DNA from: Bacteroides sp. M10
GTDB lineage: Bacteria; Bacteroidota; Bacteroidia; Bacteroidales; Bacteroidaceae
Reading direction: 5' to 3'
Length of the DNA: 64,000 nt
Assembly (NCBI RefSeq): GCF_014334015.1
Contig: NZ_CP060488.1
Location: forward strand, 5,848,501-5,912,500
Of this stretch, positions 1-64,000 are shown in pieces. The notes beneath the pieces were generated by a model, which was not told the origin of the DNA, searched no databases, and was given only the letters and a program-made list of their open reading frames with translations. Position numbers and translations under genes: made by a program. Each line of letters starts with the position of its first letter. The stretch's first letter is position 1.

Positions 1-1
1 G

Positions 2-106
2 AATGCCGAAGTATTGGCAGCACACGAAAAATCTCCTCATTTCGCTCAATATGTAGGTATCATTCAGAAATTGGCTGAAATGAAATTGGAAAAATTTGAA
101 TTCTAA
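2..106 (+). CDS. C-terminal end of a putative quinol monooxygenase (ABM domain), partial
   Basis: The window opens inside a plus-strand reading frame whose last 34 codons read NAEVLAAHEKSPHFAQYVG... and end in TAA at 104-106. The pattern of an alanine/histidine-rich helix followed by S-P-H-F and a hydrophobic terminal strand is typical of the C-terminal half of antibiotic-biosynthesis-monooxygenase (ABM) domain proteins, small dimeric ferredoxin-like-fold enzymes or quinol monooxygenases. Only about a third of such a protein is visible, so the substrate cannot be said. A strong hairpin follows the stop immediately, so this is the last gene of its transcript. Confidence 0.6.
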   Translation, partial: NAEVLAAHEKSPHFAQYVGIIQKLAEMKLEKFEF

Positions 107-114
107 ATGAATTA

Positions 115-138
115 CGAGGCTGTTCTCGAACAGCCTCG
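115..138 (+). terminator. Rho-independent type hairpin after the ABM gene
   Basis: A perfect 10-bp inverted repeat (CGAGGCTGTT / AACAGCCTCG) with a 4-nt loop lies 8 nt after the TAA of the ABM gene. No long T-tract follows, so termination is inferred from the stem strength and position between convergent genes; it may act for both strands. Confidence 0.7.
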
Positions 139-172
139 CTAAATCCGCTATTCCTTATCTTTCCGAGTAGAA

Positions 173-589
173 TTAGTCGAGCTTCTTATGGATAAATGTT
201 CCTTCAATCCAATAAGTTGCGTGATTCGATTCAAATTTCAACAAGACATAGCCGGGATCAGTGGGACCACCGGGAAAATGATCGATAAACCAGTCCTGCC
301 AAAGTTCCTGCTTCATCTTTTCGTCAGTTACAACTTCCACTTTCCCCATTAACGCCACGCTGTCTCCTTTATCCTGAAAGCATAATCCTGCTTTCGGATT
401 CGATAAGAAATCAATTGTTTTTAGTGAATCTACTCCGGTAGACATCCAGATCGTGGAAATTCCTTCTGCCAGGATTTTGCTCATCGGCACAGGACGAGGA
501 TAACCTTCTTTATTCACAGAAGCAAGGGTAACTACTTCACATCTCTGCAACAATTCTGTTGCTTTCTCTTTCATTGTTTTTGTGGTCAT
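173..589 (-). CDS. Pyridoxamine 5'-phosphate oxidase-like flavin-binding protein
   Basis: This 138-aa protein has the split-barrel signature of the PNPOx-like/general stress protein 26 group: an N-terminal helix, then VVTLASVNKEGYPRPVPM, a strand region with an S-T-G motif, and the segment KAGLCFQDKGDSVALMGKVEVV. Members bind FMN, F420 or haem, and the function of single-domain members is mostly unknown; a reductase or stress role is likely. The start is taken at ATG 587-589, not at an upstream ATG at 640, because a Bacteroidales -7 element (TACCTTTG) lies at 616-623 between them, so the longer form would not be transcribed. It is convergent with the ABM gene and separate from the AraC gene upstream. 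Confidence 0.8.
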   Translation of the reverse strand: MTTKTMKEKATELLQRCEVVTLASVNKEGYPRPVPMSKILAEGISTIWMSTGVDSLKTIDFLSNPKAGLCFQDKGDSVALMGKVEVVTDEKMKQELWQDWFIDHFPGGPTDPGYVLLKFESNHATYWIEGTFIHKKLD

Positions 590-615
590 AAGCTGATTGT
601 TTTTTATTAACCTTG

Positions 616-623
616 CAAAGGTA
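616..623 (-). promoter_or_regulatory. -7 promoter element (TACCTTTG) for the PNPOx-like gene
   Basis: TACCTTTG on the minus strand matches the Bacteroidales -7 consensus TAnnTTTG exactly and sits 27 bp before the chosen ATG. A T-rich stretch is present near the -33 position but no clean TTTG. Confidence 0.55.
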
Positions 624-669
624 ACGGCATATCCTCCCACTCTATTGTAAAAAAGCGACTTTTACCTAT

Positions 670-1494
670 CTATCTTTGTGGTTCGATATAAGTAAGTGTA
701 GTTTCTTCCGGAACGGTAAGGGAAAGAAAAGACGCAGGAGTGTTGCCGGACATTGACTTAATCTCTTTTGAGAAATGCGCTAAATCATAGTATCCTGCAT
801 CAACTGCCGTAGTCAACAGATTGGCTGATGTCGTGGTTCTCAACAATTCTACAGCATTCTTAAATTTGACAATACGGCTGTATTCTTTAGGAGTAAATCC
901 GGTATAATGCTTGAACTTTCTCTCAAAATGACGCTGACATAAACAGACGTCATCCATCAAACTGCGAACTGAACGTTTTCCTTCGGAATGATTAATCATG
1001 TTCACTGCCATAGCGACGTGAGAATCGGCAGGCTGATAATGGCGCGCCAAATATGCCAGCAAATACTCCTCCACTACCCGTATTCGATCTGCAACATGCT
1101 TCTGCTCACCCAATCTTTCAATAAAAGTGTCATCAAAAACAGCCTTCATCTCATTAGTACTGACTCTGCTATTCACAAATTCGTGTAGAGGCAGGTTTGT
1201 AAAGCAAGACAGCCCACAAGGTAAAAAACGAACACCAAACATGTGAATCGATTCTGTATAAGTGACGAGTTCCGAATATTTTGTCATAGGTCCTACAAAA
1301 TAGGAACGATAGGGCTGCATCATCAGACTTCCTTCTTCAACAGCATTAGCCACCTCTCCCAGCGTAAATATAAAATCGGTACAACCATCCGGCAGAATAT
1401 GGATGCGCATACCATAATCCGGATTGCCCTTAAACTCCCAATAGTTATCAATGTAGGGAACAAGTAAATGAGAAGGCTGATATTCTGTATACAT
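670..1494 (-). CDS. AraC family transcriptional regulator
   Basis: A 274-aa protein with an N-terminal sensing region (MYTEYQPSHLLVPYIDNYWEF..., with an HILPDGCTDFIF motif characteristic of the DUF6597-type AraC group) and a C-terminal double helix-turn-helix domain from about residue 160 (RSVRSLMDDVCLCQRHFERKF, then DAGYYDLAHFSKEIKSMSGNTPASF). The start at ATG 1492-1494 is where the AraC homology begins; the frame stays open into nrfA, but that stretch (including IWPPKRRAKINFSKR) is non-homologous. Only 37 bp separate it from the end of nrfA, so it may be read as the last gene of a kinase-nrfA-regulator transcript. The ligand is unknown. Confidence 0.82.
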   Translation of the reverse strand: MYTEYQPSHLLVPYIDNYWEFKGNPDYGMRIHILPDGCTDFIFTLGEVANAVEEGSLMMQPYRSYFVGPMTKYSELVTYTESIHMFGVRFLPCGLSCFTNLPLHEFVNSRVSTNEMKAVFDDTFIERLGEQKHVADRIRVVEEYLLAYLARHYQPADSHVAMAVNMINHSEGKRSVRSLMDDVCLCQRHFERKFKHYTGFTPKEYSRIVKFKNAVELLRTTTSANLLTTAVDAGYYDLAHFSKEIKSMSGNTPASFLSLTVPEETTLTYIEPQR

Positions 1495-1531
1495 GGATCT
1501 ATTTTGTACGCAAATATAGCGAAAATAAATT

Positions 1532-3010
1532 CTAATCAACGATGCGTCCGTTTGCCTTTGCCTTTTGAAGCCATTCAGGGACAATCTCTTCGAGAAATTT
1601 ATCTTTGCCCGCCTTTTCGGCGGCCATATCCAAACCAATATACTGCTGTGCCTTTTCTTTCGTTGTGATATCCGGAAGCGGAACATCACCTGTATATCCG
1701 TGCGATACCAGGATTTTGTTGATAGCCATACGGGCTTGGAATGTTTTGTTTAATCCATGACCTAAAATACGCATTATTTCCTGCGGAGCATGAAAAGAAC
1801 CACCATGCGATGCCACGCCGAAATCCCATCTCCATTGTGCTTGTCGGATCAACTGCAAGACTTCTTTCATCTCGTTTTCAGTAGCTCCTTTATCCCAGGC
1901 AAATTTAGCCTCGATGTGTGCTTTCGCCAAATCTTTTTCTAAAAGGACACGCAATTCATTTGCCTTTCGCTGACGTTCGTATACATTATTACAAAGTGTC
2001 TCCTTGTTATCACGATGACAAGTCTGACAAGTACGCTCAGTCACAGCCAACGGATTCTGGATATGGTGATCGCTGTATTTTATTCCTCCTTCATCATTAT
2101 AAGGCATGTGACAGTCGGCACATGACACACCGCGTTGACCGTGAATACCCATTTGGAAAAGCTCATAATCTGGATGCTGTGCTTTCAATATAGGGGCACG
2201 ACTCAATTTATGAACATAATCAGTAAATCCGATTTCATCATAGTACTTTTCCAAGTCTTCAACCGTGAAACCTTTATCCCAGGGAAAAGTGGGATATTTT
2301 ATATCGCCTTTGAAGTAATATTCCGAATGACACTGGGCGCACACCAATGAGCGCATCTCTTGTGGGCTAGCCTGTGTGATGTCTCTGCCCTGACGTTGGA
2401 AAGCTTCGACAAGCGACGGGCGACTAATATGCAAATCCATATTCTTAGGTTCATGGCAATCGGCGCACCCGACGGGATTTACAATTTCAGTTCCCCATGT
2501 AGCCCACTTATTATTATAAAAGGAATCCACCCCGATAGCTGCTACCATACGGGGAACATCGGGACTTTTACACATCCAGCAACTGGCAGGTTGAGGCCCG
2601 TCACCAGCATGCATGGGAGCACCGGTACGAAGTGAATGTCTTAAATCATCCAAAGCATACATATGTCCGCGTGGTGAAGAATAATCTTTAGAAAATGCAT
2701 ACCCAGCCCATAAAATGACCATTTCGGGGCGTTGCGCCAACACATCAATGGATATTCTTCCATTCATATCGCCATGCGAATCGGTCGATGTAGTGTCTCC
2801 CCATGTCTTATATTCACGCTGATAATTATCGGAGAACAGAGAACTGCGTGCTTCTATCCCGGTTATCTCTATCTTTTTGCGATAAACTGCATTTACGACT
2901 TCCGGTCTGCGTTCCGTCAGGAATGAAATAACGACCCCCAACGCAAAGACAATAGCCATTGCAAAACCAAACAGTAACCATCCCTGCCAAGGTTTCAGTA
3001 TCTCTTTCAT
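1532..3010 (-). CDS. nrfA: Pentahaem cytochrome c nitrite reductase, ammonia-forming
   Basis: NrfA reduces nitrite to ammonium with six electrons in the periplasm. The 492-aa protein shows an N-terminal membrane/signal segment (residues about 8-31) and all five haem sites: the catalytic CWMCK at 144-148 with its unusual Lys ligand, then CADCH (182), CAQCH (224), CADCH (297) and CQTCH (328). The K-A-Q-H segment near residue 277 fits the calcium site. The start is ATG 3008-3010, preceded directly by a purine-rich AAGAAGGA; the frame is open further upstream but has no homology. No nrfH (NapC/NirT quinol dehydrogenase) gene is adjacent; the upstream neighbour is a broken sensor kinase gene 34 bp away. 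Confidence 0.96.
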   Translation of the reverse strand: MKEILKPWQGWLLFGFAMAIVFALGVVISFLTERRPEVVNAVYRKKIEITGIEARSSLFSDNYQREYKTWGDTTSTDSHGDMNGRISIDVLAQRPEMVILWAGYAFSKDYSSPRGHMYALDDLRHSLRTGAPMHAGDGPQPASCWMCKSPDVPRMVAAIGVDSFYNNKWATWGTEIVNPVGCADCHEPKNMDLHISRPSLVEAFQRQGRDITQASPQEMRSLVCAQCHSEYYFKGDIKYPTFPWDKGFTVEDLEKYYDEIGFTDYVHKLSRAPILKAQHPDYELFQMGIHGQRGVSCADCHMPYNDEGGIKYSDHHIQNPLAVTERTCQTCHRDNKETLCNNVYERQRKANELRVLLEKDLAKAHIEAKFAWDKGATENEMKEVLQLIRQAQWRWDFGVASHGGSFHAPQEIMRILGHGLNKTFQARMAINKILVSHGYTGDVPLPDITTKEKAQQYIGLDMAAEKAGKDKFLEEIVPEWLQKAKANGRIVD

Positions 3011-3044
3011 TCCTTCTTTTTTTAGATGCTTTTTGTTTTTTGTA

Positions 3045-5408
3045 TTAAATTGTACTTGCCAAAGATAAGACAACGGAAAAGCAACTGCCTTTTCCCACTT
3101 CGGAATCTACTTCTATACGACCCGCCAACCGTTCGATAATCACCTTAGAAATGGAAAGTCCCAAACCACTCCCCTGTTCAAATTCATCCGTCTTATAGAA
3201 ACGGTCAAAAATCATCATGAGTTCTTTATCGTCAATTCCTTTGCCGGTATCTTTCACGTAGACACAAACTTCCCGGTGTTCCTTGTCTATTTTACCTCCC
3301 AAAGTAATTGTTCCTTCTTTGGTAAACTTGTTTGCATTGTTCAGGAAATTGGAGATGACCTGCGTAAAACGCAAACTGTCAATATTGGCCGGTAAGGAAA
3401 CAGTTTCGTCCAATTCGAGAAGAAAGTTCAATGAGGGTTGAATCAATGTTTGATAGGTCATATAAATCTCCTTCACTATTTTCGTGATGTCGCACTCCTT
3501 TATATCAAAGGATAAGTTGCCCGAATCCAAACGGGATATTTCCAACACATCATTCACCAGTTTTAAAAGCAGTTCATTATTGGTATTGATGATTTCGAGC
3601 ATGGTTGCCTTTTCTTCCGGCTCTATTTCATCAGCTCCTTCGGCTATCAGCAGATTGGTGAAGCCTACAATAGCATTGAGCGGCGTACGAATTTCATGGC
3701 TCATGTTATTCAGGAACGATTGTTTCAGTTCGGCTTTTTCCGCTATCTATTTCGCAAGGATCAACTGGTGTTCATGCTCCACCAGTTTCTGAATATTCTG
3801 CATGGTACCGGCCAGCATTATCTCTCCCCTGGCATCTTTCAAACTGCTACATCGTAGTTCGTACCATTCATAATCTGCGCCCTCTTTTCCAAAACAGAAA
3901 CGTATCCGCTGTATTTGCATGCCGGGAGATTGATGCAAGGTTTCGTAGAATGAACTAAGTAACTGTACATCATCAGGATGAGTATATTGTATCATATCCT
4001 CTTTGGTGAACCTCCGTTGTTCCAGTCCGACCAACTGTGTATAATTGTCGTCAAACTCCAGAATACTTTCCTGAATATTCCAAAGAGAGATTTTACCTCC
4101 ATCTACAGAAAGGCTCAATCGCTTGTGAACTTCTTCCAGTATTTGAAGATTCTTACGTTCTATCAACGAACGCCGATGGGTACGTAACAAGCTGATGGTT
4201 ACGAGGATAAAAGAAATCACAAAGAGTCCGCCCAGTATATAAAGCTCTTTCCGGTAGCGGTCATAAAACGGATAATTGATGATACGGACATCATTCGGAA
4301 CGTTGCCGATATCACCTGCATATTCTGAAAAATAAATCCAATCCAGTACATATTCTTTTTCCAAATCTCTTATTTTAGGCATTCCTATCTTCTCTTTCTT
4401 CAAAAGACGCATAGCAAGATCTGCGGCTGCCTTTGCAGAAATACCTTCTGTTGCCATATAACCACCTACAATCTTGGCGTCTTCGCCAAATCCCTCACGG
4501 ATACAACTGAAAGAAGGAACATTTAAGGCAGTCACTATCGGAATGGCCATCATATCTAATTTATCCAATAAGAACGCCTGATGACTTTCCTGTTCTCTTT
4601 TTGCTTGCTCCAACATAACCAGCAGGGAAGCTCCTCTTATATAGCGAAAAGGACAAAGAGTTATGGTCAAACCACTCTTTTTCACATGATCATTTACCAA
4701 GCCGGGCTTCAGATTGAAGTATTCAATCATTTCCGTTAAATGCTTATAATCACACTCCTGTACGAATGCTTTTTGATAGCCCAGCAGTCTTACATCTTTC
4801 CTGTCAACTACCTTGGATAGTTTATCAAAAGATTGATGTCCGAGATAAGTAAGGTCTATGTTATAAATGATCTCCATTTTATTATGGGGATACAATGTTT
4901 TTATAAAGTCTATGTTATGTTTCAGATCGGGACTGTCACGCAATATATACACTTTCTTCAAATCGTATTCTCCTGCCAGTTCTTCATTAGGAAAACGTAC
5001 ATTACAAGCTACCACGGGAATGGAAGACAATAAACGGTGGCGAGTAGATAGAAAAGAATAGGTTGCCTGGTCACCCATCATCAGAATAAGGTCTGTAGAT
5101 TTACTTTCAAGCAGTTCGAGATACTTCCGTGCATGTTCTATTTCTTCTTTCTCATTCAGTTTAGAACAATCGAGATAGAATTTATCAAATATGGCTTCTA
5201 TTCCTTGTTGACGGAATTCTTTAGACAAGAGTTTTTCGAGTTTTGTATTATCGATATCATTTTTAGACATGGAATAAATAAGGGAAATGCGTTTGGGTGT
5301 CAGCTTGTTAGTGACAAGCCAATGTTTGTAATTTAGTCCACCTATAAAAACAAACAGGAAGAGAATGAATATTAAAACGTATTTAGACTTAAAGTATGTT
5401 TTGTCCAT
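3045..5408 (-). pseudogene. Sensor histidine kinase with ABC-substrate-binding-like sensor, interrupted by an in-frame TAG
   Basis: Read through, this is one 787-codon kinase. It has an N-terminal membrane segment (about residues 9-27), a periplasmic region resembling the ABC substrate-binding PF04392 fold (ILMMGDQATYSFL..., SSIPVVACNVRFP), a second membrane segment near residue 390-410, a PAS domain, then HisKA (NNMSHEIRTPLNAIVGF) and HATPase (N and G boxes intact: FLNNANKF, GKGIDD, GSGLGLSISK). Codon 554 is TAG (3747-3749); the frame continues without a shift as IAEKAELKQSFLNNMSHEIRTP, so one base change (for example GAG to TAG) separates sensor/PAS from the kinase core. A restart at ATG 3704 would give a soluble 219-aa kinase fragment. 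There is no receiver domain. It lies 34 bp upstream of nrfA, so it probably sensed a nitrogen-oxide or related cue; that is inference. Sequencing error is an alternative. Confidence 0.88.
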
Positions 5409-5427
5409 GCTTTTTGTTTATGTGCAG

Positions 5428-5435
5428 CAAAAATA
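5428..5435 (-). promoter_or_regulatory. -7 promoter element (TATTTTTG) for the kinase-nrfA transcript
   Basis: TATTTTTG on the minus strand fits TAnnTTTG and lies 20 bp before the kinase ATG at 5408. No exact -33 box was found at the expected distance. Confidence 0.45.
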
Positions 5436-5567
5436 GTGTAAAATCTTTAAAAGAAGAAGATTTTATTGAAAATGTTTCTCTCAAAGACCGTTTAAACTCA
5501 TTTTTTTATAAAAAGTCTCTATTTGCCAATCCTGTTACTATATTTTCTCCAACCTCATTTTTTATGT

Positions 5568-5575
5568 TATATTTG
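5568..5575 (+). promoter_or_regulatory. -7 promoter element (TATATTTG) for the exonuclease gene
   Basis: TATATTTG matches the Bacteroidales -7 consensus and ends 14 bp before the first possible ATG (5590). The implied leader is only about 10-20 nt, which slightly favours the second ATG at 5599 as the real start. Confidence 0.5.
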
Positions 5576-5589
5576 TATCCGAAAAAACA

Positions 5590-6195
5590 ATGGAAGCGAT
5601 GAAAAACTTTGCAGCTATCGACTTTGAAACAGCCAACGGCAAACGTACCAGCGTATGCAGTGTTGGCGTCGTCATCGTAAGAGACGGTAAGATTGTGAAT
5701 AAGATCTACCGTCTGATTCGCCCTGCTCCTAATTATTATACGCAATGGACAACAGCTATTCACGGATTGACTTATGACGATACGATAGAAGCAGAGGATT
5801 TCCCCGATGTATGGGCTGAAATAAAACCGTTAATAGACGGATTGCCGCTTGTTGCTCACAACAGTCCTTTTGATGAAGGGTGTCTCCGGGCGGTTCACGA
5901 ATTATATGAAATGACTTATCCTGATTATAAATTTTATTGTACTTGCCGTACTTCGAGGAAAGTCTTTGGAAAAGATTTACCCAATCATCAGTTACATACG
6001 GTAGCAGAACGATGCGGATATCATTTAGAGAATCATCACCACGCATTGGCAGATGCCGAAGCTTGCGCACAAATAGCTTTGCTTATCATTCCCGAACCGA
6101 AAAAAGCAAGAAAAGCAAAGAAAGCCGATAAAGATACGCATGTTGGAGATTTATTCGCTTCACTTATTCCTCAACCGGTGAAAAAAAACAAATAA
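5590..6195 (+). CDS. DnaQ-like 3'-5' exonuclease (DEDDh family)
   Basis: A 201-aa protein with the RNase T/DnaQ exonuclease fold. ExoI motif: AAIDFETANG (catalytic D and E); ExoII: AHNSPFDEGCL (D); ExoIII: HHHALADAEACAQIA (H and D), which makes it DEDDh rather than DEDDy. It removes 3' nucleotides from DNA or RNA with two metal ions. Here it is a stand-alone domain followed by a basic, lysine-rich tail (KKARKAKKADKD...), not joined to a polymerase, so it could be a proofreading partner, a repair nuclease or an RNA-processing enzyme. ATG 5590 and ATG 5599 are both possible starts. It is transcribed alone, ending at a strong bidirectional hairpin. Confidence 0.88.
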   Translation: MEAMKNFAAIDFETANGKRTSVCSVGVVIVRDGKIVNKIYRLIRPAPNYYTQWTTAIHGLTYDDTIEAEDFPDVWAEIKPLIDGLPLVAHNSPFDEGCLRAVHELYEMTYPDYKFYCTCRTSRKVFGKDLPNHQLHTVAERCGYHLENHHHALADAEACAQIALLIIPEPKKARKAKKADKDTHVGDLFASLIPQPVKKNK

Positions 6196-6196
6196 A

Positions 6197-6240
6197 AAAC
6201 ACTACAACTATTATTTCAATCAATAATAGCCGTAGTGTTT
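6197..6240. terminator. Bidirectional terminator between exonuclease and uxuA
   Basis: A long hairpin: AAACACTAC ... GTAGTGTTT outer arms and CTATTATT ... AATAATAG inner arms, with a 6-nt loop. It starts 1 nt after the exonuclease stop and lies 29 bp from the end of convergent uxuA, so it can serve both. Confidence 0.85.
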
Positions 6241-6269
6241 GATAATAAAGTGCTAACTATGTACTTCGA

Positions 6270-7454
<1,185 letters not shown>

Positions 7455-7502
7455 TTACAAGTTACTAATTATGATTAAAAACAGAATGATATCATCCCAA
7501 TA

Positions 7503-8315
7503 TTAGATAGAGAATGCATCAAATCCACCGTCGATAACAGCTACTGTACCTGTTACGAAGTTAGAAGCATCGCTAATCAAATAATGGATTGTTCCATAAA
7601 GGTCTTCCGGTTCACCGAAACGGTTGAATGGAGTATGAGCGAGAATGGTCTTTGAACGGTCAGTCAGAGAACCATCCGGATTAGTCAATAATGCACGATT
7701 CTGATCGGTCAGGAAGAATCCCGGAGCGATGGCATTTACACGCAGACCGTTACCGAATTTCAAAGCCAGTTCGCCAGCCATATATTTAGTAAAGTTGGCA
7801 ATAGCTGCTTTTGCCGCACCATAACCTACCACACGGGTCAATGGACGAAGAGCCGATTCAGAGCAGAAGTTTACAATAGAACCTTTCTTCTGTTCTACCA
7901 TAATTTCAGCAAATACCATTGTAGGCAATACTGTACCGAAAAGGTTTAGATCCACCACTTTCTTGAATGCATCAATCTGCAAATCGAAGAAAGTCTTATC
8001 CGGAGCGATAGTTGCACCTGCCATGTTACCTCCGGCAGCGTTCAACAATACATCAATACGGCCATAAGCCTTCATGATTTCTACCTTGTTACCTTCCAGC
8101 ACTTCCTTATCCATTACATCCGTGTAAAGGAACATAGCTTCATTTCCTTCGGCTTTGATACTGTCTACCAATGCTTTTCCTGCTTCTTCACTTCTGTCGA
8201 GCACAACTACTTTTGCACCTTCCTTTGCGAGATACGCAGCAATACCTTTACCTAAAATACCAGCTCCACCGGTGATAACAACTACTTTGCCTTTTACGTT
8301 AAATAATTCATTCAT
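7503..8315 (-). CDS. SDR family oxidoreductase, probable fructuronate reductase (mannonate oxidoreductase)
   Basis: A 270-aa short-chain dehydrogenase: the nucleotide-binding TGGAGILGKG at about residues 14-24, LNAAGGN (NNAG equivalent), the catalytic Ser in FCSESAL and the YGAAK (YxxxK) pair. Between a LacI regulator and uxuA it most likely reduces D-fructuronate to D-mannonate with NAD(P)H, the step that UxuB does in Enterobacteria with an unrelated polyol-dehydrogenase fold. The assignment rests on the family and on operon context; other sugar-acid reductions are possible. It starts 21 bp after the regulator and is followed by uxuA after 63 bp. Confidence 0.88.
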   Translation of the reverse strand: MNELFNVKGKVVVITGGAGILGKGIAAYLAKEGAKVVVLDRSEEAGKALVDSIKAEGNEAMFLYTDVMDKEVLEGNKVEIMKAYGRIDVLLNAAGGNMAGATIAPDKTFFDLQIDAFKKVVDLNLFGTVLPTMVFAEIMVEQKKGSIVNFCSESALRPLTRVVGYGAAKAAIANFTKYMAGELALKFGNGLRVNAIAPGFFLTDQNRALLTNPDGSLTDRSKTILAHTPFNRFGEPEDLYGTIHYLISDASNFVTGTVAVIDGGFDAFSI

Positions 8316-8336
8316 GGTTCTTACAAATTTATATGT

Positions 8337-9410
8337 TTATAATTTATTGTTCAGATAATATTTCAGATTCTCTTTGAGAAGAATATCGATAGGCATCAAA
8401 TTAACCTTTTCACTGCTCTGTTTGAACAACAGATGATTACACAATGATTTAATACCATCATATCCCTGACGCTCCGGACGCTGCGCAATCAATGCGGTTA
8501 TGACACCTTCGGAAAGCAACTGTGTATTTCTCCCGATAAGGTCATAACCAACCAGTTTAACAGACTGCATTCCTCTCGCTTTCAGGTAATTCCCTAAAAT
8601 ATAACAAGTTGAATTGAAGATAACAGCCCCATTTATATTTGGATTAGCTTCAAATATTTCATCCAGTTTTATGAAGTTATACACTGAATCATTTATTTTC
8701 AGCTCCACTTCATGCAGATTTCCATTGAATCCTGTTTGCGTGAGATAATGGCAGAAACCTTCCCGCCTGTTCTTTCCCTGATTAGAGTCATTCTTCCCAC
8801 TATGAATAATTCGCGCCATCAATATATCGGAAGACGAAGAAAGCCGGTCCATCAACAATCTGGCAGCAATCACTCCGGCATCATAAGACTCCGTTCCGAA
8901 ATAAGCCAGTTGATGTTGCCCTCCAATGTTGGAGTCAACATACACATAAGGTATTTCATTCCTGTCAAGTTCCTGCGAAAGCCGGATAACAGAATCCGTA
9001 AACAAAGTCGCAATCAATACACCATCTACTTTCTCATTCAGCAGATTACGGATGATATCATCAAAAGTCTTGTTATTATATTGATCGAAAAAGAGTTTGG
9101 TAATGGTGATGTTATACGATTCCATTTCCGACGCTGCTTTATCTATGCCTTCCGAAATAGCTTCCCAATACTCTCCCTGAACAAAAGAAGGAGTAATCGC
9201 AAGAAGATGATATTGCTTTTTGGAAGCCGCCAATGAACGTGCCATCAGATTGGGCTGGTAATGTACCATCTCCAGAATCGCCTGTACCTTTTTCCTGTTT
9301 TCTTCAGATACCCTGCCACGATTATGGATTACACGATCTACCGTGCCAACAGAGACACCTGCCATCTTGGCAATGTCTACAATCCGAATATTTGAAAACT
9401 CTTTATCCAT
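8337..9410 (-). CDS. LacI family transcriptional regulator of the hexuronate operon
   Basis: A 357-aa regulator with an N-terminal LacI HTH (VDIAKMAGVSVGTVDRVIHNRGRVSEENRKKV, residues about 10-42) and hinge helix, followed by a periplasmic-binding-like ligand domain (Peripla_BP_4 type: GVLIATLF, FGTESYDAGVIAARLL, VKLVGYDLIG). It is first in the operon with the SDR reductase and uxuA, so an intermediate of glucuronate breakdown is the likely ligand; that is inference. A Bacteroidales promoter (TTGC, 19 bp, TACTTTTG) sits at 9440-9470, and a perfect 16-bp palindrome abuts its -33 element, consistent with autoregulation. Confidence 0.93.
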   Translation of the reverse strand: MDKEFSNIRIVDIAKMAGVSVGTVDRVIHNRGRVSEENRKKVQAILEMVHYQPNLMARSLAASKKQYHLLAITPSFVQGEYWEAISEGIDKAASEMESYNITITKLFFDQYNNKTFDDIIRNLLNEKVDGVLIATLFTDSVIRLSQELDRNEIPYVYVDSNIGGQHQLAYFGTESYDAGVIAARLLMDRLSSSSDILMARIIHSGKNDSNQGKNRREGFCHYLTQTGFNGNLHEVELKINDSVYNFIKLDEIFEANPNINGAVIFNSTCYILGNYLKARGMQSVKLVGYDLIGRNTQLLSEGVITALIAQRPERQGYDGIKSLCNHLLFKQSSEKVNLMPIDILLKENLKYYLNNKL

Positions 9411-9439
9411 CTATTGATAAGTATCTTGTTTTTCATCGG

Positions 9440-9470
9440 CAAAAGTAAAATGAATTATTGAATTAAGCAA
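9440..9470 (-). promoter_or_regulatory. Promoter of the LacI-SDR-uxuA operon
   Basis: On the minus strand TTGC (9470-9467) is followed after 19 bp by TACTTTTG (9447-9440), an exact match to the Bacteroidales -33/-7 layout. The expected transcript start is near 9433, some 23 nt before the regulator ATG. Confidence 0.7.
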
Positions 9471-9472
9471 TA

Positions 9473-9488
9473 GTGTGTGCGCACACAC
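9473..9488. promoter_or_regulatory. Candidate LacI-family operator 1
   Basis: GTGTGTGCGCACACAC is a perfect 16-bp palindrome with the central CG step common to LacI-family sites. It lies just upstream of the -33 element of the regulator's own promoter. Binding is inferred from symmetry and position. Confidence 0.6.
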
Positions 9489-9680
9489 ATAATACATAAT
9501 AAAGAATATGCTGCTAATAATCAATAAGTTAACTACAACAGCGAGGAAGTATACATGTTGTTAAACATAAGAAAAAGTAAAGATAGTATAGATAAAAAAG
9601 CACTTATCAGATGAGAAACCAGAGGAAAAGTAGCTTTTAATTCTTGAAGGAAGTGAAAATAATGGAGAAGATACACCAAT

Positions 9681-9698
9681 ATGTGTTCGTGCACACAT
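9681..9698. promoter_or_regulatory. Candidate LacI-family operator 2
   Basis: ATGTGTTCGTGCACACAT has perfect 6-bp outer arms (ATGTGT/ACACAT) shared with operator 1 but a less symmetric core. Its centre is about 209 bp from operator 1, a distance compatible with looping by a tetramer. The rest of the 390-bp gap (9411-9800) shows no gene. Confidence 0.45.
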
Positions 9699-9758
9699 CA
9701 TTCAGATAGTGACTGATAAGGCTAGAAATAAAAGATTAAACGTATATAAAATAAAACA

Positions 9759-9787
9759 GGTAACCGATTCTATTTAAATCGATTACC
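9759..9787 (-). terminator. Terminator of the 97-aa protein gene
   Basis: GGTAA.CGATT / AATCG.TTACC arms form a hairpin just after the gene's stop on the minus strand and are followed by TGTTTTATTTTA. Confidence 0.7.
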
Positions 9788-9800
9788 CGTTTTGGAGTTC

Positions 9801-10088
9801 TTATTTCCCCCACTTATCTTTTGCTTTTCCAGCCACTTTATCGGCTTCATCTGCTACTTTATCAGCAATTTCCGCACCGGCTTCTACTGCTTTAAGTCCA
9901 AGATCCACTGCTTTTCTTTCAGCATGAGCAGCAGCTATTTCAGCATCACGACCTATGCGATGGATAGCATTATAAATTTCACTTTCTAATTGTTTTGCTT
10001 TTGCTGTACGTGAAAGACGATAAGCTACTGCGCCAAGGATTGACCCAATTCCGAGTCCAATCCAGAAATTTCCATGTCTACATTCCAT
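9801..10088 (-). CDS. Small YtxH-like membrane-anchored protein
   Basis: A 95-aa protein: MECRHGN, a glycine-rich membrane helix (FWIGLGIGSILGAVAYRL, residues about 8-25), then a long Ala/Lys/Glu-rich amphipathic helix with repeating A-D-K-V-A pattern to the end. This layout matches YtxH/gas-vesicle-like small stress proteins of unknown biochemical role. ATG at 10094 is an alternative start two codons upstream. It lies 44 bp after a GlsB-type stress membrane protein on the same strand, so a shared envelope-stress transcript is likely. Confidence 0.7.
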   Translation of the reverse strand: MECRHGNFWIGLGIGSILGAVAYRLSRTAKAKQLESEIYNAIHRIGRDAEIAAAHAERKAVDLGLKAVEAGAEIADKVADEADKVAGKAKDKWGK

Positions 10089-10132
10089 AATCAAGTTCTG
10101 TTTTTAGGATTAAAAATAAATTATATAAATAT

Positions 10133-10378
10133 CTATTTAGATTTCGAGAATAAAGAAGCAATCCATAATACAAGGATAGCTCCTACGGTGGAAGTTATCA
10201 AACTTCCGATCAGTCCTGAAGCTGCCAGTCCGAAAAGGGCAAACACCCAACCGCCCAGTACACCTCCAAGAATACCAAGTAATAAATTTATAACAAGACC
10301 AAAACCTCCGCCGCGCATTATTTTACCTGCGAGGAATCCAGCCACAATACCAATAATGATATACCATATAAAGCCCAT
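10133..10378 (-). CDS. GlsB/YeaQ/YmgE family stress response membrane protein
   Basis: An 81-aa hydrophobic protein with three membrane helices and the family's glycine pattern: GIVAGFLAGKIMRGGGFGLVIN, LLGILGGVLGGWVF and a C-terminal GSLITSTVGAILVLWIASLF. These transglycosylase-associated proteins are induced by stress in many bacteria; biochemical function is unknown. The start is supported by AAGGAGGA at 10383-10390, an unusually strong Shine-Dalgarno sequence for Bacteroides. It precedes the 95-aa YtxH-like gene. Confidence 0.9.
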   Translation of the reverse strand: MGFIWYIIIGIVAGFLAGKIMRGGGFGLVINLLLGILGGVLGGWVFALFGLAASGLIGSLITSTVGAILVLWIASLFSKSK

Positions 10379-10515
10379 ATAATCCTCCTTTTTTATTTAA
10401 CAACAGTAGGTATGAAGAATAGTTCAGTCACTCAAAACTGAATTAACGACAATTTACAATCCTTAGTCTTAGAGCTTTATTCCTATCATATTGAATTAAT
10501 CACAGCAAATATATA

Positions 10516-10544
10516 TTGAGAAACGGGAAGTTTCCGTACCTTTG
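10516..10544 (+). promoter_or_regulatory. Promoter of the Fsr-like exporter gene
   Basis: TTG (10516-10518), 18 bp, then TACCTTTG (10537-10544) match the Bacteroidales layout; the ATG follows about 35 nt after the expected start point. Confidence 0.65.
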
Positions 10545-10585
10545 CAGCCGATTTTTCAGGAACACTTCAATAGTAAATAGGTATT

Positions 10586-11791
10586 ATGGTACAGAATCAG
10601 GAACAACCCGTAGGAAAAATTACATTTTCCATTTTGATTGCATTGAGTCTTTCGCATTGCCTCAACGATCTTTTACAGTCGGTGCTATCAGCATCTTATC
10701 CTTTATTTAAAGATGATTTAGGACTTAGTTTCGCGCAAATCGGACTTATCACACTAGTTTATCAACTTTCCGCTTCAGTTTTTCAACCGATTACCGGAAT
10801 TTTCTTTGATAAGCATCCCGTCGCATGGTCATTGCCTATCGGAATGAGCTTTACACTGATTGGTTTGATAAACTTAGCATTCTCTGATAATCTATACTGG
10901 ATATTAGCCTCCGTATTCTTAATCGGAATTGGCTCTTCCGTACTGCATCCGGAAGCCTCCCGTATCACGTTCCTTGCCTCCGGCGGAAAACGTGGACTGG
11001 CACAATCACTCTTTCAGGTAGGTGGTAACTTCGGAGGTTCATTAGGCCCTTTGCTGGTTGCTCTGTTGGTGGCTCCTTATGGCAGGCAACATCTCATCGT
11101 ATTTGCATTTGTGGCTTTAGCTGCTATCGGAGTGATGTACCCAATTTGCAAATGGTATAAATCATATCTAAACCGGATGAAAGCACAGACTGTCAGTGTC
11201 AGAAAACCTGTTCATCTTCCTTTGCCTATGGATAAGACAGCCCTTTCAATCGCGATATTGCTGATTCTGATTTTCTCCAAATATATTTATATGGCAAGTC
11301 TCACCAGCTATTATACTTTCTACCTGATTCATAAATTCAATGTAAGTGTACAAGATTCGCAGCTATATTTATTTATCTTCCTGGTAGCTACTGCTATCGG
11401 AACATTAATTGGCGGACCTGTCGGTGACCGTATCGGTCGGAAGTATGTAATTTGGGCTTCTATTTTAGGAGCTGCCCCATTTAGCTTACTAATGCCACAT
11501 GCCAATCTGCTGTGGACTATTATCCTTAGCTTCTGTGTGGGATTAATGCTTTCTTCCGCTTTTCCTGCCATATTGCTTTATGCACAGGAGTTGCTTCCTA
11601 CCAAACTTGGATTGATATCCGGTTTGTTCTTTGGATTTGCTTTCGGAGTGGCCGGTGTAGCATCTGCCGTACTTGGCAATTTAGCGGATAAAACGAGCAT
11701 TGAATATGTATATAACATCTGTGCTTATATGCCACTACTGGGATTAGTCACGTTCTTCTTGCCTAATTTAAAGAAGAAAAAGATTGGATAG
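10586..11791 (+). CDS. MFS transporter, fosmidomycin-resistance protein (Fsr) like
   Basis: A 401-aa protein with about 12 membrane helices. The N-terminal ALSLSHCLNDLLQSVLSASYPLFKDDLGLSFAQIGLI is the characteristic opening of the Fsr branch of the major facilitator superfamily, and GGPVGDRIGRKYVI is the MFS loop motif between helices 8 and 9. Family members export small hydrophilic drugs such as fosmidomycin; the natural substrate is unknown. It has its own promoter and terminator, so it is a single-gene unit. Confidence 0.9.
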   Translation: MVQNQEQPVGKITFSILIALSLSHCLNDLLQSVLSASYPLFKDDLGLSFAQIGLITLVYQLSASVFQPITGIFFDKHPVAWSLPIGMSFTLIGLINLAFSDNLYWILASVFLIGIGSSVLHPEASRITFLASGGKRGLAQSLFQVGGNFGGSLGPLLVALLVAPYGRQHLIVFAFVALAAIGVMYPICKWYKSYLNRMKAQTVSVRKPVHLPLPMDKTALSIAILLILIFSKYIYMASLTSYYTFYLIHKFNVSVQDSQLYLFIFLVATAIGTLIGGPVGDRIGRKYVIWASILGAAPFSLLMPHANLLWTIILSFCVGLMLSSAFPAILLYAQELLPTKLGLISGLFFGFAFGVAGVASAVLGNLADKTSIEYVYNICAYMPLLGLVTFFLPNLKKKKIG

Positions 11792-11806
11792 AAATCTATA
11801 TAAATA

Positions 11807-11843
11807 AAATCGCCCTGCTATAATGATTATAGTGGGGCGATTT
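11807..11843 (+). terminator. Terminator after the MFS gene
   Basis: AAATCGCCC / GGGCGATTT outer arms with an inner CTATAAT/ATTATAG helix, 16 nt after the MFS stop; also lies 40 bp from the end of the convergent lipoprotein gene. Confidence 0.75.
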
Positions 11844-11883
11844 ATATTGTTTATAATCTGAACTCGTCTTCACATTTTTAGCT

Positions 11884-12681
11884 TCAATATCTACTTGATT
11901 GCCCTTCATAGATACGTTTCACAGAAGTGACATTGGGATATGTTTTATTATATATTTTCGTTACATCTTCTACTAACCAACAATACAGTGGGCCAAGAGC
12001 GCGAGTAGCATCATCTTCTGATGGAGTTTTTTCCGGAGAGGTGAAATAAAGCACATGGTCCATATCATTATAATTCACATAAATAAAAGAAGTAAATGTC
12101 TTTTCATCCGTTTGCCTTATCTCTCTGGTAAAAGAAGCAGTAATAACGTTAGATATATCATCCTTTGAAGGAATTACAGTAAGCGTACCACTATCTTTTG
12201 TATCATAAATAAATTTAATTCCGCCAGTTACATGCATATCCGAGCTTGCAATAACTTGATTTTCTAAATCTACTTTCTCATCACCCTCAAGTCCTTCGAC
12301 TTTTACACTTACTTTCTTTGTAGTAAACGATTTCGTACCTTTGATTATCTTTATATCAATTTTAGCAGTCAGTCCATTCGCATCTTTCACTACAAGAAAT
12401 GTTGTTCCCAATTGAACGGGAGCTATCATCACATAACCATATTCTTCCTGAATCTTAGCTTTTGCTATCTCTTCATCACCAGTTTCTACAGTATAAGGAG
12501 CTACCCCACCTGTCATTCCTACAGCAGCACCATCAGTTATCTCCATTACTATATCACTAATAGGTTGATCTGGGAAATAAATATCATCTATTTCATAAAG
12601 AAAGAAACGTTCATCATCGTTATCACAGGATACTAATCCTAAGCCAATGAACAACAATAAAAATAAAAGTCTAGTTTTCAT
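11884..12681 (-). CDS. Putative surface lipoprotein, unknown function
   Basis: A 265-aa protein with a clear lipoprotein signal (MKTRLLFLLLFIGLGLVSC, Cys 19) followed by DNDDE, the acidic stretch that in Bacteroides favours surface export. The mature part is beta-rich: residues about 35-115 (VMEITDGAAVGMTGGVAPYTVETGDEEIAKAKI... FLVVKDANG) resemble a bacterial Ig-like strand pattern, followed by an unrecognised C-terminal region. No enzyme motif is visible. It is transcribed alone, convergent with the MFS gene. Confidence 0.75.
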   Translation of the reverse strand: MKTRLLFLLLFIGLGLVSCDNDDERFFLYEIDDIYFPDQPISDIVMEITDGAAVGMTGGVAPYTVETGDEEIAKAKIQEEYGYVMIAPVQLGTTFLVVKDANGLTAKIDIKIIKGTKSFTTKKVSVKVEGLEGDEKVDLENQVIASSDMHVTGGIKFIYDTKDSGTLTVIPSKDDISNVITASFTREIRQTDEKTFTSFIYVNYNDMDHVLYFTSPEKTPSEDDATRALGPLYCWLVEDVTKIYNKTYPNVTSVKRIYEGQSSRY

Positions 12682-12786
12682 ACTTTAATTTGTTAATTTG
12701 TGAGTGTGAGTAATAATTATCCTACAAAAATACTAATATTCACCATACGGTATTCCAATAAGTCACTATATTATTTATTCTAATTA

Positions 12787-13113
12787 TTAACGAAGTCTTC
12801 CTTTAGCCTCATGTTCTAAAGTTTTGGGATTACGACGAGTGTCCCAAAGGGCGATAATAAAAACACGATCATTCATAACTGCATACACAAGTTTGCATAG
12901 TCTATCAACAGGAATAGAGTGTAATTCCATCTCTTCAAAATCCTCCAGCAAAGGCTCTACTTTTCCAAGAAATGGAAACTCACATAAATTCCGAGTAACA
13001 TGTACAACTTGTTGTCTGAAAAGGCGAGCCTCTTTCATCGAAAACTGGGTTTCAATATAACAAAGGATGACCTCTAAGTCATCCAATGCCTCGTAATCCC
13101 ATACTATTTCCAT
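12787..13113 (-). CDS. RelE/ParE family toxin of a type II toxin-antitoxin module
   Basis: A 108-aa protein with the ParE/RelE fold pattern: N-terminal EIVWDYEALDDLEVILCYIE, a helical middle with NLCEFPFLGKVEP, and the closing strands LCKLVYAVMNDRVFIIALWDTRRNP. Toxins of this family are gyrase poisons or ribosome-dependent mRNA nucleases; the conserved R-x-P end (DTRRNP) fits the ParE-like group. Its start overlaps the antitoxin gene by 10 bp, so the two are co-translated. Confidence 0.88.
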   Translation of the reverse strand: MEIVWDYEALDDLEVILCYIETQFSMKEARLFRQQVVHVTRNLCEFPFLGKVEPLLEDFEEMELHSIPVDRLCKLVYAVMNDRVFIIALWDTRRNPKTLEHEAKGRLR

Positions 13114-13370
13114 CGTTCCGTACGCTTCAACATCTCATCCTGCGAAGCATATTCTCCTTGTTTATAGCGTACTAAAGCACTTTCTGCACGTTTCTTTATA
13201 CATTCTATTTCATCTTTGCAGGGAGATTCCGCTTCCTGCTCTTTACGCGCAACACGCGATTTGCGACGCAAAGCTTTTAAGGCTTTTAAAGCTTCAGCCG
13301 TCAGATCATCATCAGCAATAATAGCAGCCACCTCTTTAAGAAGTGAAGCCCTAAGTTCCATTGTAGACAT
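13104..13370 (-). CDS. Antitoxin partner of the ParE-like toxin
   Basis: An 88-aa, highly helical, charged protein (LLKEVAAIIADDDLTAEALKALKALRRK... EGEYASQDEM-like C-terminus) directly before a ParE-type toxin gene. The C-terminal YKQGEYASQDEMLKRTERW resembles antitoxin tails that wrap around ParE toxins. ATG 13368-13370 is preceded by AGGAGAT at 13378-13384 and a -7 element TAACTTTG at 13397-13404, so this start is well supported. It is likely to repress its own promoter with the toxin, as is general for such modules. Confidence 0.82.
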   Translation of the reverse strand: MSTMELRASLLKEVAAIIADDDLTAEALKALKALRRKSRVARKEQEAESPCKDEIECIKKRAESALVRYKQGEYASQDEMLKRTERWK

Positions 13371-13396
13371 ATTAATTATCTCCTTTCTTTATAATA

Positions 13397-13404
13397 CAAA
13401 GTTA
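13397..13404 (-). promoter_or_regulatory. -7 promoter element of the toxin-antitoxin operon
   Basis: TAACTTTG on the minus strand fits TAnnTTTG and lies 26 bp before the antitoxin ATG. Confidence 0.5.
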
Positions 13405-13470
13405 CAATAAAACAGTTACATAACCTACGAAACTCTATTCTATTAACATACTTAACAGAAGAAAGAAAAC

Positions 13471-13503
13471 GACCGGTATGCATCGTCACGACGTATACCG
13501 GTC
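13471..13503 (-). terminator. Terminator of the first SusC/SusD operon
   Basis: GACCGGTAT / ATACCGGTC arms, followed on the minus strand by GTTTTCTTTCTTC, 40 bp after the SusD stop. Confidence 0.85.
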
Positions 13504-13542
13504 TACAAGTTAAGGTCAAAGTCAAAAAATTAAGAGAGCTAT

Positions 13543-15024
13543 TTATATGTTAGGGTTAGCGTTTATTTCTTTCTGGGGAATAGCATACAAATAATAGGTG
13601 CTATTTACTGTAAACGGTTTACCGTTCGGGAAGTTAAGGAACCAATGTCCCAGAGGATTTCGTTTTTCAAAGCTACCACCCTCCTGCCAACAATCGACTT
13701 CTGTCTTCTGCATTTCATCAGATAAAGCAGTACGTACTACGGAACCCTGTGTACGAAGTACATCTGTAATACCGAATCCCTCTCCCCAAAGTTCGCGGCG
13801 ACGTTCCATCAGAATCTCATTAAGAACATCTTCCTGCGATTTCCCTGTCACGTCATAATCTCCCACTCCACGGGCATTGCGCAACGTATTCAATGGAATG
13901 ACAGCCTGATTCAAAGCTACTCCATCACGAACTTTCGCCTCCGCTTCTATCAAATACATTTCAGAAGCACGCATCAAGACCAGATCAGCTGTATCATCTG
14001 CACGCATGTGGAATTTCTTATATCCCAGATACCCTTCACGCATCCACTGAAACAAAGGCAGACGAATGTCACCCTCAATAAAGGTATCTTTTAGATGAGG
14101 ATCGGCCATAAAGCTACTATAAGCTCCGACGTATGTTGCATCCAGATAATAGAAGTTGTAGCTGGCATCCGATTGAGAAGGTATTTGAGGAAATCCCCAT
14201 ATCCATTCTTTATTGGAAATATTATTGAAGCCTTCGTATTCGGCTGTAGTTGTCATCAACGCATATCCTGTACGTGCGGCTTCAGCTGCTTTCGCTGCTT
14301 CTTCCCACTGCCCTGTCAACAGATAAGCACGAGCCAAGAGGCCATCCACCACGGCAACATTCGGTTTGAATTTCTGGTTATCACCACTCCTGACATAGTT
14401 CTTCAAATAATCCTGTGCCAGGTTTAGATCATCAAAAATACGCTGATAAACCTGTGCCACCGTTGATTTTCCTTTCGGAACTGTCGAACTATTACTCGGT
14501 TCGGTATATATAGGAACACATGGAGCATCTTTATCTTTCAGATAAGTGAATTGATAATGCTGCACCAAGTGTAAATAACAGAAAGCACGCAACGCCAATG
14601 CCTGTCCCTGCGCCTGCCGGAGCTCCTCCGAATCTCCCTGAATGGAAATGGCAGTATTACAGTTATCAATCGTTTTATATATCAGATACCAAGCAAATTC
14701 TGTTCTATTGTTTGAAGGTAACGCTATATCGTTAAACTGATACGAAGAGTTGAAACCGTATTTCGGACGGGAAACAACATCACTTGCCATCATGTCATCC
14801 AGACACTGAAGCGCCCGATAACCGATATTGGCATAAGTACTTGAATAATCAAACAGATTATACCAGGCACCATTCACAAGTGCCGCTGCATTTTCGGGCA
14901 CAGGTACTTTTTCTGAACTTACCGCATCCGTTGGGTCCGTATCCAAAAAACTGCTGCTACAACTCGTTGCCAGGAAAAGTCCGGCAACTGCGGCAAGAAT
15001 AGATTTAATTTTTATTTTTCTCAT
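13543..15024 (-). CDS. SusD/RagB family nutrient-binding lipoprotein
   Basis: A 493-aa SusD homologue: lipobox ending at Cys 22 (GLFLATSC), the SusD N-terminal signature FLDTDPTDAVSSEKVP, TPR-like helices with LRAFCYLHLVQHYQ, and the C-terminal MRASEMYLIEAEAKVRDG...RRRELWGEG motif. Such proteins sit on the outer face of the outer membrane, capture a glycan or other nutrient and form the lid of the SusC channel. It follows SusC by 14 bp. No glycoside hydrolase or regulator lies next to the pair, so the ligand cannot be inferred. Confidence 0.95.
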   Translation of the reverse strand: MRKIKIKSILAAVAGLFLATSCSSSFLDTDPTDAVSSEKVPVPENAAALVNGAWYNLFDYSSTYANIGYRALQCLDDMMASDVVSRPKYGFNSSYQFNDIALPSNNRTEFAWYLIYKTIDNCNTAISIQGDSEELRQAQGQALALRAFCYLHLVQHYQFTYLKDKDAPCVPIYTEPSNSSTVPKGKSTVAQVYQRIFDDLNLAQDYLKNYVRSGDNQKFKPNVAVVDGLLARAYLLTGQWEEAAKAAEAARTGYALMTTTAEYEGFNNISNKEWIWGFPQIPSQSDASYNFYYLDATYVGAYSSFMADPHLKDTFIEGDIRLPLFQWMREGYLGYKKFHMRADDTADLVLMRASEMYLIEAEAKVRDGVALNQAVIPLNTLRNARGVGDYDVTGKSQEDVLNEILMERRRELWGEGFGITDVLRTQGSVVRTALSDEMQKTEVDCWQEGGSFEKRNPLGHWFLNFPNGKPFTVNSTYYLYAIPQKEINANPNI

Positions 15025-15038
15025 AATTTAGTCTGAAT

Positions 15039-18000
15039 TTAGAAAGAAACGTTGATACCTCCGGAGATCGTTCGCATAGCCGGATAACGATAATAAGTGA
15101 TACCGGTAATTCCCTGTTCAGGGTCTAGTCCCTGATTCCGGTGAATGGTAAACAGATTATCTCCTTGTACATATACCTGCACACTGCTCAATGATAACTT
15201 ACTAATCCATTGTTTGGGTAAGTTATAGGAAAGAGTCAGGTTTTTCAATCGCATATACGAATTATTCTGCAAGAAACGGGTAGAAGCCGAGTTCCAGTTA
15301 TTAGTGGTAGTACTCAAAGCGGGAACATCTGTATTACGATTGTCGGGAGTCCATCTTTTTAGAATCTCCGTCGACCAGTCGCGTCCTTCCAGACTTCCAT
15401 TATGCAGAATCATTGTAATATCACGATTGTAGATATATCCACCTATACTATAAGCAAAGATGGCAGAAAGATCAAATCCTTTCCAGGAAAGAGAGGTATT
15501 GAATCCACCATACACTTTCGGGAGAGAAGATTTATTGACGTAATAATAGTCGGCCGAACCGTAATCGTTTGTTGTGACACGTTTTCCGGTCGGATTGTGA
15601 TTTTCATCTTCTTCATCCATATACCACAACGGGTCTCCGTTTTCCGGATCTACTCCCGCCCACTCTATCATATAGAAATCATAAACAGAACGGCCTACCT
15701 GCAACTTGTTCACACCACTTTGCGGCATATCTTTCAAAGGAAGATCCGTCACCTTATTCTTATAATGTGTCAGATTCATACCCAGTTTCCATACCCAACC
15801 ATTCTGATTGATAATTGTTCCGTTCAACACCATTTCTATACCTGTATTCTTCAAGGCTCCTACATTCTCGTCAATAGAACCATATCCCAGAGAAGGAGCT
15901 ATCGGACGTGAGTAAAGCAAATCTTTCGAACGACGTGTAAAGAAATCAAACGAACCGGAAAAACGGTTGTTGAACAGGGAGAAGTCGATACCCACGTTAA
16001 AGTTGAGGTTCGTTTCCCATTTCAGGTTCGGGGTCGCCATACGGTCGGACACTAACGCATTTTCTCCCAGATTGGAAACAATGGTATAAAGCCCTTTACT
16101 CGCATAATACGTACCCAAGTTATCGTTTCCCTGTGCACCATAGCTCATTTTCAGAGTTAGGGCAGACAACCAGTCGGAAGTGCTTGCCATAAACTCTTCC
16201 CGGTCGATACGCCAGGAAGTACCCAGCGACCAGAAATTTCCCCAACGGGTTTCGGGCGCAAAGCGTGAAGAACCGTCGCGACGATAAGATGCCGAGAAGA
16301 AATATTTATTTTGATAATCATATAACGCTTGAGTCAGATAACCCACCAATGCATAGTCAATACGATATCCCGAACCTCCGGTCAGCTGTGAGCCGACTAC
16401 CAATTCCGGCATATCAGGCTGCGCCATTTTGGAACGTGATGCTGTCAGTTCATCGTAACGGTAAGAATAGGCTTCCACACCGGCAAGGACATTAAAATGA
16501 TGTTCACCGATTGTCTTGTCATACGTAGCAATATTGTTCCACGTCCAGGAGAAAGTGCGGGTATTCATCCGGCTGACGCCGCCTCCGTTCTCTTTAGCCG
16601 GACCTAACTTCGGATTCGTATAATCCAATGTATTATAATTAATCAAGTCAAAGTTGAAACTTGTCTTGAATTTCAGTCCTTCAATAATCGTAGCTTCCAG
16701 AAAAGTACGACCGGAGACTTCATCTTTCATTCGTTCCGATTTATCCAAAGGCAAAGTAGCCGGAAGGTTCCAGTTTGCCATCGAACCGGAAGGACGATAG
16801 GAACCAAAGTCATAAATACGATCTCCACTCTCATCCAATTTGTAGCTACCATCCGTATTCATTTCATAAATAGGATAAAATCCCGGCATGGTACGTCCTG
16901 CGGTAATCACATTACTGGTTTTGGAATCGGAAGAAACCGGATAATTCTGCATGGAATGTGCGAAACTCAAGTTGACGCCTCCCTTCAACCAGGAAGTCAT
17001 CTCGCTGGTGATATTGGAACGAAGATTGAAACGCTGGTAACCGGATTCGAGTGCAATACCTTTATCATTCAGGTATCCGGCAGAAAAGAAATACTGATTC
17101 GCTTTTCCACCTCCGGAAACACTTAGATTTAACTCTGTGCGAAGTGCCTGTTGCTCCATGGCGTCACTCCAGTCAGAATTCCATAACGGACGGGCACCTG
17201 CCACCAGCTTTCCATCTGTACCGACCGGTTGCGCATATTGAGGACCATAGGGGTTCGGGCCACCTCCCATTAATTTCGTTACCAAGTCTTTGGATGCTTG
17301 CGTCGCGGCAGTTGCCGGAGTATAATCCGCACTCTTGGCATACTGATTGCGAAGTGCTTCCCAATATAATTCGAAGTATTGGTCGGTACTGACACGATCA
17401 TAATCGCGTACGGCACGGTTGGAACCTCCTAACGAAGCTTTCACCTTTACTGTTGCTTTGGTATTCTGGTCTCCCTGCTTGGTCGTGATAATAATCACAC
17501 CGTTTGCACCACGGGAACCATACAAAGCAGCAGAGGCCGCATCTTTCAATACTGTCATCGAAGATATGTCATCCGGATTGATAGAGTTCACACTACCATC
17601 GAACGGGACACCGTCCACTACATAAAGCGGAGCGCTGGAAGCGTTGATAGACCCGATACCACGAATACGGATTTCTGCATCCGTACCCGGCTGGCCGCTT
17701 GCCGCACTCGCCTGTACTCCGGATACCGTACCCTCCAATACACGTGATATGCTGGAAGTCTGTAACTTTTCAATCTCACCTGCTTTCATCGTCGAAGCTG
17801 CTCCGGTAAAACTATACTTTTTAGCGGTAGCATAAGCTACCACCATTACTTCTTCCAGTTCCTTACTTTCCGATTCCAACGTGACGTTAATCACACTCCG
17901 GTTATTCACCGGTTGTTCCACCGTTCTCATTCCTACAAAACGGAACACTAAAGTGCCGGTCGCAGGAATCTCAATCGAATACTTTCCATCAATATCGGTA

Positions 18001-18167
18001 ATGGTGCCGGAAGATGCTCCTTTCAATTGTACGGAGACACCAGGCAAAGGTTCTCCTTCAGAAGTCACTGTGCCTGTCACGCGTTTCTCCTGCTGTGCTT
18101 CCGCATATACTATATTTCCTGCAAAAAGCAGAAGAGACACGACTAATAAACGTAAATAGATTCTCAT
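15039..18167 (-). CDS. SusC/RagA family TonB-linked outer membrane protein
   Basis: A 1042-aa transporter: signal peptide (about residues 1-25), a CarboxypepD_reg-like domain (VTGTVTSEGEPLPGVSVQLKG...TDIDGKYSIEIP), the SusC-specific plug (RIRGIGSINASSAPLYVVDGVPFDGSVNSINPDDI...DAASAALYGSRGANGVIIITTK) and a 22-strand barrel ending in ISF. There is no STN domain, so it is not a transducer that signals to an anti-sigma factor. A near-consensus -7 element (TACCTTTC) is found about 100 bp upstream on the minus strand. It is co-transcribed with SusD. Confidence 0.96.
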   Translation of the reverse strand: MRIYLRLLVVSLLLFAGNIVYAEAQQEKRVTGTVTSEGEPLPGVSVQLKGASSGTITDIDGKYSIEIPATGTLVFRFVGMRTVEQPVNNRSVINVTLESESKELEEVMVVAYATAKKYSFTGAASTMKAGEIEKLQTSSISRVLEGTVSGVQASAASGQPGTDAEIRIRGIGSINASSAPLYVVDGVPFDGSVNSINPDDISSMTVLKDAASAALYGSRGANGVIIITTKQGDQNTKATVKVKASLGGSNRAVRDYDRVSTDQYFELYWEALRNQYAKSADYTPATAATQASKDLVTKLMGGGPNPYGPQYAQPVGTDGKLVAGARPLWNSDWSDAMEQQALRTELNLSVSGGGKANQYFFSAGYLNDKGIALESGYQRFNLRSNITSEMTSWLKGGVNLSFAHSMQNYPVSSDSKTSNVITAGRTMPGFYPIYEMNTDGSYKLDESGDRIYDFGSYRPSGSMANWNLPATLPLDKSERMKDEVSGRTFLEATIIEGLKFKTSFNFDLINYNTLDYTNPKLGPAKENGGGVSRMNTRTFSWTWNNIATYDKTIGEHHFNVLAGVEAYSYRYDELTASRSKMAQPDMPELVVGSQLTGGSGYRIDYALVGYLTQALYDYQNKYFFSASYRRDGSSRFAPETRWGNFWSLGTSWRIDREEFMASTSDWLSALTLKMSYGAQGNDNLGTYYASKGLYTIVSNLGENALVSDRMATPNLKWETNLNFNVGIDFSLFNNRFSGSFDFFTRRSKDLLYSRPIAPSLGYGSIDENVGALKNTGIEMVLNGTIINQNGWVWKLGMNLTHYKNKVTDLPLKDMPQSGVNKLQVGRSVYDFYMIEWAGVDPENGDPLWYMDEEDENHNPTGKRVTTNDYGSADYYYVNKSSLPKVYGGFNTSLSWKGFDLSAIFAYSIGGYIYNRDITMILHNGSLEGRDWSTEILKRWTPDNRNTDVPALSTTTNNWNSASTRFLQNNSYMRLKNLTLSYNLPKQWISKLSLSSVQVYVQGDNLFTIHRNQGLDPEQGITGITYYRYPAMRTISGGINVSF

Positions 18168-18288
18168 AATTTTGTGGCTTAAGATTTATTTGCTTGTTGT
18201 AACTAACAGTATATTGAACTTTTTTGTTTAGGAAACGAAACATTTTTTAGAAGATTGCTAGTATAAATCAACGAAAGGTAGTACATTC

Positions 18289-19434
18289 GTGAAACAAAAA
18301 ATATCTATACCAACAAAGAACCACATGGGGAAACGGGTTATTCTATATCTTTTTCTGTTATTTTCACTGTCCTTACAGGCACAGACTGAAGAGAAAGTCT
18401 CTTTAGGCAACGATAGTACAGAAGTAGATTCCACAGCAACCGCCAAGCCAAGTGCTTTTAAAAGAGCGATCAAGAAGTTTATGAACTTCAGTGATTTTGA
18501 TACGCTCTATATCAGTCCCAACCGTTATAACTATGCGCTGATGGTTACTCATTTCAGCAACTTTGAGTATTATTCTATCACCAGTGAATTGCCGCAGCCA
18601 CAGAAACTTAGTTTTTCTCCCAACCCGCACAACAAGATAGGATTGTATTTCGGCTGGCGATGGATTTTCCTGGGATGGTCTGTAGATGTAAACGATATTT
18701 TCAAAAAAGGCAACCGAAAGAACAGAGGAACAGAATTCGATCTTAGCCTATACAGTTCCAAACTGGGGGTGGATATCTTCTATCGCCGCACCGGTAATGA
18801 TTACAAAATACATAAAATCAGAGGATTTTCAGACGATATTCCCTCCAACTATTCCGAAGATTTCAGCGGAATAAAGGTAGATATCAAAGGACTGAATCTA
18901 TATTATATCTTCAATAACCGTAAATTCTCTTACCCTGCCGCATTTAGTCAGTCCACCAATCAACGACGCAATGCAGGTACATTTATTGCAGGTTTTTCCA
19001 TTTCAAAGCATCATCTCGACTTCGACTATACAGCACTTCCGGGATTTATCCAGGAGGCGATGAATCCTGCCATGAAAGTCAAGAATATTAAATACACCAA
19101 TGCCAACATCAGTTTCGGCTACGCCTACAACTGGGTCTTTGCCCGCAACTGTCTGGCATGCCTGTCTCTCACCCCTGCCATTGCCTACAAAGCTTCCGAT
19201 GTGGACGCAGAAACGAATGAAGCAAAAGCATGGTACGGCAAATTCAATCTGGATTTTCTGGTTCGGGCAGGGATTGTCTACAACACTGGCAAGTATTACG
19301 TAGGTACTTCTTTTGTTGGAAAAAACTACAATTATCATCGCAACAATTTCTCTGTCGACAATGGATTCGGTACTCTCCAAATATATGCTGGATTCAACTT
19401 CAACACCCGCAAAGAATACAGGAAAAAGAAATAA
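18289..19434 (+). CDS. DUF4421 family outer-membrane-associated protein
   Basis: A 381-aa exported protein: signal peptide from MGKRVILYLFLLFSLSLQAQ, then a beta-rich body rich in aromatic residues and alternating polarity (NKIGLYFGWRWIFLGWSVDVND, GLNLYYIFNNRKFSYPAAFSQ, NANISFGYAYNWVF, GLQ/YAGFNFNTR at the end), the pattern of the DUF4421 family, probably an outer-membrane barrel. Either the first ATG (18289) or ATG 18325, which places the signal peptide at the very N-terminus, could be the true start; the second is more natural. It is divergent from the SusC gene and separate from the biotin operon. Confidence 0.8.
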   Translation: MKQKISIPTKNHMGKRVILYLFLLFSLSLQAQTEEKVSLGNDSTEVDSTATAKPSAFKRAIKKFMNFSDFDTLYISPNRYNYALMVTHFSNFEYYSITSELPQPQKLSFSPNPHNKIGLYFGWRWIFLGWSVDVNDIFKKGNRKNRGTEFDLSLYSSKLGVDIFYRRTGNDYKIHKIRGFSDDIPSNYSEDFSGIKVDIKGLNLYYIFNNRKFSYPAAFSQSTNQRRNAGTFIAGFSISKHHLDFDYTALPGFIQEAMNPAMKVKNIKYTNANISFGYAYNWVFARNCLACLSLTPAIAYKASDVDAETNEAKAWYGKFNLDFLVRAGIVYNTGKYYVGTSFVGKNYNYHRNNFSVDNGFGTLQIYAGFNFNTRKEYRKKK

Positions 19435-19464
19435 TTCCACAGAAACTAGAAATCATCAACTTGC

Positions 19465-19494
19465 TTGCTTATCCAAAGAATCTTTGTACATTTG
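19465..19494 (+). promoter_or_regulatory. Promoter of the biotin operon
   Basis: TTG at 19465-19467 and TACATTTG at 19487-19494, separated by 19 bp, match the Bacteroidales promoter layout. The expected start near 19501 leaves a 215-nt stretch before the bioB homology begins at 19716. Confidence 0.7.
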
Positions 19495-19526
19495 CCACGT
19501 TCTAACGAGCAAAAGTAAAAAAATCA

Positions 19527-19715
19527 ATGAAGCAACAACGCCACATACAGACCACACGCACTCTTCTTTCCCGCTTTCGCTACTGGGGAAGAAAGAACTA
19601 TGCTGCCTTTGCAAGTATGGGACGCGAATTCCAAATCGGTCATCTGCATACCAATGTAGTGGACGTTGCTCTTCGTAAGCAGAATGCTGCACAAACTATC
19701 CCTTATCATACATTT
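19527..19715 (+). other. Conserved-looking 63-codon leader in frame with bioB-bioA
   Basis: Between the promoter and the BioB homology, an ATG at 19527 opens a frame of 63 codons that runs without a stop into bioB. It encodes a basic, aromatic-rich peptide containing [19 protein letters not shown] and FQIGHL...VVDVALRKQ, which looks like selected protein sequence rather than random leader. Known BioB enzymes do not carry it. From memory, peptides of the type RYWxRKxYAxFxS occur in the 5' regions of other Bacteroidales vitamin genes, but I cannot check this. It could be a leader peptide, a conserved N-terminal extension, or a fragment of a neighbouring gene. Confidence 0.45.
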
Positions 19716-21941
19716 ATGACACTTCAGGAAATCAAAGACCAAGTGTTGGCGGGTATCGACATATCACCCGACCAAGCTGCTTGGCTAGCCAACATGGCTG
19801 ACAGCGAGGCGCTTTATGCCGCCGCGCATGAGATTACCGTCGCGCGTGCTTCGCACGAGTTCGACATGTGTTCCATCATCAACGCCAAGTCCGGCCGATG
19901 TCCGGAAAACTGCAAATGGTGTGCACAATCCTCCCACTACCAGACTAAAGCCGAGATTTACGATCTCCTTCCCGCTGAAGAATGTCTTCGACAGGCCCAA
20001 TACAATGAAGCCCAGGACGTCAACCGATTCTCCCTCGTTACCAGCGGACGAAAACCATCTCCCAAACAGATTACTCAACTTTGCGATACAGTCCACTATA
20101 TGCGTCGACATTCGTCGATTCAACTTTGTGCTTCTCTGGGACTGCTCAATGAAGAAGAATTGCGTTCCCTGCATGAAGCAGGAATCACCCGTTATCACTG
20201 TAATCTGGAAACTGCCCCGTCCTATTTTTCCAAACTCTGCTCTACGCATACGCAAGAACAGAAAGTGGCTACTCTCGATGCAGCCCGTCGTGTAGGCATG
20301 GATATCTGTTGCGGAGGTATCATCGGCATGGGAGAAACGATGGAACAACGGATTGAATTTGCTTTCACCTTGGCAGAACTGAATGTTCAATCCATACCTA
20401 TCAACCTGCTTAGTCCGATTCCGGGAACTCCACTGGAAAACGAGCAGCCTCTAAGCGAAGAAGAAATACTTAAAACCATCGCACTCTTTCGTTTTATCAA
20501 TCCGACCGCTTTTCTGCGTTTTGCCGGAGGACGTTCACAACTTTCTTCCGAAGCGATGCACAAGGCATTATATATCGGAATTAATTCGGCTATCGTAGGC
20601 GACCTATTGACAACACTCGGCTCCAAAGTATCGGAAGACAAAAAGATGATTCAGGAAGAAGGCTATCATTTCGCCGATTCCCAATTTGATCGCGAGCACA
20701 TCTGGCATCCGTACACTTCGACTACCGATCCGCTTCCTGTATATAAAGTGAAACGGGCAGACGGCGCTACCATTACCCTCGAAGACGGACAAACGCTCAT
20801 TGACGGAATGTCTTCCTGGTGGTGTGCAGTGCATGGATATAATCATCCGGTATTGAATCAGGCGGCAAAAGAACAATTAGATAAAATGTCTCATGTCATG
20901 TTCGGGGGACTGACGCATGATCCGGCCATAGAATTGGGGAAATTGTTATTGCCTTTGGTTCCTTCCTCCATGCAGAAAATATTCTATGCAGATTCCGGTT
21001 CGGTAGCCGTAGAAGTGGCACTGAAAATGGCTGTACAATATTGGTATGCAGCAGGAAAACCGGAAAAGAACAATTTCGTGACTATCCGTTCCGGCTATCA
21101 CGGTGATACGTGGAATGCCATGTCTGTATGTGATCCGGTGACGGGTATGCACAGTCTTTTCGGTTCGGCATTGCCTGTACGTTATTTTGTCCCGTCCCCC
21201 ACTTCCCGGTTCGACGGAGAATGGAATCCGGAAGATATACTACCTTTACAAGAGAGGATTGAAAAACATTCAAAAGAGTTGGCGGCGCTTATCCTGGAAC
21301 CGGTGGTACAGGGAGCAGGCGGAATGTGGTTTTATCATCCGCAGTACCTGCGTGAAGCCGAAAAGCTTTGCCGGAAGCACGATGTTCTTCTTATCTTCGA
21401 CGAAATAGCAACAGGATTCGGACGTACCGGCAAACTTTTTGCGTGGGAACACGCCGGAGTAGAACCGGATATAATGTGCATCGGCAAAGCACTGACCGGA
21501 GGATATATGACACTTTCTGCTGTATTGACCAGTAACCGGATAGCAGATACCATCTCCAACCATACACCGGGAGCTTTTATGCACGGACCTACATTTATGG
21601 GGAATCCACTTGCGTGTGCAGTGGCCTGCGCTTCCGTCCGCCTATTACTCGAATCCGGTTGGCAAGAGAATGTAAAACGAATCGAAACTCAACTGAAAGA
21701 AGAACTGGCACCTGCACGGGAATTTCCGGAAGTGGCTGATGTACGAATACTCGGAGCTATCGGAGTCATTGAAATGAAGCGTCCGGTAAATATGGCCTAT
21801 ATGCAACGACGATTTGTGGAAGAAAGAATCTGGGTACGTCCCTTTGGAAAACTGGTATATCTGATGCCGCCTTTCATCATCACTTCGGAACAATTAAGCA
21901 AGCTGACTTCCGGGTTACTTAAAGTTATTCAAAAAAGATGA
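19716..21941 (+). CDS. bioB-bioA: Fused biotin synthase / adenosylmethionine-8-amino-7-oxononanoate aminotransferase
   Basis: A 741-aa two-enzyme protein (from ATG 19716; an in-frame ATG at 19527 would add 63 residues). Residues about 1-315 are BioB, a radical-SAM enzyme inserting sulfur into dethiobiotin: the CPENCKWC cluster motif at 62-69 and the second-cluster region with NLETAP and GxGET are intact. Residues about 325-741 are BioA, a PLP aminotransferase making 7,8-diaminopelargonate from KAPA with [54 protein letters not shown] and PLP-Lys in [11 protein letters not shown]. The two activities are not consecutive (BioD acts between them). This fusion is known in Bacteroides. It is the first gene of the biotin operon. 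Confidence 0.96.
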
Positions 21942-21982
21942 CAGACAAGAAGGGTATTACCGGATTTTCACCCAAGAATCTG

Positions 21983-22060
21983 TTCCTCGGTGAGCAAAAG
22001 GGTGTTCCTCGGTGAGGAACGGGCCTTTCCTCACCGAGGAAGGATACCTTGGTCGGTGAG
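21983..22060 (+). repeat. Nested inverted/direct repeat in the bioBA-bioF gap
   Basis: In the 221-bp gap, TTCCTCGGTGAGGAA (22005-22019) and its exact reverse complement (22027-22041) form a 15-bp stem with a 7-nt loop. A further direct copy TTCCTCGGTGAG precedes it (21983-21994) and a partial copy GGTCGGTGAG follows (22051-22060), so the stem's 3' arm could pair with either upstream copy. No T-tract follows; processing or alternative pairing is as likely as termination. Confidence 0.7.
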
Positions 22061-22162
22061 AAACTTTCGGAATAGTTCTTCTGATGATAAACATCTTATA
22101 AACAACTGATTACGTTTTCAATCATTCATATATCAAATACTGATTACTTAAAATAATAATTC

Positions 22163-23317
22163 ATGACATTAGAGTATATAAACCAGGAACTCCAGACCTT
22201 GAAAGAGAGAAAGAATTACCGTTCTCTCCCACCGCTAATCCACGAGGGCCGAGATGTTCTGCTGAACGGACAACGAATGTTGAACCTATCTTCTAATGAT
22301 TATCTCGGACTGGCCAATGACATCTCATTGAGGGAGGAATTCTTAAAGACACTCACTCCCGAAACATTCCTGCCTACCTCCTCTTCTTCCCGGTTATTGA
22401 CCGGTAATTTTAGTGACTATCAGAAGCTGGAACAACAGCTAGCCACCATGTTCGGAACGGAAAGTGCACTCATATTCAATAGTGGTTATCACGCCAATAC
22501 AGGAATACTTCCTGCCATTTGCAATACTCATACACTGATTCTTGCTGACAAGCTGGTACATGCAAGCCTGATAGACGGAATTAAATTATCATCAGCTAAA
22601 TGTATCCGGTATCGTCACAATGATATTTCCCAGTTGCAACGACTGATTGCTGAAAATCATAACGCTTATGAGCAGCTTATTATTGTTACCGAAAGTATCT
22701 TCAGCATGGATGGCGATGAAGCTGATCTTCCCGCTCTCATTCAACTCAAAAAGAGTTATTCCCATGTTCTTCTTTATGTAGATGAGGCTCATGCTTTTGG
22801 TGTACGGGGAGAAAAGGGATTAGGATGTGCTGAAGAACAGGACTGTATCAATGATATAGACTTTCTGGTAGGAACATTTGGAAAAGCCATTGCTTCGGCA
22901 GGAGCTTATATCGTCTGCCGACAACTCATTCGGGAATATCTTATCAATAAAATGCGTACGTTTATATTCACCACTGCCCTTCCTCCTATCAATATTCAGT
23001 GGACTTCATGGGTGTTAGAACACCTTTCAGCTTTACAACATAAGAGAACTCACCTGCTACAAATCAGTGAAAAGCTAAAGGTAGCCCTTACAGACAAAGG
23101 ATATAATTGCCCATCGGTGAGCCATATTGTACCTATGATTATAGGAGCCAGTGAAGATACCATATTAAAAGCAGAAGAACTCCAACGCAAAGGATTCTAT
23201 GCGTTGCCCGTCCGTCCGCCTACCGTACCCGACGGAACTTCACGCATCCGTTTCTCACTGACAGCGGACATCACAGAACATGAAATTGACCAACTCATCA
23301 AACTGATAAACGAATGA
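22163..23317 (+). CDS. bioF: 8-amino-7-oxononanoate synthase
   Basis: A 384-aa PLP enzyme of the alpha-oxoamine synthase family that condenses pimeloyl-ACP or -CoA with alanine to give KAPA. Visible motifs: LNLSSNDYLGLA, TSSSSRLLTGNF, FNSGYHANTG, VDEAHAFGVRGEKGLG and the PLP-lysine in GTFGKAIASAGAYI. It ends in a 4-bp ATGA overlap with bioG. It is separated from bioB-bioA by a 221-bp gap with a hairpin, unlike the tight joins further down. Confidence 0.95.
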   Translation: MTLEYINQELQTLKERKNYRSLPPLIHEGRDVLLNGQRMLNLSSNDYLGLANDISLREEFLKTLTPETFLPTSSSSRLLTGNFSDYQKLEQQLATMFGTESALIFNSGYHANTGILPAICNTHTLILADKLVHASLIDGIKLSSAKCIRYRHNDISQLQRLIAENHNAYEQLIIVTESIFSMDGDEADLPALIQLKKSYSHVLLYVDEAHAFGVRGEKGLGCAEEQDCINDIDFLVGTFGKAIASAGAYIVCRQLIREYLINKMRTFIFTTALPPINIQWTSWVLEHLSALQHKRTHLLQISEKLKVALTDKGYNCPSVSHIVPMIIGASEDTILKAEELQRKGFYALPVRPPTVPDGTSRIRFSLTADITEHEIDQLIKLINE

Positions 23318-23964
23318 AGCAGCATTTTATCATAAAGAATAATCAGAAGCATCTATTGCTTTTCTTCGCCGGTTGGGGAATGGACGAAACTCCTTTCCTG
23401 ACCATTCATCCTGCTAATAAGGACTGGATGATTTGCTATGACTACCGTTCATTAACATTTGATGCCAGTTTATTGGAAACCTATTCCCAGATTACACTCA
23501 TCGCCTGGTCGATGGGAGTTTGGGCAGCTTCTCAACTCATAAGGCAGTATCCACATCTGCCTGTTTCCCAAAGTATCGCCATCAACGGTACCCTCTATCC
23601 CATACACGAAACCAAAGGTATTGCTCCCTCTATTTTCGATGGTACATTCCAAGGATTGAACGAACAAACCTTGCAGAAATTTCAAAGAAGAATGTGTGGT
23701 TCAATAGCTGACTATAAAGCTTTTCAAACCGTATCCCCCCAACGTCCGGTTGAAGAACTTAAAGAAGAACTTGCCGCCATACAACAACAATATTTATCAT
23801 TGCCTCCCTCTGATTTTAAATGGCAAAAAGCTATCATAGGAAAAGGCGACCGCATTTTCCTCCCGGATAACCAATATTTGGCATGGGAAAACCAAGTGGA
23901 CTCTCTTGAACAAGTGGAAGCGGCACATTACCAACAGGAGCTTTTTAATACAATACTCATGTAG
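23314..23964 (+). CDS. bioG: Pimeloyl-ACP methyl ester esterase, BioG type
   Basis: A 216-aa protein of the DUF452/BioG family: it begins with LLLFFAGWGMDETPF, has the nucleophile elbow AWSMGVWAA (Ser in W-S-M-G), and conserved NGTLYPIHETKGIAPSIFDGT. BioG hydrolyses the methyl ester of pimeloyl-ACP, ending the BioC-initiated pimelate route, and replaces BioH in organisms lacking it. The start overlaps bioF by 4 bp (ATGA), which points to translational coupling. The order bioF-bioG-bioC-bioD is the classic BioG arrangement. Confidence 0.93.
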   Translation: MKQHFIIKNNQKHLLLFFAGWGMDETPFLTIHPANKDWMICYDYRSLTFDASLLETYSQITLIAWSMGVWAASQLIRQYPHLPVSQSIAINGTLYPIHETKGIAPSIFDGTFQGLNEQTLQKFQRRMCGSIADYKAFQTVSPQRPVEELKEELAAIQQQYLSLPPSDFKWQKAIIGKGDRIFLPDNQYLAWENQVDSLEQVEAAHYQQELFNTILM

Positions 23965-24046
23965 CCGGATACTGATGCATCCATCATTTTAGAATAAAGT
24001 AATTATCATACCATCAGTATATCAGCATATTAAATAAAGATTGATT

Positions 24047-24889
24047 ATGAATAAACGACTAATCGCAGAACGTTTTTCAAAAGCTATCACTACCTATCCA
24101 AAGGAAGCAAACGTGCAACGGCAAATAGCAGATAAAATGATTCGTCTGCTTGCGAAACATATATCTTCTCCCTGCTCGAAAGTGATTGAATTTGGCTGCG
24201 GAACCGGTATTTACTCCCGTATGCTGCTCCAAACCCTCCGCCCGGAAGAGTTATTACTCAATGACCTTTGCCCCGATATGAAATATTGCTGCGAAGACTT
24301 ATTAGAGAAGAAGCAAGTTTCTTTTCTTCCGGGAGATGCCGAGACAGTCTCTTTCCCCACCGAAAGCACACTGATTACTTCCTGCTCCGCCCTGCAATGG
24401 TTCGAGTCACCGGAAAACTTCTTCGAAAGGTGTAATACTCTGCTCGATAATCAGGGTTATTTCGCTTTTAGCACTTTTGGAAAAGAAAACATGAAAGAAA
24501 TACGCGAACTTACCGGCAACGGACTTCCTTATCGTTCACGGGAAGAGCTTGAAGTAGCTTTGTCACCCCATTTTGACATATTATATTCAGAAGAAGAGCT
24601 TATCCCGCTTTCGTTCGAAGACCCGATAAAAGTACTATATCACTTGAAGCAAACCGGAGTCAATGGTTTATCAACGCAATCCTCTCCTGCCGGGAAACAA
24701 GAGAACGATTTGTGTTCATCAGACGACAATTCAAAAAATAATTCTAAGAACAATCTTCCCCAACAGCAGTGGACTCGTCGTGACTTGCAACTCTTCTGTG
24801 AACGTTACACGCAGGAATTTACTCAGGGCACTTCTGTGTCCTTAACATATCACCCTATTTATATCATCGCAAAAAAGAAAAAAGTATGA
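24047..24889 (+). CDS. bioC: Malonyl-ACP O-methyltransferase
   Basis: A 280-aa class I SAM methyltransferase: [16 protein letters not shown] at the N-terminus, motif [24 protein letters not shown], and [13 protein letters not shown]. BioC methylates malonyl-ACP to start pimelate synthesis through the fatty-acid cycle. ATG 24047 is taken as the start; the frame is open two codons further to a TTG. A polar Asn/Ser-rich insert (about residues 210-235, containing NSKNNSKNN) interrupts the C-terminal part and is probably a surface loop. It overlaps bioD by 4 bp. Confidence 0.94.
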
Positions 24890-25539
24890 AACAGAATGTA
24901 TATTTCGTAAGCGGCATCGATACGGATGCCGGAAAGAGCTATGCCACCGGCTTTCTAGCTCGTGAATGGAACAAGAACGGGCATCGTACCATCACCCAGA
25001 AATTTATTCAAACGGGAAATGTAGGTCATTCCGAAGATATTGACCTACACCGGCAAATCATGGGAATCCCTTTCACCAAAGAAGACCAAGAGGGACTAAC
25101 CATGCCGGAGATTTTCCCTTATCCCGCCTCTCCGCATCTTGCTTCCCAGCTGGATAACCGTCCCATCGACTTTAATAAAATAAAACGTGCAACCGAAGAA
25201 TTGAGTGAACGGTATGACTCTGTTTTACTCGAAGGAGCAGGCGGCCTTATGGTTCCTCTGACTACCGAACTCTTGACCATTGACTACATTGCTCAAGAGA
25301 AATATCCACTTATCTTTGTTACTTCGGGCAAACTGGGGAGCATCAACCATACCCTGCTTAGTCTCGAAGCAATACAAAAACGCGGCATTATACTAGATAC
25401 CGTATTATATAATTTATACCCTACCGTAGAAGACAAAACGATTCAGAATGATACAATGGAATTTATCCGGACCTGGCTGAAAAAGTATTTTCCGGAAACG
25501 AAGTTTATACTGGTTCCGGAAATAAAAAAGAATCTATAG
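24886..25539 (+). CDS. bioD: ATP-dependent dethiobiotin synthase
   Basis: A 217-aa P-loop enzyme that closes the ureido ring of dethiobiotin from diaminopelargonate, CO2 and ATP. The N-terminal [21 protein letters not shown] carries the P-loop (G-x4-GKS), and [13 protein letters not shown] is the second conserved motif. The start overlaps bioC by 4 bp. It completes the pathway set in this operon (bioC, bioG, bioF, bioA, bioD, bioB), and a terminator follows 50 bp later. Confidence 0.95.
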
Positions 25540-25588
25540 AAAAGCAATCACCGACTACTTTCACTCGACAACAATCGTACTCTTTTGT

Positions 25589-25650
25589 GGATTATGGCTA
25601 TCATAAGTAACTTTCACCGGATACATATAGCCATAATCCTTTATTTTTTA
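25589..25650 (+). terminator. Terminator of the biotin operon
   Basis: GGATTATGGCTAT / ATAGCCATAATCC (13-bp arms, 25-nt loop) followed by TTTATTTTTT, 50 bp after the bioD stop. Confidence 0.85.
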
Positions 25651-28005
25651 AACAGTAGTCGAATATTTATCCAAAGCCTTTCTCAATGATCTTTCCGAAA
25701 TTGGTTTAGTCACATAATCGTTACACCCCATCTCTAAGGCCTGTTCCTTATCAGTCCCGAAAGCATAAGCGGTCAAGGCGATGATAGGAATCTCTTTAGA
25801 ATAAGAGCGGATAATGTGGGTTGCTTCCAGTCCATCCATACGCGGCATTTTTACATCCATCAGGATTAAATCCGGTTGGTACTGCTTATACATTTCGATA
25901 GCTTCCACTCCGTCTTTAGCCCAAAGCAATGTATATTCCCTGCCAATCAGATTCTTCAGCAAGATGAAATTGCTCTCTACATCTTCTGCTACCAGAATCT
26001 TCTTAATCTGTTGTACACGATTGACAGTATTTCCTTTAGATTCCACCTTTGTCTCTTTGAAGAATTTACCGAGTTCTCCGGTTTCTTCATAAGGAATTGT
26101 GAAGTAGAAGGTAGAGCCTTTACCCAGTTCGGAAGTCACCCCGATTTCTCCACCGATCTTTTCGATAATCATTTGACAGATAGAGAGCCCTAATCCTGTC
26201 CCTTGCGCAAAAGAGTTCAGTTTGACAAAACGTTCGAAGATACGATCCACCTTTTCCGGTTCTATTCCTATTCCTGTATCTTTCACATACACACGAATAG
26301 CTTTATCCATCCGTTCAAAGCCAAATCGAATTTCCCCCTCATAGGTAAACTTACTCGCATTAGTCAGGAAATTCGTTATCACCTGCATGATGCGGTTCTG
26401 ATCTCCCTCAATGAGCAAATCCTCCTCTTCATTGTCCAAAACAAGAGTTACCCCTTCTTTCACACGTTCTTTATGAACAGCATAAATTGTCCGGCAAACC
26501 TCTCCCAGATTCATTGGACGTTTGATATATTCAAGTGTTCCAGCCTCTATCTTCGATAAATCCAGAATATCATTAATCAATTGCAACAAGATATCCGAAT
26601 TCTGATTGATAATACCCGAATAGAGCTTTTTCTCTTCAGCAGTTTCGGCAGAAGGCAATAATTGGGAGAATCCTACAATAGCATTCAACGGAGTCCGGAT
26701 CTCATGGCTCATGTTAGCAAGAAAAGCACTTTTCAATCTATCGGATTGCTCCGCTTTAATTCTTGCCTTGATTAGTTCCTGCTCAATATTCTGAAGATTA
26801 GTAATATCCCATGAAATGCCAATCAGCAAAGGTTTACGTCCCTCCATCGGTACGAGTGCTTTCAAAGTCTGCACGATACGCGCTTCTCCATTAGCGGACA
26901 GATAAGTTTCCTGCATATCAATACGCTTATGAGTCTGGAGTAATTCCAAATCATCCTTACGGAATTTCTCCGCGTCTCCGTGCACCGGAAATATCTCATA
27001 ATCCGTATGCCCGATAGCTTTAGATGCCGGAATACCCGAATGATCGGCAAATGCCTTATTCCAATATAAATATCTAAGATCATCTTCCGGATCTTTCACA
27101 AACAAATAGACCGGAATATTATTTAAAATGCCATCTAATAACAGATTCAGTTCACGGAGTTCATCGCGTTTCTTGATAACATCGGTAATGTCCTGCGTAA
27201 AGAACCAGGTGAGTTCCTGATTATTTTCACGAATCAGGAAAGTAGATACCTGATGTACTCTCTCCTTCGTATGCCCGTAAGGTATATAAGCCGCCCGATA
27301 AGCCAGACTTCCTTCATGATCGCGTATCACCTGGAGCTTTTGTTCCCATGCCTCCTTGTCGGTCATAGAGACACGCAAATCATATATTTTTTGTGTACCC
27401 AACTCCTGCGTTACACCGTATTCTTCTATAAATTGCTTATTTGCATAAACCAGCGTTCCATCTTCTGCCACAGCAAGAATACTGTCACTCACCTTATCGA
27501 GCACACTTTTAAAAACTTCCAATTGTCTTTGGGTAGCCACTTGTTCCGTTATATCACGGCACATAATCAGCACGTATTCCTCATCCAGCGGAAAAATACG
27601 GTTCTCGTAATAATGGCGTTCACCATTAAAATCCAGTTCGTGATGCGCAGTTGAAACAGTTCCGGTGGTAATAGCATGACGCATATTGGAGTGAATATTC
27701 TGATACGCTTCCGGTGGAACCATATCCTGCATGTGCATCCCTCTAAAATCCTTGTTTGATATTCCTACATGGTTGGTTTCTTCATTGGAAACAACTTCAA
27801 TGCCGACCTCACTCTGATTGAAGACAGTCAGCATATCGGGAAGAGAGTCTAGTATTCTAACAGCATATTTCTCTTTAAAACTGACAGGACGATCGCTATG
27901 CTTCTCATCCCTAAGAACAGAAAGTTCTTTTCTAAGCTGCTCGTTTTCTTTTTTAAGTGCTTCTAACTGTTCTAGTAATGCTTCTTTGCTTTGTTCGATG
28001 CTCAT
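25648..28005 (-). CDS. Hybrid sensor histidine kinase with three PAS domains and a receiver domain
   Basis: A 785-aa soluble kinase, no membrane segment. Order: coiled coil (residues 3-35), PAS 1 (about 48-155, ending VLIMCRDITEQ), PAS 2 (about 163-275), PAS 3 (about 285-405), HisKA with FLANMSHEIRTPLNAIVGF (His near 434), HATPase (FLTNASKF; KDTGIGIEPE; GTGLGLSICQM) and a C-terminal receiver (KILVAEDVESN ... LILMDVKMPRMDG with phospho-Asp; KP in YVTKPIS). The signal is cytoplasmic and unknown. A -7 element at 28037-28044 and a 14-bp inverted repeat framing it suggest its own, regulated promoter. It lies downstream of the carboxylase operon. Confidence 0.93.
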   Translation of the reverse strand: MSIEQSKEALLEQLEALKKENEQLRKELSVLRDEKHSDRPVSFKEKYAVRILDSLPDMLTVFNQSEVGIEVVSNEETNHVGISNKDFRGMHMQDMVPPEAYQNIHSNMRHAITTGTVSTAHHELDFNGERHYYENRIFPLDEEYVLIMCRDITEQVATQRQLEVFKSVLDKVSDSILAVAEDGTLVYANKQFIEEYGVTQELGTQKIYDLRVSMTDKEAWEQKLQVIRDHEGSLAYRAAYIPYGHTKERVHQVSTFLIRENNQELTWFFTQDITDVIKKRDELRELNLLLDGILNNIPVYLFVKDPEDDLRYLYWNKAFADHSGIPASKAIGHTDYEIFPVHGDAEKFRKDDLELLQTHKRIDMQETYLSANGEARIVQTLKALVPMEGRKPLLIGISWDITNLQNIEQELIKARIKAEQSDRLKSAFLANMSHEIRTPLNAIVGFSQLLPSAETAEEKKLYSGIINQNSDILLQLINDILDLSKIEAGTLEYIKRPMNLGEVCRTIYAVHKERVKEGVTLVLDNEEEDLLIEGDQNRIMQVITNFLTNASKFTYEGEIRFGFERMDKAIRVYVKDTGIGIEPEKVDRIFERFVKLNSFAQGTGLGLSICQMIIEKIGGEIGVTSELGKGSTFYFTIPYEETGELGKFFKETKVESKGNTVNRVQQIKKILVAEDVESNFILLKNLIGREYTLLWAKDGVEAIEMYKQYQPDLILMDVKMPRMDGLEATHIIRSYSKEIPIIALTAYAFGTDKEQALEMGCNDYVTKPISERSLRKALDKYSTTV

Positions 28006-28010
28006 GATGT

Positions 28011-28081
28011 AACGGGGTAAATACGTACTTATCTGCCAAAAGTAAATATTTTTTTGAATAAAAGCATGTATTTACCCCGTT
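28011..28081. repeat. 14-bp inverted repeat flanking the hybrid-kinase promoter
   Basis: AACGGGGTAAATAC (28011-28024) and GTATTTACCCCGTT (28068-28081) are perfect inverted copies 43 bp apart; the kinase -7 element (28037-28044) lies between them. The layout suggests a bipartite operator rather than a terminator, since the arm spacing is large. Confidence 0.65.
28037..28044 (-). promoter_or_regulatory. -7 promoter element (TACTTTTG) of the hybrid kinase
   Basis: TACTTTTG on the minus strand fits TAnnTTTG and lies 31 bp before the kinase ATG. Confidence 0.6.
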
Positions 28082-28093
28082 TTTTTCAAAGAA

Positions 28094-28618
28094 TTACTCA
28101 ATTACCATAATCCTGTCGTTCAATCCCACCTTCATGCCATCTTCCACGAATACTTCTTTCACAACTCCATCCGTCACCGAACGTATCTCATTCTCCATTT
28201 TCATCGCCACCAATACACAAAGCGGATCACCCCGCTTCACGAGATCTCCCTTCTTTACATACGTCTTCAGGATAACTCCCGGCATCGGTGCCTGTACCAC
28301 CTGACGCCCTACGGATTCAGCAGCAGTGCGGGCATTATGTATCTTCTCCATTTCTCCCTGCAATTCAATCTGATAAAGCTCCCCTTTATTCATAATCGTA
28401 TATGAATTATTGGAAGAAGGAGAAATCTGCACTCCATGCGAGTGATGATCGATGATGATCGAATGGATAGAGTCGCCACCCATGTTATAATCGACCTCAT
28501 ATATCTTACCATTGACTGCAATCTTCTTGATTGGTCCGTCCTCCAGAATCTCCACCTTATATTCACTGTCCGGCATATCCTGGAGCTTGGCATAATATGT
28601 AGCTAATGTTGTACCCAT
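28094..28618 (-). CDS. Biotin carboxyl carrier subunit of an acyl-CoA carboxylase/decarboxylase
   Basis: A 174-aa protein whose C-terminal 75 residues form a biotinyl domain: VQAPMPGVILKTYVKKGDLVKRGDPLCVLVAMKMENEI, with the biotinylated Lys in AMKM. The N-terminal part (SEYKVEILEDGPIKKIAVNGKIYEVD) is the linker seen in methylmalonyl-CoA decarboxylase and propionyl-CoA carboxylase carriers. ATG 28616-28618 is the start; the frame is open to an upstream TTG only. It is the third gene after the carboxyltransferase and biotin carboxylase subunits. Biotin made by the adjacent operon would be attached here. Confidence 0.94.
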   Translation of the reverse strand: MGTTLATYYAKLQDMPDSEYKVEILEDGPIKKIAVNGKIYEVDYNMGGDSIHSIIIDHHSHGVQISPSSNNSYTIMNKGELYQIELQGEMEKIHNARTAAESVGRQVVQAPMPGVILKTYVKKGDLVKRGDPLCVLVAMKMENEIRSVTDGVVKEVFVEDGMKVGLNDRIMVIE

Positions 28619-28662
28619 AACCAATTCCGTTATTTTTTAATTTTTAATTCTCAATTTTCAAT

Positions 28663-30174
28663 TTAATAATTATTAGCAGTCATCTGCAATTTACCGTAAT
28701 ACTTCCAGAGCGATTCGCCTACTACCGGAAGCGTAGTGGCACGGGAAGCCGCTTCTTTCTCCCTCTCGTAGTGTCTCACTGCGGCAGCAATGACAGCCAC
28801 TGTCGGATCGGTATTCTGACGACGTTTCAGGTCTTCCTTATCAAAACGCGTATCGATAAATGTCGTATCGTATTCACCTTTCAGGAAAGCCGCATTCTTC
28901 AATACACGTTGATGGAAAGGAATCGTCGTTTTGATTCCCAGAATCTTATACTCGCGCAGAGCACGTGCCATATTAGAAATGGCCGAAGCACGGGTACGTC
29001 CCCAACAACAAAGCTTTGCAATCATCGGGTCATAATGCAAAGAGACTTCAAATCCCGCATAAGCGGCACTGTCAAGACGCAGGTTACGTCCCTCGGGAGC
29101 TTCACGAACAGTAATCACACCGGGAGAAGGCATGAAGTTATTCTCCGGATCTTCGGCGTAAATACGACATTCGATCGCTGCTCCGCTAAACTCAATATCA
29201 TCCTGTTTATAAGGCAACGGATTTCCGGCAGCAACAGTTATCATATCCCGTACCAGATCAACGCCTGTGCATTCCTCCGTCACAGGATGCTCCACCTGCA
29301 AACGGGTATTCATCTCAAGAAAGTAGAAATTCTGGTCTTTATCCATCATAAACTCCAATGTCCCGGCACTGTAATAACCTATTTTCTTACAGGCTTCCAC
29401 AGCTACCTTCAACATCTTCTTTCTCGTCTCCTCTTTCACAAAAGGAGAAGGACTTTCTTCTATCACCTTTTGGTTACGACGCTGAATGGAACATTCACGT
29501 TCATACAGATGAACGACATTCCCATACTTGTCTCCCATGATCTGAACTTCGATATGATGCGGATTCTCAATATATTTTTCAATATAAACCGCATCATTGC
29601 CAAAGGACGTCCCTGCTTCAGATTGCGACAAACGGAGAGCTGTTTCCACCTCTTCTTCCGTACGTACCAGACGCATACCTTTTCCTCCACCTCCCGCAAG
29701 TGCTTTCAGCATAATGGGATAGCCAACTTCATTAGCGACCTTCTTCACTTCATCAATGCCCTGTACGGGTGTTTCGGTTCCGGGCACAATGGGTAATCCT
29801 GCTTCCCGCATAATCTTACGGGCCTCCGTCTTGATTCCCATTTTGGAAATAATATCCGCACTAGGTCCGATAAAAATCACTCCTTCTTCTTCGCAACGGC
29901 GGGCAAAATCCGCATTCTCCGACAGGAAACCATATCCCGGATGAATAGCGGCTCCGGTCTTTTTGGCAATGGACAATATCAATTCCGGCTTCAGGTAAGA
30001 GGTATCTTCCGGCGAATTGGAAATGCAATAGGCTTCTTCCGCATAACGAACGTGCAAAGCCCCGCGATCTACATGGGTATAAACAGCCACTGTCGAGATA
30101 TTCATCACCCGACAAGTCCGGAAGATGCGCATCGCTATCTCACCCCGATTGGCTACTAATATTTTCTTTATCAT
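28663..30174 (-). CDS. Biotin carboxylase subunit of an acyl-CoA carboxylase
   Basis: A 503-aa AccC-type ATP-grasp enzyme: KKILVANRGEIAMRIFRTCR, IHPGYGFLSENADFA, the ATP-binding KALAGGGGKGMRLV, HIEVQIMGDKYGNVVHLYERECSIQRRNQKVIEE and EMNTRLQVEHPVTE. It carboxylates biotin on the carrier protein with bicarbonate and ATP. The C-terminal 50 residues extend beyond E. coli AccC (about 449 aa), as usual in propionyl-CoA carboxylase subunits. It lies 41 bp after the carboxyltransferase gene. Confidence 0.95.
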   Translation of the reverse strand: MIKKILVANRGEIAMRIFRTCRVMNISTVAVYTHVDRGALHVRYAEEAYCISNSPEDTSYLKPELILSIAKKTGAAIHPGYGFLSENADFARRCEEEGVIFIGPSADIISKMGIKTEARKIMREAGLPIVPGTETPVQGIDEVKKVANEVGYPIMLKALAGGGGKGMRLVRTEEEVETALRLSQSEAGTSFGNDAVYIEKYIENPHHIEVQIMGDKYGNVVHLYERECSIQRRNQKVIEESPSPFVKEETRKKMLKVAVEACKKIGYYSAGTLEFMMDKDQNFYFLEMNTRLQVEHPVTEECTGVDLVRDMITVAAGNPLPYKQDDIEFSGAAIECRIYAEDPENNFMPSPGVITVREAPEGRNLRLDSAAYAGFEVSLHYDPMIAKLCCWGRTRASAISNMARALREYKILGIKTTIPFHQRVLKNAAFLKGEYDTTFIDTRFDKEDLKRRQNTDPTVAVIAAAVRHYEREKEAASRATTLPVVGESLWKYYGKLQMTANNY

Positions 30175-30215
30175 AATCTTTGATTCTTTTTAATAAACAC
30201 TCACCTATCATCTAC

Positions 30216-31760
30216 CTAAAGCGGAATATTCGAATGTTTCCTGGGAGAATTCGATTGCCGTTTGTTGGCAAGCATCTCGAAACTTCGAATCAACCGCAAA
30301 CGGGTTACCGCCGGATCGATCACTTCATCCACATATCCCAGTTCCGCCGCCCGGTAAGGATTGGCAAACTTTCCGCGATAATCATCCTGAAGTTCTTTCC
30401 GTTTCTCTTCGGGTTTCTCGGCTTTATCTATTTCCTTACGGAAAAGGATATTAACAGCTCCATCCGGTCCCATCACCGCGATTTCAGCAGTAGGGAAAGC
30501 AAGATTTACATCTCCACGGATATGCTTGGAACTCATCACATCGTAAGCACCACCGTATGCTTTGCGGGTGATAACCGTCACTTTCGGCACCGTAGCCTCG
30601 CAATAAGCATAAAGTAGCTTTGCCCCGTTACGGATAATTCCACCATATTCCTGGTCGACTCCCGGAAGGAATCCCGGCACATCTACCAGTGTCAGTAAAG
30701 GAATATTAAAAGCATCACAGAAGCGGACAAAACGGGCGGCTTTGATAGACGCATTGATATCCAGTGTGCCAGCAAGCACCAATGGCTGATTAGCCACCAC
30801 TCCCACTGTTTTTCCATTCAGGCGGATATATCCCGTCACAATATTCGCAGCATATTCTGCCTGAAGCTCGAAGAAACTATTATCATCAGCCACCGCTTCT
30901 ATCATCTCTTTTATATTATACGGCTGATTTGGATTGGACGGAATCAAATCTGCCAGTTCCGGAGTCAGGCGAGTCGGCGAATCGCTGGTCGCTACAAACG
31001 GAGGCTCTTCCATATTATTCCCCGGCAGATAGGAGATCAATTCACGAATATAATTGATGCACTCAATATCGTTCTCCGCAGAAAGATGGGCTACACCGGA
31101 CTTTGTCATGTGCACGCCTACTCCACCGAGTTCTTCTTTTGTCACTTCTTCCTGTGTCACGCTTCTCACCACATCCGGTCCTGTAATAAACATATAGCCG
31201 GAGTTTTTCACCATCAGAATAAAATCGGTCAATGCAGGAGAATAAACGGCACCACCGGCACAAGGTCCCATGATCGCGCTAATCTGTGGAATCACTCCGG
31301 ATGCCATAGAATTGCGCAGGAATATCTCGGCATATCCGGCCAAAGAACGTACTCCTTCCTGAATTCGTGCGCCTCCCGAGTCATTCAATCCGATGATAGG
31401 CGCTCCCATCTGCATAGCCATGTCCATCACCTTGCAAATCTTCTTTGCATGCGTTTCCGAAAGAGCTCCTCCAAACACGGTGAAATCCTGTGCGAATACA
31501 TAAACCAGGCGCTTGCCAATCATACCATATCCCGTCACAACGCCGTCTCCGGCAAATTTCTGCTTTTCCATACCGAAATCGGTACACCGATGAGTTACCA
31601 ACTTATCCAGTTCGATAAACGAACCTTTCTCCAATAATAAATCGATGCGTTCACGGGCGGTCAGCTTGCCCACAGAATGTTGTTTTTCAATGCGAGCGTC
31701 TCCGCCGCCTTTTTCTGCTTTCCTGTTCAGTTCTTCCAGGTTGCTAATAAGCTCTTTCAT
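30216..31760 (-). CDS. Acyl-CoA carboxylase carboxyltransferase subunit (propionyl-CoA carboxylase beta / methylmalonyl-CoA decarboxylase alpha type)
   Basis: A 514-aa carboxyltransferase with duplicated crotonase fold: [38 protein letters not shown] with the GGAR oxyanion motif ([11 protein letters not shown]), [18 protein letters not shown], and the C-terminal half [47 protein letters not shown]. It moves the carboxyl group between biotin and propionyl-CoA; in Bacteroides this serves the succinate-propionate route. Motifs do not separate a forward carboxylase from a decarboxylase role, but an ATP-using biotin carboxylase in the same operon favours the carboxylase. First gene of the operon, promoter at 31837-31844. 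Confidence 0.93.
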
Positions 31761-31836
31761 AGGCTGTAATTATTAAAGTTGTATGTGTGTGTAAAAATAA
31801 ACAGTAATAAATGAAATCATTGTCATATTGATTACA

Positions 31837-31844
31837 CAAAGGTA
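31837..31844 (-). promoter_or_regulatory. -7 promoter element (TACCTTTG) of the carboxylase operon
   Basis: An exact TAnnTTTG match on the minus strand, 76 bp before the carboxyltransferase ATG. Confidence 0.6.
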
Positions 31845-32010
31845 CTTTTATATAATGAACGCATCATGCGTGGAAATTGTTAGCATTTATGCCTTAAAAC
31901 ATCTTTATCCATTTATTTAGGAAGCTTTTTTTTTGCAGGTTGCGACAACAAACTTCCATGCTTTTCTGTTTATCGCTTATCATTTTTAATAAAACCTATA
32001 CCCTAACAAA

Positions 32011-32598
32011 ATGAGAACAATTAAAATCTTATTAGCAGCCGGTTTCCTGCTCGTGTTCGGTACAAGTATTCATGCACAGGTACAACGGAATGAAACCTAT
32101 CTACCCAAATTTGCCATCAAGACCAATGCTCTCTATTGGGCCACTTCTACGCCCAACTTAGGAATCGAAGTGGGACTGGCAAAGAAACTGACTCTCGACA
32201 TATCCGGTAACTACAATCCGTGGAAGTTTGGTGACGACCGTCAAATCAAACATTGGCTCGTTCAGCCGGAATTACGCTATTGGCTCTGCGAACGTTTCAA
32301 CGGAAGTTTCTTCGGTTTACACGGACATTACGGAGAAATGAATGTCAGCAATCTGAATATATTCGGAATGGGACATGACCGTTACGACGGCAATCTGTAC
32401 GGAGCCGGTATTTCCTACGGATACCAATGGATCATAAGCAAACGATGGAGTATGGAAGCTACCATCGGAGTGGGATACGCCCGTCTGGAATATGATAAGT
32501 ATGCCCGTGGTGACGGAGGTGAAAAGCTGGGACATAACACCCGTAATTATTTCGGCCCGACCAAAGTCGGTCTTAGCTTCATTTATGTCATCAAATAA
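32011..32598 (+). CDS. DUF3575 family outer membrane protein
   Basis: A 195-aa exported protein (signal peptide MRTIKILLAAGFLLVFGTSIHAQ) with a compact beta-barrel-like body: KFAIKTNALYWATSTPNLGIEVGLAKKLTLDISGNYNPW is the DUF3575 signature, and GAGISYGYQWIISKRWSMEATIGVGYAR and FGPTKVGLSFIYVIK are strand-turn-strand segments ending in a terminal strand. In Bacteroidales this family is usually found with DUF3868/OmpA-like proteins in fimbrial loci. Here it precedes such a partner by 21 bp, but no fimbrillin follows. Confidence 0.88.
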   Translation: MRTIKILLAAGFLLVFGTSIHAQVQRNETYLPKFAIKTNALYWATSTPNLGIEVGLAKKLTLDISGNYNPWKFGDDRQIKHWLVQPELRYWLCERFNGSFFGLHGHYGEMNVSNLNIFGMGHDRYDGNLYGAGISYGYQWIISKRWSMEATIGVGYARLEYDKYARGDGGEKLGHNTRNYFGPTKVGLSFIYVIK

Positions 32599-32619
32599 TC
32601 GAAATTTCTAAAACTTACA

Positions 32620-34074
32620 ATGATGAAAAGAAAACTTATTTATCTATTTATAGCTCTTGCAGCCACTATCCTGCCGGCTCATGCACAAAAATTCCTGAAC
32701 GATGCGCTCACTCTCTCGAACGTATCTTTATGGCAACAAGGTAACTCTCTTTATGTCGGCATGACTTTCGACATGAAGAATCTGACAATAGGTTCCGCCC
32801 GAAGTTTAAGCCTTATTCCCCTGCTAACGGACGGACAGCATAATGCACCCTTGCAAGAAATCATCGTCAATGGTAAAAGACGCGAAAAAGCATATATCCG
32901 CGGTCTGGCAATCACTAAGCAAGAACCTACCGCCATTATCGTTCCGTATAATAAAAGGGAAACTTTTAATTATACGCAGGTGATTCCTTACAAACCCTGG
33001 ATGGCTAATGCCAGTTTGCAACTTGTAGAGAATCTATGCGGATGCGGCAATTATCAGGAAATGAATGCACAGGAACTGATTACCAATGATGTATCTACTG
33101 AAGCCAAACGTTTAAGTGCCATGTCTCCTATCATTGCCTATATTCAGCCAACCGTAGAAGTGGTCAAAAACCGTAGCGAACAATATGAAGCTCATCTGGA
33201 TTTTCCGGTCAACAAATCGGTGATCCTTACCGACTTCATGAACAATCATGCTGAATTGGTGAATATCCATGCCATGTTTGACAAAATACAGAATGACCGG
33301 AACCTGACTGTGAAAGGTATCAGTATCGAAGGTTTCGCCTCGCCGGAAGGACCTCTTGCCTTCAATGAACAGCTTTCCAAAAAACGTGCGGAAGCTTTGA
33401 AGGATTATCTGGTTAAGAACGAAAAAGTGTCTTCCAAACTATATAAAGTGACTTTCGGCGGAGAAAACTGGGATGGATTGGTAAAAGCACTCCAATCTTC
33501 TTCGATGAAGGAGAAGGAAACATTCCTGAACATCATCAAAAATACAACTGACGATGCCAAACGTAAACAGGAAATCATGCGTGTAGGCGGCGGAGCTCCT
33601 TACCGTAGTATGCTGAAAGAGATTTATCCGGGATTGCGTAAAGTGAACTGCAAGATTGACTATACCGTTGTCAATTTCGATGTTGAACAAGGCCGTATCA
33701 TTATCCGGGAAAATCCGAAATATCTTAGTCTGAACGAAATGTATCAGGTGGCCAACAGTTATCCGAAAGGCAGCAAGGATTTTGTTAATGTATTTGATAT
33801 TGCTGTACGCATGTATCCTACTGACGCCGTAGCTAACCTGAACGCAGGAGCCGTCGCATTATCACAAAAGGATTTGAATGCAGCAGTGAAGTTTATGGAG
33901 AAAGCCGATCACAATACCGCCGAATTCATAAACAATACCGGAGTCTACAATTTCCTTAACGGAGACATTAACCGTGCCATGGCCACATTCGAGCAAGCAG
34001 CAAAGCTAGGTAACGAAGCTGCCCTTGCCAACTTAAAACAATTACAACAAATTTTAAGTGTGAAGATGAAATAA
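32620..34074 (+). CDS. DUF3868/OmpA-like envelope protein with C-terminal TPR repeats
   Basis: A 484-aa exported protein: signal peptide to about residue 22 (LPAHAQ), an N-terminal DUF3868-type beta domain (SLWQQGNSLYVGMTFDMKNL...), an OmpA-like peptidoglycan-binding segment in the middle (ISIEGFASPEGPLAFNEQLSKKRAEALKDYLVKN, with the SPEG..N..LS..RA pattern), and C-terminal tetratricopeptide helices (AVANLNAGAVALSQKDLNAAVKFMEKA; NTGVYNFLNGDINRAMATFEQAAKLGNEAA). It probably links an outer membrane assembly to the cell wall. It follows the DUF3575 gene and ends at a strong hairpin. Confidence 0.85.
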   Translation: MMKRKLIYLFIALAATILPAHAQKFLNDALTLSNVSLWQQGNSLYVGMTFDMKNLTIGSARSLSLIPLLTDGQHNAPLQEIIVNGKRREKAYIRGLAITKQEPTAIIVPYNKRETFNYTQVIPYKPWMANASLQLVENLCGCGNYQEMNAQELITNDVSTEAKRLSAMSPIIAYIQPTVEVVKNRSEQYEAHLDFPVNKSVILTDFMNNHAELVNIHAMFDKIQNDRNLTVKGISIEGFASPEGPLAFNEQLSKKRAEALKDYLVKNEKVSSKLYKVTFGGENWDGLVKALQSSSMKEKETFLNIIKNTTDDAKRKQEIMRVGGGAPYRSMLKEIYPGLRKVNCKIDYTVVNFDVEQGRIIIRENPKYLSLNEMYQVANSYPKGSKDFVNVFDIAVRMYPTDAVANLNAGAVALSQKDLNAAVKFMEKADHNTAEFINNTGVYNFLNGDINRAMATFEQAAKLGNEAALANLKQLQQILSVKMK

Positions 34075-34102
34075 ACAGAAAAATCTATTTATTCAACCGA
34101 CC

Positions 34103-34151
34103 AAAGTGGGGCATTCGTTTGTTATATCAATAATAAACGACGTTCCACTTT
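34103..34151 (+). terminator. Terminator after the DUF3868/OmpA-like gene
   Basis: AAAGTGG ... CCACTTT outer arms and CGTTT.TTAT / ATAA.AAACG inner arms, ending in TTTTT, located 28 nt after the stop and 15 bp before the lactate permease gene. Confidence 0.75.
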
Positions 34152-34166
34152 TTAAATCTGATAATT

Positions 34167-35666
34167 ATGACCTTGATCCTTGCTGTTATTCCGGTGTTAC
34201 TGTTGATTATACTGATGGCATTTTTTAAAATGTCAGGTGATAAAAGTAGTATCATTTCTCTGATTGTGACGATGCTGATTGCTCTTTTCGGCTTCGCTTT
34301 CTCGGTAGACAATCTGTTTTACTCCTTTTTATATGGAGCATTAAAAGCTGTCTCTCCTATCTTAATCATTATTTTGATGGCTATTTTCAGTTATAATGTA
34401 TTGCTGAAAACTGAAAAGATGGAGATTATTAAACAGCAATTCGCTTCTATTTCTACCGATAAAAGTATTCAGGTGTTATTACTGACTTGGGGATTCGGAG
34501 GTCTATTGGAAGCTATGGCCGGCTTCGGAACAGCAGTAGCTATTCCGGCGGCAATTCTTATCAGTCTGGGATTCAAGCCTATCTTTTCGGCAACGGTGAG
34601 TCTGATTGCCAATAGTGTAGCTACTGCTTTCGGAGCAATCGGAACTCCGGTATTAGTATTGGCCAAAGAAACGAATTTGGATGTATTACATCTTAGTACG
34701 AATGTCGTATTGCAATTATCCGTTTTAATGTTCCTGATTCCGCTGGTTCTACTTTTCCTTACTGACTCCAAACTTAAATCGCTCCCGAAAAATATATTCC
34801 TGGCTTTATTGGTAGGCGGAGTCTCTTTAGCCAGTCAATATGTGGCAGCAAAATATATGGGTGCTGAATCTCCGGCCATAATCGGCAGTATTCTTTCTAT
34901 TATCGTAATCGTTGTTTATGGAAAACTTACTGCATCCAAAGAAGAGAAAGCACGAAAAAGTCATCTGAAAACGAAAGATATATTAAATGCATGGAGCATT
35001 TATTTACTGATTCTGTTTCTGATTATCCTGACCAGTCCGCTCTTTCCGGGATTGCGTCATACTTTAGAGAACAATTGGATTACGAGAATCAGTCTGCCTA
35101 TCAATGCGTCCACCGTCAATTATACTATTTCCTGGCTGACTCACGCCGGAGTATTGCTTTTCATCGGTACTTTTATCGGTGGATTGATTCAGGGGGCTAA
35201 AGTAAAAGATCTGTTCATCGTTCTTTGGAATACCGTGAAGCAGTTGAAGAAAACATTCATTACGGTTATCTGCCTCGTGGGGTTATCTACTATTATGGAT
35301 AGTTCCGGAATGATCGCTGTGATTGCCACAGCACTGGCTACGGCTACCGGAAGTTTGTATCCGTTATTTGCTCCGGTTATCGGTTGTCTGGGAACATTTA
35401 TCACCGGAAGCGATACATCTTCCAACATCCTTTTCGGAAAGTTGCAAGCAAGTGTGGCAGGACAGATTCATGTTAGTCCGGATTGGCTGTCTGCGGCAAA
35501 TACAGTAGGTGCCACAGGTGGTAAGATTATCTCCCCGCAAAGTATTGCTATTGCTACTTCTGCCGGAAACCAACAGGGAAAAGAAGGTGAAATACTGAAA
35601 GCGGCTATTCCGTATGCATTAGTATATGTAGCGATTACCGGAATTATTGTTTATATTTTCAGTTAA
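34167..35666 (+). CDS. L-lactate permease family transporter
   Basis: A 499-aa integral membrane protein with about 12-13 helices and the LctP family signature: WGFGGLLEAMAGFGTAVAIPAAILISLGFKP, SLIANSVATAFGAIGTPVLVLA, and the second half DSSGMIAVIATALA plus FITGSDTSSNILFG and TVGATGGKIISPQSIAIA. It probably imports or exchanges L-lactate or a related hydroxy acid. It stands alone between a terminator and a gene-poor stretch; no lactate dehydrogenase genes are adjacent. Confidence 0.93.
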   Translation: MTLILAVIPVLLLIILMAFFKMSGDKSSIISLIVTMLIALFGFAFSVDNLFYSFLYGALKAVSPILIIILMAIFSYNVLLKTEKMEIIKQQFASISTDKSIQVLLLTWGFGGLLEAMAGFGTAVAIPAAILISLGFKPIFSATVSLIANSVATAFGAIGTPVLVLAKETNLDVLHLSTNVVLQLSVLMFLIPLVLLFLTDSKLKSLPKNIFLALLVGGVSLASQYVAAKYMGAESPAIIGSILSIIVIVVYGKLTASKEEKARKSHLKTKDILNAWSIYLLILFLIILTSPLFPGLRHTLENNWITRISLPINASTVNYTISWLTHAGVLLFIGTFIGGLIQGAKVKDLFIVLWNTVKQLKKTFITVICLVGLSTIMDSSGMIAVIATALATATGSLYPLFAPVIGCLGTFITGSDTSSNILFGKLQASVAGQIHVSPDWLSAANTVGATGGKIISPQSIAIATSAGNQQGKEGEILKAAIPYALVYVAITGIIVYIFS

Positions 35667-35806
35667 TTCCCCCAAAATAGAAGAAGATAATAGTACCGTT
35701 AACAAAGTGCGATAATGCTTGACAATATTTCCGCTTAGCCATTAGATGGCAAAGCATTCAGCTCATTTTCGTACTGATTTGAACACCAATAAAAACTATA
35801 ACTCTC

Positions 35807-35862
35807 TGCCACATTTTTGTCATTTATTCAAGTATTATACGGGGGAAAACAAAAATGTGGCA
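35807..35862. repeat. 14-bp inverted repeat, extragenic
   Basis: TGCCACATTTTTGT (35807-35820) and ACAAAAATGTGGCA (35849-35862) are perfect inverted copies with a 28-nt loop. This may be one copy of a dispersed extragenic palindrome family or a terminator for the permease gene 140 bp upstream. Confidence 0.75.
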
Positions 35863-36117
35863 GTGCTTATAATCAATGACTTGGTTCTAAAAAAGCGTAG
35901 AAATAAGAGAAGTTTACAGAAAACGTATATAGAGTTTCTGCTTTTTGGAGAAGATAAAATGCACTTTCTTTTTAATCATTTGAATTTTAGTGTATTGGAT
36001 GTATCGTTTTATTCTTTTCATCACACTTCGGCCTCAACGCATCTATTTCTTTGTTGTCGGTAAAGATATCTTTTAGATAATCACTGTTTGCTTGCAGTTG
36101 AGTAATTTACCGAATGG

Positions 36118-36180
36118 ACAAGTGCTACGTAGCTGTTACACAAGTGCAGATGAGTAGTTACTCAAGTGCAACAGATTAAC
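36118..36180. repeat. 22-bp tandem direct repeats (about 2.9 units)
   Basis: Units at 36118-36139, 36140-36161 and 36162-36180 share (A/T)CAAGTGC at the start, and the first two share GTTAC at the end. The units diverge in the middle, so this is an old minisatellite-like array or spaced binding sites. Confidence 0.7.
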
Positions 36181-36347
36181 TTATGCGGATGAATTAGCTA
36201 AAAGATAAGGAGAAATTAGTAATAGATGCAATAGAACTTATTATATCTTCTGCATAATATAACTAAAACATCTAGTCGTTCATGATAAGTTGTAAAGGTG
36301 GAAAAGTATTAATACTCTATCGCTAGGATATTAATACATGAATTGTC

Positions 36348-36431
36348 GGGTATATATACCCAACACAATGGACATATATATCCAACACGCTGCGCATATA
36401 TCCCCTATATATTGGATATATATATCCAATA
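36348..36431. repeat. Cluster of AT-rich palindromes
   Basis: GGGTATATATACCC (36348-36361) and TATTGGATATATATATCCAATA-type symmetry (36410-36431, 22 bp perfect) bracket two related imperfect copies (GGACATATATATCC and GCGCATATATCCCC). Copies 1 and 2 are followed by CCAACAC or CAACAC. Confidence 0.75.
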
Positions 36432-36664
36432 ATCTATATGAAAGCCCCTACATGATGAAAGAGGTGAAGGATGCTCTCTTCTATATTTCATGCTTTGTAT
36501 CACTGTAGGCCATTGATTCATAGCTATTCAGCTAAAGGTGAAACCTATGAACCTTCTAAATGCTTCTTAATAGTTATATATTCGTTTTCAGAAGTTTAGT
36601 GTTGAGTTTATTGCTATAAGTTCTAAATTATACAGATTTTCTTTCTTCTTTTTGATTTATATTC

Positions 36665-36672
36665 TATCTTTG
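36665..36672 (+). promoter_or_regulatory. -7 promoter element (TATCTTTG) for the leader RNA and 160-aa gene
   Basis: Exact TAnnTTTG match followed by GC; the ORF begins 246 bp later, so the transcript has a long 5' region. Confidence 0.6.
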
Positions 36673-36678
36673 CAATGC

Positions 36679-36917
36679 TCTTTATCAAAATCCACAGCAG
36701 GGGAACCTGCTGTATCAATGTGGCAGGCTTTTTTATGCTTGTCCCATTCTTCTATATGGCGGTTTCGTACCCCCATGTAGGATGTTAATGCACCTACTGC
36801 CTGTTGTGGATGGTGAAGAGCAATGGGACAGGCGGAACCGCTTCTTTTATTTCCTTGAACTACCTTTCTGTTGCGCCCCATTGAACTTAATTTATTCACC
36901 ATTTAATTAAAATTCTT
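36679..36917 (+). ncRNA. Candidate structured leader RNA
   Basis: Between the promoter and the 160-aa gene the sequence can form: hairpin A, ACAGCAGG-GGAA-CCTGCTGT (36694-36713, GNRA loop); helix B, GCTTGTCCCATT (36737-36748) with AATGGGACAGGC (36822-36833), 12 bp; helix C, GTAGG.TG / CA.CCTAC (36777-36797); and helix D, GCGGTTTCG (36759-36767) with CGGAACCGC (36833-36841), which crosses helix B as a pseudoknot. CAATGGG (36821-36827) can alternatively pair with CCCATTG (36877-36883). This looks like a regulatory RNA; no known riboswitch class is recognised. All folding was done by eye. Confidence 0.55.
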
Positions 36918-37400
36918 ATGGAAAAGGTTTTAAACAATCAGCAAGTTCGCCCGGGGAGCGCGACACAATTCATGCATGCTATTTTCTCATCAGACGATGA
37001 AATGTTGACTTTTTATCTCACGCTCAATCGTTTTATAAATCCAAGTAGTTATCTGGTGGAACGCTCGGATGGAAGACGCCTAGAAGATCTGGCTAACGTA
37101 CTTCGTAATAATATGGCAGCTTTCGAGGCTGTCCACAATTATAAGAATATTAGTGTGAAAGATGTAGTCAGGGGATTTGGCATGCACATGATGAATACGC
37201 AAGTATCCAATGCCAAGCGTCTGCAAAGTGCAGATATAGTGGGTTCCTTCATAGATTGTATTGTGAATACTACGAAAAACACCTGGCAGTTTAAGCAGAT
37301 GTACTTGGTTAACTATATACATCTTGAGAATGTAAAATATTTGCAGAAACGACTTAATACAGAATCTGATGAAGAAAATAGCAGTAAAGCACTGATATAA
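36918..37400 (+). CDS. Hypothetical protein behind a structured leader
   Basis: A 160-aa soluble protein that I do not recognise. It has no signal peptide or membrane helix, is predicted mainly helical (LTFYLTLNRFINPSSYLV, RRLEDLANVLRNNMAAFEAVHNY, DIVGSFIDCIVNTTKNTWQFKQMYLVNYIHLENVKYLQKRL) and has no metal or nucleotide motif. The ATG lies after an AT-rich stretch without Shine-Dalgarno, as usual in Bacteroides. It is the only gene on its transcript, with a 240-nt structured leader before and a terminator 48 bp after. Coding quality looks real: no stop for 160 codons and normal amino acid use. Confidence 0.7.
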   Translation: MEKVLNNQQVRPGSATQFMHAIFSSDDEMLTFYLTLNRFINPSSYLVERSDGRRLEDLANVLRNNMAAFEAVHNYKNISVKDVVRGFGMHMMNTQVSNAKRLQSADIVGSFIDCIVNTTKNTWQFKQMYLVNYIHLENVKYLQKRLNTESDEENSSKALI

Positions 37401-37447
37401 ACCGATTCTTCTTGGTAGAAAATGTACCAAAAGTTCCTGAAATAAGC

Positions 37448-37486
37448 AATCACCTTTACTACAGCATTAGCGTAGTGAGGGTGATT
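37448..37486. terminator. Bidirectional terminator after the 160-aa gene
   Basis: AATCACCTTTACTAC / GTAGTGAGGGTGATT pair over 15 bp (with G-T pairs) around a 9-nt loop, between two convergent genes. Confidence 0.8.
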
Positions 37487-37532
37487 TCAACTTATTCTCT
37501 CTCACATCTTTCCTTGAAACTATTAAATATAA

Positions 37533-39314
37533 CTACAAATAATTCTTAAATATCTTATCTATTATACTTTTCTGAAGCATCACTTCCATAGTATGTGTTT
37601 CTCTATCATATTTATAATATTTCTTATCTTTACGCACATAAATATATCTAACATACTCATAACCTGTAGCACACCATTCCTCAATATCAAATCTGATATC
37701 ATTATATTCGAAAGGAAGCACTAATCTATTATTTATATCAACAGCTCCATATTTACTATCCTTAGTTACTATTACAACATCTTTAGTTACATAATCCAAA
37801 CTATCATATTCTGTAGGAAGTAATACTTTACCAGTATAATCAATAACTCCCACTTTTTTATCTTTCACAACATAATGCGCAGAAGGCCCATATTCCCACC
37901 ATGAAGAAATCGAATCATACTCGCAAGGAATTATCTGCTCACCATCTTTCATCACCACTCCCACCTTATCCTGCATCTTCACTACAAAGCTTTTCCGGCC
38001 AATGACAGGATGTATCCTTTCATATTTATCAGGAAGTAAAACATTACCTTTCGCATCCATTATATAGGCCTTGGTGTCACCTGTCAATATATATAAATCA
38101 TCGAATTGACAATAATAAATATCGTCATTTACAAAGTCAACAACAATTTCATTCTGCCAGTTTATCAATCCATAAGACAAGCCATGAGCAGCAATCAGAA
38201 ATGGGTCTAATGGTTTGATTTCCGAATATTCAAAAGGAATCACTATATTTAATTGGCCGTCCATACAGCCATATTCATTTTCCAGATTTTGAGCTATATA
38301 GACATTTTGAAACGTTCCGTCTTCCAATACTCTTCGATTTGATTCATAAAACGTCAAAAAGCAAGGTTCTGTTTTCTCTTTTGTCTTTGCAGACATAACA
38401 GCAATATGACCTTTTTTCTTTAAACTAAAAAGTTCATAATCACTTCCGTAATCAGAAACATAGTCTATTTTATCATACTCCAAAGGAAGTATGAAATGTC
38501 CCAAACTATCAATTATTCCCCACTTTCCCTGCTTTTCTACAATTCCCATTTGATATTCCTTAAAAGGAAGAGCTGAATCAAATGTACCCAAAGGAACCAC
38601 TTCCTGTAATTTTTCATTCAGATATGCAAATTTCCCATCTTTCACAACCAATCCTAAGCCATTAAAACAAACCAAGTCATCACCCTTGGAAGCCATAATA
38701 ACTTTATCATAACAAAAATTCGTCCTTTGTTTACCTGATTTATCATAAAAAGCCCATTTATCATTCTTGTTGACAAGTACCCAGTTATCATTCCAATTTT
38801 TAATCTCTGAATAATTTGGTGAAATCAGCCATTCATTCTTTGCATTGAGACAACCATATTTTCCTTGATATTTTACACATGCCATTCCCTTTCTAAAGTA
38901 GTGAGCATCATCATAAATAAAAGGAATGACAGTTGTACCTTCCTTGTCAATATATCCATATTTACCGTCTTTAGCTGCACAAGCTAAGCCATTTTTCGCA
39001 AATCCGCCTAATTTATCATAAATAAAAGGGATGGCTATTTCACCATTCATATTAAAACATCCTTTTTTACGATTCGGTTTTTCAGCCAAGACCAAATTCA
39101 AGTCACTATCGCCTGAAATTTCCAGTAATTTTCCAAAGCCAAAAATAGTATCTCCTTGATTATTCAGCCAAGTATAACCACGTTCACCACACAAAATAAC
39201 TCCCCATTCTCCTTCCTGAATATATATGATATCGTTCTCTTCTTGTGCATATCCTATAGAAGATACTAATAAAGAGAATAAAAGTAAAATATAAGTTTTA
39301 ACTATATGTTTCAT
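37533..39314 (-). CDS. WG-repeat (KWG) protein, exported
   Basis: A 593-aa protein with a signal peptide (KTYILLLFSLLVSSIGYAQ, cleaved near residue 23) and roughly ten beta-rich WG repeats of about 45 residues, each of the form YGYID..G...IPFIYDDA (for example near residues 118, 150, 255, 350, 450, 490, 520). The repeats are scaffold modules, probably a beta-propeller or solenoid for protein contact; no catalytic site is known for the family. It sits between a terminator and the RNA-repair operon on the same strand, 145 bp from HD-Pnk, without evidence of co-transcription. Confidence 0.88.
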   Translation of the reverse strand: MKHIVKTYILLLFSLLVSSIGYAQEENDIIYIQEGEWGVILCGERGYTWLNNQGDTIFGFGKLLEISGDSDLNLVLAEKPNRKKGCFNMNGEIAIPFIYDKLGGFAKNGLACAAKDGKYGYIDKEGTTVIPFIYDDAHYFRKGMACVKYQGKYGCLNAKNEWLISPNYSEIKNWNDNWVLVNKNDKWAFYDKSGKQRTNFCYDKVIMASKGDDLVCFNGLGLVVKDGKFAYLNEKLQEVVPLGTFDSALPFKEYQMGIVEKQGKWGIIDSLGHFILPLEYDKIDYVSDYGSDYELFSLKKKGHIAVMSAKTKEKTEPCFLTFYESNRRVLEDGTFQNVYIAQNLENEYGCMDGQLNIVIPFEYSEIKPLDPFLIAAHGLSYGLINWQNEIVVDFVNDDIYYCQFDDLYILTGDTKAYIMDAKGNVLLPDKYERIHPVIGRKSFVVKMQDKVGVVMKDGEQIIPCEYDSISSWWEYGPSAHYVVKDKKVGVIDYTGKVLLPTEYDSLDYVTKDVVIVTKDSKYGAVDINNRLVLPFEYNDIRFDIEEWCATGYEYVRYIYVRKDKKYYKYDRETHTMEVMLQKSIIDKIFKNYL

Positions 39315-39459
39315 GATATCAGAATTACAACCATCATATTATTCTCAAATATAATGGATTTAATTCTGATACACAATAATTCTTCTAGCAAATAATAATT
39401 CTATTTCTCATCATCAAATGAGTGGCTCTAGAATCACCTTTATCAACTTTTCATGTTAC

Positions 39460-40569
39460 TTATACCACATGATATACGACTTCATGCGCTTCCGCCAGTT
39501 GAGGAACCTCCAGTTTATCTAACATTTTATCTAAAACAGATTCAGGAAGTGCATATTCCCTGCTTTTATTTTGTTGACGCCAAATGTGGTATGGTTGTTC
39601 CAGATAGACTATCTTTACTTTTGCACCATAATCAACAAACAAATCAATCAATTGAGTACGCATCTGACGAGTTATGTTAGTAGCATTCCAAACAAAGTCC
39701 TGACCTTTGCGGAGATACGTTCTAGCTTCCTCTTTCGCTGTTTGCACTACCCCTCCATTCGCAGACTTATCCGTAGGACTCAATTTGTGTTTTCGACGAA
39801 TGACGTCCAAACTCACCACCGGAACATCTATGCCAGCAGATTGAATATAATAATCCTTCCCCATTCCCGGAAGTCCTGACAACATCGTCACTTCACATTT
39901 GAACTGTTCGTGAGGGACATAATCGATATAACTGTCTTCAGTATGGAAGTAATGAAAACGTGCATAATCAGTGGCAAATTCTCTTGGTTTCTTCCAACAA
40001 TCCTGTTCACGGCAGAAAATCTCAAACAGTTCCAGTGCTTCCAGCAGTTCATTCTTATCTTCACAAATGCGTCCTCTGATATCAGCATCGGCCAACATCT
40101 TTAGCAATGAAGTATCTACCCGTAAAGAAGCTTCACAGAGTTTCTTCACAGAGTCAGGCTTCTCCATCAGCCAAACAGGTAATCCATGGTACCGGACTAA
40201 AGATGCAATCTGTTCCCGGATATGGAATGGAGCAGGACAATCCCGGTATAAAATAGTGCGGACAGTGTACTCTCCTTTTCTGGCATGTCTTTTAGCAGAT
40301 ACCCGCCCCTCTCCTTCATCCACGGAAGTTGAACGTTTTTCAACATCATGCAACAAGGCAGATGTCCAAATAAGTTCTTTCTCCAAAGTAGAAAGAGAAT
40401 GATAAGCGGAAGACTGCTGCAATGCCTCCAACACCATACGGGTATGTTCGGCTACACTGCCCTCGGCATGATAACGAATATCCTGCTGAACTGTATTCAT
40501 TTCGCGCACCCACTCGAACTGTTGTTCGAGTGAGCACCACGCTTTATCTTCTATCAATTTCCAATTCAT
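39460..40569 (-). CDS. HD-Pnk: HD-domain phosphoesterase fused to polynucleotide 5'-kinase
   Basis: A 369-aa two-domain protein. Residues about 20-190 are an HD domain (H34 and H42 region, ALLHDVEKR with His-Asp at 74-75, a later H-x-x-x-x in RYHGLP, and DADIRGR). Residues about 225-369 are a P-loop kinase (SGLPGMGKDYY, residues 230-241; D-V-I-R-R-K; WNATNITRQMR; YLEQPYHIWRQQNKSR lid). This matches the bacterial HD-Pnk family described in Runella: the HD part removes 2',3'-cyclic or 3' phosphates and the kinase part phosphorylates 5'-OH ends, making ends ready for a classic ligase. It starts 2 bp after the RNA ligase gene's stop. Third gene of the RNA-repair operon. Confidence 0.86.
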   Translation of the reverse strand: MNWKLIEDKAWCSLEQQFEWVREMNTVQQDIRYHAEGSVAEHTRMVLEALQQSSAYHSLSTLEKELIWTSALLHDVEKRSTSVDEGEGRVSAKRHARKGEYTVRTILYRDCPAPFHIREQIASLVRYHGLPVWLMEKPDSVKKLCEASLRVDTSLLKMLADADIRGRICEDKNELLEALELFEIFCREQDCWKKPREFATDYARFHYFHTEDSYIDYVPHEQFKCEVTMLSGLPGMGKDYYIQSAGIDVPVVSLDVIRRKHKLSPTDKSANGGVVQTAKEEARTYLRKGQDFVWNATNITRQMRTQLIDLFVDYGAKVKIVYLEQPYHIWRQQNKSREYALPESVLDKMLDKLEVPQLAEAHEVVYHVV

Positions 40570-40571
40570 CT

Positions 40572-41279
40572 TTATTCCTCCTTTTCATTATTAAATTCCC
40601 AAACAAGCGGGGCACGCTTCCAGTTACGTGTCCAATGCTCGTCTGTTTTAACATGTCCTTTCCGCACATACTTAAATACATTATGTGCAAATTCGCTTAC
40701 CGGATATTCTCCGACATTGCGGCTGACTACTCCCTCACGGGTACAAACCTCTTTCGTCCACGGATCACAAGAGCCGAAGATAGCCGGTTCTTGTGACATA
40801 CGGATGATTTCCTGTTTTAATAGTTCCGGTGTCAAACCGGAAACAGGCTCTATCTTCAACTCCGGAACAGTAGGAAAGTCGAATAAAGCTGCATAAAACT
40901 TTACTTCTTCCCACGACAACCACTGATCCATACAGCGGACTGCAAAAACATAAAAATGCGTTTCTAATCGCTGATATTCTATGGAATGTACGGCATATAG
41001 ATTCTCTCCAAAGATTTCTATATCACCCAAATCATTCTTTATCAATTCCCAACGTTCACGCAGTTGCCTCGTCCAAGGTGAAGTAGTAGGAGCAGCATGC
41101 GAACGGGCAAAAACACCCCACTGACTTAAACAATTATTCTCTCCATCCAGCTTCTCGGTATGCACCAATGTCCGAATCCGTTGGATGTCCTCCCAATACG
41201 TATGGTTAATCCGGTCGTCACTAGTCGTTCCGGGAGAGAACGGATAGTGATAAGTGCGACCATATTTCTCTGATATCAT
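40572..41279 (-). CDS. ATP-dependent RNA ligase family protein
   Basis: A 235-aa nucleotidyltransferase-fold ligase. Motif I is TEKLDGENN with the adenylated Lys at 43 (KxDG); GVFARSHAAPT fits motif Ia; EIFGENLYAVHSIEY is motif III; REGVVSRN motif IV; FKYVRKGHVKTDEHW motif V with the two lysines. It would seal 3'-OH/5'-phosphate RNA ends using ATP, the ends created by HD-Pnk. It lacks any extra C-terminal domain, unlike T4 Rnl2. It lies between RtcB and HD-Pnk, 41 bp after rtcB and 2 bp before hd-pnk. Confidence 0.86.
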   Translation of the reverse strand: MISEKYGRTYHYPFSPGTTSDDRINHTYWEDIQRIRTLVHTEKLDGENNCLSQWGVFARSHAAPTTSPWTRQLRERWELIKNDLGDIEIFGENLYAVHSIEYQRLETHFYVFAVRCMDQWLSWEEVKFYAALFDFPTVPELKIEPVSGLTPELLKQEIIRMSQEPAIFGSCDPWTKEVCTREGVVSRNVGEYPVSEFAHNVFKYVRKGHVKTDEHWTRNWKRAPLVWEFNNEKEE

Positions 41280-41320
41280 TTTCTTCTTTTTTCAATTAAA
41301 TACTAATTTCTTTCATCGCA

Positions 41321-42718
41321 TCACTCCTTATTCATTCGAACGATGCGAGGCATAAATTTACCCTGCACTTCCACCAGCGTTTCCTGTGTATACATCACTC
41401 TGTCAATATCCTTATATGCCAGTGGCATTTCTTCCACGCTCCCACCAATCAAAGTCACTCCCGCCTGCGACAGTAGTTTCTTCAAAGCCGATTGCGTAAA
41501 ACTATCTTTTGCCTTCTGGCGGGACATCGCCCTGCCGGCTCCATGAGAAGCCGAATTTAAAGCAGCTTCCATCCCTTTACCACAAACCAGATAACCTGCA
41601 GTAGCCATGCTACCGGGAATTAATCCCGCTTGTCCTTTCTGTGCCGGAGTAGCCCCTTTGCGATGCACGATTGCCATACGCCCCGGTGCTATTTCCTCTC
41701 TCCAAGCGAAGTTATGATGGTTGTTGACATTAGCGAGCGGCTTCAACCCTAATGCTCTCGCCAAATTCAAATGAATCCGCTCATGACAGGCACGGGCATA
41801 ATCGCCTGCCAGATTCATACTCATCCAATACTCCTGCCCCGCTTCAGTGTTTAAATCCAGCCAGGCAAAATGCTGTGCTTCACAGGGAAGCCTGCACACT
41901 TCACGTGCCAACAGGCTGTAATGTTTGGCAATGGCAGCTCCCAATCCTCGTGAACCGGAATGCGACAACAATGCCAGATAATTTCCTTCCGGAAGATTCA
42001 ACACGTTATTTTCTTGCAGAGCGATCTCGCCGAACTCCACAAAATGGTTGCCACCACCGGAACTCCCCAGTTGACGTACTGCCTTTCCATGCAAATCTCT
42101 CAACAAAGGCGTCAAACGGAATTCTTCCCTATCCAACACCTCATGTTCCTGCTCAAAACCCAATCCTCCATCCATACCGAAATGGGTGAAATCTTTCAAG
42201 GCTTCTTTCATCTGATAGGTATATCGTTTCAGGAAGTCGGCGCTGGCATCAAATACCGTCAGGCTCATCCGACAACCGATATCAACGCCTACGGCATACG
42301 GAATCACGACATTATCCGTAGCAAGCACTCCACCGATAGGTAACCCGTATCCGGCATGAGAGTCAGGCATCAGTGCTCCGGCCACCGTTACAGGTAAGCG
42401 CATAGCCAGGTTCATCTGTTGTTTGGCAAGCGTTTCGATAAATTTACCTCCATAGGTTTTATACATCAACGGCTCATCCAATAAATCATAAGCTATAAAC
42501 TCTTTCGCTATGATAGTAGGCGAAAGGCGTTCGGCCAGCTTATTCCAAATTTCATTATTTTTGTAAGATTCGGGATGCTCGAGTATATCGCTCAATGTCA
42601 TTTCAATCTGTTCTTTAGTGTTGTATTTGCAATGTTTGCTCACAATGTCCACTACCAGACTACGGGCAACATTATCCCGGTATCCCAGTTTGCTTAAATC
42701 TTTTAATCGTATTCCCAT
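41321..42718 (-). CDS. rtcB: RNA-splicing ligase RtcB
   Basis: A 465-aa RtcB. Conserved parts: MPDSHAGYGLPIGGVLATDN, YAVGVDIGCRMSL with metal-binding Asp and Cys, GSSGGGNHFVEFGEI, LSHSGSRGLG, NVNNHHNFA, VHRKGATPAQKGQAGLIPGSMATAGYLV and SHGAGRAMSR with the guanylated His. It joins 2',3'-cyclic-phosphate or 3'-phosphate ends to 5'-OH with GTP and Mn2+. ATG 42716-42718 is chosen because RtcB homology starts there; the frame is open 36 codons further. It lies first in the RNA-repair operon behind a leader of about 340 nt. Confidence 0.95.
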   Translation of the reverse strand: MGIRLKDLSKLGYRDNVARSLVVDIVSKHCKYNTKEQIEMTLSDILEHPESYKNNEIWNKLAERLSPTIIAKEFIAYDLLDEPLMYKTYGGKFIETLAKQQMNLAMRLPVTVAGALMPDSHAGYGLPIGGVLATDNVVIPYAVGVDIGCRMSLTVFDASADFLKRYTYQMKEALKDFTHFGMDGGLGFEQEHEVLDREEFRLTPLLRDLHGKAVRQLGSSGGGNHFVEFGEIALQENNVLNLPEGNYLALLSHSGSRGLGAAIAKHYSLLAREVCRLPCEAQHFAWLDLNTEAGQEYWMSMNLAGDYARACHERIHLNLARALGLKPLANVNNHHNFAWREEIAPGRMAIVHRKGATPAQKGQAGLIPGSMATAGYLVCGKGMEAALNSASHGAGRAMSRQKAKDSFTQSALKKLLSQAGVTLIGGSVEEMPLAYKDIDRVMYTQETLVEVQGKFMPRIVRMNKE

Positions 42719-43063
42719 ACTCTTTTTTCGTTCGCATACAGCATTCCCTGTCGGCCTCACCGGCAGACAACAATGCAATACACGTGATACCAATGCTTTG
42801 GATATGGATATGAAATACCCCACCACCGCATTGAAGTGATTAATTTAAAATATAAATAGTGATTGCAGGACTAATCAACCATTGCCGCTTGTTAGTAGAA
42901 TTGCGGTCAATATAAGAACCATAGGTTCAATGTAAAAACAATAAGTTGCAAAGCCTCATCCTCCCGGCGAGACAACTTAGTCCTAATTTGAAAATATTAT
43001 AACTCCAACATAATTAATACCCTTTCCATCTGTTTTAAAGGGTGAATACTCATTTTATCGCAG
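42719..43063 (-). ncRNA. Long structured 5' leader of the RNA-repair operon
   Basis: The promoter at 43064-43095 predicts a leader of about 340 nt before rtcB. Visible stems on the minus strand: AAAGGG/CCCTTT (about 43024-43047), AAGTTG/CAACTT closing a 24-nt loop with further G-C pairing (42943-42978), CCGC/GCGG (42882-42903) and a TGTCGG/CCGGCA stem near 42746-42765. No start codon with a convincing reading frame is found in it. It may be an attenuator or repair-responsive RNA; no known class was recognised. Confidence 0.4.
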
Positions 43064-43095
43064 CAAAAGTAGTGCTTATTTTTATTTCCTCCAAA
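43064..43095 (-). promoter_or_regulatory. Promoter of the RNA-repair operon
   Basis: On the minus strand TTTG (43095-43092), 20 bp, TACTTTTG (43071-43064): an exact Bacteroidales promoter. Start point predicted near 43057. Confidence 0.75.
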
Positions 43096-43191
43096 GAATA
43101 ATAGACAAATTTTAGCGTTCAGTAACTATCCGAGGGAAGTTTTGCCAAGAGTTTCTGTCAAATTGCTATTTTTTACTTCCTTTATATCCCC

Positions 43192-43199
43192 TATCTTTG
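43192..43199 (+). promoter_or_regulatory. -7 promoter element (TATCTTTG) of the thioredoxin-like gene
   Basis: Exact TAnnTTTG match followed by GC, 32 bp before the ATG at 43232. Confidence 0.6.
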
Positions 43200-43231
43200 C
43201 AATAGATAAAAACAAAAAGAAAGAATAGTAT

Positions 43232-43729
43232 ATGAAACTAATGAAAGGTTTATTGAGTGCTTTTGCCGTTGTATTGGCAACCACAGCTTGTGCAGGCAAC
43301 AGCGGAGAAAATAAAAAGAGTAATGAATCAACAAAGGAGGACAATAAAATGGAAGTAGTAGCATTAAATAAAGTAGATTTTTTAAAGAAAGTATATAATT
43401 ATGAAGCCAATCCGAACGATTGGAAATTTGAGGGCAGCCGTCCTGCTATCGTAGATTTCTATGCTACCTGGTGCGGTCCATGTAAAGTGATGCACCCCAT
43501 TCTGGAAGAACTTAGCAAAGAATATAGCGGTAAAGTAGATATCTACCAGATTGATGTGGACAAAGAACAAGATCTGGCAGCGGCATTCGGTATCCGCAGC
43601 ATCCCTACCCTATTGATGATTCCGATGAAAGAGGAACCTAGAATCATGCAAGGAGCTATGCCCAAAGACCAGCTTAAAAAAGCAATTGATGAATTTCTTC
43701 TGAAACAAAATAACGAAGTAAAGCAATAG
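43232..43729 (+). CDS. Thioredoxin-like lipoprotein
   Basis: A 165-aa exported protein with a lipoprotein signal (LSAFAVVLATTAC, Cys 20), a flexible charged linker (residues 22-40), and a thioredoxin domain from about residue 45 with the active site WCGPCK (Cys 81 and 84), VDIYQIDVDKEQDLAAAFGIRSIPTLLMIP (cis-Pro) and a closing helix. It is anchored to the membrane facing the periplasm and probably reduces or exchanges disulfides there; Bacteroides has several such thioredoxins. Monocistronic: a promoter at 43192-43199 and a strong hairpin after the stop. Confidence 0.9.
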   Translation: MKLMKGLLSAFAVVLATTACAGNSGENKKSNESTKEDNKMEVVALNKVDFLKKVYNYEANPNDWKFEGSRPAIVDFYATWCGPCKVMHPILEELSKEYSGKVDIYQIDVDKEQDLAAAFGIRSIPTLLMIPMKEEPRIMQGAMPKDQLKKAIDEFLLKQNNEVKQ

Positions 43730-43758
43730 ACTTCGACTTTTTTCTCGTCATGGTGACT

Positions 43759-43793
43759 GCCCCCTATTCGTCTTTTGAAGATGAATAGGGGGC
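43759..43793. terminator. Bidirectional terminator between thioredoxin and metallophosphoesterase genes
   Basis: GCCCCCTATTC / GAATAGGGGGC (11-bp perfect arms) around a small loop containing TCTT/AAGA pairing; lies between convergent genes. Confidence 0.85.
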
Positions 43794-43811
43794 TAGTTCT
43801 AATTAAACTCA

Positions 43812-44960
43812 TTATAGTTTTCTCTGAACACCGTCGTCACCAACGACGTAATAAACTCCATTGTCTATCAATACAGCCCGTCCACGCTTTTTCTTCCGAT
43901 TCTCCTTATTGTCAACATTGACAGCGATGACTTTACCATTATAAAAGGTTGAAATATCCTTGAAGATAGTGTGCCCCACAAGGATATGTTTTACCATATA
44001 ACGATCCAACATCATTTGTAAAGAGTCCTGTACCAACGGTTTATACTTGGGATCTTCTCTCACCAGGCCGCGATACCAGATCGGACCGTCATTGCCATAC
44101 AGAAAATCAGTCAATGGAGAAAGTGCCTTACGCTCTTTTTTGCTCATGAAAAGTGCCCGGCTCATTTCCTCGTTCACAGTGGGGATATTCAAGTCCTTAT
44201 CATAGAATAATTTTCCTAATCCGGCATGTACATATAAATCGGTTCCAATAATTTGCATTGTATTACGTGTTGCAAGCCAACGCCCCAATTCGGTATTTGT
44301 ACCGAATAATGAAGGATATTCCACTCCCAGTTTTTCTGCCAGCAATTTATATTTATCTTTTGTATAGCGAAGATCGTTAGACAACACCAAAGCCTCATGG
44401 TTTCCCAAAAGGAAAGAGACATGGCCTCCCGCTTTAGCCGCTTCATCTTCTAATTTATAGAACAGCCAAAAGATCTGCAGTACATCCTTGCCACGGTCGA
44501 AAATATCTCCGATAATCACCAAATGATTGCTACCGAAATTCCATTGGTATTTATCATTAATTACTCCGTTTCCTTGCAACAGACTAATCACGCAATCCAG
44601 CCGCCCATGAGGATCGGACATCACAAAAACTTTTTCCGGACGGGTATATTGCCACTCCGGTCTTTTCAATGGATGGAGTTTTACATCAAATGGATACCGT
44701 CCCTCATGATCCGTCACACGGAAACTGAAATCTTTAGGTAATGTCGCATAAGTCTTGTCTGTAATCCGTCCTTTCTTATTGACATTAATAACCCGTGTAC
44801 TACCGTCTGCCTGATAGAGTATATAGGGTCCGTCACCAGACAATTTCTCTTTTTTCTCTTTCTTCTTATCTCCTGAATGATAAGTTCCGGCCTGAATGCC
44901 GGAACTTATTAAAACGAGAACAAGAGTAGAAAGAAATAATCTCAAAAAACGAGTGCTCAT
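43812..44960 (-). CDS. Exported calcineurin-like metallophosphoesterase 1
   Basis: A 382-aa protein with an N-terminal signal sequence (FLRLFLSTLVLVLISSGIQAG; no lipobox Cys), a Lys-rich linker, and the metallophosphoesterase motifs VMSDPHGR, IIGDIFDRGKDV, FLLGNHEALVL, YVHAGL and LVGHTIF that bind two metal ions. The core resembles serine/threonine phosphatase or Ap4A hydrolase-type enzymes, so a phosphoprotein, nucleotide or other phosphate ester is the substrate; which one is unknown. It is the last gene of the SusCD operon, 20 bp after its paralogue, and shares its domain layout throughout. Confidence 0.9.
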   Translation of the reverse strand: MSTRFLRLFLSTLVLVLISSGIQAGTYHSGDKKKEKKEKLSGDGPYILYQADGSTRVINVNKKGRITDKTYATLPKDFSFRVTDHEGRYPFDVKLHPLKRPEWQYTRPEKVFVMSDPHGRLDCVISLLQGNGVINDKYQWNFGSNHLVIIGDIFDRGKDVLQIFWLFYKLEDEAAKAGGHVSFLLGNHEALVLSNDLRYTKDKYKLLAEKLGVEYPSLFGTNTELGRWLATRNTMQIIGTDLYVHAGLGKLFYDKDLNIPTVNEEMSRALFMSKKERKALSPLTDFLYGNDGPIWYRGLVREDPKYKPLVQDSLQMMLDRYMVKHILVGHTIFKDISTFYNGKVIAVNVDNKENRKKKRGRAVLIDNGVYYVVGDDGVQRKL

Positions 44961-44980
44961 ATTCTTTTCTTTCTTGAAGT

Positions 44981-46147
44981 TTATTTTTTAATCGTTACTA
45001 GTTCTCCTTCGTCATTGATGGCTTTAATATCATCTCCTTCAATAACCACGGCACGAGTCTCTTTTTCAAAAGCCTTGGGATGATTAACACAAATATCATA
45101 TACCTTTTTATTATAGGTATACTTCACACGACTATTTTCCGTATGGCCGATAATAATACGTTTGACATCATATTTAGCCAGAAGTTTATCTACATCCGCT
45201 TCCTTTATCGGACTGTACTCACTGCCAGTCTTAACCATTCCACGATACCACAACGGACCGTTATAACTATCACTATAAAGGAAATCGGCAATCTCCGGAT
45301 ATTGTTTTTTCCGTTCCTCTTTTGAAAGGTAAATGCTCTTGCTCACCAGTTCATTGATTTCGGGAATCGTCTCTTCGCGTTCCATAAACGCCTTACTCAA
45401 TCCTGCATGAACATAAAGGTTTTCACCTACAATCTGAATGGTGTTTTTAGAACGCAGCCAGTTACCCATCACATTCGTCAGTCCCCACATTTTTCCATAG
45501 GTCATGTTCATCGCTCTTTGCGAAAGAGTGTTGTACTTGGCATACGTATATTTCAGATTATCACGCATTATCATTTCTTCGTGATCCCCCAAGATAGTTG
45601 TCACTCTGCCACCAACAGCTTTCGCCTCAAATTCCAATTTGTATATGAGCCATAAAATAGGAAGTACGTCTGCTCCACGATCGAAAATATCACCATCAAT
45701 CACCAAATGGTTACTGCCATATATCCATTCATATTTATCATTAATCACTTCCCCTGTTTTCAGAATAGCGGCAAACAAGTCGAAACGCCCGTGAAGGTCG
45801 GATACGGCAAATGTTTTAGCATACTCGGTACGGTCTTCCCATGCCGGACGTTCGAAATTCTCAATCTTATTAATGGGTACCTGAAAAAGGAGTTGATTAT
45901 CATCCGAATACACATCCAGTTTCAATCCGGCCGGTAATCCGGATTCTTCACGAATGTTCAATGCATTATCTTTAGTCACTTCCAGGATTTTAAGTTTACC
46001 GTTTTCATAGAAAAGGTAAGGGCCATCATTACGGAAATGAGTGATTTCAGCTATATCCGGTCCCACGGGAGTCAGATCTTCCCCGCACGAATAAAAGGCC
46101 GTGATGAACAAACCCAAAAGGAAATAGATGCTATATATCTTTTTCAT
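44981..46147 (-). CDS. Exported calcineurin-like metallophosphoesterase 2, lipoprotein
   Basis: A 388-aa paralogue of the next gene, with a lipobox (LGLFITAFYSC, Cys 21) followed by GEDLTPVGPD. Motifs: AVSDLHGRFD, VIDGDIFDRGADV, TTILGDHEEMI (GDHE in place of the usual GNHE; the Asn is replaced by Asp), YVHAGLS and IIGHTEN. The Asn-to-Asp change touches a metal and phosphate ligand of the family, so activity could be altered. It begins 24 bp after SusD and is probably anchored near the SusCD complex on the outer membrane. Confidence 0.9.
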   Translation of the reverse strand: MKKIYSIYFLLGLFITAFYSCGEDLTPVGPDIAEITHFRNDGPYLFYENGKLKILEVTKDNALNIREESGLPAGLKLDVYSDDNQLLFQVPINKIENFERPAWEDRTEYAKTFAVSDLHGRFDLFAAILKTGEVINDKYEWIYGSNHLVIDGDIFDRGADVLPILWLIYKLEFEAKAVGGRVTTILGDHEEMIMRDNLKYTYAKYNTLSQRAMNMTYGKMWGLTNVMGNWLRSKNTIQIVGENLYVHAGLSKAFMEREETIPEINELVSKSIYLSKEERKKQYPEIADFLYSDSYNGPLWYRGMVKTGSEYSPIKEADVDKLLAKYDVKRIIIGHTENSRVKYTYNKKVYDICVNHPKAFEKETRAVVIEGDDIKAINDEGELVTIKK

Positions 46148-46171
46148 AATTTCTATACGTTAATGCGTTAA

Positions 46172-47629
46172 TTAATGCAATTCATATTCCGGATTCTGAA
46201 CCATATTCTCATTGTACTCCATTTCGTGGTTAGGAACAGGAAGAACGATTTTATAATAACTCCAATCAAACTCTACTGCTTCATTGGGAACTTCGCTCAA
46301 ATAATCTTCACGTATCACTTTCTTGTTATTTCTAAGTAAATCAAAGAAACGTTGTCCCTCTCCCCAGAATTCAATGCGACGCTGTTCAAGCACCAGATCC
46401 AGATTTATATCTTCATCTGCCACAGCATCCAGATCCTTACCCGTACGTGCATAAATAGGTTTCAGATACTTGCGCGTATTAGGTATATCATTCCTCTTAA
46501 TCGCAGCTTCAGCCGCATTCAGATAGAGTTCCGACAGACGGAAAACCGGAATATTGGCATCTTCATACGATTTAGAACCTTGTGCCGGATATTTCAAGCA
46601 ATAAGGTTTACTACTACTCTCCGTAGACACCATCTTACTACGAACATCATCGGAATTGTCTTTCATGTAGTCTTTCCAATACTTTTCGGTGGCTATCAGA
46701 TTATACTTGGTGCTAAGATAACCGATGGATGATTTTCCCGGACTATCAGTTGTCAGATTCACAATTTCGAACAACAGTTCACTATTGAACGGAGTAGCCC
46801 ATATCTTGGCATATTCATCATTGGTCCACAACTTATAGCCTTGTTTTTCTGCACCTTTAATAGCTTCGGCAGCCACATCGTATGCCTCTTTGTCATTCCC
46901 CATATAGAGGTAAACCCGGCTTAATAATGTCATTGCCGCCCATTTATTGATTTTACCCTCTTTCTTTACCGAACGAAGCAGCTTCACCGCATCTGTCAGG
47001 TCGTCTGTGATGGCCTTATAACATTGGGCAGTCGTATTGCGGGAAGGTTTGATATTCTTATCTTCTACCACTTTATCAATGATGGGCACAGCCAATGATG
47101 CCCCGTTATCTTTTAGATAAGGATACCCGTAAATACGTGTCATATCGAACAGCAACAAGGCACGTATTGCCAAAGCCTCTCCTTTCAAGTCATTATAATA
47201 CTCCTGCTCTGTCAGCTTCTCCAGTTTCGGAGTTGTAATTTCCCGATCGGGAACAAGCTTTATCTTTTCAATATCCCTGAATAAAATGTTCAGGTTCTTA
47301 CCAATACCGTAGTACATTCCCCAGAAGCCACTAGGTCCATTCGTCTTATTATACTTGAATGTATAGAAACTGACATTGGTGCTGGAAGACTTATAAGATT
47401 TCATGTCATCTCCCCTCAAATCACCATAACAGAACATATCTGCTCCATAATAACTGGATGACTGCATACTGCTGTATGCACCGTTCAGCACAAATTCAAA
47501 ATCTCTTAATTCGGTCAATGAACCATCGGTTTCTATAGCTGTGGAAGATTGCAAATCCAACCAGTCATTTCCGCAACTACTCAATAAGGTTGCAAAGACA
47601 CCTAAAGCTATATATTTTATCTTTTTCAT
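46172..47629 (-). CDS. SusD/RagB family nutrient-binding lipoprotein (metallophosphoesterase locus)
   Basis: A 485-aa SusD homologue: lipobox Cys 19 (VFATLLSSC), WLDLQSSTAIETDGSLTELRDFE, LRALLLFDMTRIYG and TPR-like helices, FRLSELYLNAAEAAIKRND, and EQRRIEFWGEGQRFFDLLRNNK. The helix content and C-terminal VPNHEMEYNENMVQNPEY are typical. It follows the SusC gene by 26 bp and precedes two phosphoesterase genes by 24 bp, so the ligand is perhaps a phosphorylated compound; that is inference from the operon. Confidence 0.95.
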   Translation of the reverse strand: MKKIKYIALGVFATLLSSCGNDWLDLQSSTAIETDGSLTELRDFEFVLNGAYSSMQSSSYYGADMFCYGDLRGDDMKSYKSSSTNVSFYTFKYNKTNGPSGFWGMYYGIGKNLNILFRDIEKIKLVPDREITTPKLEKLTEQEYYNDLKGEALAIRALLLFDMTRIYGYPYLKDNGASLAVPIIDKVVEDKNIKPSRNTTAQCYKAITDDLTDAVKLLRSVKKEGKINKWAAMTLLSRVYLYMGNDKEAYDVAAEAIKGAEKQGYKLWTNDEYAKIWATPFNSELLFEIVNLTTDSPGKSSIGYLSTKYNLIATEKYWKDYMKDNSDDVRSKMVSTESSSKPYCLKYPAQGSKSYEDANIPVFRLSELYLNAAEAAIKRNDIPNTRKYLKPIYARTGKDLDAVADEDINLDLVLEQRRIEFWGEGQRFFDLLRNNKKVIREDYLSEVPNEAVEFDWSYYKIVLPVPNHEMEYNENMVQNPEYELH

Positions 47630-47655
47630 ACTTATTCATTTATAGATTAATGCAC

Positions 47656-50600
47656 TTAGAATTTCACTTCCAAACCGAATGTATAAGTTCTCATCGGAGG
47701 AGTATCCCAACTAGGTGATGAACCCGATTCGGGGTCAATATAATCGTATGCCGCCCAAGTTAACAGGTTATTGCCCGATGCATACAGGCGTATATTGTCT
47801 ATACCCACTTTTCGGGTCCATGTCTTCGGCAGTGTAAAACCGAAAGTCAGATTCTTCAGACGAACATAATCTCCACTGTATAAACGACGTGTGGTAGCAT
47901 AATCGGTCATGGAAATTGATCTACCGACTACAAAACGTTCGATACTCGTTTCATCCCCCTCCTTCTGCCAGCGTTTCCGGTAATAAATAGGAATATTCAG
48001 TGTTCCGTCGCCACCATGTTCCAGTTTGCTTGCCGAACCATCATAGTTCCATGCTCCAAAAGAGAAATTCACGTTAAAATTCAGATCAAACCACTTATAG
48101 GAGATGCTGTTACCGAGTCCACCGGTGATAGTAGGATCGGCACATTGCAGTATCACTTTTTCCGCACTACGCGGATCTTTAGTAGTTTCTTTGTTCAGAT
48201 TTCCATTTTCATCTGTCGTATTCTTATAGAACATCGGCTCACCGTCTGCCGGGTCGATGCCTGCAAATTCAATCATATAATAGGTAGAATAGGGCAAACC
48301 TACCTTATGAATAGATGTTCCGCTGGTTACTTGTTTCAAATCTCCGTCCAACTTCAGGATTTTATTGGAATTATGTCCCAGATTCAAACTTGTGCTCCAA
48401 CGAAAATCTTTTGTCTCGATATTAGTTGAACGAATTTCCAATTCATATCCCTTGTTTTGTAATTTACCAATGTTGGCAAGATAACTTGAGAAACCTGTTG
48501 CAAGAGATAATGGCCGGCTGTAAAGCAGATTTTTCGTTGTACGGACATAATATTCAAATGTAACATTCAGTCTGTTGTCGAAGAATCCCAGGTCGATACC
48601 GGAGTTGAAGTTGTAGTTGGTTTCCCAAGTCAGTTCCTTGTTTTCCAGTTGCGACTGCGTGATACCCGGATTATCGTTATAATTACTGGTCAGACTGCTC
48701 AATCCCATATATCCATAATAAGAAGACGGCAGAGTGCCGTTCACACCATAAGAAACTCTAAGTTTCAGGTCGCTTAACCAGTTCTGAAGAGGTTTCATAA
48801 AACTCTCGCTACTCACTCTCCATGCACCGGACAACGACCAGAAATTTCCCCAACGATTCTCTCTCGCCAATCGCGAACTTCCGTCTGTTCTCCAACTCGC
48901 TCCCAGATAGTATTTGTTGTCATAATCATAGTTGGCACGCGTAATATAAGAAACAATACGCGTCGTACTGTTAGAACCTCCCATACTCTGATACACTACA
49001 CCATTGTTGACTTCCGGTTTATCCCAGCGTGCAAAATTAGAGATAGTAGTTCCCAATCCATCCGACTCCTTACTGTTGATTTCATAACCAACCAAAAGGT
49101 CCAGATTGTGTTTTTTCTTGATCTTTGTCTGATAAGTCAGAATATTAGACCATGTCATATTGGTAATATCATTATAATCTTTGCTGAAACGTCCGTTATC
49201 ATCGTCACCGTCACTGGTACGCGGGTCTTTCCATGCACGAGACTTGTTCATCACAAAATCATAGCTGAATGTAGACGCAAACTTGATTCCTTTCCAAATG
49301 TCGAATGATGCATATACGGTATTGAAAGAACGAGTCGCATATTCTCTCTTAAAATTATAAGAATTTGATAACATCGGGTTACGGTCATCCAATTTGATTA
49401 ATGCACGGTTCCAGGTGCCGTCTTCATTCCATATAGGGTCAGACGGTGTGGCTCCATTACGCGTACCGTAAATTGGAGAAGTATACGATGTACCCTCCGA
49501 ATAAGTATCCTGATTCACTTTGGAGAACTGTATCTTTGCACCGATATTCATCCATTTAGCCATCTGATAGTCTACATTCAAACGTGCAGAAATACGTTCC
49601 AGACCGGAGTTTATCGTAACACCATCCTGCTTCATATAGCCGATAGATGTATAGTATTTAATCTTTTCCTGTCCGCCGGAAGCCGAAAACTCGTAATTTT
49701 GGTGACTACCGTTACGGAACAGATAATCATCCCAATTCACAAAACCACACCAAGGGATCGGTGCATACTGGTCAATATTTGAATCGGCATAAGCCCATGC
49801 TTCATTCTCGGTCATCCCCTGATGAAGTCCTACCTCATCATCGGTCTTACCGCTATAAGTTAAAGCATAATTCCGAAGCCCCTCGTGGATCAGGTTACGA
49901 CGTTCCTGTCCGCCCATCAATTCGCGGAAAGGCATGGCAAAATTAGAGAATCCCCAATCCGATTTCAATTTAAAGACCGGTTTACCTGCTTTTCCTTGTT
50001 TCGTGGTAATAATGACAACGCCATTCGCTGCACGTGAACCATAAAGTGAAGCAGCAGCGGCATCCTTGATAACAGTGATGCTTTCAATATCCGATGTATT
50101 CAAAGTAGACATTACATCCAAACCAGAATCACTACCGGATGCACCAATATTACCCGACAATACGGGAACACCATCCACTACATACAGCGGAGAATTGGAG
50201 GCATTGAACGAACCCATACCACGGATACGGATGGACGTTGACGAACCCGGTATACCCGAACCGGTATTTACACTGACACCGGGAGCCGCCCCCTCCAACA
50301 TCTGTTGGAAAGATACATTAGGCACATCTTTCACAGCATCTGTCTTTACGATACTGGCAGAACCTGCATAAGCCGATTTCTTGAAAGTACCATATCCCGT
50401 TACAATCACTTCGTCCAACAGGTTATTATCCACTTTCAGGATTATGCTCATCGGCTTGCCGGGAGTTGCAACGACTTCCTGTGACGTATAACCGATATAA
50501 GAAACCATCAGAGTCACTTTCTTGTCTGTAACTTCCAGATGGAAATTACCATCCATATCAGTCATCATACCGTTAGTTGTACCTTTCACAATGACATTAG

Positions 50601-51033
50601 CTCCGATTATCGGCTCTCCACTATCTTCAATTACTTTCCCTGTAATCGTATATTTCTCACGTGCAACAGTTTCCGTCCTAACGGGTTCAGCCTTACGGAT
50701 GGCAATTACTCCATCATGAACCGTATAAGTCAGTCCGCTATTTCGCAGGCATTTGTTTAGCACTTCAGAAATCAGTTCATTCTTCACATCCAGATTTTCC
50801 ACTCTGACTTTCTTCGCATCATTTGTGCTGTAGATAAAGGTAAAGTCCGTTTGTTTCTGAATTTCCCAAAGAACTTCATTCAGTGTTACATTTCTGAATT
50901 TGGCTGTAACCGTGGTCTGTGCGAATACAGATGCGCGCATCAGCCCTGAAGTCGTAATACAGAGAAAAAGGAACATCATACAAAGACGTTTTCCATATTT
51001 CCCAAATCTGGCAACATTACGTAGTTTTTCCAT
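47656..51033 (-). CDS. SusC/RagA family TonB-linked transporter with STN signalling domain
   Basis: A 1125-aa transporter: N-terminal signal region, an STN (secretin/TonB N-terminal) domain at about residues 40-115 (TVTAKFRNVTLNEVLWEIQKQTDFTFIYSTND), CarboxypepD_reg-like domain (ITGKVIEDSGEPIIGANVIVKGTTNGMMTDMDGNF), a plug with DEVIVTGYGTFKKSAYAGSASI and SPLYVVDGVPVLSGN, and the barrel ending in FGLEVKF. The STN domain is what touches FecR-type anti-sigma factors in the periplasm, and a FecR gene lies 10 bp upstream, so this transporter likely signals its own ligand to the ECF sigma factor. Confidence 0.96.
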   Translation of the reverse strand: MEKLRNVARFGKYGKRLCMMFLFLCITTSGLMRASVFAQTTVTAKFRNVTLNEVLWEIQKQTDFTFIYSTNDAKKVRVENLDVKNELISEVLNKCLRNSGLTYTVHDGVIAIRKAEPVRTETVAREKYTITGKVIEDSGEPIIGANVIVKGTTNGMMTDMDGNFHLEVTDKKVTLMVSYIGYTSQEVVATPGKPMSIILKVDNNLLDEVIVTGYGTFKKSAYAGSASIVKTDAVKDVPNVSFQQMLEGAAPGVSVNTGSGIPGSSTSIRIRGMGSFNASNSPLYVVDGVPVLSGNIGASGSDSGLDVMSTLNTSDIESITVIKDAAAASLYGSRAANGVVIITTKQGKAGKPVFKLKSDWGFSNFAMPFRELMGGQERRNLIHEGLRNYALTYSGKTDDEVGLHQGMTENEAWAYADSNIDQYAPIPWCGFVNWDDYLFRNGSHQNYEFSASGGQEKIKYYTSIGYMKQDGVTINSGLERISARLNVDYQMAKWMNIGAKIQFSKVNQDTYSEGTSYTSPIYGTRNGATPSDPIWNEDGTWNRALIKLDDRNPMLSNSYNFKREYATRSFNTVYASFDIWKGIKFASTFSYDFVMNKSRAWKDPRTSDGDDDNGRFSKDYNDITNMTWSNILTYQTKIKKKHNLDLLVGYEINSKESDGLGTTISNFARWDKPEVNNGVVYQSMGGSNSTTRIVSYITRANYDYDNKYYLGASWRTDGSSRLARENRWGNFWSLSGAWRVSSESFMKPLQNWLSDLKLRVSYGVNGTLPSSYYGYMGLSSLTSNYNDNPGITQSQLENKELTWETNYNFNSGIDLGFFDNRLNVTFEYYVRTTKNLLYSRPLSLATGFSSYLANIGKLQNKGYELEIRSTNIETKDFRWSTSLNLGHNSNKILKLDGDLKQVTSGTSIHKVGLPYSTYYMIEFAGIDPADGEPMFYKNTTDENGNLNKETTKDPRSAEKVILQCADPTITGGLGNSISYKWFDLNFNVNFSFGAWNYDGSASKLEHGGDGTLNIPIYYRKRWQKEGDETSIERFVVGRSISMTDYATTRRLYSGDYVRLKNLTFGFTLPKTWTRKVGIDNIRLYASGNNLLTWAAYDYIDPESGSSPSWDTPPMRTYTFGLEVKF

Positions 51034-51043
51034 AAAACAGGGA

Positions 51044-52213
51044 TTAATGATTAGTGAATATTTTGATAGTTTTTCCTTCTACTGTGACAGTTACTCTACC
51101 CGTTTGCTCCAACAATTTCACCAATGGGGTAATCTCATTATAGCGGTTAACATAGCAGCCGAAACGTAACTCTTTTGTCGCTTCATTCTCATAGACTACA
51201 TCCATATCATACCATCTGGCAAGAGTTTTCATGATGTCGTCCAATCGCTGATCTTTAAAATTGATCTTTCCATGTATCCATGAGGTATAAAATGCAGTAT
51301 CTACATTGCGTACATTGATCTGGTTGCTGCCCGGAGTAATACAAGCCTGTTCCGATGGTTTCAGAATCCGGTTACTTCCATTTTCAGTCTGTACTTTTAC
51401 CGAACCGCTGACAAGTGTAGTTTGATATTCTTCGTTTGCGTAAGCTGATATATTAAAAGTAGTTCCTAATACTTCTATTTTCATCCCTTTGGTTTGTACA
51501 ATAAAAGGCTGTCCGGTTTTGCTTACTTCGAAATAGGCCTCTCCCTCCAATTCTACCAAACGGCAATCCTGTGCAAACTGAACAGGGAAGCGGATGGAAC
51601 TCATAGAATTCAACTGTACCTTGCTTCCATCGCTCAACATCAGCTGATATTCACCACCACGAGGAACGTTTACCTTATTATATGCAAGTTTTTCGGATGT
51701 CCGGGCGGGAGCCTGCTGATAATTCAATGCGGTAGAATCCACCTGAATGACTGTACCATCTTTTTCTTTCAATTCCACGCCGGAAGTGGACTTCAAATCA
51801 ATTGCTTCTCCATTATCCAAAATAAGAACAGCTTTCTTACCACCCGGAACAATTTGTTCCGCTACTTGAGATAACGGCTGGGGTTCATTACCGCTCTTAT
51901 ATATTGCCACAGTAGCAATAGCCACCGGAAAAATGAAAATAGCAGCATATTTACATATATTCAGTATCCGATGTCTGAACCGATGGCGTTGGATTTTTCT
52001 TTGTACCCCCTCCCATCCATCCTCTGCATGGAAAGTTTGCCGCTTCTGCATATTCTGCTTTATGTTCTCTTCCTTGCAGATTTCCTGAAAAAGGCGTTCG
52101 TTTTCGGGCGATTCATCTCTCCACCGGGTCAGTTCCGCCTGTTCTTCTTCCCCGATTTCATCAGATAAGTATCTGGCAATGAGTCTTGCAATATAGAAAT
52201 GTTGGTTTATCAT
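51044..52213 (-). CDS. FecR family anti-sigma factor (DUF4974)
   Basis: A 389-aa membrane protein: cytoplasmic N-terminus with LSDEIGEEEQAELTRWRDESPENERLFQEI (the sigma-binding DUF4880-like helices), one membrane helix at about residues 88-106 (AAIFIFPVAIATVAIY), then a periplasmic FecR domain (VNVPRGGEYQLMLSDGSKVQLNSMSSIRFPVQF...LEGEAYFEV...GTTFNISAYANEE) and a DUF4974 domain at the C-terminus (INFKDQRLDDIMKTLARWYDMDVVYEN). It holds the ECF sigma factor until the SusC STN domain signals. Distance to sigma gene 85 bp, to SusC 10 bp. Confidence 0.95.
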   Translation of the reverse strand: MINQHFYIARLIARYLSDEIGEEEQAELTRWRDESPENERLFQEICKEENIKQNMQKRQTFHAEDGWEGVQRKIQRHRFRHRILNICKYAAIFIFPVAIATVAIYKSGNEPQPLSQVAEQIVPGGKKAVLILDNGEAIDLKSTSGVELKEKDGTVIQVDSTALNYQQAPARTSEKLAYNKVNVPRGGEYQLMLSDGSKVQLNSMSSIRFPVQFAQDCRLVELEGEAYFEVSKTGQPFIVQTKGMKIEVLGTTFNISAYANEEYQTTLVSGSVKVQTENGSNRILKPSEQACITPGSNQINVRNVDTAFYTSWIHGKINFKDQRLDDIMKTLARWYDMDVVYENEATKELRFGCYVNRYNEITPLVKLLEQTGRVTVTVEGKTIKIFTNH

Positions 52214-52298
52214 AATTCACATGTTTTAATCGTTGTTTATACTAAAACAGGTGAATTGAAAATCAGGGTGTATTAAAAATGATTTTTTTTAAAAGAAA

Positions 52299-52847
52299 CT
52301 ATAAAAAGTAAAAAACCAGGTAGTAATAGTCTTTCAAATATACGCGTAATTTACGGTAGGCAATCTTTTTCTGGGAGTGTACCGTTTCGCCGGAAATATT
52401 CAGTGTTTCAGCAATTTCCGGATTGCTTTTTCCCTCAAGTGCCAGTTGCATAATGCTTTTCATCTGCGGCGGTAGTTTTTCAATGGCATCCACTAATATC
52501 CGGTAACTTTCTTCTGCTATGACCTTGTCTTGGAAAAAAGAGTCTTTACTCATTTCCTGAACTTTCTGTGCATACTCGTTCATGACCTTGGTATGTTCCA
52601 GTTCATTTAAAGATTTATTGCGTACCGACGTATAGAGGAATGATTTAATCTGATGCACATACATGAAATCATCGCGCAACTGCCACAACTTCACAAAACA
52701 CTCCTGAACAATATCAGCCGCTAATGCATCATTTTCGACATACTGATTAGCAAACATACATAGAGATATGTAATATTTGTCGAATATAGAACGAAACTGA
52801 GTCTCATCAGTTAACTTAATACTAATATAGTCTGTTGTGCCAATCAC
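52299..52847 (-). CDS. ECF RNA polymerase sigma-70 factor
   Basis: A sigma-2/sigma-4 ECF protein of about 182 residues: FRSIFDKYYISLCMFANQYVENDALAADIVQECFVKLWQLRDDF is region 2, and LPPQMKSIMQLALEGKSNPEIAETLNISGETVHSQKKIAYRKLRVYLKDYY is region 4. It would direct transcription of the SusCD genes when released by FecR. The frame is open to an ATG at 52901, but a near-perfect promoter (TTTG, 20 bp, TATATTTG; 52867-52898) lies between them, so a GTG at 52845-52847 is the more likely start. Confidence 0.88.
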   Translation of the reverse strand: MIGTTDYISIKLTDETQFRSIFDKYYISLCMFANQYVENDALAADIVQECFVKLWQLRDDFMYVHQIKSFLYTSVRNKSLNELEHTKVMNEYAQKVQEMSKDSFFQDKVIAEESYRILVDAIEKLPPQMKSIMQLALEGKSNPEIAETLNISGETVHSQKKIAYRKLRVYLKDYYYLVFYFL

Positions 52848-52866
52848 GTATTCTTTATTTTGGTTA

Positions 52867-52898
52867 CAAATATACCATTTGAAAATTATGTAACCAAA
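52867..52898 (-). promoter_or_regulatory. Promoter of the ECF-sigma/FecR/SusCD operon
   Basis: TTTG (52898-52895), 20 bp, TATATTTG (52874-52867) on the minus strand; part of the region is in an imperfect inverted repeat GGTTAC...GTAACC. It starts immediately after the response regulator gene and is the best match to the consensus in this locus. Confidence 0.75.
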
Positions 52899-52911
52899 CA
52901 AAAATGAAAAA

Positions 52912-53628
52912 TCACAATCTTTGTTTCATTACAAAACCCTCAAAGAAGTCGTCCCGGTAACTATTACCGATAGCAATTTCATACGATTTTATAAATATAT
53001 CATTATTGTCAAATGACTCGATGTGATCGGTATTAACAATATAGGATTTATTCACCCGCAAAAAAATAGATTTTGGTAATAAATCGAATATGGCTTTCAG
53101 GCTCATGCGAGTAATGATACGCTGGTCGTTCAGTTGAAGAATGACGTAATCTTTCAATCCCTCAATAAAGAGAATATCGGAGAAATTCACCTTGAAATAC
53201 CGGCGCTCTGCCTTTACGAAGAAATATTCAGCGGCAACAATCGTTTCAATAGCTTCTTTCTCTTCTTTCAATAATAGAGAATGATAGGATAACGCTTTAT
53301 CCACCGCCTTTTGAAAACGTTCCGCTTCGACGGGCTTAATCAAATAGTCGATTGCATCTACTTCATAGCTATCCAGCGCATATTCTGTATAGGCTGTGGT
53401 GAAAATAACCAGTGTTTTTTTGGAAATCGTACGGGCAAACTCTATTCCTGTAATCCCAGGCATCTGAATATCCAGAAAAACCAGATCGACTCCCTGCTGC
53501 TCCATAAAGTCGGAAGCAGTTGCAGCACTATTAAAGCTGCCTATCAACTGGAGATTATCGGATTCTTCTATCAATAACTTCATGGCCTCACGTGCCAAGG
53601 GTTCATCATCTACAATGATACAATTCAT
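52912..53628 (-). CDS. LytTR family response regulator
   Basis: A 238-aa regulator: receiver domain (residues 1-120) with CIIVDDEPLAREA, phospho-Asp in LVFLDIQMPG and KPVEAERFQ, then a LytTR DNA-binding domain (residues about 135-238) with FFVKAERRYFKVNFSDILFIEGLKDYVILQLNDQRIITRMSLKAI...FLRVNKSYIVN. Upstream (minus strand) it is now preceded by an IS4-family element; before that insertion its ATG overlapped the stop of the second kinase gene. It is likely to regulate the ECF-FecR-SusCD genes or the TonB receptor gene; neither is shown. Confidence 0.94.
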   Translation of the reverse strand: MNCIIVDDEPLAREAMKLLIEESDNLQLIGSFNSAATASDFMEQQGVDLVFLDIQMPGITGIEFARTISKKTLVIFTTAYTEYALDSYEVDAIDYLIKPVEAERFQKAVDKALSYHSLLLKEEKEAIETIVAAEYFFVKAERRYFKVNFSDILFIEGLKDYVILQLNDQRIITRMSLKAIFDLLPKSIFLRVNKSYIVNTDHIESFDNNDIFIKSYEIAIGNSYRDDFFEGFVMKQRL

Positions 53629-53639
53629 AATGTTATACT
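53629..53639. repeat. IS target-site duplication, left copy
   Basis: AATGTTATACT, 11 bp, identical to 54974-54984, directly flanking the IS; the length suits IS4-family elements. Confidence 0.88.
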
Positions 53640-54973
53640 AGTAGTGGTGCGATAAAAATCTCACCATCGTTATTAAAATATTAATATTTAATCAAATACA
53701 AGCGTTCATTGATTTTTTGATTTGAAAATGATTTATTAGTCTTGTTGTTCCAAGTCATCAAGATTATGAATCAGGGTAAATATGTGTTCTCCCAAATTAT
53801 CGAGTTTATACCGCGCTACCAATTCGATAAACTTGTGCGCCAATATAAAGGAGACTGGCACGTCAAGAGTCTCAACAGTTACAATCACCTACTTTATCTG
53901 CTTTTCGGGCAGTTGACAGGCTGTGACTCCCTTCGAGACATCTGCTTATGCCTGGAAGTCCACTCCAAGATACTTTATCATCTCGGTTTTCGTAAGACAG
54001 TAAACCACACATCGTTGTCGCGAGCTAACGAGAAGCGGGATTATCGTATATTTGAAGGTCTTGGCATCTGCCTCATGGAAATAGTAAGACCCATGTACTC
54101 AAAGATGAAGCTATCCGAAATAACCATAGACAATGTAATCTATGCATTAGACTCCACGACTATATCCACCAGCATAAAACTTGCCGCTTGGGCTTTAGGC
54201 AAATACAGCAAAGGGGCTGTCAAGATGCACACACTGCTTGATTTGCGGGGTAGCATCCCTACCAATATCCATATAACCGATGGCAAATGGCATGACAGTA
54301 ACGAACTGGATGTACTCATTCCTGAACCGTATGCTTTTTATGTCATGGACAAGGCTTATGTTGATTTTGAGGCGCTCTTCAGGTTTCATCAAGCTCAATC
54401 GTTCTGGGTTTCTCGCCCCAAGGAGAACATGAAGTTCAAGACTATTGAGCAGATGGAAACCCCGGATGCAGAGTCAGGCATCATCGAAGATGCACGTATC
54501 AGAGTGACTGGTTATAAATCGAGTAAACTATATCCTGAGGATATGAGGTTCGTTCGTGTTTATGACCCTGTCAATGACACCATTGTAGATTTTATATCCA
54601 ATAACTTTGAAGTCAGCGCATTGGAGATAACAAACATTTACCGCCATAGATGGGATATTGAAGTATTCTTCAAATGGATTAAGCAGAACATTGTCGTCAA
54701 GACTCTTTGGGGGTATTCCGAAAATGCTGTCAAAGTCCATCTTTGGGTTGCCATCATATCCTATCTGATTGTTGCACGAATCAAGACTGAGTATAACAGT
54801 CCTTATTCTATCACAGAAGTGGCGACCCTCATACGAATATCTGCTTTGGAGAAAACAGAGTTATGCACTCTGGTAGTCAAACAAGACGTATCAATCATTT
54901 CAAACCAAAATGTCAAAGAACTCTCCTTATTTGAGGATATTTAAAACCCGTGCGATTTTATCGCACCAGTAGT
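53640..54973 (+). mobile_element. IS4-family insertion sequence, complete, 1334 bp
   Basis: Ends: left AGTAGTGGTGCGATAAAA, right (reverse complement) ACTACTGGTGCGATAAAA, 16 of 18 bases identical. An 11-bp target duplication (AATGTTATACT) flanks both ends. It contains one intact transposase gene. It lies opposite in orientation to the two-component operon it interrupts. Confidence 0.9.
53766..54944 (+). CDS. IS4 family transposase
   Basis: A 392-aa transposase from ATG 53766 (the frame is also open 8 codons upstream to a TTG). N-terminal DUF4372 region (YVFSQIIEFIPRYQFDKLVRQYKGDWHVKSLNSYNHLLYLLFGQLTGCDSLRDI), then the DDE core: first Asp in YALDSTTIS, second Asp in YVMDKAYVDF, and the Y-x2-R-x3-E-x6-K signature YRHRWDIEVFFKWIK with the catalytic Glu. 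It appears intact, so the element may still move. Confidence 0.96.
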   Translation: MNQGKYVFSQIIEFIPRYQFDKLVRQYKGDWHVKSLNSYNHLLYLLFGQLTGCDSLRDICLCLEVHSKILYHLGFRKTVNHTSLSRANEKRDYRIFEGLGICLMEIVRPMYSKMKLSEITIDNVIYALDSTTISTSIKLAAWALGKYSKGAVKMHTLLDLRGSIPTNIHITDGKWHDSNELDVLIPEPYAFYVMDKAYVDFEALFRFHQAQSFWVSRPKENMKFKTIEQMETPDAESGIIEDARIRVTGYKSSKLYPEDMRFVRVYDPVNDTIVDFISNNFEVSALEITNIYRHRWDIEVFFKWIKQNIVVKTLWGYSENAVKVHLWVAIISYLIVARIKTEYNSPYSITEVATLIRISALEKTELCTLVVKQDVSIISNQNVKELSLFEDI

Positions 54974-56049
54974 AATGTTATACTTAAAATTACAGAATAG
55001 AGATTTTCATCTTCTTTTTGTTCCAACTTATAATGTTCAGGATACAGTAATCCTAATCTACGCTGAATATTGGCAAGTCCGATTCCACCGACTTTACCCT
55101 GCTGGACTGCAACAGACGGTTTAGAATTCTCACACCGGAATTCCAGCCGGTGAGCCTCCACCTTAAAAAAGACATGGACATACGAAGAATGCTCACTATC
55201 AAAACTATGTTTCACCGCATTTTCCACAAAAGGAATGAATAATAAAGGCTGAATCCAAATGGAATCCACTTCTCCCTCCTGCCTCAACGTAAACTGGAAA
55301 TTGTCACGGCGTATCTTTTCCAAATTCAGGTAGTCATTCAGGAAACGGATATCCGAAGCCAACGAAACTCTTTCACGCGAACTGTCATTAATCTGATACC
55401 GTAGCAAATCTTCCAGTTTGAAAAGTACTTTGGAAGCTTCTTCCGGATTTCTCTTTATCAGGACATTGGCATTATTCAGCATATTGAAAAGGAAATGCGG
55501 GTTAATCTGATTCTTCAGAAATGTCAGTTCGGATTGTAAAGTAGTGGACTCGAGTTCGTCAATACGTAGGTTGTAACGCAACCAATGGGTAAACAGTGAT
55601 ATGGCTGCCGAACCTGCGGTAACAAAACCGATGGTCAGTATCCCCGAAAAAGTATTAATGAAAGTAGCGAATCTGCCAGGATCTTTTCCGGGCAGAATTA
55701 CTTCAAAGAGTAATCCCTGGGTGATTGAAAGGAAGACGATGACTACCAAATTCGTCAGGACAGCCGCCAGGACATAATGACCTAAGCGGTTCTTCAACAG
55801 AAAACAGGGTACTAATATATACAGGTTCATATAGATTACTGTATTAATGGAAACAAAATATGCCAGGAATCCACCAAAACGCCGCCAAAAAGAAACTGAC
55901 TGCAAAGGTTCGTACCAAAAGACATTAATAGTCATCAAAAGAACTATTATTTGCAGTAACAGATGTCTGCATGTCCGGTAATGAGGACTTAACAAGAAAG
56001 CTGTAACACTTTTATCTTCCATTCTTCTATGTTCTGTATTCAGGTTCAT
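54958..56049 (-). CDS. LytS-type sensor histidine kinase (His_kinase family), C-terminus altered by an IS
   Basis: A 363-aa membrane kinase: four hydrophobic segments in residues about 27-155, then the His_kinase core FLKNQINPHFLFNMLNNANVL (phospho-His at 185) and the ATPase with QPLLFIPFVENAVKHSF (N box) and GIGLANIQRRLGLLYP (G box). All key residues are present, so it should be active. Its start overlaps the previous kinase gene by 4 bp (ATGA). The last residues LLVR and the stop come from the inserted IS; the original end, reconstructed, was SITL followed by TGA overlapping the response regulator ATG. Confidence 0.92.
   Translation of the reverse strand: MNLNTEHRRMEDKSVTAFLLSPHYRTCRHLLLQIIVLLMTINVFWYEPLQSVSFWRRFGGFLAYFVSINTVIYMNLYILVPCFLLKNRLGHYVLAAVLTNLVVIVFLSITQGLLFEVILPGKDPGRFATFINTFSGILTIGFVTAGSAAISLFTHWLRYNLRIDELESTTLQSELTFLKNQINPHFLFNMLNNANVLIKRNPEEASKVLFKLEDLLRYQINDSSRERVSLASDIRFLNDYLNLEKIRRDNFQFTLRQEGEVDSIWIQPLLFIPFVENAVKHSFDSEHSSYVHVFFKVEAHRLEFRCENSKPSVAVQQGKVGGIGLANIQRRLGLLYPEHYKLEQKEDENLYSVILSITLLLVR
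54974..54984. repeat. IS target-site duplication, right copy
   Basis: AATGTTATACT, identical to 53629-53639; lies within the kinase coding sequence (reverse complement AGTATAACATT encodes S-I-T-L). Confidence 0.88.
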
Positions 56050-57122
56050 ACTTCACCTCCTTTCAATTCCAACCAGATGCTTTCTGTCGTCAGGAATAGT
56101 CTGTAACGATTGCCATATAATAAGTTCAGTCTTTGGCGGATTCTTTCAAGTCCTTTATCTTCCAAAAGATTCACTTGTAGGCAAAGACAGGTGAATATAA
56201 TTGTGTTCTCTTCTACTTTCAAATGGATTTTGAGAGAAACAGGAATTGATGTTCGCTGTTCGTTGATTGATTTTACAATATATTGCACAAATGGAATGAA
56301 AAGCAAGGGTGGAACCAGTGTTCTATTTACTTCTCCATCCGCAAGCAGTTCATAATTGAATTGTGCCTGGGAATTCTGTTCCAAGGTCAGGTAATTATTC
56401 AGGAAATTAATTTCACTACTAAGCAATACCTTTGTTCTGCTGCAATCATATAGTTGATAACGAAGTAGTTGACTTAATTTCATCAGCATCTTCGAGGCTT
56501 TTTCCGGTTCGCTCAATGTCAGTTCCCCCGAATGATGTAATGTTTTGAAAAGAAGTTCGGGGCTGACTTGTTCTTTTAGCTGTTCCACTTCCGAAAGTAC
56601 GTGAACCTTTTCCATTTGTGAGACACGTTGATGGTCTATCATCCATTCTTTCAGGAGAACAGTCATTGTTCCTCCTATCATGCAGAGTGTGGACAACATG
56701 AAAGAAGATATATAATCCATCACTATAGGTATGGAAAAATAAGAGGCACGTTCGTAAAATTCCGGCCAGCAGGAATAAGATACATATTCCGTTGCCATTT
56801 GTATTGCCAGGGCAAGCATCATTGCTACCGAAAGTAAGGATATGTAGCTTAGATAGCGTCTTTTCAGCAAAAACTTTGGAAAGAGCCAGAAAAGATTCAG
56901 ATAAATAACTCCTATATAAGTCAGTAGATATAAGAAAGTGAATGTATAAATCCATCCTCCCAATATATCCCGGTAATCGAGGAATATAATAAAAACCTGA
57001 TTGAATGATATGGTAGCCAACACCATAATGAGCACCAGATAACGCGCCCATCGAAGTTCCGGGCTAACGAGAAATCGATATAATAAAGTAGATTTATTGT
57101 CTGTTGTTATTGTTTCAGCCAT
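56046..57122 (-). CDS. LytS-like pseudokinase partner, phospho-His missing
   Basis: A 358-aa membrane protein with the same layout as the next gene (four hydrophobic segments, then a His_kinase-like region). The core has lost its catalytic features: INPHFLFN is replaced by VSPELLFK (residues 186-193), the N box VENAVKH by VQYIVKS, and the G-box region is degraded. It has the conserved LRYQLYDCSRTKVLLSSEINFLNNYLTLEQ, so it can still fold and dimerise. Not a broken gene: no stop or frameshift. It probably modulates the intact kinase encoded immediately downstream with a 4-bp ATGA overlap. Confidence 0.9.
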   Translation of the reverse strand: MAETITTDNKSTLLYRFLVSPELRWARYLVLIMVLATISFNQVFIIFLDYRDILGGWIYTFTFLYLLTYIGVIYLNLFWLFPKFLLKRRYLSYISLLSVAMMLALAIQMATEYVSYSCWPEFYERASYFSIPIVMDYISSFMLSTLCMIGGTMTVLLKEWMIDHQRVSQMEKVHVLSEVEQLKEQVSPELLFKTLHHSGELTLSEPEKASKMLMKLSQLLRYQLYDCSRTKVLLSSEINFLNNYLTLEQNSQAQFNYELLADGEVNRTLVPPLLFIPFVQYIVKSINEQRTSIPVSLKIHLKVEENTIIFTCLCLQVNLLEDKGLERIRQRLNLLYGNRYRLFLTTESIWLELKGGEV

Positions 57123-57203
57123 CGTGTATTTAATCAGGGAAGATGTTTTATCTCCGGGGACGAAGATAAAACATTTTTCCGGTTGGACTTCTATATCGGT
57201 TAT

Positions 57204-59681
57204 CTAAAATTCAAGTTTATAACTCACATTTGTCAATGTTGTAGAACCGTCGCTAACATCAATTTTTCCAGTTTTCACATTATATTCATGTCCATAGTGT
57301 TCCTTCGCACCGGTAAAGTTAAGTCCTTTCACTGCAAACTCATGAGAGACTTTCTTCTTGTTGATGCGGTAACTCACGGTATAGTTGCCGATAAGCATGG
57401 GAGAATATTGTTTAGAAAATGCTTTCGTTTCGTCATATTGCACCTCTTTATCAGGATGATTCATCGTTGCTTCCCTGTCAATCGGAGAATACCGATCACC
57501 TCCTTGTAAGGTCAATTTCAGATTGATGCTAAGAATATTCTGTCTATTACGTCCCAGCATCCATTCCTTTCCAATCAGTCCGTTGATGACATAATTCCGA
57601 TTAAACTTCGTATTGTACCACACACCGTCTCCGCCCCGATAGCGGGAATCGAAAAGAGAACCGGAAATCATGTAATAGAGTCCTTTTTCCAGGAAACGTT
57701 CTAAAGTGATATCAATACCTATGTTGCGTCCTCTTCCTTTATTAACCAATGCGTCTTCCACATAGAAATCAGAGCGGTTGAGTACGGAATAAGAGCTGTC
57801 AGCCATCACAGGCACATCATGGAGAAATTGGATATAAGGTTCTATTTTCAGATTCATGCGATCGGATATTTTGTATCCAAAAGACAACATGACGTGCTGC
57901 GCTTTGGTGAAATCGAGTTCCTTGTTGACGGATTTGTCTCCTGTACTTTTCGTTTTTACAAAATAGACGTCCATTTTCTCCATACGGCTGTACATACCAT
58001 AAGCCAGTGCGAAAGTTGCTTTCGGAGTAGCTTGCCATTTCAAACCAATACGGGGTTCAACAGACCACTTATTATTCAGGGTCAGAAATTGCCCGTAAAT
58101 ACCGGCATTGAGCGTCCAACGTTCCGTCAATCCTACAGAAGAACTATTGTAGGCAGATATCAGACTCGTATTGCCTTTTCCTTGAGATACGGTTTCCAGT
58201 GATTCGGCTTCATAAGGAGCAATGGCAAGGTTCATTTGATAGAACATGGCATTATACGTAAATCCTGTCTTATTAGTAAAACGGTTACTGAATTTACGGT
58301 TGAAAGTTGAAGTCAGTATCAAGTTGGTATGTTTCGAGTTAAGATCCATATAGGGAGTAGATTCCAGAGAGTGGTTAAACATGGTTGCTCCTCCGTCCAG
58401 TTGCGAATAAGTACCGGCAATAGTGGTTTTCAATGATGCGTCATTGTTGAAGAAATAACGGTGGCTGATACCTCCGGCAGCCATATACTGTTTGTCTTTT
58501 GATTCGCTACGGTCGCTCATATATTCCCATTTATCCGTATTCTTTTCAAAATCACTGCCGAATTTATCAATCAGACTGGTTCCCCAGACAGAGAATGTTC
58601 CTGCTTTCTGTGTCGGGAAATTCAGTTTGAAGTTCAAGTCCTGATAGTCCATCTTTCCGCCCTCCAAGTTCAGAAGTCCCGTTGTGGAATACCGGTAATT
58701 GAAAATATAGGATGCTTTGTGCTTCTTGCTTAACGGTCCTTCGGAAGCTACATCAATTCCCATGATGCCCACTTGAAGCGTATTCTCATTCTTCTGGTTA
58801 TTTCCATTGCGCAATTTCATATCAAACACACCGGATACCGCATTTCCATATTCTGCCGGAAAAGCTCCGGTAAAGAAATCGGAATTACCCAATACCTGCG
58901 AACTAAGAGATGAAAGTATTCCTCCACCCAATGTGGCAATATCCGCAAAGTGATTCGGGTTGGGAATTTCAACGTCTTCCAATCGCCACTGCAACAGATG
59001 GGGAGCATTGCCATGAATGGATATCCCATTAGAAGATACACTGGGGGCCACTCCGGCAAAGGAGGATACCAAACGGGCAGGGTCGTCAAAACCTCCGGCG
59101 TAGCGGCTCGCTTCTTCCACACTTAACATACGGGCCCCGGTAGTAGCCATCTTATTCATCGCCTCCTCTTTATTGGTTCTGGCACGAATCACTACTTCAT
59201 TGAGTTCGTTTACACTTTCTTTCAAAGGAATTTCCAGATAAACCTCCTTGGCGGAAGTTACCAGTATCTCTCTGAAAATACCCGGCTCATATCCCATAAA
59301 GGTTGCCTCTACCGTATGCCGTCCAACAGGAACCTGTGGTATGCTGAAACGACCGAGACTGTCTGTTATCGTACCTGCTCCCTCTTTTTCGGATAATCTC
59401 ACCGTTGCATACGGTATCGGGTGTTTTGAATCCCCGTCAATAACCATTCCCCGGATTGTCTGTACCGGCCGTCCTTTTCTCTGCGGTGTCTGACTAAACG
59501 CCACTGCGGATACCAACAAAGCAACCAACAAAAGTATCCACCCGCCATAACGATGTATTTTCCGGGTTAACTCTTCACTAAGAACTCTTTCAAAGGTTTT
59601 GAGTACTGCGCTGCATTCATCTGCGGAGATACCTGACTGAATAGATATTTTTTCTAATAATCTAGTTTTATTCATCTTCAT
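57204..59681 (-). CDS. TonB-dependent receptor with an HU-like N-terminal extension
   Basis: An 825-aa outer membrane receptor: residues 1-41 resemble the first two helices of HU/IHF DNA-binding proteins (MNKTRLLEKISIQSGISADECSAVLKTFERVL), followed by a hydrophobic signal region (WILLLVALLVSAVAFSQ), a CarboxypepD_reg-like domain (IRGMVIDGDSKHPIPYATVRLSEKEG), plug (ARLVSSFAGVAPSVSSNGISIHGNAPHLLQWRLEDVEIP) and barrel ending in LTNVSYKLEF. There is no Met between the HU-like part and the signal, so the fusion is not an upstream start error. ATG 59675 (third codon) is an alternative start. It precedes the kinase genes by 81 bp; a near-consensus -7 element TATCTTCG lies upstream. No STN domain. 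Confidence 0.9.
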   Translation of the reverse strand: MKMNKTRLLEKISIQSGISADECSAVLKTFERVLSEELTRKIHRYGGWILLLVALLVSAVAFSQTPQRKGRPVQTIRGMVIDGDSKHPIPYATVRLSEKEGAGTITDSLGRFSIPQVPVGRHTVEATFMGYEPGIFREILVTSAKEVYLEIPLKESVNELNEVVIRARTNKEEAMNKMATTGARMLSVEEASRYAGGFDDPARLVSSFAGVAPSVSSNGISIHGNAPHLLQWRLEDVEIPNPNHFADIATLGGGILSSLSSQVLGNSDFFTGAFPAEYGNAVSGVFDMKLRNGNNQKNENTLQVGIMGIDVASEGPLSKKHKASYIFNYRYSTTGLLNLEGGKMDYQDLNFKLNFPTQKAGTFSVWGTSLIDKFGSDFEKNTDKWEYMSDRSESKDKQYMAAGGISHRYFFNNDASLKTTIAGTYSQLDGGATMFNHSLESTPYMDLNSKHTNLILTSTFNRKFSNRFTNKTGFTYNAMFYQMNLAIAPYEAESLETVSQGKGNTSLISAYNSSSVGLTERWTLNAGIYGQFLTLNNKWSVEPRIGLKWQATPKATFALAYGMYSRMEKMDVYFVKTKSTGDKSVNKELDFTKAQHVMLSFGYKISDRMNLKIEPYIQFLHDVPVMADSSYSVLNRSDFYVEDALVNKGRGRNIGIDITLERFLEKGLYYMISGSLFDSRYRGGDGVWYNTKFNRNYVINGLIGKEWMLGRNRQNILSINLKLTLQGGDRYSPIDREATMNHPDKEVQYDETKAFSKQYSPMLIGNYTVSYRINKKKVSHEFAVKGLNFTGAKEHYGHEYNVKTGKIDVSDGSTTLTNVSYKLEF

Positions 59682-59881
59682 GATTTTATTCTGTTTTTAT
59701 TTCGTCACGAAGATAGAGTATAGAAGATTGCCGATTTTTGAAATGAGACGAATGCATCCCGTTTGTAGACAAAACGCAAAATTGGTAAGACGAAAAAATC
59801 ATTCAATCCATGAAATCTTACCAGAAACAGAGCCTTTAAAAAAATAAAACTTCATATATTCTGTTTTTAGAAAAAAATTTC

Positions 59882-59889
59882 TACATTTG
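59882..59889 (+). promoter_or_regulatory. -7 promoter element (TACATTTG) of the 159-aa membrane protein gene
   Basis: TACATTTG matches TAnnTTTG, 70 bp before the ATG at 59960. Confidence 0.55.
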
Positions 59890-59959
59890 CCAAATCAATA
59901 TACAGCAAAACAACAATAGTGGCTTTATAGCGACACAATCAATTTAATATTTATAAAGT

Positions 59960-60439
59960 ATGAAAAAGTTTTTATTTGTTTTGGTGGCCTTTATCACCAT
60001 TTTTATGACTAGTGCTGAAGCACGCCGTATAAGAATCAACGTTCCAGCTAACATTCCTAAAGTCGCTACTTTGCCGGACAGTTCCTATTACAAAACAGAT
60101 GACGGTTCACATTTGGATCTGGGTTATATTGAGAAAGATGGTAGCCGTGTATTAGTGCTGTTTTCAGAATCCAAACCTGACACCTATTATGATATTCCCG
60201 ACGATTTTATAGAAGCTCTTCAGAAAGACCTCAATGTAGAGGATCTTACCAGTCTCATTCCAGAGCCATCTTTCTGGGATAAATGGGGAGGCAGTATTCT
60301 AATCTATGGCTTCGGTGCATTGATCGTTATCGGTATAATAAGTTATCTGAAAGATTTTATCTTTGGTATCCTCGGACTAGGCAAAAAGAAAAAAGAGGAA
60401 GAGAACGAAGAAGATAATGATTCGAAAGCTAACAGCTAA
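59960..60439 (+). CDS. Small envelope protein, signal peptide plus one C-terminal membrane helix
   Basis: A 159-aa protein not recognised by family. It has a signal peptide (FLFVLVAFITIFMTSAEA, cleaved near residue 21), a polar periplasmic region of about 85 residues (PDSSYYKTDDGSHLDLGYIEKDGSRVLVLFSESKPDTYYDIPDDFIEALQKDL), one membrane helix (ILIYGFGALIVIGIISYL, about residues 111-128) and a short, very charged cytoplasmic tail (GKKKKEEENEEDNDSKANS). Topology would be periplasmic N-terminus and cytoplasmic C-terminus. It is transcribed alone, opposite to its neighbours, and two hairpins follow. Confidence 0.75.
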   Translation: MKKFLFVLVAFITIFMTSAEARRIRINVPANIPKVATLPDSSYYKTDDGSHLDLGYIEKDGSRVLVLFSESKPDTYYDIPDDFIEALQKDLNVEDLTSLIPEPSFWDKWGGSILIYGFGALIVIGIISYLKDFIFGILGLGKKKKEEENEEDNDSKANS

Positions 60440-60462
60440 CGGTTCATCCTAAGATTAAGTCG

Positions 60463-60488
60463 GGCAACTCCTATTCTGGTTAGTTGCC
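60463..60488 (+). terminator. First hairpin after the 159-aa gene
   Basis: GGCAACT / AGTTGCC arms with a 12-nt loop, 23 nt after the stop. Confidence 0.6.
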
Positions 60489-60501
60489 TTACCTATATAA
60501 G

Positions 60502-60556
60502 AAAAGTCACATCACTTTCAGAACGGTTTATGTCCTCTAAAAGTGATGTGACTTTT
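60502..60556. terminator. Strong bidirectional terminator before the acetyltransferase gene end
   Basis: AAAAGTCACATCACTTT and AAAGTGATGTGACTTTT arms (17 bp perfect) with a 21-nt loop, followed by CTTA on plus and TCTTATAT on minus; lies between convergent genes. Confidence 0.85.
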
Positions 60557-60575
60557 CTTAATAGCACACGCCAAC

Positions 60576-61166
60576 CTACCCTAAAAAGTCGGTCTTATCT
60601 TTATCCGTGATCTCCCGAATTACTTTACATGGAACTCCTGCAGCGATCACATTTTCCGGCACATCCTTAGTCACTACACTTCCTGCTCCGATTACCGAAT
60701 TTCTTCCAATGGTAACACCACCCATAATATGGACGCCTGCACCAATCCAGACATTATCCTCAATCACAATCGGACGTGCATAGCAACCTCCCATAACGCG
60801 TTCCCGAGCATCAAGTGCATGATTTGCAGTGTACAGTCCGACACGTGGTCCCAACAAGACATTATCCCCTATTGTAACAAGATTCCCATCCAACATGATG
60901 CAATCAAAATTAGCAAAGAAGTTGTTTCCTATAGTGATATTAAATCCAAACTCACACCGGAAATTGGGTTCGAAGTGAACATTCTCCCCAATGCCTTTCA
61001 ACAATTTGCGTAGTAATGCTTCACGAACCTCTTTGGGTTTTCCATAAGTAGAGTTATAATCATTAGTCAGAAAAACGACTTGTTCTCTTCTCTGAACCAG
61101 TTCTGCAGACAAATCATTATAAATAGTCCCCGACAACATTCTTTCATACAATTCTCTATTTTCCAT
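60576..61166 (-). CDS. Hexapeptide-repeat sugar O-acetyltransferase (maltose/galactoside acetyltransferase type)
   Basis: A 196-aa left-handed beta-helix enzyme: N-terminal Mac domain (ENRELYERMLSGTIYNDLSAELVQRREQV...LNDYNSTYG), then hexapeptide repeats with IGNNFFANFDCIMLDGNLVTIGDNVLLGPRVGLYTANHALD (catalytic His in ANHALD) and VIEDNVWIGAGVHIMGGVTIGRNSVIGAGSVVTKDVPENVIAAGVPCKVIR. It transfers acetyl from acetyl-CoA to a sugar; the sugar is unknown. It starts 20 bp after a membrane protein gene and forms a two-gene unit with it. Confidence 0.92.
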   Translation of the reverse strand: MENRELYERMLSGTIYNDLSAELVQRREQVVFLTNDYNSTYGKPKEVREALLRKLLKGIGENVHFEPNFRCEFGFNITIGNNFFANFDCIMLDGNLVTIGDNVLLGPRVGLYTANHALDARERVMGGCYARPIVIEDNVWIGAGVHIMGGVTIGRNSVIGAGSVVTKDVPENVIAAGVPCKVIREITDKDKTDFLG

Positions 61167-61186
61167 ATCTATATCATAATGATTGA

Positions 61187-61729
61187 TTAAAGTCCTTTTG
61201 TAATCACTGGTAATCCGAAAAAGCCTTTTTGTAAAGTTAGTATCTTCGGTGCACCTGCCTTGGCCTTATTATAAGTGGAAAGTGACACATGCAATTCTTC
61301 CACAGCTCCATTCTCAAAAGCTACCTGCAAATAGTATTCCTTACGTATGCCATCCGAAACATAACGATGCCTGCCTACTCTACGGGTCTTCTTGTGTGTT
61401 TCTACATATTTTTTCTGTACCATCACTGTTTCTTCGTGTGTGGAAGCAAGATCGGCAAACCAATAATTACCGCCAAGAAACAATACATAACTGATGGCAC
61501 CGATGCAAGCCAGATGACACAAACAATTAATTACTTTACCATCCATAGTTGTCAGCCATATCCATTTCTTATAGAATGGGATAGTAGCAAGAGCCACCAA
61601 AAGCGCCATTCCAACAGGTATCCACCATGATGCTAATGTATCTTCGTAAATAACATAACCTAAGCCCAATGAAATAATAAAGATAAAAAGCATCAAAATA
61701 CGAAGAGTCTTAATAAACAAAGGCTTCAT
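61187..61729 (-). CDS. Membrane protein with three N-terminal helices, unknown function
   Basis: A 180-aa protein: three membrane helices (residues about 9-28, 34-52, 70-88), then a positively charged soluble segment (YVETHKKTRRVGRHRYVSDGIRKEYYLQVAFENGAVEELHVSLSTYNKAKAGAPKILTLQKGFFGLPVI) of about 80 residues with alternating strands. No family was recognised. The soluble part resembles short cytosolic membrane-protein tails in that it contains a YNKAKxG-x4-LTLQKG motif also seen in YfjD-like small proteins, but this is weak. It is joined to the acetyltransferase gene. Confidence 0.7.
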   Translation of the reverse strand: MKPLFIKTLRILMLFIFIISLGLGYVIYEDTLASWWIPVGMALLVALATIPFYKKWIWLTTMDGKVINCLCHLACIGAISYVLFLGGNYWFADLASTHEETVMVQKKYVETHKKTRRVGRHRYVSDGIRKEYYLQVAFENGAVEELHVSLSTYNKAKAGAPKILTLQKGFFGLPVITKGL

Positions 61730-61805
61730 AGTAGTATCATTGTATTATGTATCATTTTCATTGTCTCTTTTTAGAGTGAACAAAGGTAACTAAATTATAA
61801 ATAAA

Positions 61806-61848
61806 AGCGCTATACATTCAAGATATGATTATCCTAAATATATAGCGC
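61806..61848 (-). terminator. Terminator of the PKD lipoprotein gene
   Basis: GCGCTATA / TATAGCGC arms at 61807-61814 and 61841-61848, followed on the minus strand by TTTTATTTATAA, 25 bp after the PKD gene stop. Confidence 0.75.
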
Positions 61849-61872
61849 CCTAAATTAGATATATAATACTAT

Positions 61873-63426
61873 CTATTTCATACTTTCATAAAGTGTTTTC
61901 GCTTCTTCAGCTGTAAATGCACGGTGATAAATTAAATAATCATCGATATAACCCTCCATGAAATTCTCATAAGATCGTGCACCCTCTGCTCCACGATACA
62001 TCGCACCAATAAAATAAGGTTTCCGGTCGATCGGTTTCAATCCCTTATTCAATGCTTCCGCTTCTTTTACTCCATCAATATACAAATAGGTACTTCCGTT
62101 CGTATGTACACATACATAATGATGCCATTCCCCATCCGTCATAGACTTCGTTTTATAATCAGTCCAGTTTCCTGACAGTCCCGTGTATTCAATGACATAT
62201 CTTATATATGGACTGGACTTTTGGAATCTGAACCAAGTTTGTTTATTCATTCCGTCTGCACTTGCATTAGGTCCGGCACCATGCTGGAACACTCCCAGAT
62301 TGGTAGCAGTCTTATTTGAAGTTTTCACCCAGAAGGATGTAGTTACAGGAGTTGCCTGGAAATCCAAAGCATCATTATCAGGTAACGAAAGGAAAGCATA
62401 ATTCTGATTATCCTTACTTACAAACTGGGCACAAGTAAATCCTTCTTTACGGGCAGGAGCATTAAAGTTAACATCCATATTATCTCCCAATTTAAGAATT
62501 TCCGGATGAATGGCATTCGGTCCCATATCTTTACTGTCACCATCGAATGGATAGAAAAGAACAAGATCCTTACCAGGAAGCACAGTGACATATCCTTCTT
62601 GTTCAGCAGTAGAAGTATTCATTTCGTTAGATGCCACCAAAGTCACTTTATATCTACCGGCAGTCGAATAAGTTACAACAGGGTTCTGCTGGTCTGAAAC
62701 AGACGGTTCGCCCCCTTCAAATGTCCAGTTCCAATGAGTAGGACGTCCTAAACTGGCATCCTTAAATGATATTGTTCCTCCTTCTATAATCATACGCCGA
62801 TCTGCCGCTATATCTGCGGCTACTGAATTTTTATCAATAATATTCAGGTATTTCTCTTTTGTAACAGTAGCTGATGTCTTAGGATTTGTCACAGTTAATT
62901 TCACTGTGTAAACTCCCGGTTCAAATATGAGACTTGGATTCTGCAGATCAGAAGTAACCGTTATCCCACCCACAGAAGTAAACTCCCATGCCCAAGTCGA
63001 TGGAAATCCAACAGACAAATCCGTAAAGTTTATAGTTTCATCGCTTAGAGCTTGAGTTTTATCCGCTTTAAAAGCAGCTGTTATTTCATCCGGATATACG
63101 ACAGTGACGTATTTCAACATTTCAGTCTCTGCATTTTCCGTTCCTCTGCCCACTCTCAATTTCACAGTATAAGTTCCCGGATAATTATAAACGATTTCCG
63201 GGCTAAACAGATTAGACACACTAGGTTCTCCCCCTTCAAAACTCCAGTCCCATCGTACTGGCTCTCCGGTAGACTTATCCATAAAACAAATTTTCTCTCC
63301 GGCAGAAATCGTTTGTTTATCAGAGACAAAATCAGCGTTCAACAATACTTGCTCTTCATCTTTACAGGAATAAAAAACTCCCAGACATACGAACAAGAAA
63401 TATATTATCTTTTTTATGTTCTTCAT
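61873..63426 (-). CDS. Surface lipoprotein with three PKD domains and a LamG/ConA-like domain
   Basis: A 517-aa protein: lipobox Cys 21 (FVCLGVFYSC) followed by KDEEQ (surface export signal), three PKD domains (WDWSFEGGEPSVSNLFSPEIVYNYPGTYTVKL, WAWEFTSVGGITVTSDLQNPSLIFEPGVYTVKL and HWNWTFEGGEPSVSDQQNPVVTYSTAGRYKVTL), then a LamG-like concanavalin domain from about residue 290 (LFYPFDGDSKDMGPNAIHP... TSFWVKTSNKTATN... DGEWHHYVCVHTNGSTYLYIDGV...GYIDDYLIYHRAFTAEEAKTLY). It probably binds a carbohydrate and helps position the neighbouring sialidase. It follows the sialidase gene by 30 bp. Confidence 0.88.
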   Translation of the reverse strand: MKNIKKIIYFLFVCLGVFYSCKDEEQVLLNADFVSDKQTISAGEKICFMDKSTGEPVRWDWSFEGGEPSVSNLFSPEIVYNYPGTYTVKLRVGRGTENAETEMLKYVTVVYPDEITAAFKADKTQALSDETINFTDLSVGFPSTWAWEFTSVGGITVTSDLQNPSLIFEPGVYTVKLTVTNPKTSATVTKEKYLNIIDKNSVAADIAADRRMIIEGGTISFKDASLGRPTHWNWTFEGGEPSVSDQQNPVVTYSTAGRYKVTLVASNEMNTSTAEQEGYVTVLPGKDLVLFYPFDGDSKDMGPNAIHPEILKLGDNMDVNFNAPARKEGFTCAQFVSKDNQNYAFLSLPDNDALDFQATPVTTSFWVKTSNKTATNLGVFQHGAGPNASADGMNKQTWFRFQKSSPYIRYVIEYTGLSGNWTDYKTKSMTDGEWHHYVCVHTNGSTYLYIDGVKEAEALNKGLKPIDRKPYFIGAMYRGAEGARSYENFMEGYIDDYLIYHRAFTAEEAKTLYESMK

Positions 63427-63456
63427 ATCATTACATTTTTATAATTCCACGTATGG

Positions 63457-64000
63457 TTATTGTAATTGCGATAACTCAACATTTTGAAAAGCAATGCCAC
63501 CAATATTCTTGAATCCGTATTCATACAGTACTCCAATCATACCATCCGGATAACGGGCTATATCCGAATATCCGCCATAGTCACTACCAGTATAGGAATA
63601 TTGTTTTTTCCAGGTTACTCCATCGTCTTCACTCATTTTCAATGTGTTGTTATTACGATTGGTCTGACTATCAGGATTGGAGAATAAAAGAATGCCTTTG
63701 CCATCCTCTCCCAAACCATAAAAGAGGATAGAGCCCTGACATATCGGTTCTTTCAATGTAGTGTATTTACACGGACTCCATGTCAGTCCACCATCCGCAC
63801 TGGTAGAAACCACCCTGTATTTTTCCGTATCAGACTGTTTACGCATATTCAACATCAAATCACCATTGCTCAATTCGGTCACAGTACTCTCATTGGTATA
63901 ATCCATATCCATAATACCACCCAAATGCCAGGTTTCTCCCCTATCATCCGAATATATCACATGGGAACGTCCTGCACCGGAAGTCGTGGTGTTATGATTA
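63457..64000 (-). CDS. Sialidase (BNR-repeat neuraminidase), C-terminal part, truncated by the window
   Basis: About 180 residues at the C-terminal end of an exo-sialidase; the frame stays open to position 64000. BNR/Asp-box repeats: SDDRGETWHLG, TSADGGLTWSP and SEDDGVTWKK, with GSILFYGLGEDGKGILLFSNPDSQTNRNN and the end motif ARYPDGMIGVLYEYG, where the catalytic Tyr/Glu pair of the family lies. It releases terminal sialic acid from host glycans. The gene is first in a unit with the PKD/LamG lipoprotein. Confidence 0.9.
   Translation of the reverse strand, partial: NHNTTTSGAGRSHVIYSDDRGETWHLGGIMDMDYTNESTVTELSNGDLMLNMRKQSDTEKYRVVSTSADGGLTWSPCKYTTLKEPICQGSILFYGLGEDGKGILLFSNPDSQTNRNNNTLKMSEDDGVTWKKQYSYTGSDYGGYSDIARYPDGMIGVLYEYGFKNIGGIAFQNVELSQLQ

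Follow-up and report, generated by a model that had tools for sequence, protein, structure and literature searches.

A probable RNA-repair operon of Bacteroides combining two sealing chemistries and reduced by deletion of prfH

Introduction

What does RtcB contribute to an operon that already encodes HD-Pnk and an ATP-dependent RNA ligase? The locus at 39460–42718 of the window (the whole 64,000-nucleotide stretch of Bacteroides sp. M10 DNA analysed here) raises this question. HD-Pnk together with a ligase should by itself cover both types of RNA ends. The ribosome-rescue factor PrfH is usually paired with RtcB. The original prediction for this locus was that RtcB, a KxDG RNA ligase and HD-Pnk act as a set that rejoins broken RNA whatever the chemistry of its ends. 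Our literature search found no paper describing rtcB-prfH-rnl-hdPnk as one operon, which is no proof of absence, and the likeliest prior description (Burroughs and Aravind 2016) lay outside the search. To our knowledge, no activity has been measured for any Bacteroides member.

Results

The three genes follow one another on the minus strand as rtcB (41321–42718, 465 aa), rnl (40572–41279, 235 aa) and hdPnk (39460–40569, 369 aa), with gaps of 41 bp and then 2 bp, and all three open reading frames are uninterrupted. Because of this spacing, they probably form one operon that is read as a single transcript, with rtcB as its first gene. The start of rtcB was set at the ATG at 42718. The GTG at 42826, which would lengthen RtcB, was rejected as a start, because the N-terminus from 42718 is common to the relatives.

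RtcB matches PF01139 (2.3e-78) and contains DIGC, GNHFVE, HSGSRGLG, NHHN, HRKGATPA and HGAGRAMSR. When aligned to P. horikoshii RtcB, the protein shows the conserved active-site Cys and the His motifs for Mn and GMP. It scored far below two RtcB2 models of 356 and 379 positions, with 129.6 bits against TIGR03073 (cut-off 271.8) and 156.9 bits against the second model (cut-off 407). Judged by these scores, the Bacteroides RtcB is a lineage distinct from the RtcB2 models.

The ligase matches PF09414 (RNA_ligase, 6.4e-29) and carries motif I of the KxDG type (KLDGEN, K43) and the further nucleotidyltransferase motifs FGEN, EGVV and KYVRK, as in ATP-dependent RNA ligases of this family. Rnl2 and Rnl5 proper have, next to the nucleotidyltransferase domain, an accessory domain at the N- or C-terminus. 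The 235 aa of the window ligase leave no room for one, the catalytic Lys being residue 43 and motif V spanning 202–211, and the protein is a minimal ATP-type enzyme with the nucleotidyltransferase domain only. HD-Pnk has an N-terminal phosphoesterase-type HD domain (about 1–191; PF01966, 1.7e-6) with metal-binding His and Asp residues (H42, HD74-75, H95, H128, D163), and a C-terminal polynucleotide kinase domain (about 223–369; PF13671 AAA_33, 4.3e-20) with the P-loop GLPGMGKD at 232–239. Families, motifs and folds show the enzyme classes of all three proteins. The predicted order, strand and gaps agree with the coordinates, Pfam families and intact motifs.

Known anti-phage defence was searched with PADLOC, which found no match in the four neighbourhood proteins submitted; RtcB, Rnl and HD-Pnk gave none at E up to 1. 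Pfam found no defence genes among eight neighbourhood proteins, apart from rtcB, rnl and hdPnk themselves. An associated non-coding RNA of the Y RNA or tRNA-like kind was also considered and rejected: ARAGORN found no tRNA in the whole window, and Rfam found no family in 34000–48000. Within 39200–43300, 7 sigma-70-type promoters were observed and 9.4 were expected by shuffling, so no such promoter is claimed. Terminator-like sites in the same range numbered 6, with 2.7 expected; five are inside rtcB or hdPnk and one is upstream of rtcB. No mark of operon mobility was noticed in the window.

The 41-bp gap between rtcB and rnl (41280–41320, minus strand) contains the start of prfH (ATG AAA GAA), which runs into sequence found 3' of prfH in relatives. 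The references were the intact prfH genes of genome G403 (L109) and of B. acidifaciens (L010, L112). By this comparison, the gap is the scar of a prfH gene deleted from between rtcB and rnl. Close relatives carry an intact prfH at this place, the product of which scores 320 bits against TIGR03072 (cut-off 166.65), and others retain partial remnants. A search for prfH elsewhere in the nearest genome, G001, yielded only release-factor-level matches (best E 2.7e-7). The RtcB2-PrfH arrangement, with prfH directly downstream of rtcB, is not present in the window. The triple is therefore not the original unit; the window operon is a reduced form of a larger RNA repair kit and not an entirely new system.

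This RtcB was found in 20 of the 119 genomes of the genus searched. Eight of them keep prfH beside rtcB and 12 have lost it; the best RtcB tree gives 7 losses, and 10 different junctions occur among the 12. In three genome pairs that share one common scar and so diverged after the loss, dN/dS of RtcB was 0.068, 0.072 and 0.093. RtcB thus remains under strong purifying selection after prfH loss.

The full ligase gene was present in 17 of the 119 genomes, and rtcB, rnl and hdPnk are contiguous in 16 of these 17, which indicates that the operon is not a chance neighbourhood. The enzyme families and this conservation bear out the prediction that a probable operon combines two sealing chemistries. 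Three of the 20 genomes with this RtcB have broken or missing partners: rnl and hdPnk are both broken in G394, hdPnk is broken and no ligase match was found in G408, and neither gene is present in G366. Such patchiness and local decay of the module would fit a defence trait as well as a dispensable one. Adjacency in Bacteroidales, the rarity of which was to count against the prediction, holds in the genus but weakens outside it. RtcB lies near the ligase in only 3 of 9 Dysgonomonas-titled loci (L022, which has all genes; L030, which lacks hdPnk; L035, where rnl and hdPnk are broken). In a class sample of 277 genomes, 5 carry the ligase, and RtcB adjoins it in only 1 of them; the ligase is a rare gene, present in 5 of 324 genomes of an order sample.

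The rnl-hdPnk pair is more widely found, and the earlier remark that HD-Pnk accompanies a ligase in some bacteria agrees with this. The two genes adjoin in all 5 ligase-bearing genomes of the class sample, 981 of 5426 E. coli genomes carry the pair, and homologues occur in Deinococcus. One E. coli genome, NZ_CP128596.1, was listed in the searches for both modules, and its rnl-hdPnk and RtcB2-PrfH modules are about 2.5 Mb apart. Serratia sp. H1w (L077) carries rtcB2-prfH-rnl-hdPnk (RtcB2 581 bits against TIGR03073, PrfH 311 bits) and is a second assembly of such an operon with a different RtcB lineage. The gene order in Dysgonomonas sp. ZJ279 is rtcB-prfH-tpt1-rnl-hdPnk, and Tpt1 is encoded just upstream of the rnl-hdPnk pair in Runella zeae and Runella sp. 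(L068, L084). TROVE/Ro60-type genes were found by clustering in 5 of 80 relatives (L040, L041, L042, L044, L052), and L052 was confirmed by Pfam. Relatives of the ligase also occurred in 46 of 72,556 plasmid records (chromosome-sized in several cases) and in 24 of 50,697 phage records. The best plasmid match was a Proteus record with no annotation in that stretch. Among the 12 viral-collection loci found, rnl and hdPnk relatives are close together on 4, three of them on contigs of 362–597 kb.

Discussion

On balance, we favour a merged RNA-repair operon, in which RtcB (once with PrfH) would serve ribosomal RNA cut by toxins, HD-Pnk and Rnl would serve tRNA-type breaks, and prfH has since been deleted. 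We infer for this reading the single transcript, the substrates, the order of steps and the role in defence. In the first module, PrfH would free the peptide from a ribosome with cut 16S rRNA, and RtcB would next join the 2',3'-cyclic phosphate to the 5'-OH, using GTP. In the second, the HD domain of HD-Pnk would take off the 2',3'-cyclic or 3'-phosphate, its kinase would put on a 5'-phosphate, and the minimal ATP-type ligase would then seal. The most likely substrate of the second module would be tRNA broken at the anticodon loop, whether by toxins, by effectors of competitors or by anti-phage nucleases of the cell itself. In the lineage of the window, the deletion of prfH would have left RtcB to act with no release factor of its own. 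It is plausible that the operon serves in defence or in stress.

The claim that the three enzymes cover all end chemistries stands as far as the families represent two chemistries, but RtcB should not be needed for this coverage. Because HD-Pnk and the ligase should already suffice by what is known of their families, a separate substrate accounts better for RtcB than a gap in the chemistry does. A more doubtful explanation, in line with the original prediction, is that the two ligases share the same broken tRNAs, with one backing up the other according to whether the ends have been healed, so that the range of repairable end types is widened. From family knowledge, RtcB joins 3'-P to 5'-OH, Rnl joins 3'-OH to 5'-P and HD-Pnk converts one kind of ends into the other, and the selection on RtcB without PrfH suggests that it can work outside the ribosome-rescue context. 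A common substrate is, however, at odds with the sufficiency of HD-Pnk and Rnl and with the ancestry of the operon, in which RtcB was partnered by PrfH, a ribosome factor. In PMC7824862, jumbo phages with several ligase types are also read as having non-redundant, specialised ones.

A rather unlikely reading is that the complete island (rtcB-prfH-tpt1-rnl-hdPnk) acts in stages as a single pathway for the repair of ribosomes and tRNA: HD-Pnk and Rnl would make 2'-phosphate junctions, Tpt1 would clear them with NAD+, and strains like that of the window would have shed the ribosome-rescue step and kept both sealing routes. If true, it would give bacterial Tpt1/KptA its long-missing substrate. The wide bacterial presence of Tpt1 is described as a longstanding conundrum in PMC6333775, and the position of tpt1 next to rnl-hdPnk (in Dysgonomonas sp. 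ZJ279, two Runella and others) provides a concrete candidate for that substrate.

It is improbable that the ends repaired by HD-Pnk and the ligase are those of DNA (or of DNA containing RNA), with RtcB linked only by stress co-regulation. PMC1997131 describes Deinococcus DRB0098-DRB0100 as radiation-induced and studied as a putative DNA repair operon, with phosphorylation of a DNA oligonucleotide by DRB0098; the same paper saw no DNA ligation by DRB0100, either by itself or together with its operon partners. When the fold matches of the window ligase are ranked by Z, T4 Rnl2 (9.4) and T4 DNA ligase (9.0) tie, the difference being within 1. However, PF09414 is a family of RNA ligases, Foldseek lists only RNA ligases in its first 19 matches, and the genes that share the operon in relatives belong to RNA repair (PrfH, Tpt1, RlaP, TROVE).

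Least probable is a decaying accessory operon, in which prfH loss would be the first step to loss of the whole island and the remaining genes would have no current function: RtcB is patchy, its partners are lost or broken in some genomes, and dN/dS between the window and G001 is not low for the ligase (0.398) or HD-Pnk (0.322), but these values rest on only 5 and 11 changes, two pairs with more changes gave 0.068–0.128 for Rnl and 0.102–0.171 for HD-Pnk, dN/dS of RtcB is far below 1 in the three pairs that diverged after the loss, and the three window frames are intact. The selection data on Rnl and HD-Pnk are weaker than those on RtcB in the window's own pair.

The merged operon unites two repair routes usually studied apart, in a gut Bacteroides with removable genes. 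The genus, with 12 prfH-less and 8 prfH-bearing genomes, offers a natural comparison for what PrfH contributes to RtcB. The rnl-hdPnk pair was also matched in E. coli W, which makes it testable in a standard host.

Among known systems, Runella slithyformis HD-Pnk has a neighbouring ATP-dependent ligase. D. radiodurans DRB0098-DRB0099-DRB0100 likewise has HD-Pnk and ligase families side by side, and the window proteins show 27% identity (HD-Pnk to DRB0098) and 33% identity over 217 aligned columns (ligase to DRB0100). The Deinococcus genes were identified by K40, H81, D82 and R371, and their products are a 5'-polynucleotide kinase (DRB0098) and an ATP adenylyltransferase (DRB0100) according to PMC1997131. 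In that locus a microbial PARG-type gene sits between the two, and no RtcB is among the 10 annotated features of 12.6 kb (an incomplete gene table), whereas the window operon is led by RtcB. Compared with the Pnkp1-Rnl-Hen1 and Pnkp-Hen1 complexes, the phosphatase of the window is an HD domain, RtcB is added, and no Hen1 is among the neighbours scanned by Pfam. The Salmonella rtcBA, Ro60 and Y RNA operons share RtcB-led RNA repair, and some relatives have TROVE/Ro60-type genes, but the window lacks RtcA, RtcR and TROVE among the eight proteins scanned by Pfam, and an Rfam match in 34000–48000. The RtcB2-PrfH operon of E. coli ATCC25922 has the ancestral RtcB-then-PrfH arrangement of the Bacteroides operon; in contrast, the window RtcB is far below the RtcB2 models and prfH is deleted. 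According to PMC9223846, RtcB2-PrfH shields E. coli from colicin E3, as does hyper-expressed RtcB2 alone, and gave no protection against tRNA-cutting toxins. This failure fits the substrate split and says nothing on the Bacteroides ligase. Both pairs, HD-Pnk/ligase and RtcB-PrfH, are already known and occur widely, and only their joining is lineage-specific.

The probable rtcB-rnl-hdPnk operon and its neighbours

The three genes lie on the minus strand. rtcB occupies 42718 to 41321 (Pfam RtcB, 2.3e-78), the gene rnl for the minimal ATP-type RNA ligase 41279 to 40572 (RNA_ligase, 6.4e-29) and hdPnk 40569 to 39460 (HD, 1.7e-6, and AAA_33, 4.3e-20), with gaps of 41 bp and 2 bp. The positions, strand and gaps in the original prediction agree with these ORF coordinates, and its enzyme assignments were right. 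Each of the three proteins contains its catalytic motifs. In G001, the nearest genome searched, the operon is the same with 98–99% protein identity. Among named records, the RtcB of Bacteroides xylanisolvens XB1A is the most similar (96%).

The surroundings were also inspected. Immediately after hdPnk is a WG-repeat protein gene (37533-39314, minus strand, PF14903), whose counterpart in G001 is 87% identical over the 80 residues seen. In B. xylanisolvens XB1A only some 350 bp separate hdPnk from the start of a permease gene, too little to accommodate the WG-repeat gene. G001 also encodes a second, shorter RtcB (389-aa ORF, G001:C1:1137787-1138842, 36% identical), whose neighbours, by eye, do not resemble PrfH or a ligase. 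Elsewhere in the window are two tandem calcineurin-type phosphoesterase genes (43812-46147, minus strand, PF00149) adjoining a SusD-like ORF recognized by eye, and an ORF at 53742-54944 (plus strand) resembling an IS transposase, judged from sequence alone. An apparent biotin synthesis cluster (19527-25539, plus strand) begins with an 804-aa ORF (19527-21941), which appears to be a biotin synthase-DAPA aminotransferase fusion, followed by bioF-, bioG-, bioC- and bioD-like ORFs.

Repeated loss of prfH and retention of RtcB

Close relatives carry a gene of 206–208 aa between rtcB and rnl. It encodes the release factor PrfH (TIGR03072, 320 bits for the B. acidifaciens protein; cut-off 166.65). 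The window gap holds only the prfH start (ATG AAA GAA), followed by the sequence found after prfH in relatives. Larger remnants exist in other species, among them B. xylanisolvens (26 identical residues) and B. stercorirosoris (the last codons).

Each protein was searched against 119 genomes of the genus. This RtcB, counted at 74% identity or more, is present in 20; another 21 genomes, whose matches do not exceed 40% identity apart from a 60% match over a fragment of 30 residues, were left out. prfH is intact beside rtcB in 8 of the 20 and not in the other 12. PrfH matched 118 of the 119 genomes at E 0.001, nearly always no better than an ordinary release factor would, and three (G362, G385 and G392) have PrfH at 40–44% with a different RtcB beside it. 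Ten different junction sequences were found among the 12 losses and the window. On the best RtcB tree prfH was lost 7 times if loss is the only change allowed, a number that is not exact because one clade of four prfH-less genomes has a support of only 40.

Selection after the loss was estimated from three pairs each sharing one scar, so that the divergence within a pair postdates it. For window/G001, L115/L117 and L116/L121, dN/dS was 0.093, 0.072 and 0.068 for RtcB; 0.398 (weak, 5 changes), 0.128 and 0.068 for the ligase; and 0.322 (weak, 11 changes), 0.102 and 0.171 for HD-Pnk. The RtcB values indicate that RtcB is retained without PrfH.

Linkage of the genes within and beyond the genus

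The ligase matched in 18 of the 119 genomes (17 full genes, one broken in G394) and HD-Pnk in 22, of which 17 are full, G394 and G408 have fragments and G004, G012 and G424 weak matches. Each of the 17 genomes with a full ligase also has this RtcB (hypergeometric 7e-18, kinship ignored). The three genes are contiguous in 16 of these, and G433 has the rnl-hdPnk pair on another contig. Among the 20 RtcB genomes, both rnl and hdPnk are broken in G394, hdPnk is broken with no ligase match in G408, and G366 has neither. The picture differs outside the genus. In the class sample the ligase is present in 5 of 277 genomes, with HD-Pnk adjoining in all 5. An RtcB of this type, defined by an E value under 1e-100 and an identity of 48% or more, is present in 44 of the 277 (hand count of the table). 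All 5 ligase-bearing genomes have one somewhere (8.3e-5, kinship ignored), but it adjoins the ligase only in G001. In the order sample, 5 of 324 genomes have the ligase.

Scanning the genome collection with a pattern gave 300 places encoding ligase relatives. Among the best 80, HD-Pnk is present in 78: in 76 it shares the ligase's strand and is no more than 300 bp away, and in L026 and L029 it is about 800 bp away. HD-Pnk is missing from L030 and from L039, at a contig end. Within 6 kb of the ligase, RtcB is found in 23 of the 80, PrfH in 12 (10 intact, upstream and on the same strand, one remnant in B. xylanisolvens XB1A, and one in L053 at the far end on the opposite strand) and Tpt1 in 10 (same strand in 8). 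Neighbours in other relatives include an M41-peptidase protein, TatD, two RlaP nucleotidyltransferases, TROVE/Ro60 and, on the opposite strand, a WYL regulator.

In Dysgonomonas sp. ZJ279 the order is rtcB-prfH-tpt1-rnl-hdPnk, followed by genes for a Nudix regulator (NrtR-Nudix) and a NADAR protein and, at a greater distance, a macro domain (L022:7952-10545); PMC9503650 links these domains to processing of the Tpt1/KptA product. RtcB is also nearby in two more of the nine Dysgonomonas-titled loci. That of D. mossii (L030) lacks hdPnk; in that of D. capnocytophagoides (L035), rnl and hdPnk look broken and rtcB, prfH and tpt1 do not.

Possible substrates and comparison with known systems

The reaction steps of RtcB, HD-Pnk and Rnl are expected to be those of their families. 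Munir et al. in 2018 reportedly found that Runella HD-Pnk removes 2',3'-cyclic, 3'- and 2'-phosphates, and that HD-Pnk is often beside a ligase. Were clearance of 2'-phosphates complete, Tpt1 would have little left to do, which counts against the unlikely reading in which Tpt1 clears 2'-phosphate junctions made by HD-Pnk and Rnl.

The evidence favours a division of substrates, in which RtcB would repair ribosomal RNA, and HD-Pnk with Rnl would repair tRNA. This reading is based on the ancestral PrfH, the protection pattern of RtcB2-PrfH and the proposed ligase specialization in jumbo phages. According to PMC9223846, RtcB2-PrfH guards E. coli against colicin E3, a 16S rRNA cutter, hyper-expressed RtcB2 alone is likewise protective, and RtcB2-PrfH gave no protection against tRNA-cutting toxins. 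Varied combinations of RtcB and ATP-type ligases in jumbo phages are interpreted in PMC7824862 as specialized, not redundant.

Of 5426 complete E. coli genomes, 981 have the rnl-hdPnk pair, E. coli W included, and it is always chromosomal. The three genomes viewed have the pair between emrB and luxS, and in one of them the ligase contains an internal stop. The annotation there goes no further than "RNA ligase family protein" with "ATP-binding protein" or "AAA family ATPase". In E. coli muskdeer13-4, rtcB2-prfH is about 2.5 Mb away. In the viral collection hdPnk is close to rnl on 4 of 12 loci (contigs of 597, 362, 429 and 37 kb).

The literature searched, which did not extend to the key survey paper, contained no description of the rtcB-prfH-rnl-hdPnk combination. 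Serratia sp. H1w has, at one locus, the row rtcB2 (TIGR03073, 581 bits), prfH (TIGR03072, 311 bits), rnl and hdPnk; its RtcB lineage differs from that of Bacteroides, but the arrangement is the same. The RtcB-PrfH and HD-Pnk/Rnl modules are each already known. What is new is that one operon joins them, that its spread is lineage-specific and that prfH has been lost repeatedly.
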